From Mycolicibacterium fluoranthenivorans (GTDB lineage: Bacteria > Actinomycetota > Actinomycetes > Mycobacteriales > Mycobacteriaceae), in assembly GCF_011758805.1 (NCBI RefSeq), contig NZ_JAANOW010000003.1:372001-436000 (forward strand): a stretch of DNA of 64,000 nucleotides. The letters are read 5' to 3'. Below are positions 1-64,000 of this stretch, piece by piece (positions within the stretch are counted from its first letter, which is position 1; each line of letters opens with the position of its first letter). A program made the position numbers and the translations under genes. Under the pieces are notes generated by a model that was given only the letters and a program-made list of their open reading frames with translations, was not told the origin of the DNA and made no database searches.

Positions 1-196
1 GGGCGATCTCGGGGACCAAGCCGGCGTCGGTGATCATCTCGGCCAGCCCCTCGGCACGCCAAAGCCGGTCGACGACCACCGACAGCCGCGCCTCATCGCC
101 GGAGATCACCACCTGGCCGGACGCCGCCAGAATCCCCGTGAGGTCGGCTACCTGAGGTGGTATCGACTCAGCCGAGAAGAACGACAGCTGACTCAC
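1..196 (-). CDS. Rv3647c-like conserved hypothetical protein, 5' end only
   Basis: The reverse strand opens with GTG at 194-196 and reads VSQLSFFSAESIPPQVADL without a stop to the window edge, so only the first 65 codons are present. The SQLSFFSAE start and the place next to cspA match the mycobacterial protein between topA and cspA (Rv3647c in M. tuberculosis, recalled, not searched). Its function is unknown to me. It is read in the same direction as cspA and is separated from it by the cspA terminator, so it probably has its own promoter. Confidence 0.75.
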   Translation of the reverse strand, partial: MSQLSFFSAESIPPQVADLTGILAASGQVVISGDEARLSVVVDRLWRAEGLAEMITDAGLVPEIA

Positions 197-228
197 ACGT
201 CCGACACTAACGGCGTCGTAAACGAAAA

Positions 229-251
229 CACCCCCGGCGTGGCCGGGGGTG
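229..251 (-). terminator. Rho-independent terminator of cspA
   Basis: A perfect 10-bp stem, CACCCCCGGC at 229-238 pairing with GCCGGGGGTG at 242-251, has a 3-nt loop. On the minus strand it is followed by TTTTCGTTT, so it ends cspA mRNA 36 bp past the stop codon. Confidence 0.85.
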
Positions 252-286
252 CTCCGTCAGACTCAGTAGATCGAACAGCGCGTGGC

Positions 287-490
287 TCAGACGGCGCGAA
301 CGCCGGTGGCCTGGGGGCCCTTGGGGCTCTGGCCGACCTCGAACTCAACCTTCTGGTTCTCCTCCAGGGTGCGGAAGCCCGACCCCTGGATCTCCGTGTA
401 GTGGACGAAAACGTCAGCGGAGCCGTCCTCGGGGGCGATGAAGCCGAAGCCCTTCTCCGCGTTGAACCACTTCACAGTTCCCTGTGGCAT
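287..490 (-). CDS. cspA: Cold-shock protein CspA (RNA/ssDNA chaperone)
   Basis: A 67-residue single cold-shock domain of the usual length for the family. It carries both nucleic-acid-binding motifs, RNP1 (KGFGFIAPE, about residues 13-21) and RNP2 (VFVHYTEI, about 27-34). Such proteins bind single-stranded RNA or DNA in the cytoplasm and melt structured mRNA. The ATG at 488-490 follows an AGAAGGAA ribosome site. It lies divergent to the helicase gene with about 295 bp between them, room for a long 5' leader such as cold-shock genes often have. A strong terminator follows. Confidence 0.95.
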
Positions 491-785
491 TTTCCGTACA
501 TTCCTTCTCTTACCGGGTGCGGTTCACCGACTTCCGGTGTACCGGGCCCGTTCCGACCGCCAATCCTTCGTGGAGTCGTCGGAACTTGACCCGACTCACA
601 ACCCTCGCAGGAACCGCGATCGCAACGACGATCCTGCGAGTGCGAGTACACGAACACAGAAGCTGCGACCGCGATAAGTGAATCATGTTCGGGGCGTCTG
701 CGACAGTGTCGGCACGATCCGGTAGTTAACAATTCACCTGGGGACACATCCCGGGAATCCTCCCGGAATTTGAGAAAGGAAGCAG
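491..785. other. Divergent intergenic region between cspA and the helicase gene
   Basis: 295 bp without a convincing gene; the short reading frames here lack coding character. It must hold the promoters for cspA (minus) and the helicase (plus), and on the minus strand probably a cspA leader. I see no clear hairpin switch. Confidence 0.5.
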
Positions 786-3128
786 GTGAGCGGTTCGGTG
801 GCCGAATCGGGGTCGCAGTTCGGGCGCGAACTGCTGGCCCGTGCGATCGACGGCACGCCGGCCGGCGAACATCCGCTGCGGCACGTCACCGATCTGGCCG
901 CCCGCCGTGCACAGCGCCGGCCGTGGCCACAGTGGGCTCCCGACGCCGTGGTGGCGGCCTACGCCGACCGCGGGATCACCGGCTTGTGGTCGCACCAACT
1001 GGCCGCCGCTGAGCTGGCACATCAGGGTCGCCACGTGGTGCTCTCAACCGGCACCGCATCGGGTAAGTCGCTGGCCTACCAACTGCCGATCCTCACCGCG
1101 ATGTCCGCCGATCCACGGGCCAGGGCGCTGTATCTCTCCCCGACCAAAGCACTCGGTCACGATCAGTTGCGCAGCGCGCAAGCCCTCACCCTGGCGGTCG
1201 AGAACCTGCGTGATATCGCACCGAGCGCCTACGACGGCGATGCCAGCACCGAGGCCCGCCGGTTCGCCCGCGAGCGGTCGCGGTGGATCTTCTCCAACCC
1301 CGACATGATCCATCTGTCACTGCTGCGCAACCATGCCCGCTGGGCGGTGTTCCTGCGCAACCTCACCTACATCGTCGTCGACGAGTGCCATTACTACCGC
1401 GGCATCTTCGGGTCGAACGTGGCGATGGTGTTGCGCCGCCTGTTGCGGCTGTGCGAGCGGTACTCGGGCACACCCACCGTCATCTTCGCCAGCGCGACGA
1501 CGGCGCTGCCCGGGGAGACCGCCGCCGAGCTGATCGGCCAGACCGTGGCCGCGGTGACCGAGGACGGATCGCCGCACGGTGAGCGCACCGTCGCGCTGTG
1601 GGAGCCGGCTCTGCTGGGCGATCTCGTCGGCGAGAACGGCGCACCGGTGCGGCGGTCGGCGGGTGCCGAAGCCGCCCGCGTGATGGCAGATCTGATGGCC
1701 GAGGGAGCGCGCACCCTCACCTTCGTGCGATCCCGGCGGGGTGCCGAACTCACCGCGCTCGGGGCGCGGGACCGGTTGGAGGAAGTGGCACCGCAGCTCG
1801 CCGGTCAGGTCGCGTCGTACCGGGCCGGTTATCTGGCCGAGGACCGCCGGGAACTGGAACACGCGCTCTCCGAAGGGGAGCTGCGCGGACTGGCGACCAC
1901 CAACGCACTCGAACTCGGCGTCGACATCGCCGGGCTGGACGCCGTGGTGCTGGCCGGTTTCCCCGGTACCGTCGCCTCGTTCTGGCAGCAGGCCGGCCGT
2001 TCGGGCAGAAGGGGACAGAGCGCGCTGATCGTGCTCATCGCCAGGGACGACCCGCTGGACACCTACCTGGTGAACCACCCTGCGGCGCTGCTGGACAAGC
2101 CGATCGAACGGGTGGTGATCGATCCGGCCAATCCGTACGTGCTGGGCCCGCAGCTGTTGTGTGCGGCCACCGAACTGCCGCTGTCCGATGCCGAGGTGCG
2201 GGCCTGGAGCGCCGAGGCCGTCGCCGGCGAACTGGTCGACGACGGCCTGTTGCGGCGCAGGGCGGGCGGGTATTTCCCCACCCCCGGTGTCGACCCGCAT
2301 CACGCCGTCGACATCCGGGGCGGGACGGGCGGTCAGATCGCGATCCTCGAGGACGGCACCGGGCGCATGCTGGGCACCACCGGCACCGGTCAGGCCCCGG
2401 CCGCGGTCCATCCCGGCGCCGTCTATCTGCATCAAGGTGAGAGCTATCTGGTCGATTCGCTCGATTTCGACGACGGGATCGCCTTCGTGCACGCCGAGGA
2501 CCCCGGCTACACCACCTCGGCCCGGGAAGTCACCGATATCAGCGTGACCGGCCCCGGCGAGCGAAACACGTTCGGGCCCATCACACTTGGGCTGGTTCCG
2601 GTATCGGTGACCAATACGGTGACCGGGTATCTGCGTCGCCGGGTCGACGGCGAGGTCATCGACTTCGTCGAACTCGACATGCCGTCACGCACACTGGACA
2701 CCGTCGCGGTGATGTGCACACTCACACCGGAGTTGTTGGCCGCCAACGGTATAGACATGCTGCAGGTGCCCGGCTCGTTGCACGCCGCGGAGCATGCGGC
2801 CATCGGGTTGTTGCCACTGGTCGCCAGCTGCGACCGCGGTGACATCGGCGGGGTGTCGACCGCATCCGGACCGGAGGACGGGTTGCCGACGATCTTCGTC
2901 TACGACGGATATCCGGGCGGCGCGGGGTTCGCCGACCGGGGGTTCCGCCAGTTCAGCACGTGGTGGGACGCCACCGCGGCAGCCATCGAGGCGTGCGAAT
3001 GCCCGTCCGGATGTCCGTCGTGTGTGCAGTCGCCCAAGTGCGGCAACGGAAATGACCCGTTGGACAAGGCCGGCGCGATCACCGTGCTGCGCATGGTGCT
3101 CGGCATACTGGCTCGCCACGAGCGGTGA
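786..3128 (+). CDS. MrfA/YprA-type DExH helicase with C-terminal DUF1998 Cys cluster
   Basis: A 780-residue superfamily 2 helicase. Walker A (TGTASGKS) lies at about residues 88-95 and the DExH box (VVDECHYY) at about 197-204. The second RecA-like lobe holds the ATTNALELGVDIAGLD and QQAGRSGRRG motifs. The C-terminal MrfA homology domain ends in the cysteine cluster CECPSGCPSCVQSPKCG, which in characterised MrfA proteins binds zinc. That family repairs mitomycin-type crosslinks; the role here is inferred from family. GTG at 786 follows GAGAAAGGAAG. The gene sits where Rv3649 lies in M. tuberculosis, divergent from cspA. Confidence 0.9.
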   Translation: MSGSVAESGSQFGRELLARAIDGTPAGEHPLRHVTDLAARRAQRRPWPQWAPDAVVAAYADRGITGLWSHQLAAAELAHQGRHVVLSTGTASGKSLAYQLPILTAMSADPRARALYLSPTKALGHDQLRSAQALTLAVENLRDIAPSAYDGDASTEARRFARERSRWIFSNPDMIHLSLLRNHARWAVFLRNLTYIVVDECHYYRGIFGSNVAMVLRRLLRLCERYSGTPTVIFASATTALPGETAAELIGQTVAAVTEDGSPHGERTVALWEPALLGDLVGENGAPVRRSAGAEAARVMADLMAEGARTLTFVRSRRGAELTALGARDRLEEVAPQLAGQVASYRAGYLAEDRRELEHALSEGELRGLATTNALELGVDIAGLDAVVLAGFPGTVASFWQQAGRSGRRGQSALIVLIARDDPLDTYLVNHPAALLDKPIERVVIDPANPYVLGPQLLCAATELPLSDAEVRAWSAEAVAGELVDDGLLRRRAGGYFPTPGVDPHHAVDIRGGTGGQIAILEDGTGRMLGTTGTGQAPAAVHPGAVYLHQGESYLVDSLDFDDGIAFVHAEDPGYTTSAREVTDISVTGPGERNTFGPITLGLVPVSVTNTVTGYLRRRVDGEVIDFVELDMPSRTLDTVAVMCTLTPELLAANGIDMLQVPGSLHAAEHAAIGLLPLVASCDRGDIGGVSTASGPEDGLPTIFVYDGYPGGAGFADRGFRQFSTWWDATAAAIEACECPSGCPSCVQSPKCGNGNDPLDKAGAITVLRMVLGILARHER

Positions 3129-3414
3129 CGACTCACCCCTCGAGAATCGTGATTTGCTCGCCTCGACGCACCGATGCCGGCATGCCGAGCACATGAACAC
3201 TGCGACAAACGGTCGGACGACGCGATCCGTTTTCAACCCGGCGAAACCCGGTGCCGACGTAAAATACCCCGAGACCTGGGCACCCGCAACCCGGCCGGGG
3301 CGCAGCGACACCGCACTAACACCGGATCACCGGCGCGGACCAGCCTCATACGATGGATTTCGTTGCTACCGCAAATTACCGGCGGGCTGCCCACCGCCAG
3401 CTAAACTGCTCTCC

Positions 3415-4518
3415 ATGGACCACGACTGGCTGCTCGTGGAGACGCTCGGAGACGAGCCCGCAGTGGTCGCCCAGGGGTCACGCACCAAGAACCTCGTGCC
3501 CATCACGACGTTTCTGCGACGGAATCCGCACCTGATGGCGATCCAGTCGGCGATCGGCGAAACCGTCCGCGGCGGACAGCCACTGACGAGCATCACCTCC
3601 AAACACGACCGCGTGATTCGCACCGACGTGGTGCGGATGTCCGACGGGGTGATCCATGGTGTGCAGCTGTGGATCGGACCGCCGGATATCGAGGCGCCGG
3701 AACGCCCGTTGATCGGGCCACTCAAATGGGATCTGGATTCCGGTGTGGCAACCGATACGCCCGAATCACTGACCATCAGTGGCCGCGACGCGTCCCGGGA
3801 GGCGACGCACGGTCGCGCGTTTGCCGAGGACCTGCCCGCGCACGCACTCAACGCGGACGAATCCAGTGTGCTGTCGATGGTGATCCGCGCCAAACCTGGC
3901 AATGTCATGTGCAGCACCTGGAATGTCACCGACTACCGGGGCGCGCCCATCGCCGTCGGCTTCGTGGCCCGGGCCCGTCGCGAACCTCAGGACGACGGCA
4001 CCGAGCGGCTGATCTGCCGGTCGATGAACTGGCGCGCCGAGCGTGAAGAACCGGTGCCGCGACCCGACGATCTGGCCCAGCGCATCCTCGACGGGCTGGC
4101 GACGCCGGGCGTCCACCGAGCCCTGGTGGACCTCAACAGCTGGCGCCTGCTGAAGTGGCTGGATGAGCCCTGCCCGTTCTACGACTGGCGCGCCACCGAG
4201 GTGGACGCCCCCACCCTCGATCCCGCAGACGAACACCAGATCCTCTCGATGGCACAGGAATTCGCGGTCGGCCCGACCTCCCGCGTGCTGGGTCTGCGGT
4301 CCCACGACGGCGGCTACACCCCGATCCACGTGACGGCCACCCGCGTCGAAATCGACGAGAACACCATCGCCGCGCTGCTGGCGTTGCGGCTGCCGACCGA
4401 TGAGGAACTCGCCGCCGCCCAGCAGGGTGCGATGGTGGCCGAGCCCGCCGAACCCAGCTCCCGGCCCTCCCTGAAAACGCTGTTGCGGCTGGGCAAATCG
4501 GCCGATCCGCACGGCTGA
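3415..4518 (+). CDS. Rv3651-like triple sensor-domain protein
   Basis: A 367-residue cytoplasmic protein starting MDHDWLLVETLGDEPAVV. Its start sequence and its place before the Tad operon match Rv3651, which was described structurally as carrying PAS, GAF and PAS-like sensor domains (recalled). There are no catalytic motifs, signal peptide or membrane segments. The reading frame stays open upstream, but ATG 3415 is preferred: a TAAACT box at 3402-3407 ends 8 nt before it, typical of a leaderless start. The gene converges on the leftward Tad operon with no gap. Ligand and partner are unknown. Confidence 0.8.
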   Translation: MDHDWLLVETLGDEPAVVAQGSRTKNLVPITTFLRRNPHLMAIQSAIGETVRGGQPLTSITSKHDRVIRTDVVRMSDGVIHGVQLWIGPPDIEAPERPLIGPLKWDLDSGVATDTPESLTISGRDASREATHGRAFAEDLPAHALNADESSVLSMVIRAKPGNVMCSTWNVTDYRGAPIAVGFVARARREPQDDGTERLICRSMNWRAEREEPVPRPDDLAQRILDGLATPGVHRALVDLNSWRLLKWLDEPCPFYDWRATEVDAPTLDPADEHQILSMAQEFAVGPTSRVLGLRSHDGGYTPIHVTATRVEIDENTIAALLALRLPTDEELAAAQQGAMVAEPAEPSSRPSLKTLLRLGKSADPHG

Positions 4519-4893
4519 TCACGCCGGGCCCGCCCGGGCCTGCGCGCGGGCTCGCCACTGCCGCACCCCGGTGACCGCGTCGACGGTGACCACCGCGTCC
4601 AGTCCGTCGATGACACAACCCGACAGTGCCGTCCCCATCGCGGAGGCCACCGACGTCGCCTGGGCACAGGCGGCGTGCCGGCCCGATGGCAGTGCGGTAG
4701 CCGCGGCGTGGGCGGCCAGATCGGCTGCCGCCTGCGCCCGGTGCCGGGCCATGACCGCCGTTCCGAGCACCGCCATACCCATGGTGACCGCGACCAGCAC
4801 GCCCACCATGGCCGCGCCGATCAGCGTCGCCGAACCGCGGTCGTCACTGACCGGGTTCGACGGCCGCCACTGCTTCGGCGGCGACGGTGACAC
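4519..4893 (-). CDS. Tad locus TadG-like small membrane protein (Rv3654c-like)
   Basis: About 124 residues from a GTG at 4891-4893, which overlaps the preceding TadE gene by 50 nt; a shorter form from the internal ATG in AAMVGVLVAV is equally possible and closer to the M. tuberculosis length. It has one hydrophobic helix (LIGAAMVGVLVAVTMGMAV) and then a RHRAQAAADLAAHAAA segment, typical of TadG/Rv3654c-type pseudopilin-like helper proteins ('helicase/secretion neighbourhood TadE-like'). It is the last gene of the leftward pilus operon. Two cysteines (HAACAQ, LSGCVI) may form a disulphide outside the membrane. Confidence 0.75.
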   Translation of the reverse strand: MSPSPPKQWRPSNPVSDDRGSATLIGAAMVGVLVAVTMGMAVLGTAVMARHRAQAAADLAAHAAATALPSGRHAACAQATSVASAMGTALSGCVIDGLDAVVTVDAVTGVRQWRARAQARAGPA

Positions 4894-5167
4894 CGGGTAG
4901 CAGTGGCGATTTCGCACTGACCCGGGCGACGACGAACGCACCGTCTCGCCGCAGCGCCACCATCGCGCCCCTGGGGCCGACCCGTTCGACGGCCGCGGTC
5001 CCGTCGGCGCCGCGTGCGGCCAGTCGTGCCGCCTCCCGTGCCGCGTCGATGCAGCGCACCTGCATGCCCAGCGCGGTGAGGCCCGCCGCACAGAAGACCA
5101 GAACCGCCACCAGTGTGGCGACCGCGAACGCGGCCTCGACCGTGACCGCCCCGTCATCGGCGCTCAG
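4844..5167 (-). CDS. TadE-family pseudopilin-like protein (Rv3655c-like)
   Basis: About 107 residues. A TadE-type N-terminus (DDGAVTVEAAFAVATLVAVL) has a possible prepilin cleavage site G|AVTVE with Glu at +5, then one membrane helix and the conserved CIDAAREAARLAARG motif. Tad pseudopilins help assemble Flp pili in the envelope. The start is uncertain: no ATG, GTG or TTG lies between the flp stop codon and the pilin-like motif. The best fit is CTG at 5165-5167, which overlaps the flp stop as CTGA; the first residues could be wrong. Confidence 0.75.
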   Translation of the reverse strand: MSADDGAVTVEAAFAVATLVAVLVFCAAGLTALGMQVRCIDAAREAARLAARGADGTAAVERVGPRGAMVALRRDGAFVVARVSAKSPLLPGVTVAAEAVAAVEPGQ

Positions 5168-5367
5168 ACATTGGTGTTGAGCGCCCGGGTGATGATGTTC
5201 GACAGCGCGGTGACGATGGAATCGCCGGTCACCACCGAGTAGAGAATGGCCCCGAAGGCCGCGGCGGCGATCGTGCCGATCGCGTATTCGACGGTGGACA
5301 TGCCGGACTCGTCGGTGGCGATCACCGTCATTCTCGCCTGAAATGACCGAATCATGTTCCTTACCAT
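5164..5367 (-). CDS. flp: Flp-type prepilin
   Basis: A 67-residue Flp pilin: short polar leader, cleavage site ESG|MSTVEYA with the hallmark Glu at +5 and adjacent Tyr, then the hydrophobic helix IGTIAAAAFGAILYSVV that packs the pilus core. The ATG at 5365-5367 gives MVRNMIRSF. After cleavage by a prepilin peptidase (none is encoded in this window) it would be the major subunit of the Tad/Flp pilus. It lies in the Tad operon with tadB and tadC upstream. Pilus assembly may fail in this strain because tadA is interrupted. Confidence 0.9.
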   Translation of the reverse strand: MVRNMIRSFQARMTVIATDESGMSTVEYAIGTIAAAAFGAILYSVVTGDSIVTALSNIITRALNTNV

Positions 5368-5394
5368 TGCTTCTCCCCTCGATGGATGTGATCT

Positions 5395-5952
5395 TCACAG
5401 CAGGCCCGACCCCAGCACATCGCCCGCCAGCCCGGCGACCACCGGCACCACGCCCAGACAGACGAACGCCGGAAGGAAGCACAGACCCAGCGGTCCGGCG
5501 ATCAGCACCGAAGCCCGTCCTGCGGCGGCCTCTGCCGCGGCACCGGCTTCGCTGCGCACCTGATCGGCCAGTTCGGCGGCCCCCTGAGCCAGCGCCGCCC
5601 CCGATTCGGCGGAGCGCCTGGCCATCCGGGCCAACGACTCGCCATGTGGGTCGGAGGCGGACTCGGCCTGCGCCCAGGCGGCGGCCGGGTCCGCGCCCAG
5701 CGCGAGCAACCCTGCTGCGCGAGTGAGCCGTTCGGCGAGCTCCGCGGGAGCCAGGGCGGCTGCCGCCGCGGCCGCGGCCGGGGTGGCCATGCCCGCGCCC
5801 AGACAGGCGGACAGGATGTCGAAACACGATGCCGCGGCCAGCGGATCCGAGGCCGGACGTACCGGTGTCGGCTCCGCGGGCCGAATCCCGGACCGAACGG
5901 GTCCGGTGCCGACGAGCAGAGCGGCAGCCAGAAGCAAAGCGGACCAGGTCAT
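5395..5952 (-). CDS. tadC: TadC-like inner-membrane platform protein (Rv3657c-like)
   Basis: A 185-residue Ala-rich protein. An N-terminal membrane helix (MTWSALLLAAALLVGTG) is followed by a helical cytoplasmic region with the GXF/GspF-type pattern ARMARRSAESGAALAQG, and a C-terminal hydrophobic stretch (GPLGLCFLPAFVCLGVVPVV). This is the TadC half of the assembly platform of Tad pili. ATG 5950-5952 overlaps the tadB stop as ATGA, so the two are translationally coupled. It is shorter than proteobacterial TadC, as is usual in mycobacteria. Confidence 0.8.
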   Translation of the reverse strand: MTWSALLLAAALLVGTGPVRSGIRPAEPTPVRPASDPLAAASCFDILSACLGAGMATPAAAAAAAALAPAELAERLTRAAGLLALGADPAAAWAQAESASDPHGESLARMARRSAESGAALAQGAAELADQVRSEAGAAAEAAAGRASVLIAGPLGLCFLPAFVCLGVVPVVAGLAGDVLGSGLL

Positions 5953-6728
5953 TCCAGGGCTCCCGAGGCGATCCGGTCCGACCACCACAATCCCAGGCAG
6001 CACAGGGCCACACCGATGACCAGAAGCCAGCCACCGGTTCCGCCGGAGACCAGGAACTGCAGCGAGTCGGCACCGATGAGCTGGCCGAGCGCGATACCGA
6101 GCACCGGCAGCGCCGCCAGAATCGTGGCCGTGGCGCGCGCACCGGCCAGGCCGGCATCGAGTTTGGCCGAGAACCGTTCGCGCTCGATGATGTCGCGCTG
6201 GGCGGCCCGCATCAGCGTGGCGATGGCCAGGCCATGGGTCTGTGTGAGTTGCCAGCACGCCGCCAGGCGTTCCCAGTGTGCGGGTAGCGCAGATGTCCGG
6301 CCGGCCACCCGTAGTCCGGCGGCCACGTCGGCGCCGAGCTGCCCGCGGGCCGCCACACCGCGCAATGCCTGCGCCACCGGTCCGTCGACTTCCCCGGCGG
6401 CGACGCCGAAGGCCACCACGGGGTGCACGCCCACCCGCAACTCACCCACCAGGACGTCGAGGGCATCGCGCAACGCCGCCGCTTCCGACCGCATTCGCGT
6501 GCGGCGACGGGCCCGATGACGACGCGCGAGCACCGTCGCGCCGATCAGCCCGCCGGCCACCACGGTCCCCAGCGGTAGGACAAACGCAGCCACCGCGACG
6601 CCCGCCACCACAACTGCCCACGGCGGGAGGTGGCCGGCGATCCGGCGTCCTGCCACGCCCAGCCGTATCCGGGCGACCGGAGGCGTGACGAGCAGGGCGG
6701 CGGCCAGCAGCAGCGCGGCGATGATCAT
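5949..6728 (-). CDS. tadB: TadB-like inner-membrane platform protein (Rv3658c-like)
   Basis: A 259-residue protein with N-terminal helices (MIIAALLLAAALLV; WAVVVAGVAVAAFVLPLG), a GspF-type cytoplasmic domain (DALDVLVGELRVGVHPVVAF) and two C-terminal helices. It should pair with the downstream TadC-like protein and be driven by the TadA ATPase. The ATG at 6726-6728 is chosen because the 3' remnant of tadA ends with TGA at 6725-6727, the same overlapping coupling as elsewhere in the operon. With tadA interrupted upstream, its transcription and translation may be reduced. Confidence 0.85.
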   Translation of the reverse strand: MIIAALLLAAALLVTPPVARIRLGVAGRRIAGHLPPWAVVVAGVAVAAFVLPLGTVVAGGLIGATVLARRHRARRRTRMRSEAAALRDALDVLVGELRVGVHPVVAFGVAAGEVDGPVAQALRGVAARGQLGADVAAGLRVAGRTSALPAHWERLAACWQLTQTHGLAIATLMRAAQRDIIERERFSAKLDAGLAGARATATILAALPVLGIALGQLIGADSLQFLVSGGTGGWLLVIGVALCCLGLWWSDRIASGALE

Positions 6729-6910
6729 CGGCCGCTCCTGTCGGCGATGAACTGGTCCAAGACCTTTGCACCAGAACCGAATCCGTGGTCCGCATGCCAT
6801 ACCGTCGCCGCGCGCACACATCCGTCGGTGCCGCGCTCCAGCACCGCGATCTCGACGAGCCTGCGGCCGGCAGTCGCGTCTCGGCGCACGTGCAGCACCA
6901 CCTGCGGTGC
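6725..6910 (-). pseudogene. tadA: 3' remnant of tadA, cut off by an inserted element
   Basis: The minus strand encodes APQVVLHVRRDATAGRRL and then VEIAVLERG, ending in TGA that overlaps the tadB ATG. This is the C-terminal tail of TadA-type ATPases (VVLH-R-D---RRL-EIAVL pattern). It is 62 codons including stop and is in phase with the 327-codon front part if 6911-7439 is removed, giving a 388-residue intact protein. It lacks its own start signal, so it is probably not made. Confidence 0.85.
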
Positions 6911-6923
6911 TTATCTGTAACGA
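6911..6923 (+). repeat. Left terminal inverted repeat of the tadA insert
   Basis: TTATCTGTAACGA, a perfect inverse of 7427-7439. It marks the boundary between the tadA tail and the inserted DNA. Confidence 0.85.
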
Positions 6924-7046
6924 ACCGGACGGACGCGCCCATCGCCAACGGTCCCAACCAATTACACATGGGTAGGGCGTGTCCGGCTTCAGCTGATCAG
7001 CTTCGCATGTGCACGACGAAGGAACTCAAAGTTAGGAGAAGTGAAA

Positions 7047-7325
7047 ATGGCGGATCAGTGCACAACGTGCGGTGAAGATATCCCAGAGGGCGAGGCGGAG
7101 TTTGACCTCAATGGCGGTCGGATTGGCCTCCCGCATCACGCGGTCTGCTTATCTATGCCCGAATCCCTGAAGGCCAAGCTGTCGCGCTGCCCTGCGTGCG
7201 GGCACATGGAGGGTTCGCACATGAACGTGACCGCGTTCGATGAGTCCACTGGAAAAATCCGAGCAGTACACGCCGAGTGCAGTTGCGGATGCCGGTACTA
7301 CATGATGCCACGCGGAGTCGGCTGA
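7047..7325 (+). CDS. Small Cys-rich (zinc-ribbon-like) protein carried by the tadA insert
   Basis: A 92-residue protein, MADQCTTCGEDIPEGEAEF onward, with Cys pairs CTTC, CPAC and CSCGC, a His-rich middle (HHAVC, HMEGSHM) and the end YYMMPRG. The pattern suggests one or two zinc-binding knuckles, but I do not recognise a family. ATG 7047 lies 8 nt after AGGAGA; GTG 7041 in the same frame is too close to that site. It runs opposite to tadA and fills most of the 529-bp element, so it is the element's only passenger. It could be a regulator, toxin or unknown factor; function is open. Confidence 0.7.
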   Translation: MADQCTTCGEDIPEGEAEFDLNGGRIGLPHHAVCLSMPESLKAKLSRCPACGHMEGSHMNVTAFDESTGKIRAVHAECSCGCRYYMMPRGVG

Positions 7326-7348
7326 TGCGATCTCACGTCGGTTACACC

Positions 7349-7360
7349 GTTACAGATAAC
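7349..7360 (-). repeat. Internal copy of the element's terminal repeat
   Basis: CGTTACAGATAA at 7349-7360 repeats 12 of the 13 bases of the right end (7427-7439), 79 bp inside it and in the same orientation. It may be an older right end, or a site bound by the mobilising enzyme. Confidence 0.6.
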
Positions 7361-8420
7361 ACTGTCTCCAAGGGACATTCAGTGGTGTCGACTCCACGTC
7401 GTACACAGTCGTACACACCTCCGGAGTCGTTACAGATAAGACCGCGGCCGCGAGCTGACTGTGCAGCGCCGCGCGACTCAGCCCGCCCGCGCCTGCCAGT
7501 GCTTCCAGCCGGGCCGGCACCTCCGCAGGGCTGTTGGCGTGCACCGTGCCCGCTCCCCCGTCGTGACCGGTGTTGAGCGCGGCCAGCAGATCGACGACCT
7601 CGTCGCCGCGCACCTCACCGACCACGATCCGGTCGGGACGCATCCGCAGGGCCTGTCGGACCAGGTCGCGCACCGTCACCACGCCCACACCTTCGACGTT
7701 GGCGCCCCGGGCCACCAGCTTGACCAGATGCGGGTGCCGGGGCGCGAGCTCCGCGGCGTCCTCGACACAGACGATCCGCTCCCCCGCGTCGACCGCGCCC
7801 AACAGCGCCGCCAACAGCGTGGTCTTCCCCGCACCCGTGCCGCCGGAGATCAGAAACGCCAGACGCGCCCGCAAGATCTGATCGAGCAACCGGGCGGCGG
7901 GTTCGGCGATGGCCCCGGTGTCGATCAGCGCATCGAGGTCCTGGTCGACCGGGCGCAGCACGCGCAGCGACAGACACGTCCCGCCGGCGGCGACCGGTGG
8001 GAGCACCGCGTGCAACCGCACCGGGTCGGACCCCAGACACGTCAGCTGGCCGTCCACCCACGGCTGGTTCTCATCGAGCCGGCGCCCCGCGGCGAGGGCC
8101 AGCCGTTGCGCGAGCCGCCGCACCGCCTCTTCGTCGGCGAAGCGTATTTCGGTGCGGTACAAACCGTTTCCGCCATCCACCCAGACCGCATCCGGGGCGG
8201 TGACGAGGACATCGGTGGTACCGGGCAGGCGCAGCAGCGGGTCCAGCAGGCCCGCGCCCGTCAGTTCGGTCTGCAGCACCCGCATGGTGGCAAGCACATC
8301 GGTGTCGCCGAGCAGACCGCCCGATTCCGCGCGGATGGCGGCGGCGACGACCGCCGGCCGCAACGGAATATCCTCGACGGCCAGCCTTTCGCGGACCCGC
8401 TCGATCAACGATGCCGTCAT
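7350..8420 (-). pseudogene. tadA: tadA, Tad pilus secretion ATPase, interrupted near its 3' end
   Basis: The first 327 codons are normal CpaF/TadA-type sequence: Walker A (SGGTGAGKTTLL), the Asp box (RIVCVEDAAEL), Walker B (RPDRIVVGEVRG) and the His box (LNTGHDGGAGTVHANS). At 7439 the frame enters the inserted element and picks up about 29 foreign residues before a stop at 7350. The last 61 native residues lie at 6725-6910. ATG 8418-8420 overlaps the ssd stop as ATGA. The nucleotide-binding core survives, so partial activity cannot be excluded, but a normal TadA is not made and the operon is split. Confidence 0.85.
7427..7439 (-). repeat. Right terminal inverted repeat of the tadA insert
   Basis: TCGTTACAGATAA, the exact inverse of 6911-6923. 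The intact tadA codons resume at 7440. Confidence 0.85.
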
Positions 8421-9484
8421 CCCGGCACCGCCACCCGCTGTTGCCGTAGGAGGGCGAGAATCCGGCCGGCCGCTGTCGCCAACGGCGATCGGGCCCGGAC
8501 CCGCAGTCCACCGCGCTCCATCGAGCCGTCCAGGCCCGGCTGCGGGCGCATCGACACCAGCAGCGGCAGGCCCACCGTCCGCGCCACATCGTCGGCCCGC
8601 AATCCACCCGGAGCCGGGCCGCGAACCACCAGGCCGACATTGGGATTGATGGCACCCGCCCACCCGCCCGTCACGGCGGCCGCAGCCGTGGACCGCACGT
8701 CGGCGGGGGTGATCAGGACGACCAGGTCGGCGGCACGCATCGCGGTTTCGGTGGCCGGGCCGGGCTGCCGGGGCACGTCACACACCACGGTCACTCCGGC
8801 GCGGCGGCCCGCATCGATGACCGCCGCGAGCGGGCCGGGCCTGATCTCGGTGCCCATCCGGCCGCCCGACAGCACGGTGACCCCGCGGTGGGTCGGCAGC
8901 ACGTCGCGCAGGGCGTCATAGCCGAGCCGGCCCTCACTCAGACGGAGATCGGGCCAGCGCAGCCCCGGCTCACCCTCGTTACCCAACGCGAGATCCAGGC
9001 CGCCGCCCCACGGGTCGGCGTCGATCAGCAGAGCCTCGGCCGCCGCCTGCGCGATGGCAACCGCCAGCAGTGAGGCACCGGCACCACCGGTTCCGCCCAG
9101 CACCGCCACTGCCGGACCACGCCGCGGACCCGCACCGCGGCCGTCCGGAGCGGCTGACAGCGTGGCCACCAGCTCCCCGTCCTGTCCTGGCAGGTGCAAC
9201 ACCCGTTCAGCACCCACAGCGACCGCGGATTCCCAGTCTTGGCTGGTCAAGGCAGGCGACAGCAGCAGCACCCGGTCACGGCGCGGCAGTCCGTGCGCCA
9301 CGCAGCGCTGGGCGGCGACGCGGTCGAGGAGTACCACCGGCGCACCGGTCCACACCGCTCGACTGGACGGTTCACCGGCATGCACCACCCGGACACCGGC
9401 CGCGGCGGCCACCCGGTCGACGTCATCGCGCATCGGCCCGTCACCGAGCATCGCCAGCACCGAAGCCGTCCCGGAAGTGGTCAC
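8417..9484 (-). CDS. ssd: Ssd, septum-site-determining / MinD-like regulator of the Tad operon
   Basis: About 355 residues. The N-terminal half has a receiver-like region without a clear phosphorylation site; the C-terminal half is a ParA/MinD-type P-loop domain with a degenerate Walker A (LGGTGGAGASLLAV), LLIDADPWGGGLDLALG and VVCDVPRQPG. It matches Rv3660c (Ssd), reported to affect septum formation. In Tad loci such proteins (TadZ/CpaE) place the pilus machine at the pole. The start is uncertain: GTG 9484 gives VTTSGTASVLAML, and GTG 9514 in frame is 10 codons longer; neither has a strong ribosome site. It heads the leftward operon. Confidence 0.85.
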   Translation of the reverse strand: MTTSGTASVLAMLGDGPMRDDVDRVAAAAGVRVVHAGEPSSRAVWTGAPVVLLDRVAAQRCVAHGLPRRDRVLLLSPALTSQDWESAVAVGAERVLHLPGQDGELVATLSAAPDGRGAGPRRGPAVAVLGGTGGAGASLLAVAIAQAAAEALLIDADPWGGGLDLALGNEGEPGLRWPDLRLSEGRLGYDALRDVLPTHRGVTVLSGGRMGTEIRPGPLAAVIDAGRRAGVTVVCDVPRQPGPATETAMRAADLVVLITPADVRSTAAAAVTGGWAGAINPNVGLVVRGPAPGGLRADDVARTVGLPLLVSMRPQPGLDGSMERGGLRVRARSPLATAAGRILALLRQQRVAVPG

Positions 9485-9639
9485 CCACCCACTGTGCGAA
9501 CAGACGGCGACCACACGCCAGAGGGCGGTTGAACATCTGTGGATGAATCGGCAACTGTGGATGAATCCAGCCGGAACTCGACACTGAGAATGACATTCCG
9601 CAACGCCGGGAGGATGAGATTGCCCCTGCGGGCCGAAAG

Positions 9640-9748
9640 AAAAACCCCCAGAAAAGGGACGACCCCCGCCAGGGGGGGAGGAGGCGGAGGTCGTCGTGTA
9701 TCAGCCCCGGGGGGTCGGGCTGATCCACACCCGACATAAGCCGGGTAA
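9640..9748 (-). ncRNA. 6C-type small RNA (B11 homologue)
   Basis: On the minus strand two hairpins carry runs of at least six Cs, the mark of actinobacterial 6C RNA. The first stem pairs 9700-9707 with 9717-9724; the second pairs 9658-9670 with 9683-9695 (one mismatch) and has seven Cs in its loop. A U-rich tract (CCCTTTTCTGGGGGTTTTTC) follows as terminator. The gene lies between ssd and the HAD phosphatase gene, where B11 lies in M. tuberculosis (Rv3660c-Rv3661). 6C RNAs pair through the C loops with G-rich mRNA start regions. The ends are estimated from promoter and terminator. Confidence 0.85.
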
Positions 9749-9753
9749 TGCTC

Positions 9754-9759
9754 ACTATA
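9754..9759 (-). promoter_or_regulatory. -10 box of the 6C RNA
   Basis: TATAGT on the minus strand, placing transcription start near 9748. No clear -35 box, as is common in mycobacteria. Confidence 0.6.
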
Positions 9760-9907
9760 CACACGAGCGTGTCCCGCGGCGCAAGTTGCGCTTGCCAGAG
9801 AATGCGTCCGGGAACGGAAAAACCAGCGGTTAGCGATACCGCGTGTGAGCTGCCACTTTCCCAGCTATGGGAGAAGCCTCCCCTGGCACGGGCCTATGCT
9901 GGGCGTC

Positions 9908-10774
9908 GTGACGGTATCCGACGGGACCCCTGACGCACCCGCCGCCGCAGATGGCCGCGCCGAATCCGGGCAACCTGTCCGCACGGCGGCATTCTTCGAT
10001 CTCGACAAGACCGTGATAGCAAAGTCCAGCACGCTGGCGTTCAGCAAACCATTCTTCGATCAAGGACTACTGAATCGCCGCGCGGTCCTCAAGTCCACCT
10101 ATGCGCAGTTCCTCTTCCTGATGTCGGGTGCCGACCACGAGCAGATGGATCGGATGCGCACGTACCTGACCGAAATGTGCGCCGGCTGGGATGTCGAGCA
10201 AGTGCGCTCGGTGGTGGGCGAGACCCTGCACGAGATCGTCGATCCGCTGGTATTCGACGAAGCCGCGAACCTGATCGCCGACCACAAATTGTGCGGACGT
10301 GACGTCGTCGTGGTCTCCGCCTCGGGCGAGGAGATCGTCGCGCCGATCGCGCGCGCCCTTGGCGCCACTCATGCCATGGCCACCCGGATGGTCGTCGAGG
10401 ACGGCAAGTACACCGGCGAGGTCGGGTTCTACTGCTACGGCGAGGGCAAAGTCGACGCGATCCGGGAGCTCGCCGCGCGCGAGGGGTACGCACTCGAGCA
10501 CTGCTACGCGTACTCCGATTCGGTCACCGACCTGCCGATGCTGGAAGCGGTCGGCCATCCCACGGTGGTCAATCCCGACCGCGCATTGCGCAAGGAGGCG
10601 ACCTCGCGGGACTGGCCCGTCCTGACCTTCAGCCGGCCGGTATCCCTGCGGGACCGACTGCCCGCCCCGTCCGGGGCGGCCGTCGCGACGACGTTCGCGG
10701 TGAGCCTCAGCGCCTTGGCAGGCGGGGCGCTGACGTATTCGTTGTTGCGCCGGTTCGTATTTCAAGGCCGGTAG
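9908..10774 (+). CDS. HAD-superfamily IB phosphatase (SerB-like, Rv3661-like)
   Basis: A 288-residue protein. HAD motif I is FFDLDKTVIA, motif II is VVSASGEEIV and motif III/IV is GEGKVDAIREL then YAYSDSVTDLPML, as in subfamily IB phosphatases related to phosphoserine phosphatase. The C-terminus has one membrane helix (VATTFAVSLSALAGGALTYSL). The substrate is unknown; related proteins are also annotated as septation inhibitors, which is weak evidence. GTG 9908 is chosen because TATGCT at 9895-9900 places transcription start on that codon (leaderless). It is flanked by the 6C RNA and the Ms1-type RNA. Confidence 0.85.
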   Translation: MTVSDGTPDAPAAADGRAESGQPVRTAAFFDLDKTVIAKSSTLAFSKPFFDQGLLNRRAVLKSTYAQFLFLMSGADHEQMDRMRTYLTEMCAGWDVEQVRSVVGETLHEIVDPLVFDEAANLIADHKLCGRDVVVVSASGEEIVAPIARALGATHAMATRMVVEDGKYTGEVGFYCYGEGKVDAIRELAAREGYALEHCYAYSDSVTDLPMLEAVGHPTVVNPDRALRKEATSRDWPVLTFSRPVSLRDRLPAPSGAAVATTFAVSLSALAGGALTYSLLRRFVFQGR

Positions 10775-10837
10775 TACGACACCCGGTCGTAGTGACACCG
10801 AGCCGCGTAACGATCCGGAATCGGCATCAATTGACCC

Positions 10838-10866
10838 TTGATGTGATCGCGGTCACGGAGTACAAA
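10838..10866 (+). promoter_or_regulatory. Promoter of the Ms1-type RNA
   Basis: A -35 TTGATG (10838-10843) and -10 TACAAA (10861-10866) with 17-bp spacing predict transcription start near 10873. Confidence 0.55.
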
Positions 10867-10872
10867 GGAGTC

Positions 10873-11187
10873 ACGGAAGAGCGGTAAGGCCAAGGCCACA
10901 CCAGAAGAGAAGGTGTGATCTCCCGAACCGAACTTCCCAGCACGGATCCCGGCACCCACGCGGAGCACATACCGCGATAGAGGTAAAAGTGTTGCGGGCC
11001 TGCGGAATTGCGAAAGCGGCTGACATCGACGATCCCTTGGGTGGGATCGCAGACAGAGCGCAACGGAAGAACGCCGAGGCCACCCACGCAGCCACCAGAG
11101 CACGCTTGGTAACCGGAGTCCGTGCTAGCGGGCGGCGAGCCGAATCGGATGCAGGTCCGATACCGGAACGTCGCCCGCTTCGTATTT
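10873..11187 (+). ncRNA. Ms1-type RNA that binds core RNA polymerase (MTS2823 homologue)
   Basis: About 315 nt of non-coding sequence between the Rv3661-like and Rv3662c-like genes, the position of MTS2823 in M. tuberculosis and Ms1 in M. smegmatis. The predicted length (promoter to terminator) fits the known RNA of about 300 nt. Its 3' end is a strong stem, AGCGGGCGGCG (11127-11137) with CGTCGCCCGCT (11169-11179), enclosing a small hairpin and followed by TTCGTATTT. Ms1 accumulates in stationary phase and holds core RNA polymerase without sigma factor (family knowledge). Identity rests on position and architecture, not alignment. Confidence 0.8.
11127..11187 (+). terminator. Terminator of the Ms1-type RNA
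   Basis: An 11-bp stem with one G-U pair (11127-11137 with 11169-11179) and a short U-rich tail. Confidence 0.7.
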
Positions 11188-11189
11188 CC

Positions 11190-11939
11190 CTACTTCTTCG
11201 CCGCCTCGGCGATCGAAAGTGCTTCTCGCGCACCGGCATGCAGTGCCTGACTGCTCAGCACCAGCCAGGCGCCCAGCCCGTTCGGCGTTCCCGAGGCGAA
11301 TCCGCGCGCGGCCGCGCGGTAATTGCCGGACTGTTTCATCCAGAACATCTCCGGCACACCCAGTCCGTGCGGATCCAGCCCGCTGGCCATGGTGATCAAC
11401 CGCGACACCGCGCGCGCCACCACACCGTCGGCCACCCCGAACGGCGCCAGGGTCAGCAGCTCCCCGTGTGCCACCGCCGCCAGCACGAACGCCGGAACCT
11501 TGGTGCCGCCCGTCACCAGATCGGCGAGCAACTCCAGGCGCGGGCCCACCTCGGGGTCCGGCCGCGGGCGGCCGAGTTGGTCATCCCCGACCAGATCCGC
11601 GGCCGCCAGGGCGTGCAGCCGGGCCAGCGCCTGCAGCGGGGCCCGCTTCCACACCCCGATCAGCGCGCCGGCTCCACCCTCCAGGACTTCGGCCACCCGC
11701 AGCGCACCCGCGAGTACCGCGTCGGGGTCACCCGACTCATTCAGGCTCAGCGCGCCGCCGTCGAGCACCGACGAGGCCCGCGCCGCCCGCAGTGACGCCT
11801 CGGCCGCGGTCGCCGGCCAGCCCCGCAGGTTGGTTCGGTGCCGGTGCGCCCGGCCCAGCGCCTCCCGGGCCTCTTCGCCGGCAGCCGTCACCCCTTCGAG
11901 GTCGGCCAGTGGTGCAAGTGGGTCGGTCACAACGAGCAC
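11190..11939 (-). CDS. Rv3662c-like conserved protein, function unknown
   Basis: A 249-residue, Ala/Leu-rich, mainly helical protein without signal peptide. Features include [24 protein letters not shown], split by an SS-LDGG turn that recalls Fic-like N-terminal helices, but no Fic catalytic motif is present; I assign no function. GTG 11937-11939 gives [17 protein letters not shown] 11930 is three codons shorter and also possible. The longer open frame up to 12062 would overlap the acs promoter and is unlikely. It converges on the Ms1-type RNA and diverges from acs. Confidence 0.7.
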
Positions 11940-12054
11940 GCTAGCCGACCGTTGGGCGCCGATTCCCCGACCGTTCATCGCAGCGGCCCCGCCGCCCGCA
12001 GCACGCTGTGACGCTCCAACACTTGTGCAACGTTCGGTGACTACGCTCACACCC

Positions 12055-14016
12055 ATGACCACACCGCCGCTGACGCATGCCGACGTTCCGTCCGTCTACC
12101 CGCCGCCCGCCGATTTCGTGGCGAATGCCAATGCCACGGGTCAGTTGTACGACGACGCCGCGGCCGACCGGTTGGGGTTCTGGGCCACCCAGGCCAACCG
12201 GTTGAGTTGGGCGACGCCGTTCACCGAGGTGCTGGACTGGTCGCAGGCGCCGTTCGCGAAGTGGTTCGTCGGCGGCAAGCTCAACGTCGCCTACAACTGT
12301 GTGGACCGCCACGTCGAGGCCGGCAATGGTGATCGGGTGGCGATCCACTGGGAGGGTGAGCCCGTCGGCGATGCCCGCGATATCACGTACGCCCAGCTCA
12401 AAGAGGACGTCTGCAAGGCGGCCAACGCGCTGACCGAGTTGGGGGTGGTGGCCGGGGACCGGGTCGCCATCTATATGCCGATGGTGCCCGAGGCGATCGT
12501 GGCGATGCTGGCGTGTGCGCGGTTGGGCGCGATGCACAGCGTGGTCTTCGCCGGGTTCTCGGCGACCGCCCTGGCGGCCCGGATCGAGGACGCCGCGGCC
12601 AAGCTGGTGATCACCACGGACGGGCAGTACCGCCGCGGCAAGGCGGCTTCGCTCAAGGACGCGGTCGACGAAGCCGTGGCGGATCAGCCGTCGGTGCAGC
12701 ACGTGCTGGTGGTGCGCCGCACCGGGATAGACGTGAACTGGACCGACGGCCGCGACCGGTGGTGGCACGAGACCGTCGAGCCGGCGTCGGCCGAGCACAC
12801 CTGCGAGGCGTTCGATTCCGAGCAGCCGCTGTTCCTGCTGTACACCTCCGGAACCACCGGCAAGCCCAAGGGCATCGTGCACACCTCGGGTGGTTACCTC
12901 ACCCAGGCGGCCTACACCCACTACAACGTGTTCGACCTCAAACCCGAGACCGACGTGTACTGGTGCACCGCCGACATCGGCTGGGTCACCGGGCACACCT
13001 ACATCACCTACGGCCCGCTGGCCAACGGCGCCACCCAGGTGGTCTACGAGGGCACGCCCACCTCGCCGACCGAGCACCGGCATTTCGAGATCATCGAAAA
13101 ATACGGCGTCACCATCTATTACACGGCGCCGACGCTCATCCGCACCTTCATGAAGCTGGGCCACCAGATCCCCGCCGCCCACGATCTGTCCAGCCTGCGG
13201 CTGCTCGGCTCGGTGGGCGAGCCGATCAACCCCGAGGCCTGGCGCTGGTACCGCGAGTACATCGGCGCGGGCAAGGCCCCCATCGTGGACACCTGGTGGC
13301 AGACCGAGACCGGCGCGATCATGATCTCCCCGCTGCCCGGTGTGACGGCCACCAAACCCGGCTCGGCGATGACCCCGCTGCCCGGTATCTCGGCCAAGAT
13401 CGTCGACGATGACGGCAACGAACTGGTGCCCGGCGCCGACGAAGCCGAGCACGTCACCGGGTACCTGGTGCTCGATCAACCGTGGCCGGCGATGCTGCGC
13501 GGGATCTGGGGTGACCCGGAGCGTTTCACGGACACCTACTGGTCCCGGTTCGCCGAACAGGGCTGGTATTTCGCCGGTGACGGCGCGCGCTACGACTCGG
13601 ACGGCAACATCTGGGTGCTGGGCCGCATCGACGATGTGATGAACATTTCCGGACACCGGATCTCCACCGCCGAGGTCGAATCCGCCCTCGTCGGGCACTC
13701 CGGGGTAGCCGAGGCCGCCGTCGTCGGCGCCTCCGATGACACCACCGGCCAGGCGATCTGCGCGTTCGTCATCCTCAAGGCCAGCGCGCACGGCGGCACC
13801 GAGGGCATGGTCGAGGAACTGCGCACCCAGGTGGCCATCGAGATCTCACCGATCGCCAAACCGCGCGAGATCCACGTCGTGCCCGAGCTGCCCAAGACCC
13901 GCAGCGGCAAGATCATGCGGCGGCTGCTGCGCGACGTGGCCGAGGGCCGCGAGCTCGGCGACACCTCAACCCTGGTGGACCCCAGCGTGTTCGAGGCCAT
14001 CCGCGCGAGCAAGTAA
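12055..14016 (+). CDS. acs: Acetyl-CoA synthetase
   Basis: A 653-residue AMP-forming acetate-CoA ligase of normal length. The nucleotide motif is [11 protein letters not shown], the acyl-binding region contains [12 protein letters not shown], and the C-terminal flexible domain ends with [11 protein letters not shown], whose Lys is the one acetylated to switch the enzyme off. It turns acetate, CoA and ATP into acetyl-CoA in the cytoplasm. ATG 12055 begins [12 protein letters not shown]; a TACGCT box just upstream suggests a leaderless mRNA. In M. tuberculosis the dpp transporter separates it from Rv3662c; here they are adjacent and divergent. Confidence 0.97.
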
Positions 14017-14032
14017 CCGACGGGGAATCGGC

Positions 14033-14728
14033 TCAGGGGACGGGAACGAATCCCGTCCCCGGGCGGTTCTTGGCCGCGATGTCACCCAGCACGGCGTTCA
14101 TCGACACGGTGACCGCCGGGGTGTGCAACGGCACGTATTTCACGATGCAGGTCGGCAGGTCCTCGGTGAAGGCACCGTGGATCATGCCGACCAGCCGGTT
14201 GTTGACGGTGACGGGTGCGCCGGAATCGCCGGGTTGTCCGCACACCTGGTTGAGGATGGTGCCCGGATCCTTGCCCGGCCCCCAGGTGACCCCGCAGGAG
14301 TAGCCGGTGGTACGCCCGAGCTTGCACGCGACGTCACCGAAACCCGGATCGGGACCGATACCGTCGATGCGGAATCCGTTGACAGTGTCGACGGGACGCA
14401 CCTTCTGCGGGTCGAACTCGATCACCGCGTAATCCAGCCCGTCGTTGCCCGCGACCATGGTGCCCAGTACCCCGGCGTCGGGCACGGCTTCCGAGCCGAC
14501 CTTCGCACCGGGCCCGCCGCAGTGTGCGGAGGTGAATCCGATGAGCCTGCCGGAGGCGTCGTTACCGATCGCGGTCAGCGTGCAGAAGGTGTCCCCCTCG
14601 ATCACGATGCCGGACCCGCCGCCCAGATCGACCGGGCCGGCGGCGTGGGCCATCGGTGCGGTCACGATCGTCGCAAGGGCCGTCACAGCCGCCGCGACCG
14701 CCGCATGCCAGCGGTGTCTCACAAGCAT
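14033..14728 (-). CDS. Secreted S1-family serine protease-like protein (Rv3668c-like)
   Basis: A 231-residue protein with a signal peptide (MLVRHRWHAAVAAAVTAL...PMAHA|A). A chymotrypsin-like triad can be seen: His in GFTSAHCGG, Asp in DGLDYAVIEFD and Ser in QPGDSGAPV. Cysteine pairs (CTLT/AHCG and CKLG/YSCG) suggest disulphides, so it should act outside the membrane. Length equals Rv3668c. ATG 14728 begins the signal peptide; the longer open frame upstream runs into the neighbouring divergent gene's promoter. Substrate unknown. Confidence 0.85.
   Translation of the reverse strand: MLVRHRWHAAVAAAVTALATIVTAPMAHAAGPVDLGGGSGIVIEGDTFCTLTAIGNDASGRLIGFTSAHCGGPGAKVGSEAVPDAGVLGTMVAGNDGLDYAVIEFDPQKVRPVDTVNGFRIDGIGPDPGFGDVACKLGRTTGYSCGVTWGPGKDPGTILNQVCGQPGDSGAPVTVNNRLVGMIHGAFTEDLPTCIVKYVPLHTPAVTVSMNAVLGDIAAKNRPGTGFVPVP
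14036..14060. terminator. Hairpin between acs and the convergent protease gene
   Basis: GGGGACGGGA (14036-14045) pairs perfectly with TCCCGTCCCC (14051-14060) with a 5-nt loop, overlapping the last codons of the protease. There is no U-tract, so it is a weak intrinsic terminator at best. Confidence 0.4.
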
Positions 14729-14816
14729 CCTCAATTCGACATGGCCCCGACGACCGGCACCCATCCTATCGTCGGGCTGGATCGATGGATGTGACGCGAC
14801 ATGGCACCATAGCCCC

Positions 14817-15317
14817 ATGACGACAGGGCAAAGCAAGAACGGCGTGCCGACCACGGTCGCATCCATTCCCCTCGTTGACCCGCATGCCCCGAAGGTCGAC
14901 CCGTCGATCGGCGACCTGGTCAAGGACGCCACCGCGCAGGTGTCGACCCTGGTACGCGCCGAGGTGGAGCTGGCCAAGGCCGAGATCACCCGCGACGTCA
15001 AGAAGGGCCTCACCGGCAGCATCTTCTTCATCGCCGCCCTGGTGGTGCTGTTCTACTCGACGTTCTTCTTTTTCTTCTTCCTGGCCGAGCTGCTCGATGA
15101 GTGGATCTGGCGGTGGGTCGCCTTCCTGATCGTCTTCGTGCTCATGGTGCTGACGACCGGTGCACTGGCGCTGTTCGGCTATCTGAAGGTGCGCCGGATC
15201 CGTGGGCCCCAGCAGACGATCGAAACCGTCAGGGAGATCCCGGCCGCGCTGACCCCGGGCCACGACAAGACCCCCGACGTGGCGCGCCCGGCTCCGACCG
15301 ACCCGTCGGGCTGGTAA
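14817..15317 (+). CDS. Holin-X-like membrane protein (Rv3669-like)
   Basis: A 166-residue protein with an amphipathic helix (IGDLVKDATAQVSTLVRAEV), then two membrane helices (GSIFFIAALVVLFYSTFFFFF and VAFLIVFVLMVLTTGALALF) and a Pro-rich tail. This is the actinobacterial 'phage holin family / Holin-X' type, common as a host gene and not evidence of a phage. ATG 14817 is the only start that gives this architecture. It abuts the ephE start (15318), so they form an operon. Function unknown. Confidence 0.8.
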   Translation: MTTGQSKNGVPTTVASIPLVDPHAPKVDPSIGDLVKDATAQVSTLVRAEVELAKAEITRDVKKGLTGSIFFIAALVVLFYSTFFFFFFLAELLDEWIWRWVAFLIVFVLMVLTTGALALFGYLKVRRIRGPQQTIETVREIPAALTPGHDKTPDVARPAPTDPSGW

Positions 15318-16280
15318 ATGCACCCGCCCGATCCGTCGGTGGTCTACCTCGACGGCCCGTGGCGTCATCTTCAGGTCCACGCGAACGGCATCCGCTTCCA
15401 CGTGGTGGAGGCCGAGCGTTCACCGGACGACCAGGCCGACAATCCTGACCGCCCGCTGGTCATCCTGTTGCACGGCTTCGGTTCGTTCTGGTGGTCGTGG
15501 CGTCACCAACTGCGGGGCCTGGCCGCCGGAACCAGCGCGCGGGTGGTGGCGGTCGATCTGCGCGGCTACGGCGGCAGCGACAAACCCCCGCGCGGGTACG
15601 ACGGCTGGACCCTGGCCGGTGACACGGCCGGTCTGGTGCGCGCGCTGGGGCATCGCAGCGCGACGCTGATCGGACATGCCGACGGGGGGCTGGTGTGCTG
15701 GGCCACCTCGGTCCTGCACCCGCGCGCGGTGACGGCCATCGGACTGGTCAGCTCACCGCATCCGGTGGCGTTGCGGGCCTCCGCCCTGACCCGGCTCGAC
15801 CAGGGCAGAGCGCTGCTGCCGTCGATGTTGCGGTACCAGGTGCCATTCTGGCCCGAGCGTGAACTCACCCGCAATGGCGCGGCCGGGCTGGAACACCTGG
15901 TCCGCGCCCGGGCGAGCGCGAAATGGCAGGTCTCCGAGGACTTCGCCGAGACCATTGCGCATGTGCGCACGGCTGCCCGGATTCCTGGGGCCACCCACTG
16001 CGCACTGGAGTATCAGCGCTGGGCAGTCCGCAGCCAGTTACGCGCCGAGGGCCGCCGGTTCATGCGGTCGATGAAACGGCCGCTGGCCATTCCCGTCCTG
16101 CACATGCGCGGTGACGCCGATCCGTATGTGCTCACCGATCCGGTGCACCGCACCCGCCAGTTCGCGCCGCGCGGGCATTTCGTCTCGATCGACGACGCCG
16201 GGCACTTCGCCCACGAGGAATCCCCGGAGGCCGTCAACGCGCAGCTGACGCGATTCCTGACCCAGGTGTATCCGCGCTAA
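15318..16280 (+). CDS. ephE: Alpha/beta-fold epoxide hydrolase-like protein
   Basis: A 320-residue alpha/beta hydrolase. It has the oxyanion motif LLHGFGSFWWSWR, the nucleophile elbow IGHADGGL (Asp nucleophile, as in epoxide hydrolases) and a C-terminal His in DAGHFAHEESPE. Order and length fit EphE (Rv3670). It should open epoxides or related esters in the cytoplasm; the substrate is not known. ATG 15318 starts directly after the stop of the preceding gene. It converges on marP with a 4-bp overlap. Confidence 0.85.
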   Translation: MHPPDPSVVYLDGPWRHLQVHANGIRFHVVEAERSPDDQADNPDRPLVILLHGFGSFWWSWRHQLRGLAAGTSARVVAVDLRGYGGSDKPPRGYDGWTLAGDTAGLVRALGHRSATLIGHADGGLVCWATSVLHPRAVTAIGLVSSPHPVALRASALTRLDQGRALLPSMLRYQVPFWPERELTRNGAAGLEHLVRARASAKWQVSEDFAETIAHVRTAARIPGATHCALEYQRWAVRSQLRAEGRRFMRSMKRPLAIPVLHMRGDADPYVLTDPVHRTRQFAPRGHFVSIDDAGHFAHEESPEAVNAQLTRFLTQVYPR

Positions 16281-17464
16281 GAAATACACTTGCCGGTCGG
16301 CACCGGCGCGGTGTTGCCGACCTTGAGTCGCTGCTGCAGCACTTCCTCGGCGGTGAGCACGAATCCGGTATCGGCATCGTCGACGGCCGCGCCGAACACG
16401 ACCCCGAGCACCTTGCCGTCGGTGTCGATCATCGGGCCGCCCGAATTGCCTTGTTTGACGGTCCCTCTGATCGTGTAGACAGTCCGGTTCACCGTGGTGG
16501 TGTGGTAGATGTCGGGCCCGTTGAGCTCGATGGTCTCGCGGATGCGCGCCGGGGTCGCGGTGAATTCGCCGCCACCGGGATACCCCATCACGACGGCGTC
16601 GGTCGCCGGTTTGGCCTCGGCGTCGTGGAACAGCAACGGCGGCGCGGGCAGGTCCGGCACCGCGAGAATCGAGATGTCCTCGTCGGGGTCGTAGGAGACG
16701 ACGGTGGCGTCATAGGACTTGCCGTCCACCTCGACGGTGACGGTCTCGGCACCGGCCACCACGTGCGCGTTGGACATCACCCGGTTCGGGGCGATGACGA
16801 ACCCGCTGCCCTCCAACACCTTCTGGCAGCTGGGGGCGACGCCGCGGATCTTGACCACGCTGGCGCGGGCGGCAGCGACGTTGGGGGTGTTGACCAAGGC
16901 GCCGTCGGGTGCGTCCACCGCGACGATCGGGGTGCGCCCGAAAGGCGGCAGCAGATCGGGCAGACCGGAGGTGTCCAGCAAGCCGGCCAGCCGGGTCGGC
17001 ACCTTGCGCATCCACTCCGGCGCGAGCCCGTTGACCTCGGTGAGGACCCGCGAGCCGCGCACCGCCGCGCTCAGACCGGGCTGGCTGGACGAGGTCAGCG
17101 GGGCGGCCAGCAGCCAGGCGGCCAACAGCACCGCGACCAGCTGCAGACCCGCACCGACGAGCGAATCGACACCGCGCAGCAGTCGGTTGCGGATGGCGCC
17201 GCGCACCGCACGGCCGAGCACCACGCCGGCGATCTCACCGATCACCACCAGCGCCAGGATGAGGAACAGCGTCGCGAACAGCCGCGTGCGCGCCCCGTCG
17301 ATATGACTGACGATGTGCGGGGCCAGCAGCACCCCGGCGACGGCACCGAGTACGACGCCGACCAGGGAGAGCAACGAGCCGAGTGCACCGGAGCGCAGAC
17401 CCGACAGCGCAGCGACGACGGCGAAGGCGAGGATGACGAGGTCAAGCCATTGAGACGAGGTCAT
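16277..17464 (-). CDS. marP: MarP membrane-bound periplasmic serine protease (acid resistance)
   Basis: A 395-residue protein with four N-terminal membrane helices (from MTSSQWLDLVILAFAVVAAL) and a periplasmic chymotrypsin-like domain. The triad is His in SNAHVV, Asp in DPDEDISIL and Ser in QGNSGGPM. Cysteines in APSCQK and near the C-terminus (GKCIS) match the regulatory disulphide known for MarP. In M. tuberculosis MarP (Rv3671c) is needed for intrabacterial pH control in acid. ATG 17462-17464 overlaps the Nudix stop (TAATG), so the two are coupled in a leftward operon with nth. Confidence 0.93.
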   Translation of the reverse strand: MTSSQWLDLVILAFAVVAALSGLRSGALGSLLSLVGVVLGAVAGVLLAPHIVSHIDGARTRLFATLFLILALVVIGEIAGVVLGRAVRGAIRNRLLRGVDSLVGAGLQLVAVLLAAWLLAAPLTSSSQPGLSAAVRGSRVLTEVNGLAPEWMRKVPTRLAGLLDTSGLPDLLPPFGRTPIVAVDAPDGALVNTPNVAAARASVVKIRGVAPSCQKVLEGSGFVIAPNRVMSNAHVVAGAETVTVEVDGKSYDATVVSYDPDEDISILAVPDLPAPPLLFHDAEAKPATDAVVMGYPGGGEFTATPARIRETIELNGPDIYHTTTVNRTVYTIRGTVKQGNSGGPMIDTDGKVLGVVFGAAVDDADTGFVLTAEEVLQQRLKVGNTAPVPTGKCIS

Positions 17465-18249
17465 TATTGCTCTACACCGTACTGGCTGGCCCGCCCAACC
17501 AGCGCCATTGCCTCGTCGAGTTCGCGCACGTCGCCGGTGTTCCAGGGCTGGGCCCAGCCCGCGACATCCAGCAGCGCCGAGATCACCTGGCCGGTGAATC
17601 CCCACACCAGCATCTGGTTGAGCAGGAACGCCGGGCCGGCGAAACGGCTGGTGTTCTGCTGCCGGTAGACCATCAGCCGATTCTCCGGATTGGTGAACGC
17701 GCGGACCGGTACCCGCGCCACGATGGCCGTCTCCGCGGGATCGACGACCTCGACGGGGCCGGGGTCCGGCGAATACGCCAGCACCGGCACCACGTGGAAC
17801 CCCGAGGGCGGGATGAACATCCGGTCCAGCGTCGCCAGCGGTGTCAGCCTGGCGGTGTCCACCCCGGTCTCCTCCCTGGCCTCGCGCAGGGCGGTGCCCA
17901 CCGGGCCGCCATCCTCCGGGTCGGCTGCCCCACCCGGGAAAGCGGCCTGGCCGGAATGGTTGCGCAGCGTGGACGCCCGCACCGTGACCAGCAGGTCGGC
18001 GTCCTCGGGCAGCCCGCCGGCCGGCGCGTCCTGCGGCCCGGAGAACAACACCAGCACCGCCGCATCGCGTTTGGTGCCGGAGCGGGTCGCCGAGGAGTTG
18101 GCGTCCGCGATCGCGGCGAGCACGTCGGCGGGGACCCGGCTCCGATACGCGTCCGGCACCCGGCCGACGTTGTCCACCAGCCCGCGCAGCCACTCGGGCG
18201 TGGCCGCCGGCGTCACACCGGCGTTCTGGCCGGCATCGAGCGTGCTCAT
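17464..18249 (-). CDS. CoA pyrophosphatase-type Nudix hydrolase (Rv3672c-like)
   Basis: A 261-residue protein. TVRASTLRNHSGQAAFPGG is the NuCoA signature, followed by the Nudix box ending TALREAREETGV. Such enzymes cut CoA or oxidised CoA into 3',5'-ADP and phosphopantetheine. The N-terminal 60 residues are an unrecognised extension. It lies between a TlpA-like gene and marP, with the stop of the upstream gene nearly touching its start. Activity is inferred from motifs. Confidence 0.88.
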   Translation of the reverse strand: MSTLDAGQNAGVTPAATPEWLRGLVDNVGRVPDAYRSRVPADVLAAIADANSSATRSGTKRDAAVLVLFSGPQDAPAGGLPEDADLLVTVRASTLRNHSGQAAFPGGAADPEDGGPVGTALREAREETGVDTARLTPLATLDRMFIPPSGFHVVPVLAYSPDPGPVEVVDPAETAIVARVPVRAFTNPENRLMVYRQQNTSRFAGPAFLLNQMLVWGFTGQVISALLDVAGWAQPWNTGDVRELDEAMALVGRASQYGVEQ

Positions 18250-18899
18250 CCCGGCACTCCTATCGATGGATTCACCGCCGCGGCGATGTCGTCGGCGTGG
18301 GCGAACGGCCGGGGCAGGATTTCGGCCACGCTACCGTCCGCCCGCAGCACGACGGTGGCAGGCATGACGTTGGGCACCTTCAGCGCGGCGGCGACCAGCC
18401 TGCGGCCGTCCTGCAGCATCGGCAGGTGCACGCCGAGTTCGGCCATCCGCATCAGACCGGCCGACTCGTTCTCATCCTGGTGCACGGTCACGACGCTCAC
18501 CTCGGTTCCCATCCGGCGCTGGTATTCGGCCATCGCCGGCAGCTCGTCGGTGCACGGTCCACACCAGTAGGCCCACAGGTTGAGCACCACCGGGCGCCCG
18601 GCCAGCGCCGGCGCGACGTCGACGAGTTCGCCGTTGCCGGCGCATTCCAGGGTGATCCCGCGCAGGGCGGGCGGTCCCGGCTGGGGACCCGGCCGCGGGC
18701 ACGGTGGCAGATCAGCCGCTGCCCGCGGGCCCTGCAGCGCCGCGGGGGTGTCCGCGTCGCGGTGATCGCGGGCGGTGAGCGCCTCCTCAGGTGAGCCCGG
18801 TGCCGTGGTCCGATCCGTCCCGATCTCCCGCCACAGCGCGACGGCCAGCGCCACGAAGACGATCAGCACCACCGCGGTCCAGCGCGCAGACCTGCTCAC
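18246..18899 (-). CDS. Membrane-anchored TlpA-like thioredoxin (Rv3673c-like)
   Basis: A 217-residue protein with an N-terminal anchor ([17 protein letters not shown]) and a periplasmic thioredoxin fold with the redox motif [13 protein letters not shown]. An additional Cys pair lies before the fold (LPPCPRP and LECAGN). It likely reduces or shuffles disulphides in secreted proteins. GTG 18897-18899 overlaps the nth stop as GTGA; its own stop overlaps the Nudix gene start region. Partner unknown, though MarP next door carries a regulatory disulphide. Confidence 0.87.
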
Positions 18900-19660
18900 A
18901 GCCCGGCGAGCGCCAGCAGATGCTCGGTCTCGGGGCCCTTGACCAGCGCTGCCGCCGTGATCGGATCCGTGGGGCCGGCACCGAAAGACGGGCAGTCCTT
19001 GGCCAGGACGCACACCCCGCACGCCGGGCGACGGGCGTGGCAGACGCGGCGGCCGTGAAAGATCACGCGATGGCTCAACAACGTCCACTCCCGGCGTTCG
19101 ATGAGCTCGCCGACGATGTGCTCCACCTTGACCGGGTCCTCCTCGGCGGTCCAGCGCCAGCGGCGGACCAGTCTCCCGAAGTGGGTGTCGACGGTGATCC
19201 CGGGGATGTCGAAGGCGTTGCCCAGCACCACGTTGGCGGTCTTGCGACCCACCCCGGGCAGGGTGACCAGGTCTGCCAGATTGCCGGGCACCTCGCCGTC
19301 GAACCGGGCCTCCAGCTCCTGGCCGAGGCTGATCAGCGCGTTGGCCTTGTTGCGGTAGAAGCCGGTGGGCCGGATCAGCTCCTCCAGCTCGGTACGGTCG
19401 GCCTGGGCATAGTCCAGCGCTGTGCGGTACTTGGCGAACAGCGCCGGGGTGGTCAGGTTGACCCGTTTGTCGGTGCACTGGGCCGACAGGATGGTGGCGA
19501 CCGTCAGTTCGAGCGGATTGGTGAAATCCAGTTCGCAGTAGACATGAGGGAACGCCGTCGCCAGGGTGCGGTTCATCCGGCGGGCCCGGCGAACCAGGCC
19601 GAGGTGGGTCTCGGCATCCCATTCGGTGGCCGATTTACTCCGGCCGGTGCGAACTGTCAC
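18896..19660 (-). CDS. nth: Endonuclease III (DNA glycosylase/AP lyase)
   Basis: A 254-residue base-excision repair enzyme. The helix-hairpin-helix [13 protein letters not shown] contains the catalytic Lys, [10 protein letters not shown] the catalytic Asp, and [17 protein letters not shown] is the C-x6-C-x2-C-x5-C 4Fe-4S loop. It removes oxidised pyrimidines. GTG 19660 is the first start in frame; the first 20 residues are poorly constrained. It heads the leftward operon nth, TlpA-like, Nudix, marP. Confidence 0.95.
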
Positions 19661-19683
19661 CCGAATCAGCGTACTGACGTGCG

Positions 19684-19773
19684 AGCCCAGGGCGAGCGGA
19701 GCGACGGGAGAACAGCCCAGGGCGAGCGGAGCGACGGGAGAACAGCCCAGGGCGAGCGGAGCGACGGGAACAA
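19684..19773. repeat. Three tandem copies of a 30-bp repeat
   Basis: Units start at 19684, 19714 and 19744 and share GGGCGAGCGGAGCGACGGGA. The first two are identical over 30 bp and the third diverges at its end. They lie just upstream of nth on its 5' side and in front of the small membrane protein gene. No spacers, so not CRISPR. Confidence 0.9.
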
Positions 19774-19855
19774 GGGCCTGTAGTCGTGTAGTGCTGTGTC
19801 TACCGGTGGCAAACCGTGATCTGGCTGAGACCTTGGCCGTGTTTACTCATCATTC

Positions 19856-20098
19856 GTGTCGTGGTTGCTGGTGGCGTTCGTGCCGGGGTTGCTGATGCTG
19901 GCAACCTTCGGTCTGGACCGGTTGGAAGCCGGGTTGCGCGTCGACACTGAACCCGCCGCGGCCGCAGACAATTTGCTGGACCGGGCGCCCACCCCGAGAC
20001 CGGCGATGCAGCACACGGCGGTGCTGCCGACCCGGATCCACGCATCGGCCGGACTGAATCCGCAATTTCCGGCGACTCGCCAGCCCAATCGTGTGTAG
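19856..20098 (+). CDS. Small membrane protein (Rv3675-like)
   Basis: An 80-residue protein with one N-terminal membrane helix (LLVAFVPGLLMLATFGLDRLE) and a polar Pro/Ala-rich tail. It matches the position and start of Rv3675, the gene between nth and crp in M. tuberculosis. GTG 19856 gives MSWLLVAFV. No motif points to a function. Confidence 0.7.
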   Translation: MSWLLVAFVPGLLMLATFGLDRLEAGLRVDTEPAAAADNLLDRAPTPRPAMQHTAVLPTRIHASAGLNPQFPATRQPNRV

Positions 20099-20200
20099 CG
20101 TTGGCACGTCGCGAACTGGCCAGCATCTAGACTGAATTCGCTCACCAGCCAGCGGTTGGTCTGCGCGTGTCATATCAACAATTAGCTTAAGAGGGGCAAC

Positions 20201-20875
20201 GTGGACGAGATCCTGGCCAGGGCCGGAATCTTCCAAGGAGTCGAACCCACCGCGGTGGCGGCGCTGACCAAGCAGCTGCAGCCGGTCGACTTCCCGCGGG
20301 GACACACCGTGTTCGCCGAGGGTGAGCCCGGCGACCGCCTGTACATCATCACGTCCGGCAAGGTGAAGATCGGCCGCCGTTCTCCCGACGGTCGCGAGAA
20401 CCTGCTGACCATCATGGGTCCGTCGGACATGTTCGGTGAGCTCTCGATCTTCGACCCCGGTCCGCGTACCTCCAGCGCCACCACCATCACCGAGGTGCGC
20501 GCAGTGTCCATGGACCGCGAGGCCCTGCGCGCGTGGATCGCCGACCGCCCCGAGATCGCCGAGCAGCTGCTGCGTGTGCTGGCCCGTCGTCTGCGTCGCA
20601 CGAACAACAACCTCGCCGACCTGATCTTCACCGACGTGCCTGGCCGGGTCGCCAAGCAGCTGTTGCAGCTGGCCCAGCGTTTCGGCACCCAGGAGGGTGG
20701 CGCGCTGCGCGTCACCCACGACCTGACCCAGGAGGAGATCGCCCAGCTGGTCGGCGCCTCCCGCGAGACGGTCAACAAGGCGCTCGCCGATTTCGCCCAT
20801 CGCGGCTGGATCCGCCTGGAGGGCAAGAGCGTGCTGATCAGCGACTCCGAACGGCTGGCGCGCCGAGCACGGTAG
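20201..20875 (+). CDS. crp: Crp, cAMP-responsive transcription regulator
   Basis: A 224-residue CRP/FNR protein. The cyclic-nucleotide domain holds the phosphate-binding cassette [16 protein letters not shown] (about residues 88-103), and the C-terminal winged helix contains [21 protein letters not shown]. In mycobacteria it is a global regulator that binds DNA even without cAMP (Rv3676). GTG 20201 follows GAGGGG and begins [13 protein letters not shown]. The gene is monocistronic and converges with the MBL gene. Confidence 0.97.
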
Positions 20876-20897
20876 CGCGCACTCGGGCCGGCGAGCG

Positions 20898-21698
20898 TCA
20901 GCCTCGCAGGTAGTCCAGCTGCGCCTGGGTTGATTTCTCGGCTGCGTCCCACAGCTTCTGGTCGACATCGGTGTAGACGTGTTCGACGATCTGACGTGCG
21001 GAGGCGTCCTCACCGAGAATCCGCAATGCCCCGCGCACCTGGTTCAGCCGCTCCTCGCGGTGCGCGAGGTACGCCGCACTGACCGCCTCGAGATCATCGA
21101 GCTCGGGACCGTGGCCGGGCAGCACCCGGCGCCGGCCCAGGCCGTGTAGCCGGCGCAGCGATTCCAGATAGTCGGCGAGGCTGCCGTCTTCGGTGTCGAT
21201 GACGGTGGTGCCGCGGCCCAACACCGTGTCGGCGGTCAGCACGGCTTCGAATCCCCCGTCGCTGTGCTCGCCCCGCGTACCGACGAGGAACGACAACGAG
21301 TCCGCGGTGTGCCCCGGCGTCGCCATCACCTTGATCCGGACCCCGGCGGCGTCGATCTCCTCACCGTCGGTGAGTGGGCCGCCCAGGCCGCGCTGGAAAC
21401 CGCTGCCGACGGAGCGCACCACGGCACCGGTGCGCTCGACGATGGCGTCGATACCCCCGGTGTGGTCCTCATGTTTGTGACTGATCAGTACCAACGGGAT
21501 CGGGCCGAGGTCGGCCAGCCGGCCGATGTGCTCCGCATCGTCGGGGCCGGGGTCGACGATCACCATCTCGGCACTGCCCGGGCCGCGCAGCACCCAGGTG
21601 TTGGTGCCGTCGAGCGTCATGATGCCCGGGTTGTCGCACAGCAGTACCGAGGCCAGTTCGGTCACCGGCCGCAGCACGCCGTACGCCGGATGCGTCAC
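20898..21698 (-). CDS. Metallo-beta-lactamase-fold hydrolase (Rv3677c-like)
   Basis: A 266-residue MBL-fold protein with the metal motif SHKHEDHTGG, downstream GHTADSLSF, VLTADTVLGRG and PGHGPEL. The C-terminal helical extension (AYLAHREERLNQVRGAL) is of the LACTB2-like endoribonuclease/hydrolase kind. Its GTG (21696-21698) overlaps the RidA stop. It ends a leftward operon DUF4177-ridA-MBL, converging on crp. Substrate unknown. Confidence 0.88.
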   Translation of the reverse strand: MTHPAYGVLRPVTELASVLLCDNPGIMTLDGTNTWVLRGPGSAEMVIVDPGPDDAEHIGRLADLGPIPLVLISHKHEDHTGGIDAIVERTGAVVRSVGSGFQRGLGGPLTDGEEIDAAGVRIKVMATPGHTADSLSFLVGTRGEHSDGGFEAVLTADTVLGRGTTVIDTEDGSLADYLESLRRLHGLGRRRVLPGHGPELDDLEAVSAAYLAHREERLNQVRGALRILGEDASARQIVEHVYTDVDQKLWDAAEKSTQAQLDYLRG

Positions 21699-22159
21699 GC
21701 CTGGCTCGATACCTCGACGATAATCTCCACCTCGACCGGTGCATTGCGCGGCAGCTCGGACACCCCGACCGCGGAGCGGGCGTGCACGCCGGCGTCGCCG
21801 AACACCTCGCCGAACAGTTCCGAGGCCCCGTTGATGACGCCCGGCTGGCCCGCGAAACCTGGTGCGGAAGCCACGAATCCGACCACCTTGACCACTTTCA
21901 CCACCGCGTCGATACCGACGAGTGCGTGCACCGCGGCCAAGGCGTTGAGGCCGCTGATCCGGGCCAGCTCCTTGGCCTGCTCCGGGGTGACCTCGGCGCC
22001 GACCTTGCCGGTGGCGAGTAGTTCACCGTCAGCGATCGGCAGCTGCCCGGCGGTATAGACCAGGTTCCCGGTGCGGGTTGCGGGCACGTAGGCCGCCAGC
22101 GGGGCGACCACCGGCGGCAGCTCGATGCCCAGTTCGGTCAGCCTCTGCAGATGGCTCAC
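21695..22159 (-). CDS. RidA/YjgF-family protein (Rv3678c-like)
   Basis: A 154-residue YjgF-type protein with the LVYTAGQLPIADG and ISGLNALAAVHALVG segments, longer than classical RidA and lacking the canonical Arg of true imine deaminases as far as I can see, so it belongs to a RidA-like subgroup. GTG 22157-22159 overlaps the stop of the upstream small gene as GTGA. Confidence 0.85.
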   Translation of the reverse strand: MSHLQRLTELGIELPPVVAPLAAYVPATRTGNLVYTAGQLPIADGELLATGKVGAEVTPEQAKELARISGLNALAAVHALVGIDAVVKVVKVVGFVASAPGFAGQPGVINGASELFGEVFGDAGVHARSAVGVSELPRNAPVEVEIIVEVSSQA

Positions 22160-22317
22160 TTGGGCCGCTTGAGGTAGGCGACGTGCTGTTCACCGGTGGG
22201 ACCGGGTAGCACCGACACCAGTTCCCACCCGTCGGCGCCCCACTGATCGAGGATCTGCTTGGTGGCGTGTGTCAGCAACGGGACGGTGGCGTACTCCCAC
22301 CGGGTCGGTTCGCTCAT
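22156..22317 (-). CDS. DUF4177 small protein (Rv3678A-like)
   Basis: 53 residues: MSEPTRWEYATVPLLTHATK onward, containing WGADGWELVSVLPG, the DUF4177 signature. Function unknown. ATG 22315-22317 is divergent from the ATPase gene at 22366; GTGA overlap with ridA shows one operon. Confidence 0.85.
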   Translation of the reverse strand: MSEPTRWEYATVPLLTHATKQILDQWGADGWELVSVLPGPTGEQHVAYLKRPK

Positions 22318-22365
22318 GCTGGAGAGCTTATCCGGAGCACGGATGTTCACAGCTAGCATGCACTG

Positions 22366-23376
22366 GTGGACCCTGCACCCAACCCGGTCGGCTGGCCGAC
22401 GCGCCTGACCGAGGCCCGCCTGCATTTCGTATCGGGCAAAGGCGGTACCGGTAAGTCGACGATCGCTGCCGCGCTCGCCTTGGCCTTGGCGACGGGTGGA
22501 CGCAAGGTGCTGCTGGTGGAGGTCGAGGGACGCCAGGGCATCGCCCAGCTCTTCGATGTGCCACCGCTGCCCTACAAAGAGGTGAAGATCGCGACCGCCG
22601 ACGGGGGCGGCCAGGTCAACGCGCTGGCCATCGACACCGAGGCCGCGTTCCTGGAATACCTCGACATGTTCTACAACCTGGGCATCGCGGGCCGGGCGAT
22701 GCGCCGGATCGGCGCCGTCGAGTTCGCCACCACCATCGCGCCCGGGCTTCGCGATGTGCTGCTCACCGGCAAGATCAAAGAGCTCGTGGTGCGCAACGAA
22801 AAAGGGAAGTCGGACAGCTACGACGCGATCGTCGTCGACGCGCCGCCGACCGGTCGGATCGCCCGGTTCCTGGATGTCACCAAGGCGGTCTCGGAGCTCG
22901 CCAAGGGCGGGCCGGTGCACTCACAGGCCGACGGCGTGGTGAAGATCCTGCACTCGCAGCTGACCGCCATCCATCTGGTGACGCTCCTGGAGGCGCTGCC
23001 CATCCAGGAAACCCTGGAGGCGATCGACGAGCTGCGGGCCCTGGACCTGCCGATCGGCAGCGTGATCGTCAACCGCAACATCCCGACCTATCTGCCCGCC
23101 GACGCGCTGGGCAAGGCCGCCGAGGGCGACATCGACGCCGACGCGGTCCGTGCCGGCCTCGCCAAGGTTGGAATCACCTTGTCGGACAATGACTTCGCGG
23201 GTCTACTCACCGAATCCATCCAGCATGCCACCCGGATCGCCGCCCGCGCGGAAAGCGCCGAGCAACTGGAGGAACTCGACGTGGCCCGCCTGGACCTGCC
23301 CGCCATCGCCGACGGCGTCGACTTGGGCAGTCTGTACGAGCTGGCCGAGGCGCTCGCCCAGCAGGGAGTGAGATAG
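22366..23376 (+). CDS. GET3/ArsA-like ATPase, first of a pair (Rv3679-like)
   Basis: A 336-residue P-loop ATPase of the ArsA/GET3 type. The deviant Walker A is [14 protein letters not shown] (about residues 22-35), switch I is [15 protein letters not shown] and VNRNIP marks the A-loop region. In M. tuberculosis this protein (BagA) and the next (BagB) were studied as homologues of the GET3 tail-anchored-protein targeting factor. GTG 22366 lies 7 nt after TAGCAT, so the mRNA is probably leaderless. Six bases separate it from its partner. Confidence 0.92.
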
Positions 23377-23381
23377 CACCC

Positions 23382-24515
23382 ATGAGCACCACGCCTCCCG
23401 CGCTCGATCTGGGCGCGATCCTGACCGACAAGTCCAATCGCGTCGTCGTGTGTTGTGGCGCAGGCGGTGTCGGCAAGACGACCACCGCCGCGGCGATGGC
23501 GCTGCGCGCCGCCGAATACGGCCGCACCGTCGTCGTGCTGACCATCGACCCGGCCAAGCGCCTGGCGCAGGCACTCGGCATCGAGAGCCTGGGCAACACC
23601 CCGCAGCGGGTGCCGCTGGCGCCCGAGGTCACCGGTGAGCTGCACGCCATGATGCTCGATATGCGCCGCACCTTCGACGAGATGGTGCTGCAGTACTCCT
23701 CCGACGCCACCCGCGCGGAGGCGATCCTGGAGAACCAGTTCTACCAAACCGTCGCGACATCACTGGCCGGCACGCAGGAGTACATGGCCATGGAGAAACT
23801 CGGCCAGCTGCTGGCCGAAGACAAGTGGGACCTCATCGTGGTCGACACCCCGCCGTCGCGGAACGCCCTGGACTTCCTGGACGCCCCCAAACGACTCGGC
23901 AGCTTCATGGACAGCCGGCTCTGGCGGCTGCTGCTGGCCCCGGGCCGCGGTATCGGCAAGCTCGTCACCGGCGCCGTCGGCCTGGCGATGAAGGCGCTGT
24001 CCACCGTGCTCGGCTCTCAGATGCTCGCCGATGCGGCCAGTTTCGTCCAGGCCCTGGACGCCACCTTCGACGGGTTCCGGCAGAAGGCCGACAAGACCTA
24101 CGAACTGCTCAAGCGCAGGGGCACCCAATTCGTCGTAGTGTCGGCGGCCGAACCGGACGCGCTGCGTGAGGCCTCGTTCTTCGTCGACCGGCTCTCCCAG
24201 GAACGCATGCCGCTGGCCGGCCTGATCCTGAACCGGACCCATCCGACCTTGAGCAACCTGGCCGGGGAGCAGGCTGCTGCCGCCGCCGACAAGTTGGACG
24301 CGCAGGAGCCCGGTGGATTGACCTCGGCGGTGCTGAGGATTCACGCGGCCCGCGCGGCGACCGCCAAGCGCGAGGTGCGGCTACTGGGCCGGTTCACCGG
24401 CGCCAACCCGCATGTCGCCATCGTGGGGGTGCCCTCGCTGCCGTTCGACGTGTCCGACCTGGAGGCACTGCGGGCGATAGGCGATCAGCTCACGGGTGTC
24501 GCCGAAACCGCCTGA
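23382..24515 (+). CDS. GET3/ArsA-like ATPase, second of a pair (Rv3680-like)
   Basis: A 377-residue P-loop ATPase with Walker [31 protein letters not shown] (signature of this group) and [15 protein letters not shown]. It probably forms a heterodimer with the protein encoded just upstream; it lacks a transmembrane region. ATG 23382 follows the upstream stop by 5 nt. A strong terminator lies just downstream. Confidence 0.92.
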
Positions 24516-24523
24516 GAAAAGGC

Positions 24524-24550
24524 GTGTACCCCACGAATCGTGGGGTACAC
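24524..24550. terminator. Bidirectional terminator between the ATPase pair and whiB4
   Basis: A perfect 12-bp stem, GTGTACCCCACG with CGTGGGGTACAC and a 3-nt loop, sits between convergent genes. Confidence 0.75.
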
Positions 24551-24572
24551 GGTGCTTGCTGGAACAGAAGGT

Positions 24573-24935
24573 CTAGACGGCGCTGCGGTGCTTGCGCTGG
24601 GCGGCGAAGAACTCGGCCCAGGACACCACCTCGGGGTGCTGTTTGAGCAAGGCGCGGCGCTGACGCTCGGTCATCCCGCCCCACACCCCGAACTCGACGC
24701 GGTTGTCCAGGGCGTCCGCGCCACATTCGGCGATGACGGGGCAGTGCCTGCAGATCACGGCGGCCTTGCGTTGGGCCGCTCCGCGGACGAACAGTTCATC
24801 CGGATCGGCCTGCCGGCAGCGGGCCTGGGAGACCCACGCGATGCGTGCTTCGGCCTCTGCGCAGGGCGCGGCAACGTCGGGTTGCTGGCCCGTGCCTGAT
24901 TTGCGTATTGCAGTCGACGAAACTGACACCAGCAA
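24573..24935 (-). CDS. whiB4: WhiB4-like Fe-S redox regulator
   Basis: A 120-residue Wbl protein. Four cysteines (ARCRQ, then ICRHCPVIAEC as C-x2-C-x5-C) hold a 4Fe-4S cluster, followed by the FGVWGGMTERQRR turn and a basic tail. It matches Rv3681c (WhiB4), an oxygen- and NO-sensitive regulator of redox balance. ATG at 24935 gives MLVSVSSTAI; a start further in at MRK-like codons is not available. Confidence 0.93.
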   Translation of the reverse strand: MLVSVSSTAIRKSGTGQQPDVAAPCAEAEARIAWVSQARCRQADPDELFVRGAAQRKAAVICRHCPVIAECGADALDNRVEFGVWGGMTERQRRALLKQHPEVVSWAEFFAAQRKHRSAV

Positions 24936-25154
24936 CCCTTTCGCTTCGACGGACCAGACCGCGGGTGCGATCTACGCCACATTGCGTCCAATAGTGTTAC
25001 CTGAATCGCATTGTGTGTCCAAGCTAGGTGGTCAGAGGGGTTTTACGCAACAGTCAGATCACGATTTTTTGGGACGGGCGTGCAGTCGGGCCGTCCCACG
25101 TACAAACGCACCGCTCGCAGGCCACCTCAGAAACGTCTGGTTAGTCTGTTACCC

Positions 25155-27608
25155 ATGGCAGAGCAGCACCCGGCGCGCCCACCCGTTGCGGTGACGCTCA
25201 TCAAGCTCGCGTGGTGCTGCTTGTTGGCCAGCGTGATCGTCGCCGGTTTGATGTTTCCCGTGGTGGGCGGCTTCGGCCTGATGTCCAACCGCGCGTCCGA
25301 CGTCGTCGCCAACGGATCGGCACAGCTGGTCGAGGGCGAGGTCCCCGCGGTGTCGACGATGACCGACGCCCGCGGCAACCCCATCGCGTGGCTGTACAGC
25401 CAGCGCCGGTTCGAGGTGCCCAGCGAGCAGATCGCCAACACCATGAAGCTGGCGATCGTCTCCATCGAGGACAAACGGTTCGCCGAACACAACGGTGTGG
25501 ACTGGAAAGGCACGCTCACCGGGCTTGCCGGGTACGCCTCCGGCGATATGGACACCCGCGGCGGCTCCACGCTCGAACAGCAGTACGTGAAGAACTACCA
25601 GCTTCTGGTGATCGCCCAGACCGACGCCGAGAAGCGCGCCGCGATCGAGACCACGCCGGCGCGCAAGCTGCGCGAGATCCGGATGGCGTTGACCTTGGAC
25701 AAGACGTTCACCAAACCGGAGATCCTGACCCGCTATCTCAACCTGGTGTCATTCGGTAACGGCGCCTTCGGAATCCAGGATGCGGCCCAGACCTATTTCG
25801 GCATCAACGCCTCGGAGCTGAACTGGCAGCAGGCCGCCCTGCTGGCCGGCATGGTCCAGTCGACCAGCGCACTGAACCCGTACACCAACCCCGACGGCGC
25901 GCTGGCCCGGCGAAATCTCGTGCTGGACACCATGATCGACAACATCCCCCAGGAGGCCGAGGCGCTGCGGGCGGCCAAGCAGCAGCCGTTGGGCATCTTG
26001 GCGCAGCCCAACGAGCTGCCGCGCGGGTGTATCGCCGCCGGGGACCGCGCGTTCTTCTGCGATTACGTCCTGGACTATCTGGCACGAGCCGGTATCAGTA
26101 AGGAGCAGGTGGCCAAGGGCGGCTATCTGATCCGCACCACGCTGGATCCCGACGTGCAGGCCAACGTGAAATCGGCGGTCGACGGTATCGCAGCACCCGA
26201 TCTCACCGGTGTCGCCAGCGTGATGAGCGTGATCAGGCCGGGCAAGACCGCCCACCCGGTGCTGGCGATGGTCAGTAACCGCACCTACGGTTTGAACACC
26301 GAGGCCGGCGAAACCATGCAGCCCCAACCCTTCTCGCTCGTCGGCGACGGTGCGGGCTCGATCTTCAAGGTGTTCACCACCGCCGCCGCCCTCGATATGG
26401 GCATGGGTATCAGCGCCACCCTCGACGCGCCCGCGCGCTTCGAGGCCAAGGGTCTGGGCAGCGGTGGCGCCAAGGGCTGCCCGGCCGCCACCTGGTGTGT
26501 ACAGAACGCGGGCAACTACCGCGGGCAGATGAGCGTCACCGACGCGCTGGCCACCTCGCCGAACACCGCGTTCGCCAAGCTGATCAGCCAGGTCGGAGTC
26601 CAGCGCACGGTGGACATGGCGGTCAAGCTGGGGCTGCGGTCCTACGCGCTGCCCGGCACCGCACGCGACTACGACCCGGAGAGCAACGAAAGCCTCGCCG
26701 ATTTCATCAAGCGGCAGAACCTGGGCTCCTTCACCCTGGGTCCGGTCGAGGTGAACGCGCTGGAGCTGTCGAATGTCGCTGCGACGCTGGCTTCCTCGGG
26801 CACCTGGTGCCCGCCCAGCCCGGTCGACAAGGTCTTCGACCGCACCGGACAGGAGGTCTCGGTCACCACCGAGACCTGCGAACAGGTCGTGCCCGAAGGA
26901 CTGGCCAACACCCTGGCCAACGCGATGAGCCATGACGACCAGGGCAACGGCACCGCCGCCGGTTCGGCCGGGGCCGCGGGCTGGAACCTGCCGATGTCGG
27001 GCAAGACCGGCACCACCGAGGCCCACCGGTCGTCCGCGTTCCTGGGCTTCACGAGCGCCTTCGCCGCGGCGAACTACATCTACGACGACTCCAGCACTCC
27101 CGGTGACCTGTGCTCGTTCCCGCTGCGCCAGTGCGGATCCGGCAACCTGTTCGGCGGTAACGAGCCGGCCCGCACCTGGTTCACCGCCATGAAGCCGATC
27201 ACCCCGGACAGCGTGCAGTTGCCACCGACGGATCCGCGGTACGTCGACGGCGGACCGGGCTCGAAGGTGCCCAGCGTCGCGGGGATGAGCCAGGACACCG
27301 CGCGCCAGCTCCTCAAGGACGCCGGCTTCCAGGTCGCCGACCAGGCCAGCCCGGTGAACAGCGTGTCTTCGGCGGGCACCGTGGTGGGGACTTCGCCGTC
27401 CGGGCAGACCATCCCGGGTTCGATCATCACCATCCAGATCAGCAACGGCATCCCGCCGCCACCGCCGCCACCGCCGGCGGGCATTCCGGGCCTGGATCCG
27501 CTCGCCCCACCGCCGCAGGTGGGTTCCACGGTCATCGAGATCCCGGGACTGCCGCCGATCACCGTGCCGGTGCTCGGTCCGCCGCCACCGGCACCGCCGC
27601 CACCGTGA
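25155..27608 (+). CDS. ponA2: PonA2-like bifunctional penicillin-binding protein with PASTA domain
   Basis: An 817-residue class A PBP. It has an N-terminal anchor (VTLIKLAWCCLLASVIVAGL), a GT51 glycosyltransferase domain with SIEDKRFAEHNGVDW and RGGSTLEQQYVKN, and a transpeptidase domain with SIFK (SxxK), SPN (SxN) and SGKTGTTE. One PASTA domain (VPSVAGMSQDTARQLLKDAG) and a Pro-rich tail follow. It builds and crosslinks peptidoglycan outside the membrane. ATG 25155 is preceded by TAGTCT 8 nt upstream, a leaderless pattern; the open frame extends further but without sense. Confidence 0.95.
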   Translation: MAEQHPARPPVAVTLIKLAWCCLLASVIVAGLMFPVVGGFGLMSNRASDVVANGSAQLVEGEVPAVSTMTDARGNPIAWLYSQRRFEVPSEQIANTMKLAIVSIEDKRFAEHNGVDWKGTLTGLAGYASGDMDTRGGSTLEQQYVKNYQLLVIAQTDAEKRAAIETTPARKLREIRMALTLDKTFTKPEILTRYLNLVSFGNGAFGIQDAAQTYFGINASELNWQQAALLAGMVQSTSALNPYTNPDGALARRNLVLDTMIDNIPQEAEALRAAKQQPLGILAQPNELPRGCIAAGDRAFFCDYVLDYLARAGISKEQVAKGGYLIRTTLDPDVQANVKSAVDGIAAPDLTGVASVMSVIRPGKTAHPVLAMVSNRTYGLNTEAGETMQPQPFSLVGDGAGSIFKVFTTAAALDMGMGISATLDAPARFEAKGLGSGGAKGCPAATWCVQNAGNYRGQMSVTDALATSPNTAFAKLISQVGVQRTVDMAVKLGLRSYALPGTARDYDPESNESLADFIKRQNLGSFTLGPVEVNALELSNVAATLASSGTWCPPSPVDKVFDRTGQEVSVTTETCEQVVPEGLANTLANAMSHDDQGNGTAAGSAGAAGWNLPMSGKTGTTEAHRSSAFLGFTSAFAAANYIYDDSSTPGDLCSFPLRQCGSGNLFGGNEPARTWFTAMKPITPDSVQLPPTDPRYVDGGPGSKVPSVAGMSQDTARQLLKDAGFQVADQASPVNSVSSAGTVVGTSPSGQTIPGSIITIQISNGIPPPPPPPPAGIPGLDPLAPPPQVGSTVIEIPGLPPITVPVLGPPPPAPPPP

Positions 27609-27658
27609 TCACAGGTGTAAGGCAGGTCGTCGTACGTCACGGGCAGTAGTCTGCTGTC

Positions 27659-28606
27659 ATGCCGTACGTCAAGAACACCGCTGCCATCGCCGCAGGCACC
27701 CTGGCCGCCGGCATCGGTTATGCGTCCCTCATCGAGCGCAACGCGTTCGCACTGCGCGAGCTGACCATGCCGGTGCTCTCACCGGGGTCCACCCCGCTGC
27801 GGGTGCTGCACTTGAGCGACTTGCACATGCTGCCGCGGCAGCGGCGCAAGCAGGCGTGGCTGCGTGAGCTGGCGGCGCTGGAACCGGACTTCGTCGTCAA
27901 CACCGGGGACAACCTGTCGCATCAGCGCGCGGTCCCGGCCGTCGTGCAGGCACTCGGCGATCTGCTGTCGGTACCCGGGGTCTTCGTGTTCGGCAGCAAC
28001 GACTATTTCGCCCCGAAGCCGAAGAACCCGGCGAACTACCTGGTCAAGAAACACAAGCGGATCCACGGCGCGCCCCTGCCGTGGCAGGACCTGCGGGCCG
28101 CGTTCACCGAGCGCGGCTGGCTGGACATGACCCACACCCGCCGAGAGTTCGACGTGGCGGGGCTGCGTATCGCGGCGGCCGGTGTGGACGACCCGCACCT
28201 GCGGCGCGACCGTTACGACGCCATCGCCGGGCCGGCCAGCCCGACCGCCAATCTCCGCCTGGGCATCACCCACTCGCCGGAGCCCCGGGTGCTGGACCGC
28301 TTCGCCGCCGACGGCTACCAGTTGGTGATGGCCGGGCATACGCACGGTGGGCAGCTGTGCGTGCCGTTCTACGGCGCCCTGGTGACCAACTGCGAGCTGG
28401 ACCGGTCCCGCGTGAAGGGCCCCTCACAGTGGGGGGCCGATATGAAGCTGCACGTGTCGGCCGGCATCGGCACGTCCCCCTACGCGCCGCTGCGGTTCTG
28501 CTGCCGGCCGGAAGCCACCCTGCTGACCTTGGTCGCCGCGCCCACGGGCGGCGCGGTGCTCGGCGCCCGGGCCGGACAGGCGCACCCGACCGTCACGGCG
28601 CGGTGA
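27659..28606 (+). CDS. Metallophosphoesterase (Rv3683-like)
   Basis: A 315-residue calcineurin-like phosphoesterase with an N-terminal hydrophobic helix ([18 protein letters not shown]) and motifs HLSDLHM, NTGDN, GSNDYF, THSPEP and GHTHGGQ. These bind two metals. Close relatives include YkuE-type envelope-associated phosphodiesterases. ATG 27659 lies 7 nt after TAGTCT. The stop overlaps the next gene's GTG. Substrate unknown. Confidence 0.9.
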
Positions 28607-29721
28607 ACCCCCGGACATCGAGCGAAGGCCAGACCGTCACCCGCAGCCGGCCACGCGCGTGGGTGGACAACGCCGTCCGGCTGATCGAGGCCGACGCGCG
28701 CCGCAGCGCGGACACCCACCTGCTTCGCTACCCGCTGCCGAGTGCCTGGGCCGGCAGGGTCGACGTGCAGTTGTACCTCAAGGACGAGACGACGCATATC
28801 ACGGGCAGCCTCAAGCACCGGCTGGCCCGTTCGCTGTTCCTGTATGCGCTGTGCAACGGATGGATCGGTGAACACACCACCGTGATCGAGGCCTCGTCGG
28901 GTTCCACGGCGGTCTCCGAAGCGTACTTCGCGGCGCTGCTCGGGTTGCCCTTCATCGCGGTGATGCCGTCCTCCACCAGCGCCAGCAAGATCAAACTGAT
29001 CGAATCACAAGGTGGCCGTTGCCATTTCGTGGCGAAGTCGGCGCAGGTGTACGCCGAGGCCGAACGGCTGGCGGCCGAAACGGGCGGGCACTACCTGGAC
29101 CAGTTCACCAACGCCGAACGGGCCACCGACTGGCGCGGCAACAACAACATCGCCGAATCGATCTTCGATCAGATGCGCGACGAGGCGCATCCGGTGCCGG
29201 ACTGGATCGTGGTCGGCGCGGGAACCGGCGGAACCAGCGCGACCATCGGCCGGTACCTGCGCTACCGCCGCTACCCGACCGGGTTGTGCGTCGTCGACCC
29301 GGAGAACTCGGCCTTCTACCCGGCGTATGCGCAGGGCCGCGACGATATCGTGACGGGCGCATCGTCGCGGATCGAGGGGATCGGGCGTCCCCGGGTGGAG
29401 CCGTCGTTCCTGCCCGGCGTGGTGGATCGGATGGTGACGGTGCCCGACCCGGCGTCGGTCGCCGCGGCGCGCCATGTCAGCCGGGTACTGGGCCGGCGGG
29501 TGGGACCGTCGACGGGCACCAACGTGTGGGGTGCGTTCGGCCTACTGGCCGAGATGATCGCGCAGCAGCGCAGTGGATCCGTCGTGACGTTGCTCGCCGA
29601 CAGCGGCGACCGCTACATGGACACCTACTTCGACAACGAATGGGTGACCAGCCACGGGCTGGACCCTTCGGAGCCGGCGGCGGTGCTCGACGAGTTCGAA
29701 CGCTCCGGGTGTTGGCTCTGA
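28603..29721 (+). CDS. PLP-dependent cysteine-synthase-family enzyme (Rv3684-like)
   Basis: A 372-residue fold-type II PLP enzyme. The Schiff-base Lys is in TGSLKHRLA, the phosphate loop includes [14 protein letters not shown] and the glycine-rich site [14 protein letters not shown]. It resembles cysteine synthase/cystathionine beta-synthase homologues (Rv3684), some of which act as lyases giving sulphide; the exact reaction is not visible. GTG 28603 overlaps the metallophosphoesterase stop as GTGA. Confidence 0.88.
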
Positions 29722-29804
29722 CCCTCGGCCCGGCCTGTCACGAACAGCCACAACGCCGCGAGAGCGAAGAACCCGACGTAGACCAATGCTCCCAGTCCGG
29801 TCAT
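29625..29804 (-). CDS. Possible 59-residue single-pass membrane protein, antisense to the PLP gene end
   Basis: ATG 29802-29804, behind GGGAGGCAGAG, starts [20 protein letters not shown], a clear membrane helix, then FVTGRAEGQ and a polar tail that overlaps the last 97 bp of the PLP gene on the other strand. The ribosome site and helix support it; the tail may be forced by the overlap. Function unknown. Confidence 0.45.
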
Positions 29805-29985
29805 CTCTGCCTCCCATGTGTCGTGTGAGCGCGGTGCCCTGGTTCGTGTAACGCCGGCGACGCTCTAATTCTTTCCTAATCTGGAAAGTGCTGACCATCG
29901 CCACGCCGGGGGCACCAAGAAACCCGTCTTGAGCAGGCGTTTGGCTTCGCGGTACCCCGGTGCGATACGCTGTCGTGGCTTCACG

Positions 29986-30059
29986 CGGGGTGTGGCGCAG
30001 CTTGGTAGCGTGCTTCGTTCGGGACGAAGAGGTCGTGGGTTCGAATCCCGCCACCCCGA
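29986..30059 (+). tRNA. tRNA-Pro (anticodon CGG)
   Basis: A 74-nt cloverleaf: acceptor CGGGGTG/CACCCCG, D-arm with GCTTGGTAGC, anticodon stem CTTCG/CGAAG around loop TTCGGGA (anticodon CGG), T-arm GTGGGTTCGAATCCCGC, discriminator A; CCA is not encoded. It follows the Rv3684-like gene as proU does in M. tuberculosis. The integrase gene begins 53 bp downstream and points towards it, so its 3' half is the likely attachment site. Confidence 0.95.
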
Positions 30060-30079
30060 CTCGTGTGATCGCAGGTAGA

Positions 30080-30108
30080 GGCCCTGACCGGGAATTCCGG
30101 TCGGGGCC
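30080..30108. terminator. Terminator between tRNA-Pro and the integrase
   Basis: GGCCCTGACCGG (30080-30091) pairs with CCGGTCGGGGCC (30097-30108), 5-nt loop and one T-G pair, followed by TTCTTACTT. It serves the tRNA and perhaps the convergent integrase. Confidence 0.8.
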
Positions 30109-30111
30109 TTC

Positions 30112-31281
30112 TTACTTCCCAGTCCGCAGCTGGTCCGCAGTGGCTGCCAGAGACCGCATTCGCGCGGCATCTAGTGCAACTGAAACTTGCTCCAGGTCGT
30201 CGGGGAACAGGTCGGCATACGTATCCAGGGTCAAGACCGCAGAAGCGTGTCCCAGCATCGTCTGAACAGCCTTGACGTTGGCCCCGGCGCTGATCGACAA
30301 GGACGCTGCCGTATGACGAAGGTCGTGAGGCGTGACGGTGGGATACGCCGGGTCTGCTTCCTGAAGCCGTTGGACAGCCATGTTGAACACCCGCGGCCGC
30401 CACGTCGACACTCGCAACAATGCTCCGCCGGGTGACGTGAACACCAAATCGTCTCGTCGCTTGCCGATCATGATCGCGGCCAGCGGATCAGCAAGGAACG
30501 CAGGGAAGGGCACCGAGCGACGCTCGTGGGATTTGGGTGACGACCACACCACACGTCCCTTGACCTCGGCGACCGCCTCACGGATATTTACCCTCCGGCG
30601 GAGCATGTCGAAGGACTCCACCCGTAGCGCTGCCATCTCGCCCCAGCGCAGCCCGGTGTAGGCCAGGAATCGAACAACAACGGCGTACTCGCCGACCTCG
30701 CGGGCCAGAAGCTCCACCTGCTGGTGTGTCAGGTAGCCCCGCGCTCGGTGCTGTCGTCGCGGCGACTTCACTCCTGTGCACGGATTGCGGGGGATCCGTC
30801 GATCGTCGACGGCCATCTCCAAGATCTGCCTCAGGACGCTGAGCGCGTTCTCGATGGTGGCCGGTTTGGCTCCGCCCGCCGCCAATTGCTGCACCCACGC
30901 CCTGATATCCGACGATTGCACGTCGGCTACAGCGACCGCGGCCCACCGGCCTTCGACGTAGCCCGACCAGGCGAATGCGCGTGTCGCAACCGTCGTCTCC
31001 TTCAAATGACCCTGTGTGCCAAGCCATTTCCCATGCAGCTCACGGACGGTGATGCGCCCGGCTTTCGGCGCGACATAGGTGCCGATCGTCTGAGCGGCCG
31101 TGATCTCATTGAGAAAGGCCTGAGCGTCCACCTTGCGGTCGAACGAACGCGTGTTCTCCCCGCCTTGATCGTCGACGTAACGGGCCAACCAGCGGCGGCC
31201 CATACCGCTACGTGCGGTGGGGCTCCCGTCTGATCGACGCCACCGGTCCTCGACACCAGCCCGACGGTTTCGTCGCTGCAA
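30112..31281 (-). CDS. int: Tyrosine-recombinase integrase
   Basis: About 389 residues. An N-terminal arm-binding region (GRRWLARYVDDQGGENT) is followed by a SAM-like core domain (KPATIENALSVLRQILEMA) and the catalytic domain with Arg in TGLRWGEMAAL, HDLRHTAASL (His-x-x-Arg), LGHAS and the Tyr nucleophile in LDTYADLF. Such enzymes recombine attP with a tRNA attB. TTG 31281 is chosen because AGAGGAGG lies about 8 nt before it and gives the usual N-terminus; GTG 31311 or ATG 31434 would add 10 or 51 residues. Confidence 0.93.
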   Translation of the reverse strand: MQRRNRRAGVEDRWRRSDGSPTARSGMGRRWLARYVDDQGGENTRSFDRKVDAQAFLNEITAAQTIGTYVAPKAGRITVRELHGKWLGTQGHLKETTVATRAFAWSGYVEGRWAAVAVADVQSSDIRAWVQQLAAGGAKPATIENALSVLRQILEMAVDDRRIPRNPCTGVKSPRRQHRARGYLTHQQVELLAREVGEYAVVVRFLAYTGLRWGEMAALRVESFDMLRRRVNIREAVAEVKGRVVWSSPKSHERRSVPFPAFLADPLAAIMIGKRRDDLVFTSPGGALLRVSTWRPRVFNMAVQRLQEADPAYPTVTPHDLRHTAASLSISAGANVKAVQTMLGHASAVLTLDTYADLFPDDLEQVSVALDAARMRSLAATADQLRTGK

Positions 31282-31448
31282 GTCGACCACCTCCTCTACC
31301 GCCAGTTTCACACCGACCACCGACAGCCGACGAAAGCGTTCGGCTGAAGTCAATTTGTAGGCGAAGTTGAGGGTACTGGTGGACAAATGCAGGGCGCCAC
31401 CACCACCGTTGGATTCGTTGACAGAACCCACCATTGAGGAGCAGCTAC

Positions 31449-31646
31449 ATGGATCTACTGAGCGCCAAACAGGTTTCGGACATCATCGGCGTCCCCGTTG
31501 GAACTCTCCGCTACTGGCGCCACTGCGATATCGGGCCGGCCAGTTTCACCTTGGGCCGCCGGGTCGTGTACCGGCGCGACGAGGTACTGCGATGGATCGC
31601 GGAACAAGAAACCGCGACCCGGCGGGGAGGCGGAGACGCCGCGTGA
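31449..31646 (+). CDS. Excisionase/AlpA-like helix-turn-helix protein
   Basis: A 65-residue protein: MDLLSAKQVSDIIGVPVGTL, then RYWRHCDIGPASFTLGRRVVYRR and a WIAEQE helix. This is the MerR-like winged helix of excisionases and AlpA regulators. ATG 31449 follows GAGGAGC. It is divergent from the integrase and likely sets the direction of recombination or island expression. A small hairpin follows. Confidence 0.85.
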   Translation: MDLLSAKQVSDIIGVPVGTLRYWRHCDIGPASFTLGRRVVYRRDEVLRWIAEQETATRRGGGDAA

Positions 31647-31660
31647 ACCGCGCCCACGAA

Positions 31661-31689
31661 AAAGACCCCGGGGCCTAGCCGAGGTCTTT
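31661..31689 (+). terminator. Hairpin after the excisionase-like gene
   Basis: AAAGACC (31661-31667) pairs with GGTCTTT (31683-31689) around a GC-rich loop, 15 bp past the stop codon. Confidence 0.55.
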
Positions 31690-31779
31690 GTTCGAACCAC
31701 CTGATCATCCGACACGGAAGTTCCACATGAGAATAGCTCGTCAACGCAGCCTGCATAAGCACGGTGTGCAGGAAATCCT

Positions 31780-33363
31780 ATGAGCGACAACACCGAGACG
31801 GACAAGAAGTCGGTGGCCGCGCGCTTGGTCGGCATGGCACAGGAACGCTACCTGCTCGGACTCTCCGATGAGGGTGAGCCGTTCGGAGCTGACCGCGATC
31901 GCCCGCACTTGGTCATGCTCCTCCGCGCCGGCAAGGCCGGTCTACGCGCCGACCTAGCCGCACGGTACTTCGCCGAGACCGGCGCGGTCGCCGGCGGCCA
32001 GGCCCTGACTGACGCCACGCTGATCCTTGAAGGATTGGCTGCCACGAAGCCGCCCGAACGCCTGAACCTCCGCGTCGCTGACGATGACGGCACGATCTAC
32101 ATCGATACCGGACTACCCAACGGCCAGGTGATTCGTATCCGACAGGGCCGGTGGACGCTGACCGAGCGGGCACCTGTGCGCTTTCTACGCACCAAGTTGA
32201 CCGGAGCGATGCCGCTGCCGGCTCAGGGCGGGGATATCGAGAAGCTCTGGGATTTCGTCAACGTCGACTTCGAAGACCGACCGGTCCTCCTCGCTGCCCT
32301 CATTGCCGCTCTTGTCCAGACCGACGTCCCACACCCGATCTTGGCGCTGTTCGCCGAGCAGGGCAGCGCCAAGAGCACAACCACACGCATGCTGGTCGAT
32401 CTCATCGACCCGTCACCGGTTCCCCTACGGCAGGCACCGCGTGATTCCGATTCGTGGGTCACTGCGGCGTCCGGGTCGTGGGTTGTTGCCTTGGACAATC
32501 TGTCGACGATTCCGCCCTGGTTGTCGGATTCCCTGTGCCGTGCCGCCACAGGCGACGGCAACGTCAAACGGGCGTTGTACACGGACTCCGATCTCGCGGT
32601 GATCAAATTCCGGCGGTGCGTCATCATCAACGGCATCGACGTCGGCGCAGTGCGACCCGACCTCGCGGAGCGACTGGCGACAGTCGACCTGCGACGCATT
32701 GATCGCCACATGCGACAACCGGAAGCCACGATGCGACAACAGTGGCGCACGGCTCTACCAGGCATTTTGGGCGGGCTTCTTGATCTGGCCGCCGTGGTTC
32801 ATCAACGGCTGGAAACCATTTCGGTCGACGTGTCGCCACGGATGGCGGACTTCAGTCGCACGCTGGCGGCCGTTGACGAGATTCTGTCGACCCATGGCTT
32901 CCGGCGTTACTTGTCACGCGCCAGTCAACTCTCCGAGGACAGCCTGTCCGCCGACCCGTTCATCGAACAGCTAAGGCTGCACATCCGGGAACCACTCATC
33001 GGAAAGTCCGGCGGCGACCTGCTGGCGACAGTCACGCCGACCGGCGACACCTGGCGCAGACCAAAGGAGTGGCCTCGGAACGGCCGGGATGTCACAGCCG
33101 TCCTGCGACGGCACGCACCTGCGCTCCGGAGTCTGGGTTGGGCGATCGAAGACGATGGCGCTCGAAATCATCGGAACGTGCTGCTGTGGACCATCTATCC
33201 GCCCTACAAAGATGTGTCGGCCAAACAACCCTCGCAATCCTCGCGTCCCTCGCGCATTTCGGCTCCGCGTGAGCTGTCGTCCTTTGTTCAAGATCTGCCG
33301 GCGCCCCGCCAGACCATCCCGAACAAGCATTCGGGCGACAATCTCGACGTCGAGGCCTCATGA
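31780..33363 (+). CDS. Island P-loop ATPase, replication-type
   Basis: A 527-residue protein. The N-terminal third (AARLVGMAQERYLLGL; DDGTIYIDTGLPNG) resembles the front of 'ATP-binding' proteins from mycobacterial prophages and islands; the middle has a P-loop (FAEQGSAKSTTTRML, about residues 190-204), then LVALDNLSTIPPW-like and VIINGIDVGAVRPDL segments of an AAA/SF3-type helicase module. The C-terminal tail is polar. It probably acts in island DNA replication. ATG 31780 follows CAGGAAAT. The stop overlaps a 28-codon ORF as ATGA. Confidence 0.7.
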   Translation: MSDNTETDKKSVAARLVGMAQERYLLGLSDEGEPFGADRDRPHLVMLLRAGKAGLRADLAARYFAETGAVAGGQALTDATLILEGLAATKPPERLNLRVADDDGTIYIDTGLPNGQVIRIRQGRWTLTERAPVRFLRTKLTGAMPLPAQGGDIEKLWDFVNVDFEDRPVLLAALIAALVQTDVPHPILALFAEQGSAKSTTTRMLVDLIDPSPVPLRQAPRDSDSWVTAASGSWVVALDNLSTIPPWLSDSLCRAATGDGNVKRALYTDSDLAVIKFRRCVIINGIDVGAVRPDLAERLATVDLRRIDRHMRQPEATMRQQWRTALPGILGGLLDLAAVVHQRLETISVDVSPRMADFSRTLAAVDEILSTHGFRRYLSRASQLSEDSLSADPFIEQLRLHIREPLIGKSGGDLLATVTPTGDTWRRPKEWPRNGRDVTAVLRRHAPALRSLGWAIEDDGARNHRNVLLWTIYPPYKDVSAKQPSQSSRPSRISAPRELSSFVQDLPAPRQTIPNKHSGDNLDVEAS

Positions 33364-33446
33364 CCGCGCTCGTCGTCACGGCTGCGCCGGACCTTTCGGG
33401 CACAATCAGCACCACGTCCCTCTACGTGAGGAGTTGGTGTCCGTGA
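33360..33446 (+). CDS. 28-residue coupled ORF between two island genes
   Basis: MTALVVTAAPDLSGTISTTS then LYVRSWCP. Its ATG overlaps the upstream stop as ATGA and its TGA overlaps the next GTG as GTGA, and it holds the next gene's AGGAG site. The double overlap supports translation; it may serve only as a coupling leader. Confidence 0.4.
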   Translation: MTALVVTAAPDLSGTISTTSLYVRSWCP

Positions 33447-33901
33447 GCGCGCAATTCGAGGCGATCGCCCAGGCGGTCATCCACGACTGGCCTGACTACG
33501 GGTGGTCCGGCCGATTGGAGGCGGCCATCAAGCAGCTGTATCTGTCAGAACTTACTTATCCGGCAACATGGTCCAGCGACCGTTGCGAGGAGTTCGCAGA
33601 GAGCCACGCCGGCGACGACGCGCTCCTTCTCACCAGCTCACTGGACGACCTCATCGATACCGTCACAGATTGCTATGTGCGCGATCACGGAGTTCTCCCC
33701 CATCGTGACGATTCAGCTCTGTTACTTACAGCGGCGCGTCGGGACGTGCTCGACGAGCTGGAGCTCCGGTTCGCGGCTGACCTACCTGCCGAGATCGCCG
33801 CGTTGACAGCCCACGGTGTTGGAAGGGCAAATGGCTCTCTGACGGCGTGCGGGCCGGCCCAACGGCGGCAGAGCAGCACACTGCGCCTAAGCCGTTCTTA
33901 G
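33443..33901 (+). CDS. Island hypothetical protein
   Basis: A 152-residue acidic, helical protein: VSAQFEAIAQAVIHDWPDYG onward, with LEAAIKQLYLSEL, a DDALLLTSSLDDLIDTVTD segment and a C-terminal basic end. No known motif. GTG 33443 lies 9 nt after AGGAG; GTG 33437 is too close to it. It is third in the coupled chain with the island ATPase, so it may help the same process. Confidence 0.55.
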   Translation: MSAQFEAIAQAVIHDWPDYGWSGRLEAAIKQLYLSELTYPATWSSDRCEEFAESHAGDDALLLTSSLDDLIDTVTDCYVRDHGVLPHRDDSALLLTAARRDVLDELELRFAADLPAEIAALTAHGVGRANGSLTACGPAQRRQSSTLRLSRS

Positions 33902-34068
33902 GTAGGTTCCGTTTTGCGGCGGCACCATCCGCTTCGAAATGGCCTTTCGCACTCCCGTGTCGACAGACGAGATGCGATCGAGCGGCGCATAGATCCCTTG
34001 AAGCCGCGTTCGCTATTTCCGGACCGGGGGCGCTGCCTCTCCTGCTCCTCATCTCTGACGATAGCGCC

Positions 34069-34102
34069 TACACTTGTCGGTAGGTGCATCTAAGGTGCAT
34101 CT
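34069..34102 (+). promoter_or_regulatory. Promoter and twin 10-bp repeats before the three-gene module
   Basis: A -10-like TACACT (34069-34074) is followed by AGGTGCATCT at 34082-34091 and again at 34093-34102, an 11-bp period (one helical turn) at the expected transcription start. This looks like an operator, perhaps for the HTH protein encoded downstream. Confidence 0.45.
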
Positions 34103-34118
34103 CTATGGACAGGACAGT

Positions 34119-34955
34119 ATGACCATCGATCCACACACACTTCGCCCAGCTGAGGACGTTCCATTGGGGGGGCTGCCCTCGGCCGATCCGACCCTGCTCG
34201 GAAACGCTCCCCTCGAAGTCGCAGTGATCGAGATCCGGTATACCGCCCGTACCGACGAGATCACACCGGAGGTCGCCGCTGCTTTCCGGGACGACCTTGT
34301 GGAGAACACGGGGGTGGACTTCCCGAGCATTCAACCCACCGTTCAACAGCAGATGAGGATCGACTTCGGGGCCAACGGCGTTGCCCAGGTGGCAGCGGAG
34401 TCCAGTGGGTGGCAAATTGCTTCCGCGGACGGAGCACACGTCACGCTCATGCCCGACATCCTGATCATGCAGGTCAACCGCTACGAGCGGTGGCGTACCA
34501 GCATGAAGGCTCCGCTAACCGTTCTGGTCGAATCTCTCGGACGGTTAGTCAAGCCATCGTTGGTGCACCGCATCGGTCTGCGGTACGTCGACCGCTTCCA
34601 TGACAGTGGGTTCAACTCTGCAGAGGCTTGGCGTGGCCGGATCGACGACACCCTTCTGGGCCCTGTGCTTAACCCAGTGTTCGGCGGCAGTGTTCGAGGT
34701 GCTCAACAGCAGGTGGAGATCCGGCTTGATGATCATCACGGCGCGTTGCTGCGGCATGGACCAGTTCGCGATGATTCGGGCAAGTGCGTGCAGTATCTAC
34801 TCGATACGGACGTGTTCCGCCACTCCTCATTCACGTTCGACGTGCGAGAGGTCGTCATCTCAGCGGAGCGGCTGAACCGCACTTCGTTGTCACTTTTTCA
34901 GGCGTCGGTTACCGATACCTACCTGAAAGAGCTTCGAGAAGGGAGCGCGAAATGA
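34119..34955 (+). CDS. TIGR04255-family protein, first gene of a three-gene island module
   Basis: A 278-residue protein. Features typical of the TIGR04255 family: an early LGNAPLEVAVIEIRYT strand, DILIMQVNRYERW, and LVHRIGLRYVDRFHD. The family is widespread, often next to an unknown partner gene, and has no assigned biochemistry that I know. ATG 34119 follows GGACAG. Its stop overlaps the next ATG as ATGA. Secretion or membrane signals are absent. Confidence 0.75.
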   Translation: MTIDPHTLRPAEDVPLGGLPSADPTLLGNAPLEVAVIEIRYTARTDEITPEVAAAFRDDLVENTGVDFPSIQPTVQQQMRIDFGANGVAQVAAESSGWQIASADGAHVTLMPDILIMQVNRYERWRTSMKAPLTVLVESLGRLVKPSLVHRIGLRYVDRFHDSGFNSAEAWRGRIDDTLLGPVLNPVFGGSVRGAQQQVEIRLDDHHGALLRHGPVRDDSGKCVQYLLDTDVFRHSSFTFDVREVVISAERLNRTSLSLFQASVTDTYLKELREGSAK

Positions 34956-35704
34956 CGATCATGGAGCAGCAGCCGACCGGCTCCCGCGTGCTCCGGTCAC
35001 CTTCCTGGGCCCGAGCACAAAAGGGCCTGTACCCGGCCCCTTGCGAGGACGGACTCTGGTCCAGCACGTTCGTGGAGATGAGTTCATCGCCGGGGTTGCG
35101 GGATGTCGTCGCGCATTTCTCTGGAGCCCTCGACCCGTGCGGATGGGATCAGGTTCGCGTCGAAGTTTTCAAGAGTCTCGACGGGCAGATGAACCTTCCG
35201 GGCTCGGCGCTGTGGTTGACGATGCCGTATACATTCATCGATACGGTGCTGTCCGACGAGCAACAGGTCGACGAGACGGTCGACGTTCTTGATGCCTTCG
35301 AACGAATCCGAGCCGAACTGGGCCTAACGCAGAAGGAGATGTTCAAGGCCACCGGCATCAACAAGCGCACGTTCCACTCGTGGGCGGCAAAGCCCCCCGC
35401 CAGCCGGCCCCGTGTAGCCAGCTTGGGTGGACTGTGGGAGTTGGCGGACGCCGTCGACGACCTCCGCAGCACACTGGACCAGCCGATGAACAGGTGGCTG
35501 CGTGCCGACAAGAAGCGAGCCTCCGCACTACTCGACGGCCGGTTCGACGACCTCGTTGACCTGGCTGTGGATCGGACGCCGTTCCCTCGGCGAGAGATCG
35601 GCACTTCGGTATACGAGGGGATCGCCGAACACGTCGAGACACCGATCATTCGAACCGGTGGTCCGGTGGTGACCGAGAACGTCGAGGACGGATTCGCCCG
35701 GTGA
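34952..35704 (+). CDS. Helix-turn-helix protein, second gene of the module
   Basis: A 250-residue protein with an N-terminal unknown region and a central helix-turn-helix (AELGLTQKEMFKATGINKRT, then FHSWAAK; about residues 130-155) of the XRE/antitoxin Xre-MbcA type, and a C-terminal segment WLRADKKRASALLDGRFDDL that resembles the MbcA/ParS/Xre toxin-binding tail (DUF2384-like, weak). It would be a DNA-binding regulator or antitoxin. ATG 34952 overlaps the first gene; its stop overlaps the third gene's GTG. Confidence 0.65.
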   Translation: MTIMEQQPTGSRVLRSPSWARAQKGLYPAPCEDGLWSSTFVEMSSSPGLRDVVAHFSGALDPCGWDQVRVEVFKSLDGQMNLPGSALWLTMPYTFIDTVLSDEQQVDETVDVLDAFERIRAELGLTQKEMFKATGINKRTFHSWAAKPPASRPRVASLGGLWELADAVDDLRSTLDQPMNRWLRADKKRASALLDGRFDDLVDLAVDRTPFPRREIGTSVYEGIAEHVETPIIRTGGPVVTENVEDGFAR

Positions 35705-36582
35705 CTATTGATCGACTCCTGCCGGAGCGATGGCCCCCGCACACGCTTCTCGCTCTGGAGCGGTGGCGGCAAGGGCATCTTCTCCCGATGGATCGCGGCG
35801 CATGGATCGTCCCAGCGTGGGTAGATGACCCTGTAACCGGAGAACCCGCTGCCGATGGAGCGTTGGGTGAGGTGCGTGCTCGGTCAGCACCATTGAGCGA
35901 CAGCGGGTATGCCGCGGTGGTGTCACAGACCTGCGACATTGCGGGCGGTCCCGGGATGCGGCATCCGCTGGTGCAGGCATGCCCGGTACGCGACATCTCA
36001 GTCTTTTCGACGGAGAAGGTCCAGCAGATCAAAGACCATCAGCTCTCCGACTACGTCTGGCTAAGTGAGCCTCCGGTTCCTGGAGCGGTTTGGGCCGTGG
36101 ACCTGCGCGCGATCGTTCCGGTCAGCAAGGGTTTGCTCGCTGCGCAGGAACCGGTCGTGGGGTTCGCCTCGATTGAGGACGAGCTCATTCTCGGACAGCG
36201 CCTTGCCAGCAAACTTGGCCGGCCTGCTGTGCACGATGCGCTTGCCGGTCCGGTATTCGAAGCTCTGCGCAAACTCATTTCGAAGGCGAAGAAGTCGCAG
36301 GACTGGTGCGATGACGTCGAACAGCTTCGTTTGGAGATCGTCGAGGGGACCACACTGTATCCGAAGCGTGTGCGACTACTCGTGCTGACAGACGTCCGCT
36401 TCGGACCGTCGGAGAAGAAACCGCTTCGCGACGAATGGAAGTCCCATCGGAAGTCATTGAACGCCGCCGGGATTACTTGGGAACCAATCCATTTCCTCAC
36501 GGTCGACAAATGCCCCGTGCGACTCTATCGCGCGTCGGTACCCATCGAAGCGCCGACTCTCGAGCGCGGACGGTTTGCATAG
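35701..36582 (+). CDS. SQTCDI-motif protein, third gene of the module
   Basis: A 293-residue protein from GTG 35701. It has the motif AAVVSQTCDIAGG (about residues 71-83), often seen in uncharacterised proteins with a Cys next to Asp that suggests a metal or thiol site, followed by VFEALRKLISKAKKSQDWCDD and YPKRVRLLVLTD. Cysteines are few (about 5). No known family recognised. GTGA overlap with the HTH gene shows strict coupling, so the three products probably work together. Confidence 0.6.
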   Translation: MTIDRLLPERWPPHTLLALERWRQGHLLPMDRGAWIVPAWVDDPVTGEPAADGALGEVRARSAPLSDSGYAAVVSQTCDIAGGPGMRHPLVQACPVRDISVFSTEKVQQIKDHQLSDYVWLSEPPVPGAVWAVDLRAIVPVSKGLLAAQEPVVGFASIEDELILGQRLASKLGRPAVHDALAGPVFEALRKLISKAKKSQDWCDDVEQLRLEIVEGTTLYPKRVRLLVLTDVRFGPSEKKPLRDEWKSHRKSLNAAGITWEPIHFLTVDKCPVRLYRASVPIEAPTLERGRFA

Positions 36583-36890
36583 ACCCACTCGGGGTGTCCG
36601 CCTCACCAATCGCACAGCTGATTTCGGACAGGGTGGCCCCACGTACCTATCGAAGCACGCCGCGGTCCGCTCCCGGCCGGATCGCGGAGTCAGAAGGCAG
36701 GTTACGAGCGACTGCGCTCACTGGCGACGGATCCGCCCTAGGGCGCTCGGCAACGCCGATGCCGATGTTGCGCAGGACGCACATCGATTGCCTGGCGGGT
36801 TATCTGCCACGTGACCCAGGTTACGCAGCGCGCATCACGCGGGCACAACGGGCGTTGACGACCAGATGATCGATACGGTTGCTGAGCCGT
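36583..36890. other. Gap after the three-gene module, no gene seen
   Basis: 308 bp; reading frames here are short and lack start signals. It may hold the 3' ends of two convergent transcripts; I see no strong hairpin. Confidence 0.5.
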
Positions 36891-37688
36891 TCAGGCGCGA
36901 TACGGATAAACAGCTTTGGCGAGATCACGCGCCGCCGTCAGAGTCGCTCGGTCGAGGTCCTTGTGCCGTGCCCGTTCCGTGAGCCTCGCTAGCAGCGTGC
37001 ACAGCGCCCGCTCGTCCCGGGAGGCAATGTCTGCGGCGTCGAGCGCGCTGACAGGGACAGGAGCCGGTGAATCTTCAGGCGTCAGGGCGAGGTCGGTCGC
37101 GGAACCGGCCCTCGGCACCTCGACGACGCGGATCGGCGTTCCGTGGCGCTCGGCAGCCATGCGTGCAGCAGATGAGTCGCGCCGACACGTGTCCGAGCAG
37201 TAGAGCCGGCGGCGTCCGCGACGTGGCCTGTCTTCAGGATCCATCATCAACACATCGCATCGCACGCACCGCGGCCACTCCGTGTCCACACGAGCGTCGC
37301 GCCATGCATCAGCGCGCGCAGCCGGTTGCTTCTTAACGGTTTTCGCCGCCTTGCTGCGCAGCAGCGCGCGTATCTCTCTGACATCAACACCGACCAGCTC
37401 GGCGATAGCCGCCAACGTCGCGCCACGTTCCCGCATGTCCTTGATCGATGCACAGGCTTCCGCGTAATAGCGGCTGCGCCTGCGCTGCGCCTCCGCCTCC
37501 GCTTGCTGGCGAGACTGCGCGACGCGACGGGCCTGCCATTCGTCCACATCCTGCAGGCGTCCGATCAACGCCCGAACGGCGGTCGCGTCATCGGCGTTGG
37601 CACGGTCCTGCTGCGCTCGCACTTCGTTCGCTCGGCGTTGCGCCTCGACGGCGCGACGACGCGCCTCCAGTTTCGACACAGCAGTCAT
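36891..37688 (-). CDS. Coiled-coil / HTH / Cys-cluster protein of the island
   Basis: A 265-residue protein. The first 80 residues are a charged coiled coil (EARRRAVEAQRRANEVRAQQ), followed by an HTH-like segment (MRERGATLAAIAELVGVDVR, then EIRALL) and a treble-clef-like Cys set: CVRC and YCSDTC. The tail is Leu/Ala-rich. This recalls phage or island DNA-binding accessory proteins. ATG 37686-37688. Its codon use is less GC-extreme than the flanks, as in the rest of the island. Confidence 0.6.
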   Translation of the reverse strand: MTAVSKLEARRRAVEAQRRANEVRAQQDRANADDATAVRALIGRLQDVDEWQARRVAQSRQQAEAEAQRRRSRYYAEACASIKDMRERGATLAAIAELVGVDVREIRALLRSKAAKTVKKQPAARADAWRDARVDTEWPRCVRCDVLMMDPEDRPRRGRRRLYCSDTCRRDSSAARMAAERHGTPIRVVEVPRAGSATDLALTPEDSPAPVPVSALDAADIASRDERALCTLLARLTERARHKDLDRATLTAARDLAKAVYPYRA

Positions 37689-38172
37689 GTCGACAACCTA
37701 CGAAGCAACACGAGGTTTGGTCCACGACCACAGCCACATTCGTCTCAGTTCCGCGCGTCGCTCAGCGTCACTTCCGATGGCGCGCCCCGGCCGCTGTCGT
37801 CACTGCCGAGTAACCCGCCCCGCTTGCCACCAAGCCATCCCTGCCAGCCAGTTCCTCCAATTCCGACACACCTCTTGCACTCTGGGGCCAGCACGATCAC
37901 TTTTCGTCGGACGATAAACACGCATCCATCCGCAATGCCATTGACGAAAGTGCTACGGGGTCTCAACGCGAGCAACCGCACTGCGAACGCTGAGGCGGTT
38001 CACGTCGCCTGGCCCGACATAGTCGTCGTGGGCATGCCTGCGATCTGCGTGCACGGCCCCTAGCGAGTGACGGCGAACATTTCGCCGGTGCCATCGCCGA
38101 CGTGACTGGAGTGCAGAGGAAAGTTCGAAGACCAGCCAGACTGGGCGCAGTGAAACTCGTTGTGCTAGAGGG
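37689..38172. other. Unassigned spacer at the island's probable right side
   Basis: 484 bp without a convincing gene. It separates the last island-like gene from the first catabolic regulator, so the second attachment site or its remnant could lie here, but I find no copy of the tRNA-Pro 3' sequence. Confidence 0.45.
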
Positions 38173-38859
38173 CTATGCGAGCGGTCGCCCTGCATGCAGA
38201 CTGGCGGCCTTCACGCGCTTGGTCTCGCCATCGTCGCTCTTGCAGTGGGCGGCGAGAAAGTCGTCGACGAGGTTCACGCAGTCGTCGTGAGTGATGGTGC
38301 GGATCCCGGTCATCCGGGCGAAGGCGAGTGGGCCGACCAGTTGGCACAGCGCCAGTTCTCGGTCGAAGTTCTCCAACTCGGCTTGTGCCTTCGGGCTAGA
38401 GAGTATGGCGTCGAACGGTTGCCGGTACTGGTCGACGACTCGGGCCCGCAACGCGCCGGATGTGTGTCGATCATCGGCTTCGTTCGTCGGGCCGGTGGGA
38501 CCAAGGGACAGCCATGCCAGGGTCGTGACATGCAGTGGCGCGTCGTTGAAAAGAGCGGCTTGGCGGCTTAGCAATTCGATCAGCTGGTTACGCAGAGGGC
38601 CGCTGGTCGGTGTTGGAGTTGCCACCTGTGGAAGCAGTCGCTCGAACGTGGCTGCGAGCAGATGGGACGAACTTTGGAAATGGCGGTAAAGCGTGGTTCT
38701 GGCCACTTTGGACGCTTTGGTGACGGCATCGATCGTGACGGCTTCCACGCCGCCAGTGCTCAGAAGGGTCGCGGCTGCATCCAGCAGTCGATTTCGGGAC
38801 CGGATTCGCCGCGGGTCCACGTCATCGTCAGGGACCGGCGCTGGCTGACTGTCGCTCAC
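38173..38859 (-). CDS. TetR-family regulator
   Basis: A 228-residue TetR protein. The HTH is at about residues 40-62 (AVTKASKVARTTLYRHFQSS). The C-terminal ligand domain is unassigned. GTG 38857-38859 follows AGGTG. It is divergent from a thioesterase gene, with an imperfect palindrome in the 96-bp gap that it probably binds. Confidence 0.85.
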   Translation of the reverse strand: MSDSQPAPVPDDDVDPRRIRSRNRLLDAAATLLSTGGVEAVTIDAVTKASKVARTTLYRHFQSSSHLLAATFERLLPQVATPTPTSGPLRNQLIELLSRQAALFNDAPLHVTTLAWLSLGPTGPTNEADDRHTSGALRARVVDQYRQPFDAILSSPKAQAELENFDRELALCQLVGPLAFARMTGIRTITHDDCVNLVDDFLAAHCKSDDGETKRVKAASLHAGRPLA

Positions 38860-38916
38860 TCAATTCACCTCGGCGGTCGATTTCACGCGATGCTGTCCTG
38901 TCAGTCTAGCATTGTG

Positions 38917-38949
38917 GTACTAACGGTATCGAAGCGAAACCGATAGTAT
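38917..38949. promoter_or_regulatory. Likely TetR operator in the divergent promoter region
   Basis: GTACTAACGGTATCG (38917-38931) and CGAAACCGATAGTAT (38935-38949) are inverted repeats with 12 of 15 matches and a 3-bp spacer, just before the thioesterase gene. Confidence 0.55.
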
Positions 38950-38955
38950 TGGAGC

Positions 38956-39474
38956 GTGATTGTGCCGGAAAGCGCGTCGCTGCCGAAGCGGTTACCTTCG
39001 CACACGACAACGTGCATGGGTTGCGGCCCGGACAATCCCCACGGACTGCAGTTGGTGGTGCACCGCAGCGGCGACGCGGTGTACTCCGACGTGATTTTCG
39101 ACGAGCGCCACATTGGGGCTCCTGGGCTGGCCCATGGCGGAGCAGTTGCGGCGGCGTGCGATGACGTCTTGGGATTCACATTGTGGATCGCCGGCACACC
39201 AGCGGTGACTCGCAGCCTGACAGTGGAGTATCTGCGGCCGGTACCTCTGCATCAACCCCACAGGATCACCGCCCACATCCGGTCCCGCGAAGGACGGGCT
39301 CTGCACGTCATGGCGACGGGCACTGATTCCGATGGGGCCAACCGCTTCACCGCCACTGCGGTATTTGTCGCGGTCAGCACGGATCACTTCGCTGCGCACG
39401 GCGACGTCAGTGCTTTTGGCGGCCTTCTCGAACAGTTCTCACGCCACGGCGGCCTCGACGACGGGCGATCATGA
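38956..39474 (+). CDS. PaaI-type hot-dog thioesterase
   Basis: A 172-residue hot-dog fold protein. It starts with the Cys motif CMGCGPDNPHGLQL, followed by GLAHGGAVAAACDDVLGF, the active-site helix of PaaI-type acyl-CoA thioesterases, and TRSLTVEYLRPVPL. It should hydrolyse acyl-CoA. GTG 38956 is close to the palindromic operator. Its stop overlaps the next TetR gene start. Confidence 0.85.
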   Translation: MIVPESASLPKRLPSHTTTCMGCGPDNPHGLQLVVHRSGDAVYSDVIFDERHIGAPGLAHGGAVAAACDDVLGFTLWIAGTPAVTRSLTVEYLRPVPLHQPHRITAHIRSREGRALHVMATGTDSDGANRFTATAVFVAVSTDHFAAHGDVSAFGGLLEQFSRHGGLDDGRS

Positions 39475-40142
39475 CGCTCCCCCTTTCTCGCAGCCATGGC
39501 AAAACCCGACCGCTGGAGGCAAATTCAGCCGGCGGCCGGACGCGGACCGCTGTAGCGCCCGCCTCGCATTCATCCACCCAGCGCCGGGAAGCGATTCTGG
39601 ACGCGGCCCTGCTCGTGGCCACGTCAGGTGGCTATGAGGCGGTTCAGATGCGGTCGGTCGCCGAGCGGGCCGGTATCGCCGTCGGCACGCTCTACCGCCA
39701 CTTCCCGGCGAAAACCAACTTGTTGGTGGCGGCGCTGACGCGCGAGTTTCGCCGACTCAACTCGGCTGACGACTGGGCTAGCGGTGACGGCACGCCACTG
39801 GAACGGCTCGAACGTCTCACCACACACCTACATGACCGCTGGCAGCGCGACCCCTGGCTGACATCAGCCATGACACGAGCCTTCGCCGTTGCAGACACCC
39901 GGGCAGCCGCAGAACTAGACAGCGCCGCCGCCGAGATTCAGAACCTGCTGGCCCGCACGCTCAGGGGCGGCGAACCGACTCCCGCCGATTTACACATCGC
40001 CGCGATCATCTCCGACGTGTGGCTGGCCAACCTCGTGGCCTTCAGTGGCCACCGAGCGTCGGCCGCCGCTACCCGCGAACGCATCGACCTGGCCACTCGG
40101 CGCGTGGTGACCAGCCGCGCACGACCCGCGGAAACCGCATAA
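39471..40142 (+). CDS. KstR-like TetR regulator
   Basis: A 223-residue TetR protein whose HTH (RSVAERAGIAVGTLYRHFPA) and LTSAMTRAFAVADTRAAAEL / IISDVWLANLVAFSG regions closely resemble KstR of the cholesterol catabolism regulon. Identity as a paralogue is judged by eye. ATG 39471 overlaps the thioesterase stop (ATGA), so one mRNA makes both. A palindrome downstream (40143-40159) could be its operator. Confidence 0.8.
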   Translation: MTLPLSRSHGKTRPLEANSAGGRTRTAVAPASHSSTQRREAILDAALLVATSGGYEAVQMRSVAERAGIAVGTLYRHFPAKTNLLVAALTREFRRLNSADDWASGDGTPLERLERLTTHLHDRWQRDPWLTSAMTRAFAVADTRAAAELDSAAAEIQNLLARTLRGGEPTPADLHIAAIISDVWLANLVAFSGHRASAAATRERIDLATRRVVTSRARPAETA

Positions 40143-40159
40143 CGATACTAGTAGTATCG
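40143..40159. promoter_or_regulatory. 17-bp perfect palindrome, probable TetR operator
   Basis: CGATACTA, G, TAGTATCG: 8-bp arms around one base, directly before the DUF6188 gene. It shares the CGATA half-site with the operator at 38917-38949. Confidence 0.6.
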
Positions 40160-40217
40160 CAGCGCTACCTAAAGTACCCTTAGGGCGAGGCTCGATGACG
40201 CGGCGAAGGAGAGTGCC

Positions 40218-40682
40218 ATGTATACCCAATGGATCGAAAATTGTGTCGTGCAACGCGTCTCCGTGCGCGACGGCCTGGTCCTGGACCTGGACGACTACAA
40301 CGAGATTGTCATCTCGTGTCCCTTGCTGCTGACACTGCCTGCGTTCGACCGGTATCCCGTAGAAGCGGTGCGCATCGATCCACTCAAGATCGCGACAGAC
40401 GAACGCCCGTTGTTGAACCTCGCCGGCGCGGTGTGCACTCAAGCCTGGTCCGGCGACGATGGAGGGCTACACCTGAGGTTCTCGCGTGGACACAGCATCG
40501 ACGTCGACCCCGATTCCGAGGAAACGGCATGGGAGTTGTACGGCAAGCGCCACGGCTACATGGCATGCCTACCCCGGGGGCGGGTACGCGTGGTTCGCCA
40601 CGACCTCCCCGACAGCGACGACGCCAACATCGTCAACAACGCCGCACAACTGTCGGCGGGGTCGGCGCGACAGACGCACTAA
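40218..40682 (+). CDS. DUF6188-like protein
   Basis: A 154-residue protein: WIENCVVQRVSVRDGLVLDL, then YNEIVISCPLLLTLPAF and a two-layer beta pattern, ending with YMACLPRGRVRVV. It resembles DUF6188, found widely in actinobacteria without a known role. ATG 40218 follows AAGGAGAG. A palindrome lies in its promoter. Confidence 0.65.
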   Translation: MYTQWIENCVVQRVSVRDGLVLDLDDYNEIVISCPLLLTLPAFDRYPVEAVRIDPLKIATDERPLLNLAGAVCTQAWSGDDGGLHLRFSRGHSIDVDPDSEETAWELYGKRHGYMACLPRGRVRVVRHDLPDSDDANIVNNAAQLSAGSARQTH

Positions 40683-40729
40683 ATGCGACCGCGGACGGGG
40701 ACGGGTCAACTTCGGCGGCAATGCGTGGA

Positions 40730-41779
40730 TCAGATTGAACGTGGACCGGACTGCCCTGGCGACATCGAGGCGGGCGAGCATTCCCGAATGATGCTGTCGA
40801 GGTTTTGCTGCACGCGCTCGGGAGCGATGCCAACCGATGGTGAATACAGCATGATGTGGTCCAGGACGCCGTCGTAGCGGCTCAGTTGTTCACGGACCTC
40901 GTCTGCCGTCCCGGCGACACCCATGGTGTCGATCATCTCCTCCGACACCGCGGCGAACATCGCCGGGAAATCGCGCTGGGCGAATGCTTCCCGGATGGTT
41001 CGGCCTTCGCTGGCGAAGCCGTTTACATCGAGTACCGTCTCGTACGATTTGACCGAGGAGTAGAACGCAATCTGCTGCGCCAGTTCGCGCCTCGCAACCT
41101 CGGCGTCGTCGTGAATGGCGCACATCACCATGGAAATGATTTCCACGTCATTGGGGTCGCGGCCCGTGTGCGCGGCACCCCGGGCGATAGCGGGCCGGAC
41201 GATCTCCTCTACGTAGGTGGTCGTGAACAGGGGATGTCCGGCCAGGCCGTCGGCCACCCGCCCGGCCGCCTCGCACATCCGGGGCCGAACACCGGCAGTG
41301 ACGATCGGGATCGCCCGGCTGGAGGGTCCCACGTCGCCGGTCGGGGTGAGATTCATTCTGTAGAAACGGCCCTCGTGATGGATCGGGCCTTGATGCAGGT
41401 TCCATATCCGGCGCAGCAGCATCACGAGTTCTTCCATCCGCAGTGCGGGTGCGGAGGTGTCGGGCACGCCGTGCCAGTCGCTCATCATCCGTTTGGTGCC
41501 GTTGCCGATGCCCAGCACCAGTCGTCCGTTGGAGAGTTCGTCGAGGTCGCGCGCCTCGGTGGCCAGCACCAGGGGACTTCGGCCGACGCCATAGAGAATG
41601 GAGGAACCGATCCGGCAGTTCTGTGTGCGGTTGGCCATCGCGGCCATGGAGATTGATCCCGACCGGGAGTAGAACTCCGAGGCCCATACGGCGTCGAACC
41701 CGGCCGCGTCGGCGGCCTGTGCGGTCTGGGCCAGTGACTTCAAATCCGCGCCGAGAACCGACAGGCCGTAGGTGCTCAT
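40730..41779 (-). CDS. F420-dependent LLM-class oxidoreductase
   Basis: A 349-residue TIM-barrel protein of the luciferase-like (LLM) class. Motifs: GFDAVWASEFYSRS (about 28-41), ATEARDLDELSNGRLVLGIG and VADGLAGHPLFTT. These families use F420 or FMN; F420 is inferred from the mycobacterial host. ATG 41779 begins MSTYGLSVLGAD; the open frame upstream is 71 codons longer but lacks family residues. Likely redox step in the local catabolic cluster. Confidence 0.82.
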   Translation of the reverse strand: MSTYGLSVLGADLKSLAQTAQAADAAGFDAVWASEFYSRSGSISMAAMANRTQNCRIGSSILYGVGRSPLVLATEARDLDELSNGRLVLGIGNGTKRMMSDWHGVPDTSAPALRMEELVMLLRRIWNLHQGPIHHEGRFYRMNLTPTGDVGPSSRAIPIVTAGVRPRMCEAAGRVADGLAGHPLFTTTYVEEIVRPAIARGAAHTGRDPNDVEIISMVMCAIHDDAEVARRELAQQIAFYSSVKSYETVLDVNGFASEGRTIREAFAQRDFPAMFAAVSEEMIDTMGVAGTADEVREQLSRYDGVLDHIMLYSPSVGIAPERVQQNLDSIIRECSPASMSPGQSGPRSI

Positions 41780-41960
41780 GACCGGTCTCCTGTGCGCGGG
41801 CGCGGCCCGTCGAATATGACGGTGCTGACCCGTGGCCGCCGTCTGGTGGAGGTGATCCTCGGCGACCAGGTACATGAGTGCGTTGATGGTGTTTGCGTCG
41901 AGCGGGGTAAGAGACGTGGAACGCGCGCGGCCAGCCGTGCGCCACCTCCAAGGCTGGTGC

Positions 41961-42515
41961 TCAGCATCTTCCCTCCCTGGGTGACCGCACAATGCAGGGT
42001 GTCGAAGTAGCCTTCTGTATGGAACTAGTGAAGTGCGCCATCGTGACGACGACGAATAACCCTGAGGCGGACGCGACTAGCTGACCGGTAGTCTCCTCGC
42101 GCAATTCTGTCCGGACTTCGAGTTTCCGGCCGGTCTTGGACACCAGCTCGGCGCTGACCTCGTAGGGGACCCCCAGCAACACCGGCGCGTAGAACTCGGT
42201 ATCGAACTTGCGGGTGACGGCCATCTCACCGACGACGTACAGCAACATGCCCACCATGTCGTCGAGTACGGTCATGACTGCGCCGCCATGTGCGATACCG
42301 GGTGCGCCGCGATGTCTGCCGTCGAAGATATGCCTGGCACCCACCCCGTCGCCATGCCGACGCGCTCGCAGGCGATGACCGTGCGGATTGTCTGTGCCGC
42401 AACCAAGGCACCACGGGTGGTGCGCATCAAGGTAGTCGCCGTCGGCGGCGACAGCACGATTCTGAAAGCTATGCCACCATGCGATGGCCGAATCTTCTTC
42501 CGCTTGCTCTTCGAT
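41961..42515 (-). CDS. Hot-dog thioesterase with no canonical start codon
   Basis: The conserved domain needs residues upstream of the first GTG (42344): the same frame encodes HPWCLGCGTDNPHGHRLR and then GARHIFDGRHRGAPG and IAHGGAVMTVLDDMVG. The frame stays open back to a TAG at 42528-42530. AGGAGGG (42523-42529) lies 7 nt before ATC 42515 (4 nt before GTC 42518), with no ATG, GTG or TTG in between. So it starts at a rare codon, or its ATG was lost by mutation. PaaI-like acyl-CoA thioesterase, paralogue of 38956-39474. Confidence 0.65.
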   Translation of the reverse strand: MEEQAEEDSAIAWWHSFQNRAVAADGDYLDAHHPWCLGCGTDNPHGHRLRARRHGDGVGARHIFDGRHRGAPGIAHGGAVMTVLDDMVGMLLYVVGEMAVTRKFDTEFYAPVLLGVPYEVSAELVSKTGRKLEVRTELREETTGQLVASASGLFVVVTMAHFTSSIQKATSTPCIVRSPREGRC

Positions 42516-42769
42516 GACGAAACCCTCCTAAATAGACCCTCGTAGCGCGTGGTTCACCACACGACTGAAGAATTGCGCCGGCGTCGACTGGGCTGATCGC
42601 CGGTAGATATGTATGTAGGACTCGTTAGCCCGCCGAGATCATCGCTGCGACACACCTTCCGATTAGGACACTGTCGGCTATCTGGTCCTGCCCGTAATCC
42701 CTTGGACTGCAGTGTATTCATAGCCGGCCAGATCGCGTCACAATGAACTGGCACACAGTCCGCAGCGCC

Positions 42770-43438
42770 TCACAACTCCTGGGAGAAGGCGTCACGCTGG
42801 GCTCCAGCGCCAGCCATGAGCGGGCCGTACCGGTGATGCAACTCTGTAACGATGTCGGTGAAGGGGAGATCGTGGTACCAACCGCGGTCGTTGAGGTACT
42901 CCATGTGTTGGCTTCCCCCACCGTCGTAGGCATGGAGGAGCGCATCGGTGTGGCCGTCGAAGTCGATCGGAGGTACACCGAATCGCGCGCAGAGCTCGGC
43001 ATTGAACGCCGGAGTGGCCTTCACCCAGCGGTTGTTGAGTTGTAATTCGCTATATCCGTGGTAGACGAACACGTCGGTACCTCCCATCCGGGCACGCAAT
43101 GTGGTGGTCTGCAGATGGTTGCGCACGTCCGCGAATCCGAGCCGGGCCGGAATGCCCGCCGCACGAGCTGCCGCGGTCAGCAGCACCGCCTTCGGTATGC
43201 AATACGCCCTCGACGCTGTCGCTACATAGCTCGCCCGATAATGCTCGGGATCGTCGTCGGTGCTATAGGGATCGTACCAAATCCTGTCCCGCACAGCGGT
43301 GAAGATCAACCTCGCCTTCTGCACAGGGTCACGAACGTCACCGACCGCGTCCTCGGTGAAGCGCTGTACATCGTCGTGCTGCCAATCGAGGAACCCAGTT
43401 GTCTCCAGGAAACTCGATTCGTTTGAAGTGTCGCTCAC
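42770..43438 (-). CDS. Transglutaminase-like domain protein
   Basis: A 222-residue protein with a transglutaminase-type core: the Cys in SRAYCIPKAVLLTAAARAAG, the His in VFVYHGYSEL and a downstream Asp-rich region (PPIDFDGHTDALL). Many such domains act as cysteine peptidases or as amide-forming enzymes in peptide biosynthesis. ATG 43438 overlaps the end of the BtrH-like gene as ATGA, so the two are coupled. Confidence 0.75.
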   Translation of the reverse strand: MSDTSNESSFLETTGFLDWQHDDVQRFTEDAVGDVRDPVQKARLIFTAVRDRIWYDPYSTDDDPEHYRASYVATASRAYCIPKAVLLTAAARAAGIPARLGFADVRNHLQTTTLRARMGGTDVFVYHGYSELQLNNRWVKATPAFNAELCARFGVPPIDFDGHTDALLHAYDGGGSQHMEYLNDRGWYHDLPFTDIVTELHHRYGPLMAGAGAQRDAFSQEL

Positions 43439-44535
43439 AGATAGCCTTTCAGATAAGCCTCGAGGCCGGTATCGACAGTGCCAACGGATCGACTGGCCGT
43501 TTCGAGGGCTTCGACGAGGCGTGTTTCGGAGTCCGGGATCGTCGCGGCGATTTTGGCCGCAGCGAGACTACGACTCCGTAGCGATGTGCCGGCATCGGTG
43601 GCTGCGGCCGCAAGCTCAGACCACGCTTGGGAAGCGTGTCGGGCCGCGGCCGCCGCTTCGGCTGCGGCGGCGTCCCCGAGGAGATCGGCGATATTCTGGC
43701 AACCTTGTGCTTGCAGCATACGAAAGAGCCCGCCACCGGTTCCGGCTTTCTCGATGAACGCCCCGAGCCCGAACAATGCCGCGGTCAGGGCGTCGTCATC
43801 AAACACCGTTGGCCAATGCCGTACGTCATCGGCGAACTCCTGCACACCCTTCAAACCGGAAGCCTCGACTTCAGCTGCCTCGATGCGCAGTAGCGGCGCA
43901 CCTACGGCACCGCCGCGCATGAAAGCTGCGCTCGCGGCTAATGCAGTGGCGGCAATCGGCCCAAGGTCGGGCACTCGCTCCGGCCAGTCGACGTGATATG
44001 TGGTGTGCCGGGTCGGTGTAGGGAACCCTACCGAGGACCGCGCCCGGCGCAGGTCATCATAAGCCACCGTTTGGGTGGTCTCGCGGTCATTATCGACCAC
44101 ATAGGCAACCCCTTGTTCGTCATCATATCCGGTGATGACGATGTCGTGACGGCTCATGTGCAATCGGACGCGCAGGTAAGGAAGTTCGCCGATGTCAGCC
44201 CAGACCATGACGGGTCGGCCCTTGTCGACTTCGTCGGTAACAAATGACCATCCCACGTCTGCGTCATCGGTCGATCGCACGACGCAGTTTGCACCAACTC
44301 GGGAGAGGTAGTCTTTTTCCAGGTCGCTTCCTCGTCCTACCAGGTAGATCTGGGGAAACAATTGCGTAGAGCGGACGTACGAGAAGTCCAAGGCTCCGCC
44401 GAGGGTGAAGACCAATCCTTCACTGAGTGTTTCTGTCCCCCATCCTAGTTGTGCCCATTCAGTAAGGTCACGCAGCGCACCGGAACCACAGTGCCCTCCT
44501 CTCCTATGGAGATAGGGAATTTCAATCCTCGCCAT
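43435..44535 (-). CDS. BtrH N-terminal-domain protein with DUF4872-like tail
   Basis: A 366-residue protein. The N-terminus (RRGGHCGSGALRDLTEW) with Cys, then HDIVITGYDDEQGVAYVVDN (peptidase C39-like), matches the BtrH N-terminal domain, which in butirosin biosynthesis moves an acyl group from a carrier protein. The rest resembles DUF4872. Coupled to the transglutaminase-like gene. Role may be peptide or acyl transfer; no aminoglycoside genes are nearby. Confidence 0.72.
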   Translation of the reverse strand: MARIEIPYLHRRGGHCGSGALRDLTEWAQLGWGTETLSEGLVFTLGGALDFSYVRSTQLFPQIYLVGRGSDLEKDYLSRVGANCVVRSTDDADVGWSFVTDEVDKGRPVMVWADIGELPYLRVRLHMSRHDIVITGYDDEQGVAYVVDNDRETTQTVAYDDLRRARSSVGFPTPTRHTTYHVDWPERVPDLGPIAATALAASAAFMRGGAVGAPLLRIEAAEVEASGLKGVQEFADDVRHWPTVFDDDALTAALFGLGAFIEKAGTGGGLFRMLQAQGCQNIADLLGDAAAAEAAAAARHASQAWSELAAAATDAGTSLRSRSLAAAKIAATIPDSETRLVEALETASRSVGTVDTGLEAYLKGYL

Positions 44536-44806
44536 CGCCGCTTCCTCTCTTATCCAATAGCACTGTTAACACTCATCGAAAGCTACATACCATCAAGGCG
44601 TCCCGGCTGGCGGTAGGTGCCAGAACTGTTCGACCGCAGCCAATCTCACCCGCGCAGCTCGAGCGCCTATGACTATGGGAAACATTGCTTTCGATCGCTA
44701 TCCCGCATCGAAGCGTCAACGGTGAGAGCCCCTGACCCGCAGCATCGCCATCGTTGTACTGAGCTCGCTTGGTGCCGTTTTGCGCTTCCCTGCTTTGGGT
44801 GCTCTG
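44536..44806. other. Intergenic gap, no gene seen
   Basis: 271 bp between the BtrH-like gene and the end of the alcohol dehydrogenase gene, lower in GC than the surroundings. It holds the promoter of the BtrH-like gene (minus); no conserved motif recognised. Confidence 0.5.
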
Positions 44807-45913
44807 TCAGAATCGGATGAGTCCTCGGATGTTGCGGCCTGACCGCATGTCGTCGTAGCCCTCGTTGATCTGATCGAGGGTGTACTCACGGGTGATCAGC
44901 TCGTCGAGTTTGAGGTGTCCGGAGTTGTAGAGTTCGACGAGCCGCGGGATGTCGTGGGCGGCGTTGGACGAGCCGTAGAGGGCGCCGCGGATCTGCTTTT
45001 CATACAGCGTTAATTCCAGCAGTGAACCCGACATCGATGTGTCTTCGGGGTGCCCGATCGCGGTAACGACCACACGACCGCGTTTACCGACCAAGGACAG
45101 CGCCTCACCGATGTAGGACCCTTCGGCGACATCGGTGGTCAACACGCAGACATCGGCGAGTTTGCCGCGGGTGATGTCACTGATCAGTGACCAGGCCTCG
45201 TCGACCGTGCCAACGGCATGCGTCGCACCGAAACCACCGGCTTGTTCACGCTTGAACGCCACCGGATCGACAGCCACGATGTTCAACGCGCCCGCGATGC
45301 GGGCACCCTGAATCGCATTCATACCGATGCCACCGGCTCCGATCACCACCACGGTGTCCCCGGCACGCACCTCACCGGTGCGCACCGCCGACCCGTACCC
45401 GGTCGTCACACCACACCCGATCAACGCCGCCTTGTCCAGCGGTGTCCCCTGGTCGATTTTGACCAGAGACGCCTTGGGGACCACGGTGTATTCCGAGAAC
45501 GTGCCCAGCAGGCACATCTGGCCGACGTCCTCACCGCGGGCATGGAAACGGTACGTCCCGTCGATCTGGGGTCCCATCATGAGCGCCGCACCCAAGTCGC
45601 ACATGTTGCCCATCCCCCGCGCGCAATAGGAACAGTGCCCACACGACGGCAGGAACGTCAGGATCACCGAATCGCCCTCGGCGACGTTCTCGACACCCGC
45701 ACCCACTTCGACCACGGTGCCGGCACCCTCGTGGCCACCGACGACGGGCAGCGGAATGGGCAGGTCACCGGTCACGAGGTGCTCATCTGAATGGCACAAC
45801 CCGGTCGCGGTCAACCGGACCAGCACCTCATCGGGGCCGGGCGGATCCAACTCGACCTCCTCGACCTCCCACTTCTCTCCCAGGCCCCAGAGCACTGCAG
45901 CGCGTGTCTTCAT
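44807..45913 (-). CDS. NDMA-dependent zinc alcohol dehydrogenase (mycofactocin-linked type)
   Basis: A 368-residue MDR dehydrogenase. Catalytic zinc ligands: GLCHSDEHL and GGHEGAGTV. Structural zinc: CGHCSYCARGMGNMC. Rossmann motif: VIGAGGIGMNAIQGA. It belongs to the group with tightly bound NAD that uses NDMA in vitro and probably mycofactocin in vivo. ATG 45913; the longer open frame adds 25 unrelated residues. It lies last in the CYP153-type cluster, so it likely oxidises the alcohol formed by the P450. Confidence 0.88.
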   Translation of the reverse strand: MKTRAAVLWGLGEKWEVEEVELDPPGPDEVLVRLTATGLCHSDEHLVTGDLPIPLPVVGGHEGAGTVVEVGAGVENVAEGDSVILTFLPSCGHCSYCARGMGNMCDLGAALMMGPQIDGTYRFHARGEDVGQMCLLGTFSEYTVVPKASLVKIDQGTPLDKAALIGCGVTTGYGSAVRTGEVRAGDTVVVIGAGGIGMNAIQGARIAGALNIVAVDPVAFKREQAGGFGATHAVGTVDEAWSLISDITRGKLADVCVLTTDVAEGSYIGEALSLVGKRGRVVVTAIGHPEDTSMSGSLLELTLYEKQIRGALYGSSNAAHDIPRLVELYNSGHLKLDELITREYTLDQINEGYDDMRSGRNIRGLIRF

Positions 45914-45959
45914 ATGTGTCTCCTTAACATCGATGTTTCGGTCGCAGTGGATTGATGAT

Positions 45960-47588
45960 TCACGCCAGTGTCTCGACGGTGAGATCACCGTCGGCGTACT
46001 GGCGGCGCAGCTTCTTCTTGTCGAACTTGCCGGTCGAGGTCAGCGGAATGTCGGTGACGAACGCCCACCGTTCCGGTAGCCACCACTTGGCCACCCGCGG
46101 ACGGAGGAACTCGGTCAATTCCGCGGCGGTGGCGGTGCGGTCGGCAGCCAGGACGACCACCGCCAGCGGTCGTTCCTGCCACTTGTCATCGGGAACCCCG
46201 ATCACGGTGGCGGTGCGCACCGCAGGGTGAGCGGCCAAATCGTTCTCCAGCTCCACCGAGGAGATCCATTCGCCCCCGGACTTGATGACGTCCTTGGAAC
46301 GGTCGGTCAGCGTGATGAACGCATCCGGGCTGATCGTCCCGACGTCTCCGGTGCGCAACCACCCGTCCGGCGACACCGCCGAAGTGTCATGCTCGTAATA
46401 CGACCCGGTGATCCACGGGCCGCGGATCTGAATCTCCCCCACCGACTTTCCGTCCCAGGGCTGCTCGGCGCCGGCGTCGTCGACGATGCGGGCTTGCACA
46501 CCGGCCACCACTCGGCCCTGGGTTCCGCGCAGGTAAAGGGACCTCTCCGGGGTGTCGCTGTTCCGCGGCAATGCGACCGCGGCCAGCGGGGACGTCTCGG
46601 TCATCCCCCAGGCCTGCACAATGCGGACGCCCAGCTCGTCATAGGCGGTCATCAACGACCGCGGAACCGCCGAACCACCGCAGGCCACCATCTTCAGCGA
46701 ACTCACGTCGTGGCCGGGATTGTCGCGAAGATAGTGCAGAACGTCGGTCCAGATCGTCGGCACAGCGCCCGCCATCGTCGGGCGCGCGGCCTCGATCATC
46801 TCCACCAAGGGCGCCGCCTGCAGGAAACGGTCGGGCAGCAGAAGCTGCGCGCCCGCCATCATCGCCGCGTACGGGAGCCCCCACGCGTTGGCGTGGAACA
46901 TCGGAACGATCGCCAACACCGTGTCGTCAGGACCGATGCCCAAGGCATTCGTGGTGCACGCCGCCTGAGAGTGCAACCACGTCGAACGATGACTGTAGAC
47001 AACGCCCTTCGGGTGCCCGGTGGTACCGCTGGTGTAGCACATCGCGGCGGCCGACTGCTCGTCGACGTCGGGCCAGTCGAACGTGCTCGGCTGGTCGGCC
47101 ACCACGTCGTCGTACCGAAGGACGTCCTTGCCGCACCCCTGGACCGCGGCGAGGTCACCCGTGCCGGTCACCAGCACCGTGCGGACCGAGGTCATCGACG
47201 GCAACGCCGTCGCCAACAGGCCCAGCACCGTACCGTCGACGATGATCACCCGATCATCGGCGTGATTGGCGATCCACGTCAGCTGGTCCGGCGGCAGCCG
47301 CAGGTTCAACGTGTGCAGCACCGCGCCCATCGACGGCACCGCCGCGTAGGCATCCAGATGCTCCTGGTTGCTCCACTGCAGCGTCGCGACACGCTCGTCT
47401 CCACGAATGCCGATCTCGCGCAACGCATTCGCCAGCCGTGCCGCGCGCTCCCCCACCTCGCGGTAGGACACCCGAGAGATCTGTCCGGGCCCTCGCGCCG
47501 TCAGCACATCGCGATCGCCGTGGATCGTCGAGGCGTGGCGCACGATCCCGGCCACCGTCAACGGAACATCCTGCATGGTGCTCTTCAT
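45960..47588 (-). CDS. Fatty-acyl-CoA synthetase (FadD type)
   Basis: A 542-residue AMP-binding enzyme. Motifs: YTSGTTGHPKGVVYS (P-loop), MFHANAWGLPY, GWLRTGDVGTI and DRSKDVIKSGGEWISS, and the C-terminal Lys in TSTGKFDKKKL. It forms acyl-AMP and then acyl-CoA. ATG 47588, or ATG 47576 (MQDVPLTVAG). In this operon it would activate the acid formed after alcohol oxidation. Confidence 0.9.
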   Translation of the reverse strand: MKSTMQDVPLTVAGIVRHASTIHGDRDVLTARGPGQISRVSYREVGERAARLANALREIGIRGDERVATLQWSNQEHLDAYAAVPSMGAVLHTLNLRLPPDQLTWIANHADDRVIIVDGTVLGLLATALPSMTSVRTVLVTGTGDLAAVQGCGKDVLRYDDVVADQPSTFDWPDVDEQSAAAMCYTSGTTGHPKGVVYSHRSTWLHSQAACTTNALGIGPDDTVLAIVPMFHANAWGLPYAAMMAGAQLLLPDRFLQAAPLVEMIEAARPTMAGAVPTIWTDVLHYLRDNPGHDVSSLKMVACGGSAVPRSLMTAYDELGVRIVQAWGMTETSPLAAVALPRNSDTPERSLYLRGTQGRVVAGVQARIVDDAGAEQPWDGKSVGEIQIRGPWITGSYYEHDTSAVSPDGWLRTGDVGTISPDAFITLTDRSKDVIKSGGEWISSVELENDLAAHPAVRTATVIGVPDDKWQERPLAVVVLAADRTATAAELTEFLRPRVAKWWLPERWAFVTDIPLTSTGKFDKKKLRRQYADGDLTVETLA

Positions 47589-47624
47589 CGCACGCCCGTC
47601 CTGCAGCCCGCGGTGAAGCGTCGT

Positions 47625-48035
47625 TCACGCATCGATGAGGTCCTGCCGATTCTCGTTCTGCAACAGCAACCGGTACTCCGGGAACAGGTTCTTGGCCTGC
47701 GGGATCATTTTGATCAGCTTCGCCGCCGGGCCCTTTGCGCGCACCGTTCCCCTGGCCATCGCCATCGTCAGGTTCACCTTGCCCAACCAGAACTTGTTCC
47801 CGGTGTCTGCCGACATGAACAGCTCGACATTGGGCACCGCGGTGCTGTCCGCACCCGTCTCCACCACCTTGTTCGCCATGTCCACTGTCACCACTGCGTC
47901 CGGATCGGTGTAGTGCACCCGCAACACCACACCCGAACTCACGAGCTTATCGGCCAGCCCTTCCTTCTCCAGGCCCCGCCGAAAGATTCCAGCCAGAAAG
48001 GTATAGACCTCGTCCTCATCCTTGAAAACCGCCAT
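47625..48035 (-). CDS. SCP2 sterol-binding-type protein
   Basis: A 136-residue SCP2 domain: VVLRVHYTDPDAVVTVD, FMSADTGNKFWLGKVNLTMA and VRAKGPAAKLIKMIPQA. Such proteins carry lipids or acyl-CoA in a hydrophobic tunnel. ATG 48035 is preferred; TTG 48041 adds two codons. It lies between FadD and the ferredoxin reductase, suggesting it hands substrate between them. Confidence 0.85.
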   Translation of the reverse strand: MAVFKDEDEVYTFLAGIFRRGLEKEGLADKLVSSGVVLRVHYTDPDAVVTVDMANKVVETGADSTAVPNVELFMSADTGNKFWLGKVNLTMAMARGTVRAKGPAAKLIKMIPQAKNLFPEYRLLLQNENRQDLIDA

Positions 48036-48234
48036 CGTCAACCTCCACCAATCTCGTTGTCAGCATTAAAATATCGCGAGCATCGACTCCATCACGATGC
48101 CCTCACTGGATAGTAAACCGTCACACCGCTTCGCAAACCCCACTCGGTCCTCATGCCGGACGCCGCCCAGAACGCGGGCGTACGACCGGGGTCCGCACGA
48201 GGCGGGGCGGCCGCGCAGCGGCGGGGTCTTCGCC

Positions 48235-49437
48235 TCAGGCCGAGCCGGCGAGCACCAGTTCGGCCCGGTCGACGGGGACCTGCTGCGTGATGACCCGCTT
48301 GCTGAACATGAAGTCGCGGGGGCGGTTGACGCAGTCGGCGGCGATGAGCTCGCCGGCGCGCAGGTAGAAGCAGGTGAAGTCGCGGTCCCGGGTCGGGTCG
48401 CCGCTGAGGACGACCTCGTCGTAGCCGGTGTTAAGACCGGCGATCTGGAGCTTGAGGTCGTATTGATCTGACCAGAACCAGGGCAGCGCCGCTATCGTCT
48501 TGGACTTCCCGCAGATGGTCGCCGCGGCGACTTTGGCCTGCTCGGCCGCGCTGGGCACGGACTCCAGGCGTATGCGGCGCCCGTAACGGGCCATGTCGTG
48601 GCTGACGCAGTCCCCGGCGGCCACGATCGCGGGGTCGCTGGTCCGGGCCTGGTCGTCGATCACGACGCCGTTGTCGACGACCAAGCCCGCGGCGGCGGCG
48701 AGCTCAGTGTTCGGCTCGACGCCGATGCCGACGATGACGAGGTCGGCGGGAATCGATTCACCACCGGCCAGGACTACTTCGCGGACCCTGCCGTCGCCGG
48801 ACAGAGCCTCGACCAGCGCACCCGTCCGGATGTTGACGCCCTCCTCCCGGTGGATCCGGTCGAAGAACGCCGATACCTCCGGGGCGGTGACCCGTTCGAG
48901 GACACGCTCGGTCGCCTCGAGCACGGTGACCTCCAGGCCCAACGCACGCAACGAGGCGGCCGTCTCCAGTCCGATGTAGCCGCCGCCGACGATCACGGCT
49001 CGACGCCCCGGTCTGGTGGCGTCTCGGATCTTCTCGACGTCCGCCGCGGTGCGTAGGTAGAAGACTCCGGCCAGGTCGGCTCCCGGGGTGGGGAGCCGAC
49101 GAGGGCGGGCGCCCGTGCACAGCGCGAGCCTGTCGTAGGGCAGCGACTCGCCGGTGCTCAGCGAGAGGTGGCCCGCCGCACGGTCGACCGCCTCCACCGT
49201 CGCATCCAGGAGTTGGATTCGCTGCTTGGTGTAGAACTCGGCGCTGCGGATCGCGAGCTCCTCGAGGGTGCACTTGCCGGCCAGGTATGCCTTCGACAGC
49301 GGAGGGCGTTGGTAGGGCAGCGCCGACTCGTCGCCGACGAGGACGATCTCACCGGTCCACCCTTCCTGGCGCAGACTGGCCGAGAGTTGGGCCCCGGCAT
49401 GGCTGGCCCCGACGATGAGCGCCCGCTCCAATGTCAT
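48235..49437 (-). CDS. FAD-dependent ferredoxin reductase
   Basis: A 400-residue NADH/FAD reductase of the putidaredoxin-reductase class. FAD motif: IVGASHAGAQLSASLR; NAD motif: VIVGGGYIGLETAASLRALG; second FAD motif: AAGDCVSHDM. It passes electrons from NAD(P)H to the ferredoxin for the P450. ATG 49435-49437 overlaps the P450 stop (ATGA), so they are coupled. Confidence 0.9.
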   Translation of the reverse strand: MTLERALIVGASHAGAQLSASLRQEGWTGEIVLVGDESALPYQRPPLSKAYLAGKCTLEELAIRSAEFYTKQRIQLLDATVEAVDRAAGHLSLSTGESLPYDRLALCTGARPRRLPTPGADLAGVFYLRTAADVEKIRDATRPGRRAVIVGGGYIGLETAASLRALGLEVTVLEATERVLERVTAPEVSAFFDRIHREEGVNIRTGALVEALSGDGRVREVVLAGGESIPADLVIVGIGVEPNTELAAAAGLVVDNGVVIDDQARTSDPAIVAAGDCVSHDMARYGRRIRLESVPSAAEQAKVAAATICGKSKTIAALPWFWSDQYDLKLQIAGLNTGYDEVVLSGDPTRDRDFTCFYLRAGELIAADCVNRPRDFMFSKRVITQQVPVDRAELVLAGSA

Positions 49438-50822
49438 GCGTCGGATTTCGGGGTGAGGCGGACCATCAGCTTGCTGATACCCCTCACGAAGTTGGACTGC
49501 ACGTACTCGGGTTCGCCGACGACCTCGATGTTCTCGAAGCGAGGAAGCAGCTCCTCCCAGAGAATCCGCAGCTGCAGCTCGGCCAGCCGGTTGCCCATGC
49601 AACGGTGGACACCGAAGCCGAAGGAGATGTGGTTGCGGGCGTTGGCCCGGTCGATGATGAAGTCGTCGGGCTGATCGAATACGCGCTCGTCGCGGTTGCC
49701 CGAGGCGTACCACATCACCACCTTGTCGCCCTTGCGAATGAACTGCCCGTTGAGCATGGTGTCGGCCGTGGCGATCCGGCGCATATAGGCCAGCGGCGTC
49801 TGCCACCGAATGATCTCCGAGTTCATGTTGGGGATCAGGTCGGGGTTGGCCTTCAGCTTCTCGAACTGGTCCGGGTACCGGTTCAACGCGAGAACACCGC
49901 CGCTCATCGAGTTCCGGGTGGTGTCGTTGCCTCCGACGATCAGCAGCACGAGGTTGCCCAAGAACTCCATCGGTCGTTTGATCAGATCCTTGGTGCTCTC
50001 GTTGCTCTGCAACATGGTGATCAGATCGAAGCCGGGTTCCTCCCCGGCAGCGGTCCGGGCCGCCTTGTCGTGCCAGTGCTCGCTGAGACCCCGCGCCATA
50101 TCGCGCATGCCTGCGAACGTCTCGTCAAGGTCCGAGGGACCGCCATTGGCCTGCTCCATCGAGGTTGCCAGATCTGACCACTCGACGAGCTTGCGACGCT
50201 GCTCGTACGGGAAGTCCAGGAGGGTCGCAAGCATCCGAGCGGTCAGCTCGATCGAGACATTCTGCACCCAGTCGAACGGCTGATCCAGGGGCAGATCGTC
50301 CAGCACCTCCTGGACGCGCGAGCGGATCAGCCCCTCCATCTCACGCAGGTTCTTGGGCGCGACCACCCCTTGGACGGCGGCCCGCTGCCTGTCGTGGCGT
50401 GGCGGATCCATCGCGATGAACATCGCGACATCCAGGAAACGAGGGGGGGACCCGATGACGATGAACGGCTCGGAGGAGAAGACCTCATGGTTCTTCTCGA
50501 CGGTCACGATGTCGGCATGCCGCGTGACCGACCAGAACGGACCGAACGGACTGTTGGGCTGGTAGTGGACCGGAGCTTCGTTGCGCAGGCGCTCGTAGTA
50601 CGACTGCCAGAGCCCCTGACGATAGAGGAAAGGGTTGCTGAGGTCGATGTCGGCGAGTTCGACGTCCTCGACCGGCGGGAGGGGGCTCTCGACGAAGATC
50701 TTCTTGCCGTTCGTTCCGGTCACCAAACGCCGGGTCTTGTCATACAGGTGTGCACCTTGAATCTGCAGGTCGATCGGGATGGTCGCCTGAACTTTCTCGG
50801 TGATTGCTTCAGAAACCTTCAT
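49434..50822 (-). CDS. CYP153-type cytochrome P450 alkane/fatty-chain hydroxylase
   Basis: A 462-residue P450. I-helix: LLIVGGNDTTRNSMSGG; ExxR: SEIIRWQTPLAYMRR; heme loop: FGFGVHRCMGNRLAELQ. FIAMDPPRHD and VVAPKNLREMEGLIRSR are typical for CYP153, enzymes that hydroxylate the terminal carbon of alkanes and fatty chains. The assignment to CYP153 is by eye. Ferredoxin 5' and reductase 3' in the same operon give a full three-part system. ATG 50822. Confidence 0.9.
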   Translation of the reverse strand: MKVSEAITEKVQATIPIDLQIQGAHLYDKTRRLVTGTNGKKIFVESPLPPVEDVELADIDLSNPFLYRQGLWQSYYERLRNEAPVHYQPNSPFGPFWSVTRHADIVTVEKNHEVFSSEPFIVIGSPPRFLDVAMFIAMDPPRHDRQRAAVQGVVAPKNLREMEGLIRSRVQEVLDDLPLDQPFDWVQNVSIELTARMLATLLDFPYEQRRKLVEWSDLATSMEQANGGPSDLDETFAGMRDMARGLSEHWHDKAARTAAGEEPGFDLITMLQSNESTKDLIKRPMEFLGNLVLLIVGGNDTTRNSMSGGVLALNRYPDQFEKLKANPDLIPNMNSEIIRWQTPLAYMRRIATADTMLNGQFIRKGDKVVMWYASGNRDERVFDQPDDFIIDRANARNHISFGFGVHRCMGNRLAELQLRILWEELLPRFENIEVVGEPEYVQSNFVRGISKLMVRLTPKSDA

Positions 50823-50848
50823 TACGTCTTATTCCTTTTCGCTCGTCA

Positions 50849-51169
50849 TTACATCTGGAACTCGGGCAGTTGGACGATCAAGCCGTCCCACTCCTCGGAG
50901 ACCGGCATCTGACAGGACAGCCGGGAGGTCGGGTGACGCTCCGGGTTCATCGCGAGCATCTCTTCTTCAGCGGGGCCGGAGAGGCCGACCTTGTCGGTCC
51001 ATTGCGGATCGACGATCACATGGCAGGTGCCGCACGCGGCTTCGCCTCCGCAGTCGCCGTCGATGCCGGGTACCGCATTGTTGGTCGCGACCTGCATCAG
51101 TGACTGGCCTTCATCGAGAGGCACCTGGTGCTTGTCGCCGTCGTGGGAGACAAAAGTGACAACGGCCAT
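50849..51169 (-). CDS. 2Fe-2S ferredoxin
   Basis: A 106-residue adrenodoxin/putidaredoxin-type ferredoxin. Cluster ligands: GDCGGEAACGTCHV (C-x5-C-x2-C) and the distal Cys in LSCQMPVSEEWDG. It delivers electrons to the P450. ATG 51169 is the first gene of the leftward operon, 95 bp from the divergent AraC gene. Confidence 0.92.
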   Translation of the reverse strand: MAVVTFVSHDGDKHQVPLDEGQSLMQVATNNAVPGIDGDCGGEAACGTCHVIVDPQWTDKVGLSGPAEEEMLAMNPERHPTSRLSCQMPVSEEWDGLIVQLPEFQM

Positions 51170-51264
51170 TACCGACTCCTCTTAAGTTGCCCTGAATGTG
51201 AATACTTGTTAACAGGATTGTCCAATCCGAGCGCTTCCGCTATGTTTGCGCGGATCAGGAACTT

Positions 51265-52305
51265 GTGGATTGGGCTCAGGGGGCACGATCGGTGAAGTTC
51301 AGCAACGCCGGTGTGCCTCCGGTCGCGTTCGTGCAAATGCTGGAGAGCCAGGCACTCGACCCGGACGCCGTCGCGCGGCTTCGCACCATCATGGCGCGCG
51401 AGGGAACCGACGAGGCGACGCTGATGCAGCACGATGTCCAGGCGCCACTGCGGTGGTTTCGCGATCTGTACCCCGATCTAGACGTCGACCGGGCAACCCT
51501 GCTCGGCTTCTCGTTTGCAGGACAGGCACAGTTGACATCTTTCGGCCCGTTGAGCGTCCCGCTGGTCAGCGCAGGCTCGGTAGCCGAGATCGTCGAGCTG
51601 CTCACCTATCTACCGTTGATCACCACGGCGATCAATGCACAATTCCGTCCAAACGACCAAGGTCTCACCGTCGGGCTCTGGGGGCACACAGGCGATCGGG
51701 CCCTGGACTGCTTAGCAGTCACATATACCGGCTCGGCGTTGTTACGACTGCTGGACATGCTCGTCAGTGACGCGCTGACCGTCACGCTCCACTTGAGTTG
51801 GTCAGCGCCGGTCTCCCTGAACAAACTCGCGGCAGAGATGGTACTAGCCGGGCGCCTGTTCTTTGACGCACCGATGTCCTACCTTCATGTTCCCGTCAAC
51901 GCGCTCAATGAAGTGTGCCGGTTCTCCGATCCCCTTGCGTATCGACTCGCCGTCGCCGAGCTGAGGCGGACCCTCGACGAGCAGAGCGGAGCCACGTCCT
52001 TCTCCAAGAAGGTGAGACGGTTGTTGGACGAGGATCCCGGACAGCGAAGTTGCCAGCGGGTCGCAGACGAACTCTCGGTATCCACCAGCACACTCAAACG
52101 CCGGCTCGCCGAAGAGGGCACCACCTTTCGCGAGTTGCGCCAGTCGTGTCTGCGGGAGAGCGCGATGATGCTGTTAATCACCCGATCAATGTCGGCAAGC
52201 CAGATCGCGACCGAGCTCGGATACGGCGATCTTGCTAACTTCTCACACGCCTTCAAGCGATGGACCGGCCGCTCTCCGAGCGAGTACCGACGCTCACAAC
52301 GCTGA
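51265..52305 (+). CDS. AraC-family regulator of the P450 operon
   Basis: A 346-residue AraC protein with the 'arabinose-binding domain N-term' type sensor and a C-terminal double HTH (RVADELSVSTSTLKRRLAEE; ASQIATELGYGDLANFSHAF). It is divergent from the ferredoxin-P450 operon and likely activates it in response to the substrate, as AraC proteins do in CYP153 clusters. GTG 51265 lies just after AGGAAC; GTG 51292 (VKFSNAGVPP) is an alternative. Confidence 0.87.
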   Translation: MDWAQGARSVKFSNAGVPPVAFVQMLESQALDPDAVARLRTIMAREGTDEATLMQHDVQAPLRWFRDLYPDLDVDRATLLGFSFAGQAQLTSFGPLSVPLVSAGSVAEIVELLTYLPLITTAINAQFRPNDQGLTVGLWGHTGDRALDCLAVTYTGSALLRLLDMLVSDALTVTLHLSWSAPVSLNKLAAEMVLAGRLFFDAPMSYLHVPVNALNEVCRFSDPLAYRLAVAELRRTLDEQSGATSFSKKVRRLLDEDPGQRSCQRVADELSVSTSTLKRRLAEEGTTFRELRQSCLRESAMMLLITRSMSASQIATELGYGDLANFSHAFKRWTGRSPSEYRRSQR

Positions 52306-52526
52306 GGATGTCCCCGCACGCCCGGAGATAGCCGGTCATGGGTAGCTTCTTCTTCTGAAAAGATGTAACCGGTGCTTAAGAATCAGCCACGACGTCACCG
52401 AACGGCCGTGGAGGCCGCTGACCGAAGTCGAGTGAGTCATCAGTAGCAGGCCAAACCGTGCCCGACACGGCGACTGAACGGCAGAGCCGGGCGCTGGTGT
52501 GAATAGTCATTCGCTATTGTCGATAC

Positions 52527-54035
52527 ATGCCAGCGAAGACAGTCCGCACCGAACTCACCTCGGGCGCCATCGAAGGATTCACGCGGGACGGCGTCAATCG
52601 CTGGCGTTCCATTCCCTACGCCAAGCCACCAGTCGGCGCGCTGCGGTTCAAGGCTCCCCAGCCGGTCGAAGCGTGGGACGGCGTCCGACCCTGCCACCGA
52701 TTCCGCTACTGCGCTCCACAGCCCCGCCGATACACCATCGTCGGTCCGGGCAAGTTCCAGCCCATGAGCGAGGACTGCCTCACCCTCAATGTCGTTGCAC
52801 CCGACGGCGGCTCGGACCGACCTCTGCCCGTGATGTTCTTCATTCACGGCGGGGCGTACTTCCTGGGCAGTTCCGCGACACCGATCTATGATGGCGCGTC
52901 GCTTGCCCGCAGCGGTTGCGTGTACGTATCGACAAACTACCGCCTCGGCGCGCTAGGGGCTGTCGACCTGTCGTCGCTGTCCACCGCAGACATCCATATT
53001 GACGACAACCTCTACTTGCGTGACCTCGTGTCGGCGCTCAGGTGGGTACGCGAGAACATCGCGGCATTCGGCGGCGATCCCGATAACGTGACGATCTTCG
53101 GAGAGAGCGCGGGCGCGCACGCCGTTACCACTTTGCTGGCCGTGCCAGCGGCTAAAGGGCTTTTCGCACAGGCTATCTCACAAAGTCCGGCCGGCGCGCT
53201 ATCCCGCTCCCAGGAGCTGGCCGCGGAGTTCGCCGCCAAGTTCGCATCCATTCTCTGCGCCGACGAGCGGGAGCCCGCCCGCCTCCTGTTGGCGGCGCGT
53301 CCGGCTCAACTGGTGAATGCATTCGATCGCTTGCTCACCACGAGTGCATCGGACCTTGCTGGCGGTTACCCGGTGGGATGCACATTCGGAACCGACTATC
53401 TACCGTCCGAGCCCATTCAAGCGATGCGCGACGGCAAGGCGTACCGTGTGCCGCTGATCGTCGGTACGAACGCCGACGAGGGCCGGTTGTTCACTCGCTT
53501 CCTCAAACTCCTCCCGACGAACGAAGCCAAGATCGAAGCGTTACTAGCGGGAGCGGAACCCACCTGTCGCGAGCGAATTACTGCTGCCTATCCCGAATAT
53601 CCGGCCCCCGATGCCTGTATCCGACTGGGGGCCGACTTCACATTCGGATCGACACTGTGGCAGCTCGCGGATTCCCACAGTCGGCACGCCCCCACATATC
53701 TGTACCGCTATGACTTCGCCCCGCGAACTCTGCAATGGGCCGGGCTGGGTGCCACCCATGCGACGGAGCTTCTTGCGGTGTTCGACGCCTACCGCACGCC
53801 GCTCGGTCGGCTACTCAGCGCCGGAGCCGATCGCCGCTCGGCCCTACGCGTGAGCGACGACATGCAAGGGCGCTGGGATGCTTTCGCACGCACCGGAGTT
53901 CCAGGAGACGGCTGGCCGCGCTACACCAGCGACGCCCGTCCGGTCCTCGTCTTCGATCGCGCTTCGCGAGTGGACAACGACCCCCACGCCGACCGCCGGA
54001 AAGCATGGGAAGGTTTTCAAGTCCTCGGACGCTGA
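52527..54035 (+). CDS. Type-B carboxylesterase
   Basis: A 502-residue esterase. Motifs: SEDCLTLNVVAPDG, FFIHGGAYFLGSS (oxyanion hole), FGESAGAHAV (Ser nucleophile, about residue 195), TNADEGRLF (acid) and GATHATELLAVF (His). It hydrolyses esters of acids. ATG 52527 lies 8 nt after TATTGT, a leaderless pattern. No signal peptide, so it acts in the cytoplasm. Confidence 0.9.
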   Translation: MPAKTVRTELTSGAIEGFTRDGVNRWRSIPYAKPPVGALRFKAPQPVEAWDGVRPCHRFRYCAPQPRRYTIVGPGKFQPMSEDCLTLNVVAPDGGSDRPLPVMFFIHGGAYFLGSSATPIYDGASLARSGCVYVSTNYRLGALGAVDLSSLSTADIHIDDNLYLRDLVSALRWVRENIAAFGGDPDNVTIFGESAGAHAVTTLLAVPAAKGLFAQAISQSPAGALSRSQELAAEFAAKFASILCADEREPARLLLAARPAQLVNAFDRLLTTSASDLAGGYPVGCTFGTDYLPSEPIQAMRDGKAYRVPLIVGTNADEGRLFTRFLKLLPTNEAKIEALLAGAEPTCRERITAAYPEYPAPDACIRLGADFTFGSTLWQLADSHSRHAPTYLYRYDFAPRTLQWAGLGATHATELLAVFDAYRTPLGRLLSAGADRRSALRVSDDMQGRWDAFARTGVPGDGWPRYTSDARPVLVFDRASRVDNDPHADRRKAWEGFQVLGR

Positions 54036-54421
54036 CGAGCGGTTCCCCGCGGCGACGCATGCGTTCACAGCATTTGGCACCGATTGTTTCTGGGAGCCAA
54101 GGGTGAAACGGTGGCAAGGAGCACCTCCGGCGTGCCAATCCCAAAAGGCCGAAGAGGGCCACATTCTTGCCGAGGACTTGACGTACGAATGCAACCCCGT
54201 GTTGCGGCCTTGGGATCCGATCTCGTCAATCGCTCGAACCGAATGCGGCCGACGAGGTGGCGAACCCAACATTTACGGAGCTGGCCACGCCGGTCGGGTT
54301 GCGCCGCCGGACGCAACGCGTTCGCTCACCAACTGGTCCTCGCGACATTCTGCCGGGTAACGTACTGCGAGTGAACGAGCCCTCACATCGGGAGGGCGGG
54401 TGCCGATCAGGACGGGGATTG
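54036..54421. other. Spacer between esterase and enoyl-CoA hydratase genes
   Basis: 386 bp; ORFs across it have no family resemblance and the one in frame with the hydratase lacks a ribosome site. Probably a promoter region only. Confidence 0.5.
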
Positions 54422-55189
54422 ATGAGCGAGGAAGCGATCACCTACGAGGTCGTCGACGGGGTGGCCTGGTTGACGATCAATCGCCCCGAGGCACGGAACG
54501 CGCTCAACGGGGCGGTCCGGCAGGGACTGTTCCACAGCGTTCACCGCTTCAACGCCGACGACTCCGCCAAGGTTCTGGTGCTGACCGGGGCAGGCGATAA
54601 GGCGTTCTGCGCCGGAGGGGACCTTAAAGAGATGGCGGAGACGGCGCTCACGGTTCCGCCGCCAGACTTCGCGCCGCAATTCGGGCGCAACATCCAGGTC
54701 GCCAAGCCGACCATCGCCGCGGTGAACGGCGTCGCCTTCGCCGGCGGATTCCTACTGGCCCAGCAGTGCGACCTCGTCATCGCAGCCGAGCACGCCAGGT
54801 TCGCGGTCAGCGAGGTCAAGGTAGGCCGCGGCTCGCCATGGGCTGTCCCGCTGTCGTGGCTGCTGCCGCCGCGGATTGCGCTGCAGATTTTGATGACCGG
54901 CGACCCGATCACTGCCGAGCGCGCCCGCGAGGTAGGCATGGTGAACGAGGTCGTGCCCGCAGCGGAGCTGCGGGTACGAGTTCAGGAGATCGCCCTGCGG
55001 ATCGCTTCCAACGCACCGCTGTCCGTACTCGCGGCAAAAAAGACCGTATACCTCTCCGCAGCGCACCACCTGACGGAGGCCTACGCCCACGCCGACCAGA
55101 TATGGGAGCCGGTGTACCTCAGCGCCGACGCGCTAGAGGGTCCCGCCGCGTTCCGCGAGAAGCGCACACCGGTTTGGAAGGGACGTTAG
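54422..55189 (+). CDS. Enoyl-CoA hydratase/isomerase-family protein
   Basis: A 255-residue crotonase. Oxyanion-hole segments: AFCAGGDLKEMAE (about 62-74) and AAVNGVAFAGGFLLAQQCD. The catalytic Glu position near VSEVKVGRGSPW is replaced or shifted compared with standard hydratases (E in SEVKVG), so the reaction type is uncertain. ATG 54422. It leads the operon with the AtuA-like gene. Confidence 0.87.
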   Translation: MSEEAITYEVVDGVAWLTINRPEARNALNGAVRQGLFHSVHRFNADDSAKVLVLTGAGDKAFCAGGDLKEMAETALTVPPPDFAPQFGRNIQVAKPTIAAVNGVAFAGGFLLAQQCDLVIAAEHARFAVSEVKVGRGSPWAVPLSWLLPPRIALQILMTGDPITAERAREVGMVNEVVPAAELRVRVQEIALRIASNAPLSVLAAKKTVYLSAAHHLTEAYAHADQIWEPVYLSADALEGPAAFREKRTPVWKGR

Positions 55190-55191
55190 AC

Positions 55192-56004
55192 GTGGCCGTG
55201 CCGATGGAGTCCTTGATCACCGACATCGGGGCGGAAACGGCCGAGCTGTGGTCACTGATCGCCGAGCTGCCCGAGGGGCAAGCCGGGTGGGACGCGCCCA
55301 CCCCCGCGGCAGGCTGGGCGGTCCGCGATCAGATCAGCCATCTTGCGTTCTTCGACGACGCCGCGGTGCGCTCAGCCACCGACCCCGAAGGGTTCACGGC
55401 CGAGGTGCTGCCCATGCTCGCCGACGGCCGGATCTCCCCGGACACCATCGCCGAGCGCTACCGGCCGATGCCGACAGCGGAGCTGCTGTCCTGGTTCGAC
55501 GGCGCGCGCCGCGCCCTCGTCGCTGCCTTCGCAGCGATCGACCCCTCGATGCGGGTGCCGTGGTTCGGCCTCCCTATGAGCGCGGCTTCCTCGCTGACCG
55601 CGCGGATCATGGAGACCTGGGCGCACGGTCAGGACATCGCCGACGCGCTGGGAGTGACCCGTGTGCCCTCGGCCCGGTTGCGCCACGTCGCCCACATCGG
55701 CGTGGGAGCGCGGGCGTTCAGCTACATGGCCAACGGCCTGGAGGTGCCCGAGGAACCCGTCCGTGTCGAGCTCACCGCACCGGGGGGCACGCTGTGGACC
55801 TGGGGCCCCGACGGCGTGCCCAACCGGGTCACCGGCACTGCGCACGACTTCTGCCTGCTCGTCACCCAGCGCAGGCATCGCGACGACACCGCACTGCACG
55901 TCACCGGTCCGCTCGCCGACCAGTGGCTCTCCATCGCGCAGGCCTTCGCCGGACCTCCCGGTGGCGGGCGCACCGCAGGACAGTTCGACGGAGGTGTGTC
56001 GTGA
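55192..56004 (+). CDS. TIGR03084-like mycothiol-type metal-binding protein
   Basis: A 270-residue protein. The N-terminal four-helix DinB/maleylpyruvate-isomerase-like bundle holds the metal ligands His in RDQISHLAFFDD and His in METWAHGQDIADAL. Such proteins bind a divalent metal and may use mycothiol. GTG 55192 starts VAVPMESLITD. It lies between the hydratase and the AtuA-like gene, with GTGA overlap to the latter. Confidence 0.82.
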   Translation: MAVPMESLITDIGAETAELWSLIAELPEGQAGWDAPTPAAGWAVRDQISHLAFFDDAAVRSATDPEGFTAEVLPMLADGRISPDTIAERYRPMPTAELLSWFDGARRALVAAFAAIDPSMRVPWFGLPMSAASSLTARIMETWAHGQDIADALGVTRVPSARLRHVAHIGVGARAFSYMANGLEVPEEPVRVELTAPGGTLWTWGPDGVPNRVTGTAHDFCLLVTQRRHRDDTALHVTGPLADQWLSIAQAFAGPPGGGRTAGQFDGGVS

Positions 56005-57737
56005 GGGACCCGGTACGCATCGGAAATTGCTCGGGCTTCTACGGCGACCGGATCGCCGCGGCGCGGGAGATGGTCGAGGGCGGGACGGGCGAGCAGAGCA
56101 TCGACGTGCTGTGCGGGGACTACCTCGCTGAACTGACGATGCTCATCCTGGCGAAGGCCCAGGCGAAGGATCCGGCGGGCGGTTACGCGCGCACGTTCCT
56201 GACCCAGATGGAGCAGGTGTTGGGCACCTGTTCCGACCGCGGTATCAAGATCGTGGCCAACGCCGGTGGGCTCAACCCGGCCGGGCTGGCCGTCAGATTG
56301 CGCGAGCTTGCGGACCGGCTCGGTATCACCGTCCGGATCGCCCACATCGAAGGTGACGACTTGCGCGGGAACCTCTCCGCGATCACCCCTGCGGTCGGTG
56401 AGGTCAAGCCGGTCTCGGCCAACGCCTACCTCGGGGGTTGGGGTATCGCCGAAGCGCTGGGTGCGGGCGCCGACGTCGTCGTCACCGGACGGGTGACAGA
56501 CGCCTCGCTGGTCGTCGGCCCGGCCGCCTGGTGGCACGGGTGGGAGCGCACCGACTGGGACCGGCTCGCCGGTGCCGTCGTGGCCGGCCACGTCATCGAA
56601 TGCGGACCACAGGCCACGGGCGGCAACTACGCCTTCCTCGACGAGATCACCGACCGTCGCTACCCGGGCTTCCCGATCGCGGAGGTGGCGGCCGACGGCT
56701 CGTCGGTGATCACCAAGCACGCCGACACCGGGGGGCTGGTGTCGGTCGGTACGGTCACCGCCCAGCTGCTCTACGAGATCGCCGAGCCGGCCTATCTGGG
56801 GCCCGACGTGGTGACTCACTTCGACACGATCTCGCTGGCCCAGCAGGCCGAGCACCGGGTGGCGATCACGGGTGTCACCGGCAGCCCGCCACCGGAGACG
56901 CTCAAGGTGGCGCTGAACGAGGTCGGGGGCTACCGGAACACCATGACGATGGTGCTCACCGGCTTGGACCTGGAGGCGAAAGCCGCGTTCGCGCAGCAGC
57001 AGCTGTTCGACATCCTCGGCGGCCGGGGATCCTTCGCCGAGGTCGACGTCCGGTTTCTGCGTTTCGACACACCGGATGCCCCCACCAACGACCAGGCGTG
57101 CGCGCACTTGCGGATCACGGTCAAGGACACCGACCCGCGCAAGGTCGGCCGGGCGTTCTCGAGCGCAATCATGGAGATCGCTCTGGCCGGGTATGCCGGC
57201 TTCCACACCACCACGCCACCCACGTCGGAGTCAGTGTTCGGCGTGTATCGCCCAGCGACCGTGCCCCGGTCGAGCGTGACGCAGGTCGTGGTGCTGCCCA
57301 ACGGTGAGCGCCGGAGGATCGCCGATCCGCCGACCGGTAGCGTGCCGGCCGCGAAGGTCCGGGGCAGCGCGGCAGCCGCGCCGCCGACCGAGCCGACATG
57401 CCGCGCGCCGCTGGGCGCGGTTCTGGGCGCGCGGTCCGGCGACAAGGGCGGCAACGCCAATATTGGTCTCTGGGCCCGCGACGACGCCGGCTATGCCTGG
57501 GTGCGCGAGCACTTAACCGTCGAGCGACTGCGCGGGCTGCTCGGCCCGGAGGCTGCGCAGCTGCGCATAGAGCGATTCGAGCTGCCCAACCTGCGTGCGC
57601 TCAACGTTGTGGTGCACGGGCTGCTGGGGGAAGGCGTGGCATCCTCGACCCGGCCGGATGCCCAGGCGAAGGGCTTGTGCGAGTACCTGCGCTCCCGCAT
57701 CGTGGACATACCGCAATCCCTTGTCGGCGCGACCTGA
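56001..57737 (+). CDS. AtuA-like acyl-CoA pathway protein (DUF1446)
   Basis: A 578-residue protein. The front is DUF1446 (VRIGNCSGFYGDR, NAGGLNPAGLA, VVVTGRVTDASLVVGPAAW); the back is the AtuA C-terminal domain (GARSGDKGGNANIGLWARDD). AtuA is needed for acyclic terpene (citronellol/geraniol) breakdown in Pseudomonas, but its reaction is unclear. GTG 56001 overlaps the upstream stop as GTGA. With the hydratase and TIGR03084 partner it may break down a branched-chain acyl-CoA. Confidence 0.88.
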   Translation: MRDPVRIGNCSGFYGDRIAAAREMVEGGTGEQSIDVLCGDYLAELTMLILAKAQAKDPAGGYARTFLTQMEQVLGTCSDRGIKIVANAGGLNPAGLAVRLRELADRLGITVRIAHIEGDDLRGNLSAITPAVGEVKPVSANAYLGGWGIAEALGAGADVVVTGRVTDASLVVGPAAWWHGWERTDWDRLAGAVVAGHVIECGPQATGGNYAFLDEITDRRYPGFPIAEVAADGSSVITKHADTGGLVSVGTVTAQLLYEIAEPAYLGPDVVTHFDTISLAQQAEHRVAITGVTGSPPPETLKVALNEVGGYRNTMTMVLTGLDLEAKAAFAQQQLFDILGGRGSFAEVDVRFLRFDTPDAPTNDQACAHLRITVKDTDPRKVGRAFSSAIMEIALAGYAGFHTTTPPTSESVFGVYRPATVPRSSVTQVVVLPNGERRRIADPPTGSVPAAKVRGSAAAAPPTEPTCRAPLGAVLGARSGDKGGNANIGLWARDDAGYAWVREHLTVERLRGLLGPEAAQLRIERFELPNLRALNVVVHGLLGEGVASSTRPDAQAKGLCEYLRSRIVDIPQSLVGAT

Positions 57738-58150
57738 CAAATCCCGAATTTGGAGTAGCCGGGCCACTCTGTCGACGTATCGCCAATCAAGTCGCCGTCC
57801 TCTGCCTGCTGCTTGACGTAGCCCCTTTGCCAAAGCCGTGTTGCCGAACGATGTGATGACGATCGGATGACGCCAACAGCGTCCGGCAGACGGAGAGATG
57901 GCTTTGTCCAGTTCCTTGCCGAACTGGACATCCAAAGAGGGCGCAGCGATCTGCCCACGCGGTTGCCGATCTTGGCCAATGAGCGGGCACATCCACGAAT
58001 GGGGATCACACGCGCAGGCGCCAGCCACCTGCCACTGGGCGTCTACATTTCAACTCAACCTGGGATTGTGAGCAGGTGTTAACGTTCGTAGTGTAGCTCC
58101 CGGCGCTGCAGTGCTGCGCGAGCCCTGGTTGCGAGCGAAGGAAGGTAGTA
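57738..58150. other. Spacer between atuA-like gene and TetR regulator
   Basis: 413 bp without a supported gene. The last 80 bp before the TetR start should contain its promoter (a GTTAAC-containing element at about 58078-58083). Confidence 0.45.
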
Positions 58151-58813
58151 GTGAACAAGGTGGTCGTTGCCGGACGTACCCGGGTCGGCGGCGAACGTCG
58201 GGAACGGATTCTCGCCTCTGCCACCGAGTTGATTGCCGAGCGGGGCTACCACGCTGTCTCCATGGCCGACATCGGCGTTGCATCAGGGGTTGTCGGGCCG
58301 GCCATCTATCGCCATTTCAACAGTAAGAGCGATCTACTGGCGGCCCTCTTCGAGCGAGTGGTGGACAAACTCCTTAAGCGTGCGACGGCGATCGTCGAGC
58401 AGTCCCGCGACGAGGCGGAGGCGCTGACCCTGCTGGTGTCAGACCAAGTCGCCTTGGTAATGGATCAACGCGAGCTGGCAATGGTGTATTACCGCGAAGT
58501 GCACAATCTGTCGGATCAGCACCAGAGCCGGTTGCGCCGAAAGCAGCGACTCTATCTAGAAGAGTGGGTACACCTCGTCGGAGAATTGCGGCCCGCGGTC
58601 GATGAGATTGAACTTCGGGCGATGGTTCATGGAGCGATCGGAGCCATTCAATCGATCTTGCACTACCGCGGCACTGGCCTGGCTCCCGAACAGACCTCTG
58701 CGCTGCTCGTTGCGATGGGTCACGCCGTGCTCGGCGTCCCCGCGTCGAGTCACCAGGTGCGCGGCGTGAACACTGAACCATCCTGTCCGCGTCCCGGTAC
58801 GCCGCAGCACTAA
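58151..58813 (+). CDS. TetR-family regulator
   Basis: A 220-residue TetR protein. HTH: MADIGVASGVVGPAIYRHFN (about residues 38-57). A ligand domain with LAMVYYREVHNLSDQHQSR and IELRAMVHGAIGAIQ is typical of regulators of acyl-CoA metabolism. GTG 58151 follows GAAGGTAG. Possible regulator of the AtuA-type operon upstream or of lipid genes nearby. Confidence 0.85.
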   Translation: MNKVVVAGRTRVGGERRERILASATELIAERGYHAVSMADIGVASGVVGPAIYRHFNSKSDLLAALFERVVDKLLKRATAIVEQSRDEAEALTLLVSDQVALVMDQRELAMVYYREVHNLSDQHQSRLRRKQRLYLEEWVHLVGELRPAVDEIELRAMVHGAIGAIQSILHYRGTGLAPEQTSALLVAMGHAVLGVPASSHQVRGVNTEPSCPRPGTPQH

Positions 58814-58875
58814 GCAGGTCCAGGGTGTCAGCAACACACGAAGACGACCTCGCTCAGTATGTCTGCACGACGGTC

Positions 58876-59590
58876 TTGAGGGCGACAGCCGCCAGGAAAG
58901 GACTCATCTAATTGCCTGGCTGCATGCCCAGGGCTTCACGATTGATCAAAGCCGACTGGTGGCCCCAACCCCTCTCCTTCTTCCTACAAGCCGCGTACTG
59001 GGTGATGAGGGACGGTACGTCTCTCTGCGCGAGCTGAGCACGGAAACCGGAATCCAGACGAAACAGTCGCCATATTGCGGGCCCTCACGGAAGGCATCGG
59101 GCAGGCCACGGAGATGATGCGTGGCTTCGCGCGCTGAACATGTTGAAAGCTTCAGCCCGACGATTTGGAGAGGCTCGCGAATCGACTCGCGACTGCTGCG
59201 CGCGAGGCTGCCAACCCACCGGTTGAGATTCGTGAAACCCTCGGGGCGCGGTCATGCTGGTCTCATCACGACCGACGCCGCTGGTGACGACGATGCTGGA
59301 CCTGATCGACAGCGCGTCAGCAAATGACCTGCCTTCCTTGAGGATTGGCGTGGCGTCCGGGTCAGCGGTCTCGCGCGCGGGCGACTGGTTCGGCAACCCC
59401 GTGAACCTGGCCAGCCGAGTGAGCGCGGCGGCGCGGCCAGGCGCAGTGTTGGTGGGACTCCACGCGGGTGATCGTCGACGACGCAGGCCTCCGGTGGTCG
59501 TCCGCCGGCGCATATCGTCTGAAGGGCGTCAGCAGCAAGGTCAACCTGTCTCGGGCGCGGCGCGCCCAGGCCGGCCGAGTAAGGCCCCCG
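58876..59590 (+). pseudogene. Eroded class III adenylate cyclase (Rv2212-like)
   Basis: Pieces in different frames spell a mycobacterial cyclase: RQERTHLIAWLHAQGFTIDQ, then LLLPTSRVLGDEGRYVSLRE, GIGQATEMMRGFAR then stop, PDDLERLANRLATAAREAAN, and [12 protein letters not shown] with [20 protein letters not shown] and [16 protein letters not shown]. The part with the metal-binding Asp (FADLVG-type) between [10 protein letters not shown] and the VMLVSS segment is missing, so there is an internal deletion as well as frameshifts. Confidence 0.75.
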
Positions 59591-59721
59591 TTTGAAGCGA
59601 GCTCGCCGGGTATCCGCCTAGTGAACAGTGACCGCCTAATGAACAGTCACCACCGACTTGATAAGCGAACGCCACCTCGCTATCGCGGCCCCTCGTAACC
59701 AATCTAGCGGTCGAATTCGAT

Positions 59722-60867
59722 CTAAAGCGACCGAGCAATGATCTCCTTCATAATCTCGTTTGTCCCACCGTAGATCTTCTGAACGCGAGCATCGGCCCAC
59801 ATCCTGCCGATGGGATACTCGGTCATATAGCCGTAGCCGCCGTGGAGCTGCAAGCAGTCATCAAGGGCGACCATCGCACGCTCAGTAGTCCACCATTTCG
59901 CCATCGCGACGGTGGGGATGTCGAGTTCACCGCGCAGATGGCGGGCGACGCAGTCGTCGATGAAAACGCGGCTGATGTGGGCGTCGGTGGCGACCTCGGC
60001 GAGCTTGAACTTGGTGTTTTGGAAGGCGAAGACGGGCTTGCCGAAGGCATGCCGATCTTTGGTGTATTCCACAGTGAACTCGAGCGCTGTTTCTAGTACT
60101 GTCACTGCACCAAGCGCAAGGATCAATCGCTCTTGGGGAAGTTGCTGCATCAACTGAATGAACCCCTGGCCTTCAGTCGTACCCAGGAGGTTCTCAACCG
60201 GAATGTGCACATCTTCGAAATAGAGCTCGGAGGTGTCCTGTCCGCGCTGACCGACCTTGTCCAACACCCGACCCCGCCGAAAGCCCGGTCGATCGCCTTC
60301 GACCAAAACCAACGAGATTCCGTTCGCTCCGGCAGTCGGGTCGGTCTTGGCGACGACGATGATCAAGTCGGCCTGAGCGCCATTGGTGATGAATGTCTTG
60401 GAACCGTTGACAACGTATTCGTCTCCAACGCGCAGTGCCTTGGTCGTAACAGATTGGAGATCGGAGCCCGTGCCTGGCTCCGTCATCGCAATCGCGCCAA
60501 CCATCTCACCAGTTGCCAGTCGGGGCAGAAAACGTTCCTTCTGCTCGTCGGTGCCATACTCGAGCAGGTAGTGGGCGACGATTCCGCTATGCAGCGCCGC
60601 ACCCCATGCTGAATCACCGATGCGGGCCTGTTCCTCGATCAAGACCGCCTCATGGGCGAATGTTCCACCACCTCCGCCGTACTGTTCGGGGATTGACATG
60701 CACAGCAACCCCAGATCACCCGCCCGGGTCCACAGGTCTCGATCCACGTGGTGCTGCTCGATGAAGCGGGCACTGTGCGGCGCGATCTCCTTCTCACAGA
60801 ACGTGCGCGCCAAATCGCGGAGTGCATCGAGGTCGTCGTCCATCCAGCTAGAGCGATTGGCTGCCAT
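59722..60867 (-). CDS. Acyl-CoA dehydrogenase
   Basis: A 381-residue FAD acyl-CoA dehydrogenase. AMTEPGTGSDLQ and KTFITNGAQADL bind FAD and substrate; YGGTNEIMKEIIARSL is the C-terminal signature; catalytic Glu in the YGGTNEI segment. ATG 60867; the open frame gives a longer product of 395. It is divergent from the TetR gene at 61006, which probably controls it. Confidence 0.92.
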   Translation of the reverse strand: MAANRSSWMDDDLDALRDLARTFCEKEIAPHSARFIEQHHVDRDLWTRAGDLGLLCMSIPEQYGGGGGTFAHEAVLIEEQARIGDSAWGAALHSGIVAHYLLEYGTDEQKERFLPRLATGEMVGAIAMTEPGTGSDLQSVTTKALRVGDEYVVNGSKTFITNGAQADLIIVVAKTDPTAGANGISLVLVEGDRPGFRRGRVLDKVGQRGQDTSELYFEDVHIPVENLLGTTEGQGFIQLMQQLPQERLILALGAVTVLETALEFTVEYTKDRHAFGKPVFAFQNTKFKLAEVATDAHISRVFIDDCVARHLRGELDIPTVAMAKWWTTERAMVALDDCLQLHGGYGYMTEYPIGRMWADARVQKIYGGTNEIMKEIIARSL

Positions 60868-60931
60868 TAGAGAGTCCTCACTGTTATTACTTGCGCACCG
60901 ATCCCGCAATGGGTCTCGCTACACGCTTATG

Positions 60932-60946
60932 GGTACATGGTGTACC
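60932..60946. promoter_or_regulatory. Palindrome 1 in the acyl-CoA dehydrogenase/TetR gap
   Basis: GGTACA, TGG, TGTACC. A perfect inverted repeat between divergent genes. Confidence 0.55.
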
Positions 60947-60958
60947 ACGAAACGGACA

Positions 60959-60979
60959 CTGGGTACAACACGTACCCAG
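60959..60979. promoter_or_regulatory. Palindrome 2 in the same gap
   Basis: CTGGGTAC, AACAC, GTACCCAG, arms of 8 bp. It shares the GGTAC core with palindrome 1, so two sites for the TetR protein are likely. Confidence 0.6.
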
Positions 60980-61005
60980 AACTTTCCAGAGCGCGGGGCG
61001 TTACG

Positions 61006-61722
61006 GTGAGCATCGTGGAGCGAAAGCAATGGGCGGACACCACAGCGGGACGCCGTGCAACCAGTAAGTTGCCAGGCCGCGAACTACGTCGTGAACAGAT
61101 CATCGAAGCAGCGCTCAGCGCAATCGAAGAGAACGGACCCCACGCACTCACCGGCCAGATCGCAGACAAGGCCGGTTTAGTCCGCACGCACTTTTACCGC
61201 CACTTCGCAAGTAAAGAAGAACTCGATCTAGCCGTCGCCCGCCACGTCCACCGCGAACTCACTGCAAAGATTCGCCTAACTCTGGATGTGCAGGGATCAC
61301 CGCTAGACGTGATTCGCGCGCCGGTCACACAGCACGTCATGTGGGCTGACGAACACCCCAACCTCTATCGGTTCTTGGTGAACCGACACTATCGGCGCAG
61401 CACCGAGAAAACCTCGCCCGGCACCAGTGCATTCGCCTCCGAACTCGCCGTCGCGGGTGCCCGTTACTTTCCTCGCTACGGCGAGGACTCAGAGGCGGCA
61501 GACCGCAATGTCGCCGCCATCATGGGCCTGATGGACGCTTCGGTCCTATGGTGGCTGGACCATCGCGACTCCACTCGTGACGAACTCGTCATTCGATTGA
61601 CACGGCAAACCTGGTTGATAATCAATGACAGGCTGCAGGAACTGGGATTCCAGCTTGATCCCCACTTACCTCTCTGCGAACCGAAAACCTCATCAGGTAC
61701 AACTCGAGCCTCCCCACGCTAA
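61006..61722 (+). CDS. TetR-family regulator
   Basis: About 238 residues from GTG 61006 (VSIVERKQWADTT). HTH: IADKAGLVRTHFYRHFASKE. C-terminal WLIINDRLQELGFQLD is of the TetR_C type. A start at ATG 60937 would put two palindromic operators inside the gene, so the later start is preferred. Its stop codon lies inside the IS target duplication (61716-61737), so the insertion left the gene whole. Confidence 0.83.
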   Translation: MSIVERKQWADTTAGRRATSKLPGRELRREQIIEAALSAIEENGPHALTGQIADKAGLVRTHFYRHFASKEELDLAVARHVHRELTAKIRLTLDVQGSPLDVIRAPVTQHVMWADEHPNLYRFLVNRHYRRSTEKTSPGTSAFASELAVAGARYFPRYGEDSEAADRNVAAIMGLMDASVLWWLDHRDSTRDELVIRLTRQTWLIINDRLQELGFQLDPHLPLCEPKTSSGTTRASPR

Positions 61723-61737
61723 ACCCTCCGTCTTAGA
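61716..61737. repeat. Left 22-bp target-site duplication of the IS
   Basis: Begins ACGCTAAACCC and ends GTCTTAGA; identical to 63500-63521. Long duplications are known for the IS1634 family. Confidence 0.9.
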
Positions 61738-63499
61738 CCTGACTTAGGACATGGTCGGTTGAATTCTGTGGTGGCAGTTCTTTGACCTGCGGCTCCTCTG
61801 GGTTTAGTGCCCTGTTTGGGGCACTAAACGGGTAGGTTCTGGCGGTGACGTACGTGCGGAAGGTGCGCACGGCCTCGGGTGCGGTAGCGGTGCAGGTTGT
61901 GCGTAAACATCGAGGTAAGCGGACCATTCTGGCCCACGTCGGGTCTGCGCATACCGATGCCCAGCTCGGGATTCTGCTTGAACGAGCCCGTCAGATCGCT
62001 GCCGAGGATCAAGGTGTTCTCGATATCGAGGTCCCGGCGCGGACTCAATCCGTTGATGGGATCGCCGACTGGCGAACCGGAATCTTACCGTTGTCTCCGG
62101 GCGTCCCCAGGGGTGTCCCGGTTCGGCCGGGACGTACCACCGCGACGCATTCGAGGTTGCTCTACGAGGTGCTCGGCGCGGTGTATGACTGGCTTGGTTT
62201 CGACGCTGTCGACGACGCGGTGTTTCGGGATCTGGTGATCGCCCGAATCGTCGAGCCCACCAGCAAAGCTGGCGCGGCGCGGGTGCTGACTGATCTGGGC
62301 GCAGACACGGTGTCGTACAGGACGATTCAACGTCACCTGGTGAAGGTCAACACCGGAAAGTACCGTGACGCCATCGCCGGGATGTGCTTCACCCATGCCG
62401 CGGACCGGGGTGGGTTGAGTCTGCTGCTCTACGACGTCACGACACTGTATTTCGAGGCCGAGAATGAAGACGACCTGCGCAAGGTCGGCTACTCGAAGGA
62501 ACGCCGCGTTGACCCGCAGATCGTCGTCGGTGTGCTGGTTGATCGCACCGGGTTCCCGTTGGAGATCGGCTGTTTCGAAGGCAACACCGCCGAGACCACC
62601 ACCCTGGTGCCGATCATCACCGCCTTCGCCGACCGTCACGACCTGACCGGTACACCGATGGTGGTGGCCGCGGACGCGGGCATGCTCTCAGCGTCGAACC
62701 TGGCCGCACTCGATGAGGCCGGGTTGGGCTTCATCGTAGGCTCCCGGGCGGTGAAGGCGCCAATCGACCTCGCCAGCCATTTCCATTGGAACGGTGATGT
62801 TTTCGCCGATGGGCAGATCATCGACACCGTCACCCCTCGGCACGCCAAGAGCACTGTCAACGACCTCGCACACCGGGCCGAACCGGTGTGGAATCCCGAC
62901 GATCACGTCGGGGCGTGGCGGGCGATCTGGGCGTATTCGGCCAAACGAGCGCGCCGCGATCAGAAGACGCTCTACGCCCAAGAGGCCCGCGCCCGCGCGG
63001 TCATCGCCGGCGAACGCGTCGCCAAAGCCACCCGCTTCGTCAAGACCCGTGCCGGGGACCGCATCCTCGACGAGGCCAGCCTGGCCCGCGCGCAATCACT
63101 GGTCGGACTCAAGGGCTACGTCACCAACATCCCCACCACGGAGATGGCCGCGAGCGAGGTGATCGGCAAGTACCACGACCTATGGCACGTCGAACGCTCA
63201 TTTCGGATGTCCAAGAGCGACCTTCGCGCCCGCCCGATGTTTCACCGCACCCGCGACGCCATCGAAGCCCACCTGAGCATCGTGTTCACCGCCCTGGCCG
63301 TCTCCCACGCCATCCAGGAACGCACCGGCCTGGCCATCGCCAACGTCATCAAGCAACTACGGCCACTACGGTCGGCGACCATCGTCATCAACGGCGCCAC
63401 CGAGACATTCCCACCCGAGGTCCCAGCGCCGCAACGAAAAATCATGGCCAGCCTCGGCATCCCCGAACCGGGGCACTAAGCGAAATGTCCTAACTCAGG
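61738..63499 (+). mobile_element. IS1634-family insertion sequence (1762 bp)
   Basis: Ends are imperfect inverted repeats, CCTGACTTAGGACAT at 61738-61752 and ATGTCCTAACTCAGG at 63485-63499 (14 of 15 bases match), flanked by 22-bp direct repeats. One complete transposase gene lies inside. The element looks intact and recent. It landed between the TetR gene and a short-chain dehydrogenase gene. Confidence 0.92.
61845..63479 (+). CDS. IS1634-family DDE transposase
   Basis: A 544-residue transposase. DDE motif: Asp in LLYDVTTLYFEAE, Asp in MVVAADAGMLSASNL and Glu in DLWHVERSFRMSKSDL. Its length and the extra C-terminal AHLSIVFTALAVSHAIQ helix are as in IS1634/IS1549 enzymes. GTG 61845 gives MTYVRKVRTASG. 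No frameshift is needed. Confidence 0.93.
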   Translation: MTYVRKVRTASGAVAVQVVRKHRGKRTILAHVGSAHTDAQLGILLERARQIAAEDQGVLDIEVPARTQSVDGIADWRTGILPLSPGVPRGVPVRPGRTTATHSRLLYEVLGAVYDWLGFDAVDDAVFRDLVIARIVEPTSKAGAARVLTDLGADTVSYRTIQRHLVKVNTGKYRDAIAGMCFTHAADRGGLSLLLYDVTTLYFEAENEDDLRKVGYSKERRVDPQIVVGVLVDRTGFPLEIGCFEGNTAETTTLVPIITAFADRHDLTGTPMVVAADAGMLSASNLAALDEAGLGFIVGSRAVKAPIDLASHFHWNGDVFADGQIIDTVTPRHAKSTVNDLAHRAEPVWNPDDHVGAWRAIWAYSAKRARRDQKTLYAQEARARAVIAGERVAKATRFVKTRAGDRILDEASLARAQSLVGLKGYVTNIPTTEMAASEVIGKYHDLWHVERSFRMSKSDLRARPMFHRTRDAIEAHLSIVFTALAVSHAIQERTGLAIANVIKQLRPLRSATIVINGATETFPPEVPAPQRKIMASLGIPEPGH

Positions 63500-63521
63500 A
63501 CGCTAAACCCTCCGTCTTAGA
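63500..63521. repeat. Right 22-bp target-site duplication of the IS
   Basis: Exact copy of 61716-61737. Confidence 0.9.
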
Positions 63522-63529
63522 CACCGCCA

Positions 63530-64000
63530 TCAACGATGATTGCGTTGGCGCCGCTCACCAACGCCGCGCATCAACGCGAAAGCTCTCAACCCGAGCGACG
63601 GCGCAGCATCGCTAGTGCGCGCAACTACGCCGCGCCACCGAGGAACTACCCGGAATATCTGGCGACTCTCCAGCAACTCGAGTCCTGCGCGGGCCACGGC
63701 CGCCGCATCCATTGGACGAGGTCCGGCGAACAGTAGCGCCGCCCCAGGGTCGGCGACTCGGTCGGTGACCATTTTCGTACTCACCACGTCGGGGCATAGC
63801 GCCCGGGCACGGATTTGCAATCCCGCATGGTCAAGATCGCCTTGCAGCGATGTGGTGAACGACAATACGGCGGCTTTAGTGGCTGCGTACATCGCGAGTC
63901 CAGGGATGGGGGCCAGAGCCGAGAGCGACGCGATGTTGAGGATCGCACCCCCACCTGCGCCCATGGCGGCAACTGCCGCGTGTGACCCGGCAACGACACC
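63530..64000 (-). CDS. Short-chain dehydrogenase, 3' part, runs off the window
   Basis: At least 157 residues of an SDR protein. Catalytic Ser in GAILNIASLSALAP and Tyr/Lys in MYAATKAAVLSF; the substrate region RARALCPDVVSTKMVTDR follows. The cofactor-binding front is outside the window. The stop codon lies 8 bp from the IS target duplication. Substrate cannot be told. Confidence 0.85.
   Translation of the reverse strand, partial: GVVAGSHAAVAAMGAGGGAILNIASLSALAPIPGLAMYAATKAAVLSFTTSLQGDLDHAGLQIRARALCPDVVSTKMVTDRVADPGAALLFAGPRPMDAAAVARAGLELLESRQIFRVVPRWRGVVARTSDAAPSLGLRAFALMRGVGERRQRNHR

Follow-up and report, generated by a model that had tools for sequence, protein, structure and literature searches.

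What is the function of three overlapping genes that follow a tRNA and an integrase gene in Mycolicibacterium fluoranthenivorans? An earlier note on this DNA had read them as a phage defence or toxin-antitoxin unit carried by an integrative element and could assign them to no known system. Within the stretch of DNA analysed (64,000 nucleotides, hereafter the window), the three open reading frames claimed at 34119-36582, here termed A, B and C, are all present on the plus strand, in the following setting.

29986..30060, plus strand: tRNA-Pro(CGG) gene found with ARAGORN, presumed attachment site
30112..31434, minus strand: tyrosine integrase gene (PF00589, E 7e-19; phrog_1 integrase, E 4e-62)
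31434..31646, plus strand: gene of a small excisionase-like helix-turn-helix (HTH) protein (PF12728, E 9e-9; phrog_66 excisionase, E 1.7e-8)
31780..33363, plus strand: gene of a 527-aa element backbone protein, no convincing family match
33089..33901, plus strand: backbone ORF with uncertain start, left border of the cargo slot
34082..34102, no strand: twin direct repeat, AGGTGCATCT twice at a spacing of 11 bp, candidate operator of B
34119..34955, plus strand: gene A, TIGR04255 family protein of 278 aa
34952..35704, plus strand: gene B, 250 aa, central Xre-like HTH at residues about 113-146
35701..36582, plus strand: gene C, 293 aa, [ST]Q-x-CD motif at residues 75-79
36891..37688, minus strand: gene of a 265-aa backbone protein (phrog_2308, E 6e-6), right border of the cargo slot

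The genes are joined by four-base overlaps, ATGA between A and B (A stop TGA at 34953-34955, B start ATG at 34952) and GTGA between B and C (B end at 35704, C start GTG at 35701). A TTG at 34074 would start a longer A frame and put the twin repeats within the gene, and ATG 34119 was therefore taken as the probable start. The A protein, described before as TIGR04255-like, is a clear member of that family (85.4 bits, curated cut-off 30). The HTH regulator or antitoxin-like nature ascribed to B finds support in a weak match to PF20432, an Xre-like HTH antitoxin model (E 6.1e-5, 23.7 bits, gathering cut-off 25.8), which three of nine B proteins match at E ≤ 0.01; B is probably an autorepressor or antitoxin. 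The sequence SQTCDI was located in C, which matches nothing at E ≤ 1 in Pfam, NCBIfam, PADLOC or PHROG and is the probable effector or toxin.

The supposition that the genes belong together was borne out by their co-occurrence in widely separated bacteria and on mobile DNA. C was found in 6 of 397 genomes of the order and, using a four-row profile, in 6 of 396 genomes of the phylum, altogether ten different genomes, all with A, a B-type gene and C in the same order. In several of these B was first assigned by position; with leave-one-out profiles, seven of eight B proteins tested match the rest at E ≤ 1.3e-10 (E 6e-11 for the window's B). The middle gene of genome G508 (E 0.12, not significant) owes its assignment as B to its position, to an HTH recognised by eye and to a weak tblastn hit (E 0.004), and B is the least secure of the three families. 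A scan of GTDB representatives gave nine loci, three of them in genomes already counted, the hosts being Actinomycetes MAGs, Actinokineospora, Amycolatopsis, a Solirubrobacterales MAG, a Gaiellaceae MAG and two Dormiibacterota MAGs; five of the six new loci contain A-B-C by HMM and one is cut by the contig end just before C. At locus L024, C is split over two ORFs. Plasmid searches returned nine records (five with A, seven with C, three in both), and eight were examined, Rhizobium acidisoli (27% covered) being left out. All eight, from Chroococcidiopsis, Kocuria, Rhizobium etli (two), Sphingomonas, Sinorhizobium and Vibrio (two), with the R. etli and Vibrio pairs being near-duplicates, carry A and, after a middle gene, a C that contains [ST]Q[TS]CD. 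Three plasmids have this middle gene annotated as a regulator, and in L110 and L113 it is an unannotated ORF. Scored against profiles built without plasmid rows, all eight A proteins (E ≤ 1.1e-26) and all eight C proteins match (E 1e-50 to 1e-5, weakest in Vibrio), and B does so at E ≤ 1.2e-6 in six, the two R. etli copies reaching only 0.005 and 0.014. Five of the eight plasmids are typed conjugative; integrase-type genes lie near L109, L110, L115 and L116, and phage genes near L113. In IMG/VR a C relative occurs on three contigs, two of them holding the full trio by HMM and, by eye, tail-like proteins nearby, the third being cut at its end. The window's own C protein as query matched nothing in the phage and plasmid collections, no viral contig was retrieved with the window's C, alignment A1, L111 C or L115 C, and the Vibrio trio DNA is absent from the E. 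coli genomes searched; the L012 A protein gave one partial match in the phage collection, to an unannotated 6.8-kb record. The trio is spread over four phyla and several kinds of mobile DNA, and across 19 loci A, B and C correlate in their pairwise identities (0.85-0.90; 0.79-0.86 minus the window-G297 pair), a pattern as for jointly inherited genes. Chance co-location was dropped because the trio recurs across phyla, and a housekeeping role is judged unlikely since so few genomes of the order and phylum carry C.

The island itself had been called satellite-like, and tRNA-Pro, integrase and excisionase-like gene were indeed found in that order. Its right-hand end was not found, a search of the window for an attachment-site copy of the tRNA end giving no exact repeat of at least 14 bases. 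The window is 98.7% identical to genome G116 over 29957-45826, 87.7% over 45837-48100 and 96.9% over 48233-61738, and 98.1-99.9% identical to G273 over 29958-61738. Left of the tRNA, the G116 chromosome is 80-88% identical, counting aligned pieces only, and the stretches of G273 examined contain no match to the left flank. Such high identity of the island beside a poorer left flank suggests a recent horizontal arrival at tRNA-Pro. In the genus, relatives of the 527-aa backbone gene are present in 32 of 148 genomes, and 20 loci of related elements were compared. The cargo slot holds A-B-C in five (L150-L154), is empty in eight (L155, L157-L163; flanking matches 43-63 bp apart) and carries about 4.7-4.9 kb of other sequence in five (L156, L164-L167; genes listed except for L167), while two (L168, L169) are divergent and without the right-hand marker; the 265-aa gene lies beyond the slot in 18 of the 20. 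Two of L151-L154, L151 and L153, were compared with the window at DNA level. In the backbone (30151-33900) the identity per 250 bp ranges over 86-98% (mean 91%), and 33901-38150 is 99.2-100% identical. From this rise, the cassette and the 265-aa gene appear to have been swapped between backbones. Around the G297 copy the integrase, excisionase, 527-aa, left-slot and 265-aa genes were not detected.

Some further features of these elements were observed. The alternative cargo in L156 and L164-L166 includes a 780-791-aa protein encoded on the opposite strand, for which PADLOC gave nothing at E ≤ 0.001 with the L165 copy. In L169, a Dsr1-like (SIR2-type) defence gene (L169:9255-12749, PADLOC E 8e-58) neighbours a distantly related copy of the 527-aa gene. 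A TetR gene occupies 38173-38859 of the window, and since its counterpart in relatives follows elements at both tRNA-Pro and tRNA-Leu, this block, from 38173 onward, may be mobile too. Upstream of A in L150 (genome G858), between A and the backbone, a 435-aa IS256-type transposase-like ORF was seen by eye in sense orientation (6440-7747).

Among nine copies in the genus, A is whole in nine, B in eight and C in seven. C is in two pieces in G273 and G858, B also in G858, and C is broken in G261 by one stop. The pattern fits an effector that is lost first, the numbers being small, the G273 and G858 elements very similar and draft sequences liable to err. Between the window and the 83%-identical G297 copy, dN/dS is 0.055 for A, 0.133 for B and 0.065 for C (the last resting on a dS of 1.37, near saturation), and all three genes are under purifying selection. 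Its lowest dN/dS and first position make A a likely part of the working complex.

The twin-repeat operator proposed earlier held up as a layout and as a candidate in function. The two AGGTGCATCT copies start at 34082 and 34093, with no further exact copy on either strand of the whole window. Direct repeats of 9 bp (8 or 9 of 9 matching, -140 to +40 relative to A) occur near A in 11 of 18 loci, spaced by 11 in six and by 12 in five, in a set that includes the 83%-identical pair of window and G297; other spacings between 9 and 30 occur in at most one locus each, and seven loci are without such repeats. Dinucleotide shuffling gives an expectation of 0.6 against the 11 observed, and 7.0% of 1034 random segments from the same loci (1.25 of 18) carry such repeats, in a test defined post hoc, after the pattern had been noticed in the window. 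The repeats of L028 and L109 are found some 100 bp upstream. The sequences vary from locus to locus, as expected if every B recognises a site of its own. Of 16 wider TIGR04255 loci (-140 to +300 searched), six have a repeat, which lies upstream of the start in three (L065, L070, L071). No sigma-70-type promoter was detected by consensus scan of 33700-37000. The coupled operon, the DNA-binding gene before C and the operator-like repeats are the layout of a type II toxin-antitoxin operon, in which B would bind the repeats and C would be the effector.

Of the earlier reading, a defence or toxin-antitoxin unit on an integrative element, layout and mobility thus stand as observations and the function is one that we infer. 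On balance we favour A-B-C as a mobile three-component toxin-antitoxin-like operon with putative roles in element maintenance and abortive phage defence. C would be the effector, a MazF/CcdB-like barrel with a conserved Q-x-C-D loop followed by a second alpha/beta domain. B, encoded just before C, would bind the twin repeats one helical turn apart and switch the operon off and, alone or with A, would hold C inactive. A, with an alpha/beta sandwich that would bind a ligand or protein, may be the partner that detects the trigger, or may complete the neutralisation. Upon engagement of A, e.g. by a phage product, or loss of the element, C would be released and growth would stop, with element maintenance and probably abortive phage defence as the outcome. 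In CmdTAC, sensing of a phage capsid protein falls to the third protein, and the toxin is then released (PMC11618068). By analogy, A would be the best candidate for such a sensor or for a co-antitoxin.

The strongest competitor, which we regard as unlikely, is a pure addiction module, with C as the toxin and B plus A as the antidote, that keeps plasmids, satellites and prophages and senses no phage. The occurrence of the trio on plasmids, mostly conjugative, on a tRNA-borne element and on viral contigs would suit it well, as would the type II-like layout with its candidate autoregulatory operator. However, the conserved A gene would be superfluous for simple addiction, and some trio-like copies lie beside known anti-phage genes: the L064 trio, whose third gene is divergent, has a ThsB (Thoeris TIR) gene downstream (L064:52-1017, E 5e-115), the third gene of L066 is followed by a type III methyltransferase, the A gene of L071 has a type IIG enzyme in its vicinity, and L078 a GajB-like helicase. 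These neighbours, hand-picked without a control out of 20 regions and adjoining loci with a divergent or absent third gene, none a proven-C trio, are consistent with a defence setting. As for known defence systems, the window's A, B and C have no match in PADLOC-DB 2.0.0 at E ≤ 1, in agreement with the earlier failure to assign them. From other loci, two A and three of four C proteins are without a PADLOC match, the L109 C matches a type I specificity model (E 0.003) and the L115 B the HTH part of RmrA models (E 5e-6).

The predicted fold of C bears on the effector role in the toxin-antitoxin-like operon that we favour. The model (pLDDT 71.4, moderate) has an N-terminal MazF/CcdB-like domain (20-174) and a C-terminal alpha/beta domain, and the best 36 structural matches are of MazF/CcdB type; Foldseek alone gave none at E ≤ 0.001. 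Neither C nor six C-type proteins from other loci match PF02452 at E ≤ 1, and profile-profile comparison of C with PemK proteins (hhalign) was not significant (P 0.34), which leaves a PemK/MazF homology of C without significant support at sequence level. A subset of divergent third genes, itself not proven C, gave P 0.011 against the PemK profile. The catalytic residues of MazF are an arginine and a threonine (R25/T48 in B. subtilis), and equivalents are not evident in C by eye. Since C failed the PF02452 test and its activity is putative, we have not filed A-B-C as MazEF. C could instead be an enzyme of new chemistry within a defence system, with Q-x-C-D, D-L-R and P-V-x-K forming an active site for nucleic acid or protein and with a purely architectural likeness to the barrel, a possibility that we consider quite improbable. 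It draws on the [ST]Q-x-CD-type motif in 17 of 19 C proteins, the conserved D-L-R and P-V-x-K residues, D134, R136, K143 and R174 being invariant in 10 aligned C proteins, the non-significant similarity to PemK and the extra second domain; the structural matches speak against it, and MazF/CcdB-type barrels themselves act on several targets. A regulatory or metabolic operon of the element, neither toxic nor defensive, e.g. for control of excision or transfer, would accommodate the HTH protein and the int and xis genes of the same element but is very improbable, as the backbone exists without the trio (the empty slots) and the trio also occurs on unrelated plasmids and viral contigs.

The A model is predicted to be a duplicated alpha/beta sandwich. 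Foldseek returned five PDB matches at E ≤ 0.001, all with low TM-scores, to four AdoMetDC/prozyme chains and one RNA triphosphatase. A viral structure library gave 12 matches at the same threshold, led by an unnamed protein (E 7e-8); the named ones, with low TM-scores, are to the capping enzyme/mRNA 5'-phosphatase of large viruses, LEF-4, a 'histidine kinase' and two uncharacterised proteins. TIGR04255 is found in 26 of 296 phylum genomes, at 29 loci, which were sorted by neighbouring genes, partly by eye. Eight have a proven C, with an HTH gene in between in seven (one by eye) and a non-HTH gene in one; five combine an HTH-type gene with a divergent third gene whose motif is similar but unproven; one has A and B only; two pair A with a HEPN-like protein (the one tested matches a PADLOC HEPN model weakly, E 0.0017); four have a different pair of small proteins; three have one small protein; three, all in the window's own genus, are solo; and three are unclassified or cut. 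The third genes of L065, L067 and L073 are C relatives (probability 94.6-97.4%). Those of L059, L063, L064, L066 and L070 gave P 0.04-0.36 against C singly, and the L059/L063/L064 group P 0.12, too weak to keep them as proven C relatives. In L060 (A 3872-4630, minus strand) and L074 (A 4062-4859, minus strand), A is followed by a 186- or 174-aa protein and a HEPN-like protein of 126-127 aa; in L052, L054, L055 and L057, which share another recurring arrangement, the next protein measures about 175 aa and bears a 'WDG' or 'WxGxG' motif, and a second one measures about 155 aa. As three loci are solo and nine have other partners, A need not be dedicated to C; the tally points to a broader family, for which B-C is the commonest setting in this sample.

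Compared with the type II systems MazEF, CcdAB and PemIK, the trio resembles them in its small overlapping operon, the DNA-binding gene before the effector, the operator-like repeats, its mobility and the MazF/CcdB-like domain predicted in C. It differs in having three genes and a two-domain effector of about 290 aa that shows no PF02452 match, and the antitoxins of these systems are of AbrB/RHH type, whereas B is an HTH protein. Regulator-antitoxin-toxin triplets (omega-epsilon-zeta, PaaR-PaaA-ParE) combine a separate DNA-binding regulator with two further proteins, as does the trio, but the libraries searched gave no match of A or C to models of such families. Toxin-antitoxin-chaperone systems, SecB-type TAC and CmdTAC (PMC11618068), share the three genes and a third component that possibly senses infection; A, however, is a TIGR04255 protein with no SecB-like fold among the structural matches listed, and no family search labels C as an ADP-ribosyltransferase. 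The TIGR04255 model covers a single protein, and the linkage to B and C is added here. Searches of open-access journal papers found nothing on TIGR04255 or the C motif strings, and the titles and abstract openings retrieved for three-component or tripartite toxin-antitoxin systems do not describe the trio. A-B-C is real, recurrent and mobile, and no account of the trio appears in the libraries and literature searched.

Despite the spread over four phyla, C matches no family in four libraries and A is named merely 'TIGR04255'; gene order, operator layout and the fold lead for C turn three 'hypothetical proteins' into a testable system. We suggest, tentatively and as somewhat doubtful, that TIGR04255 might be the general sensor or guard subunit in bacterial immune operons of a new class, whose effectors are interchangeable and which move as a cassette across satellites, conjugative plasmids and prophages. 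If so, A would here be joined by the HTH regulator and by a two-domain MazF-fold effector with a Q-x-C-D active loop, and elsewhere by HEPN-like or other small proteins. Gene order, operator layout and fold lead also hint at roles of TIGR04255 proteins that occur with other partners.
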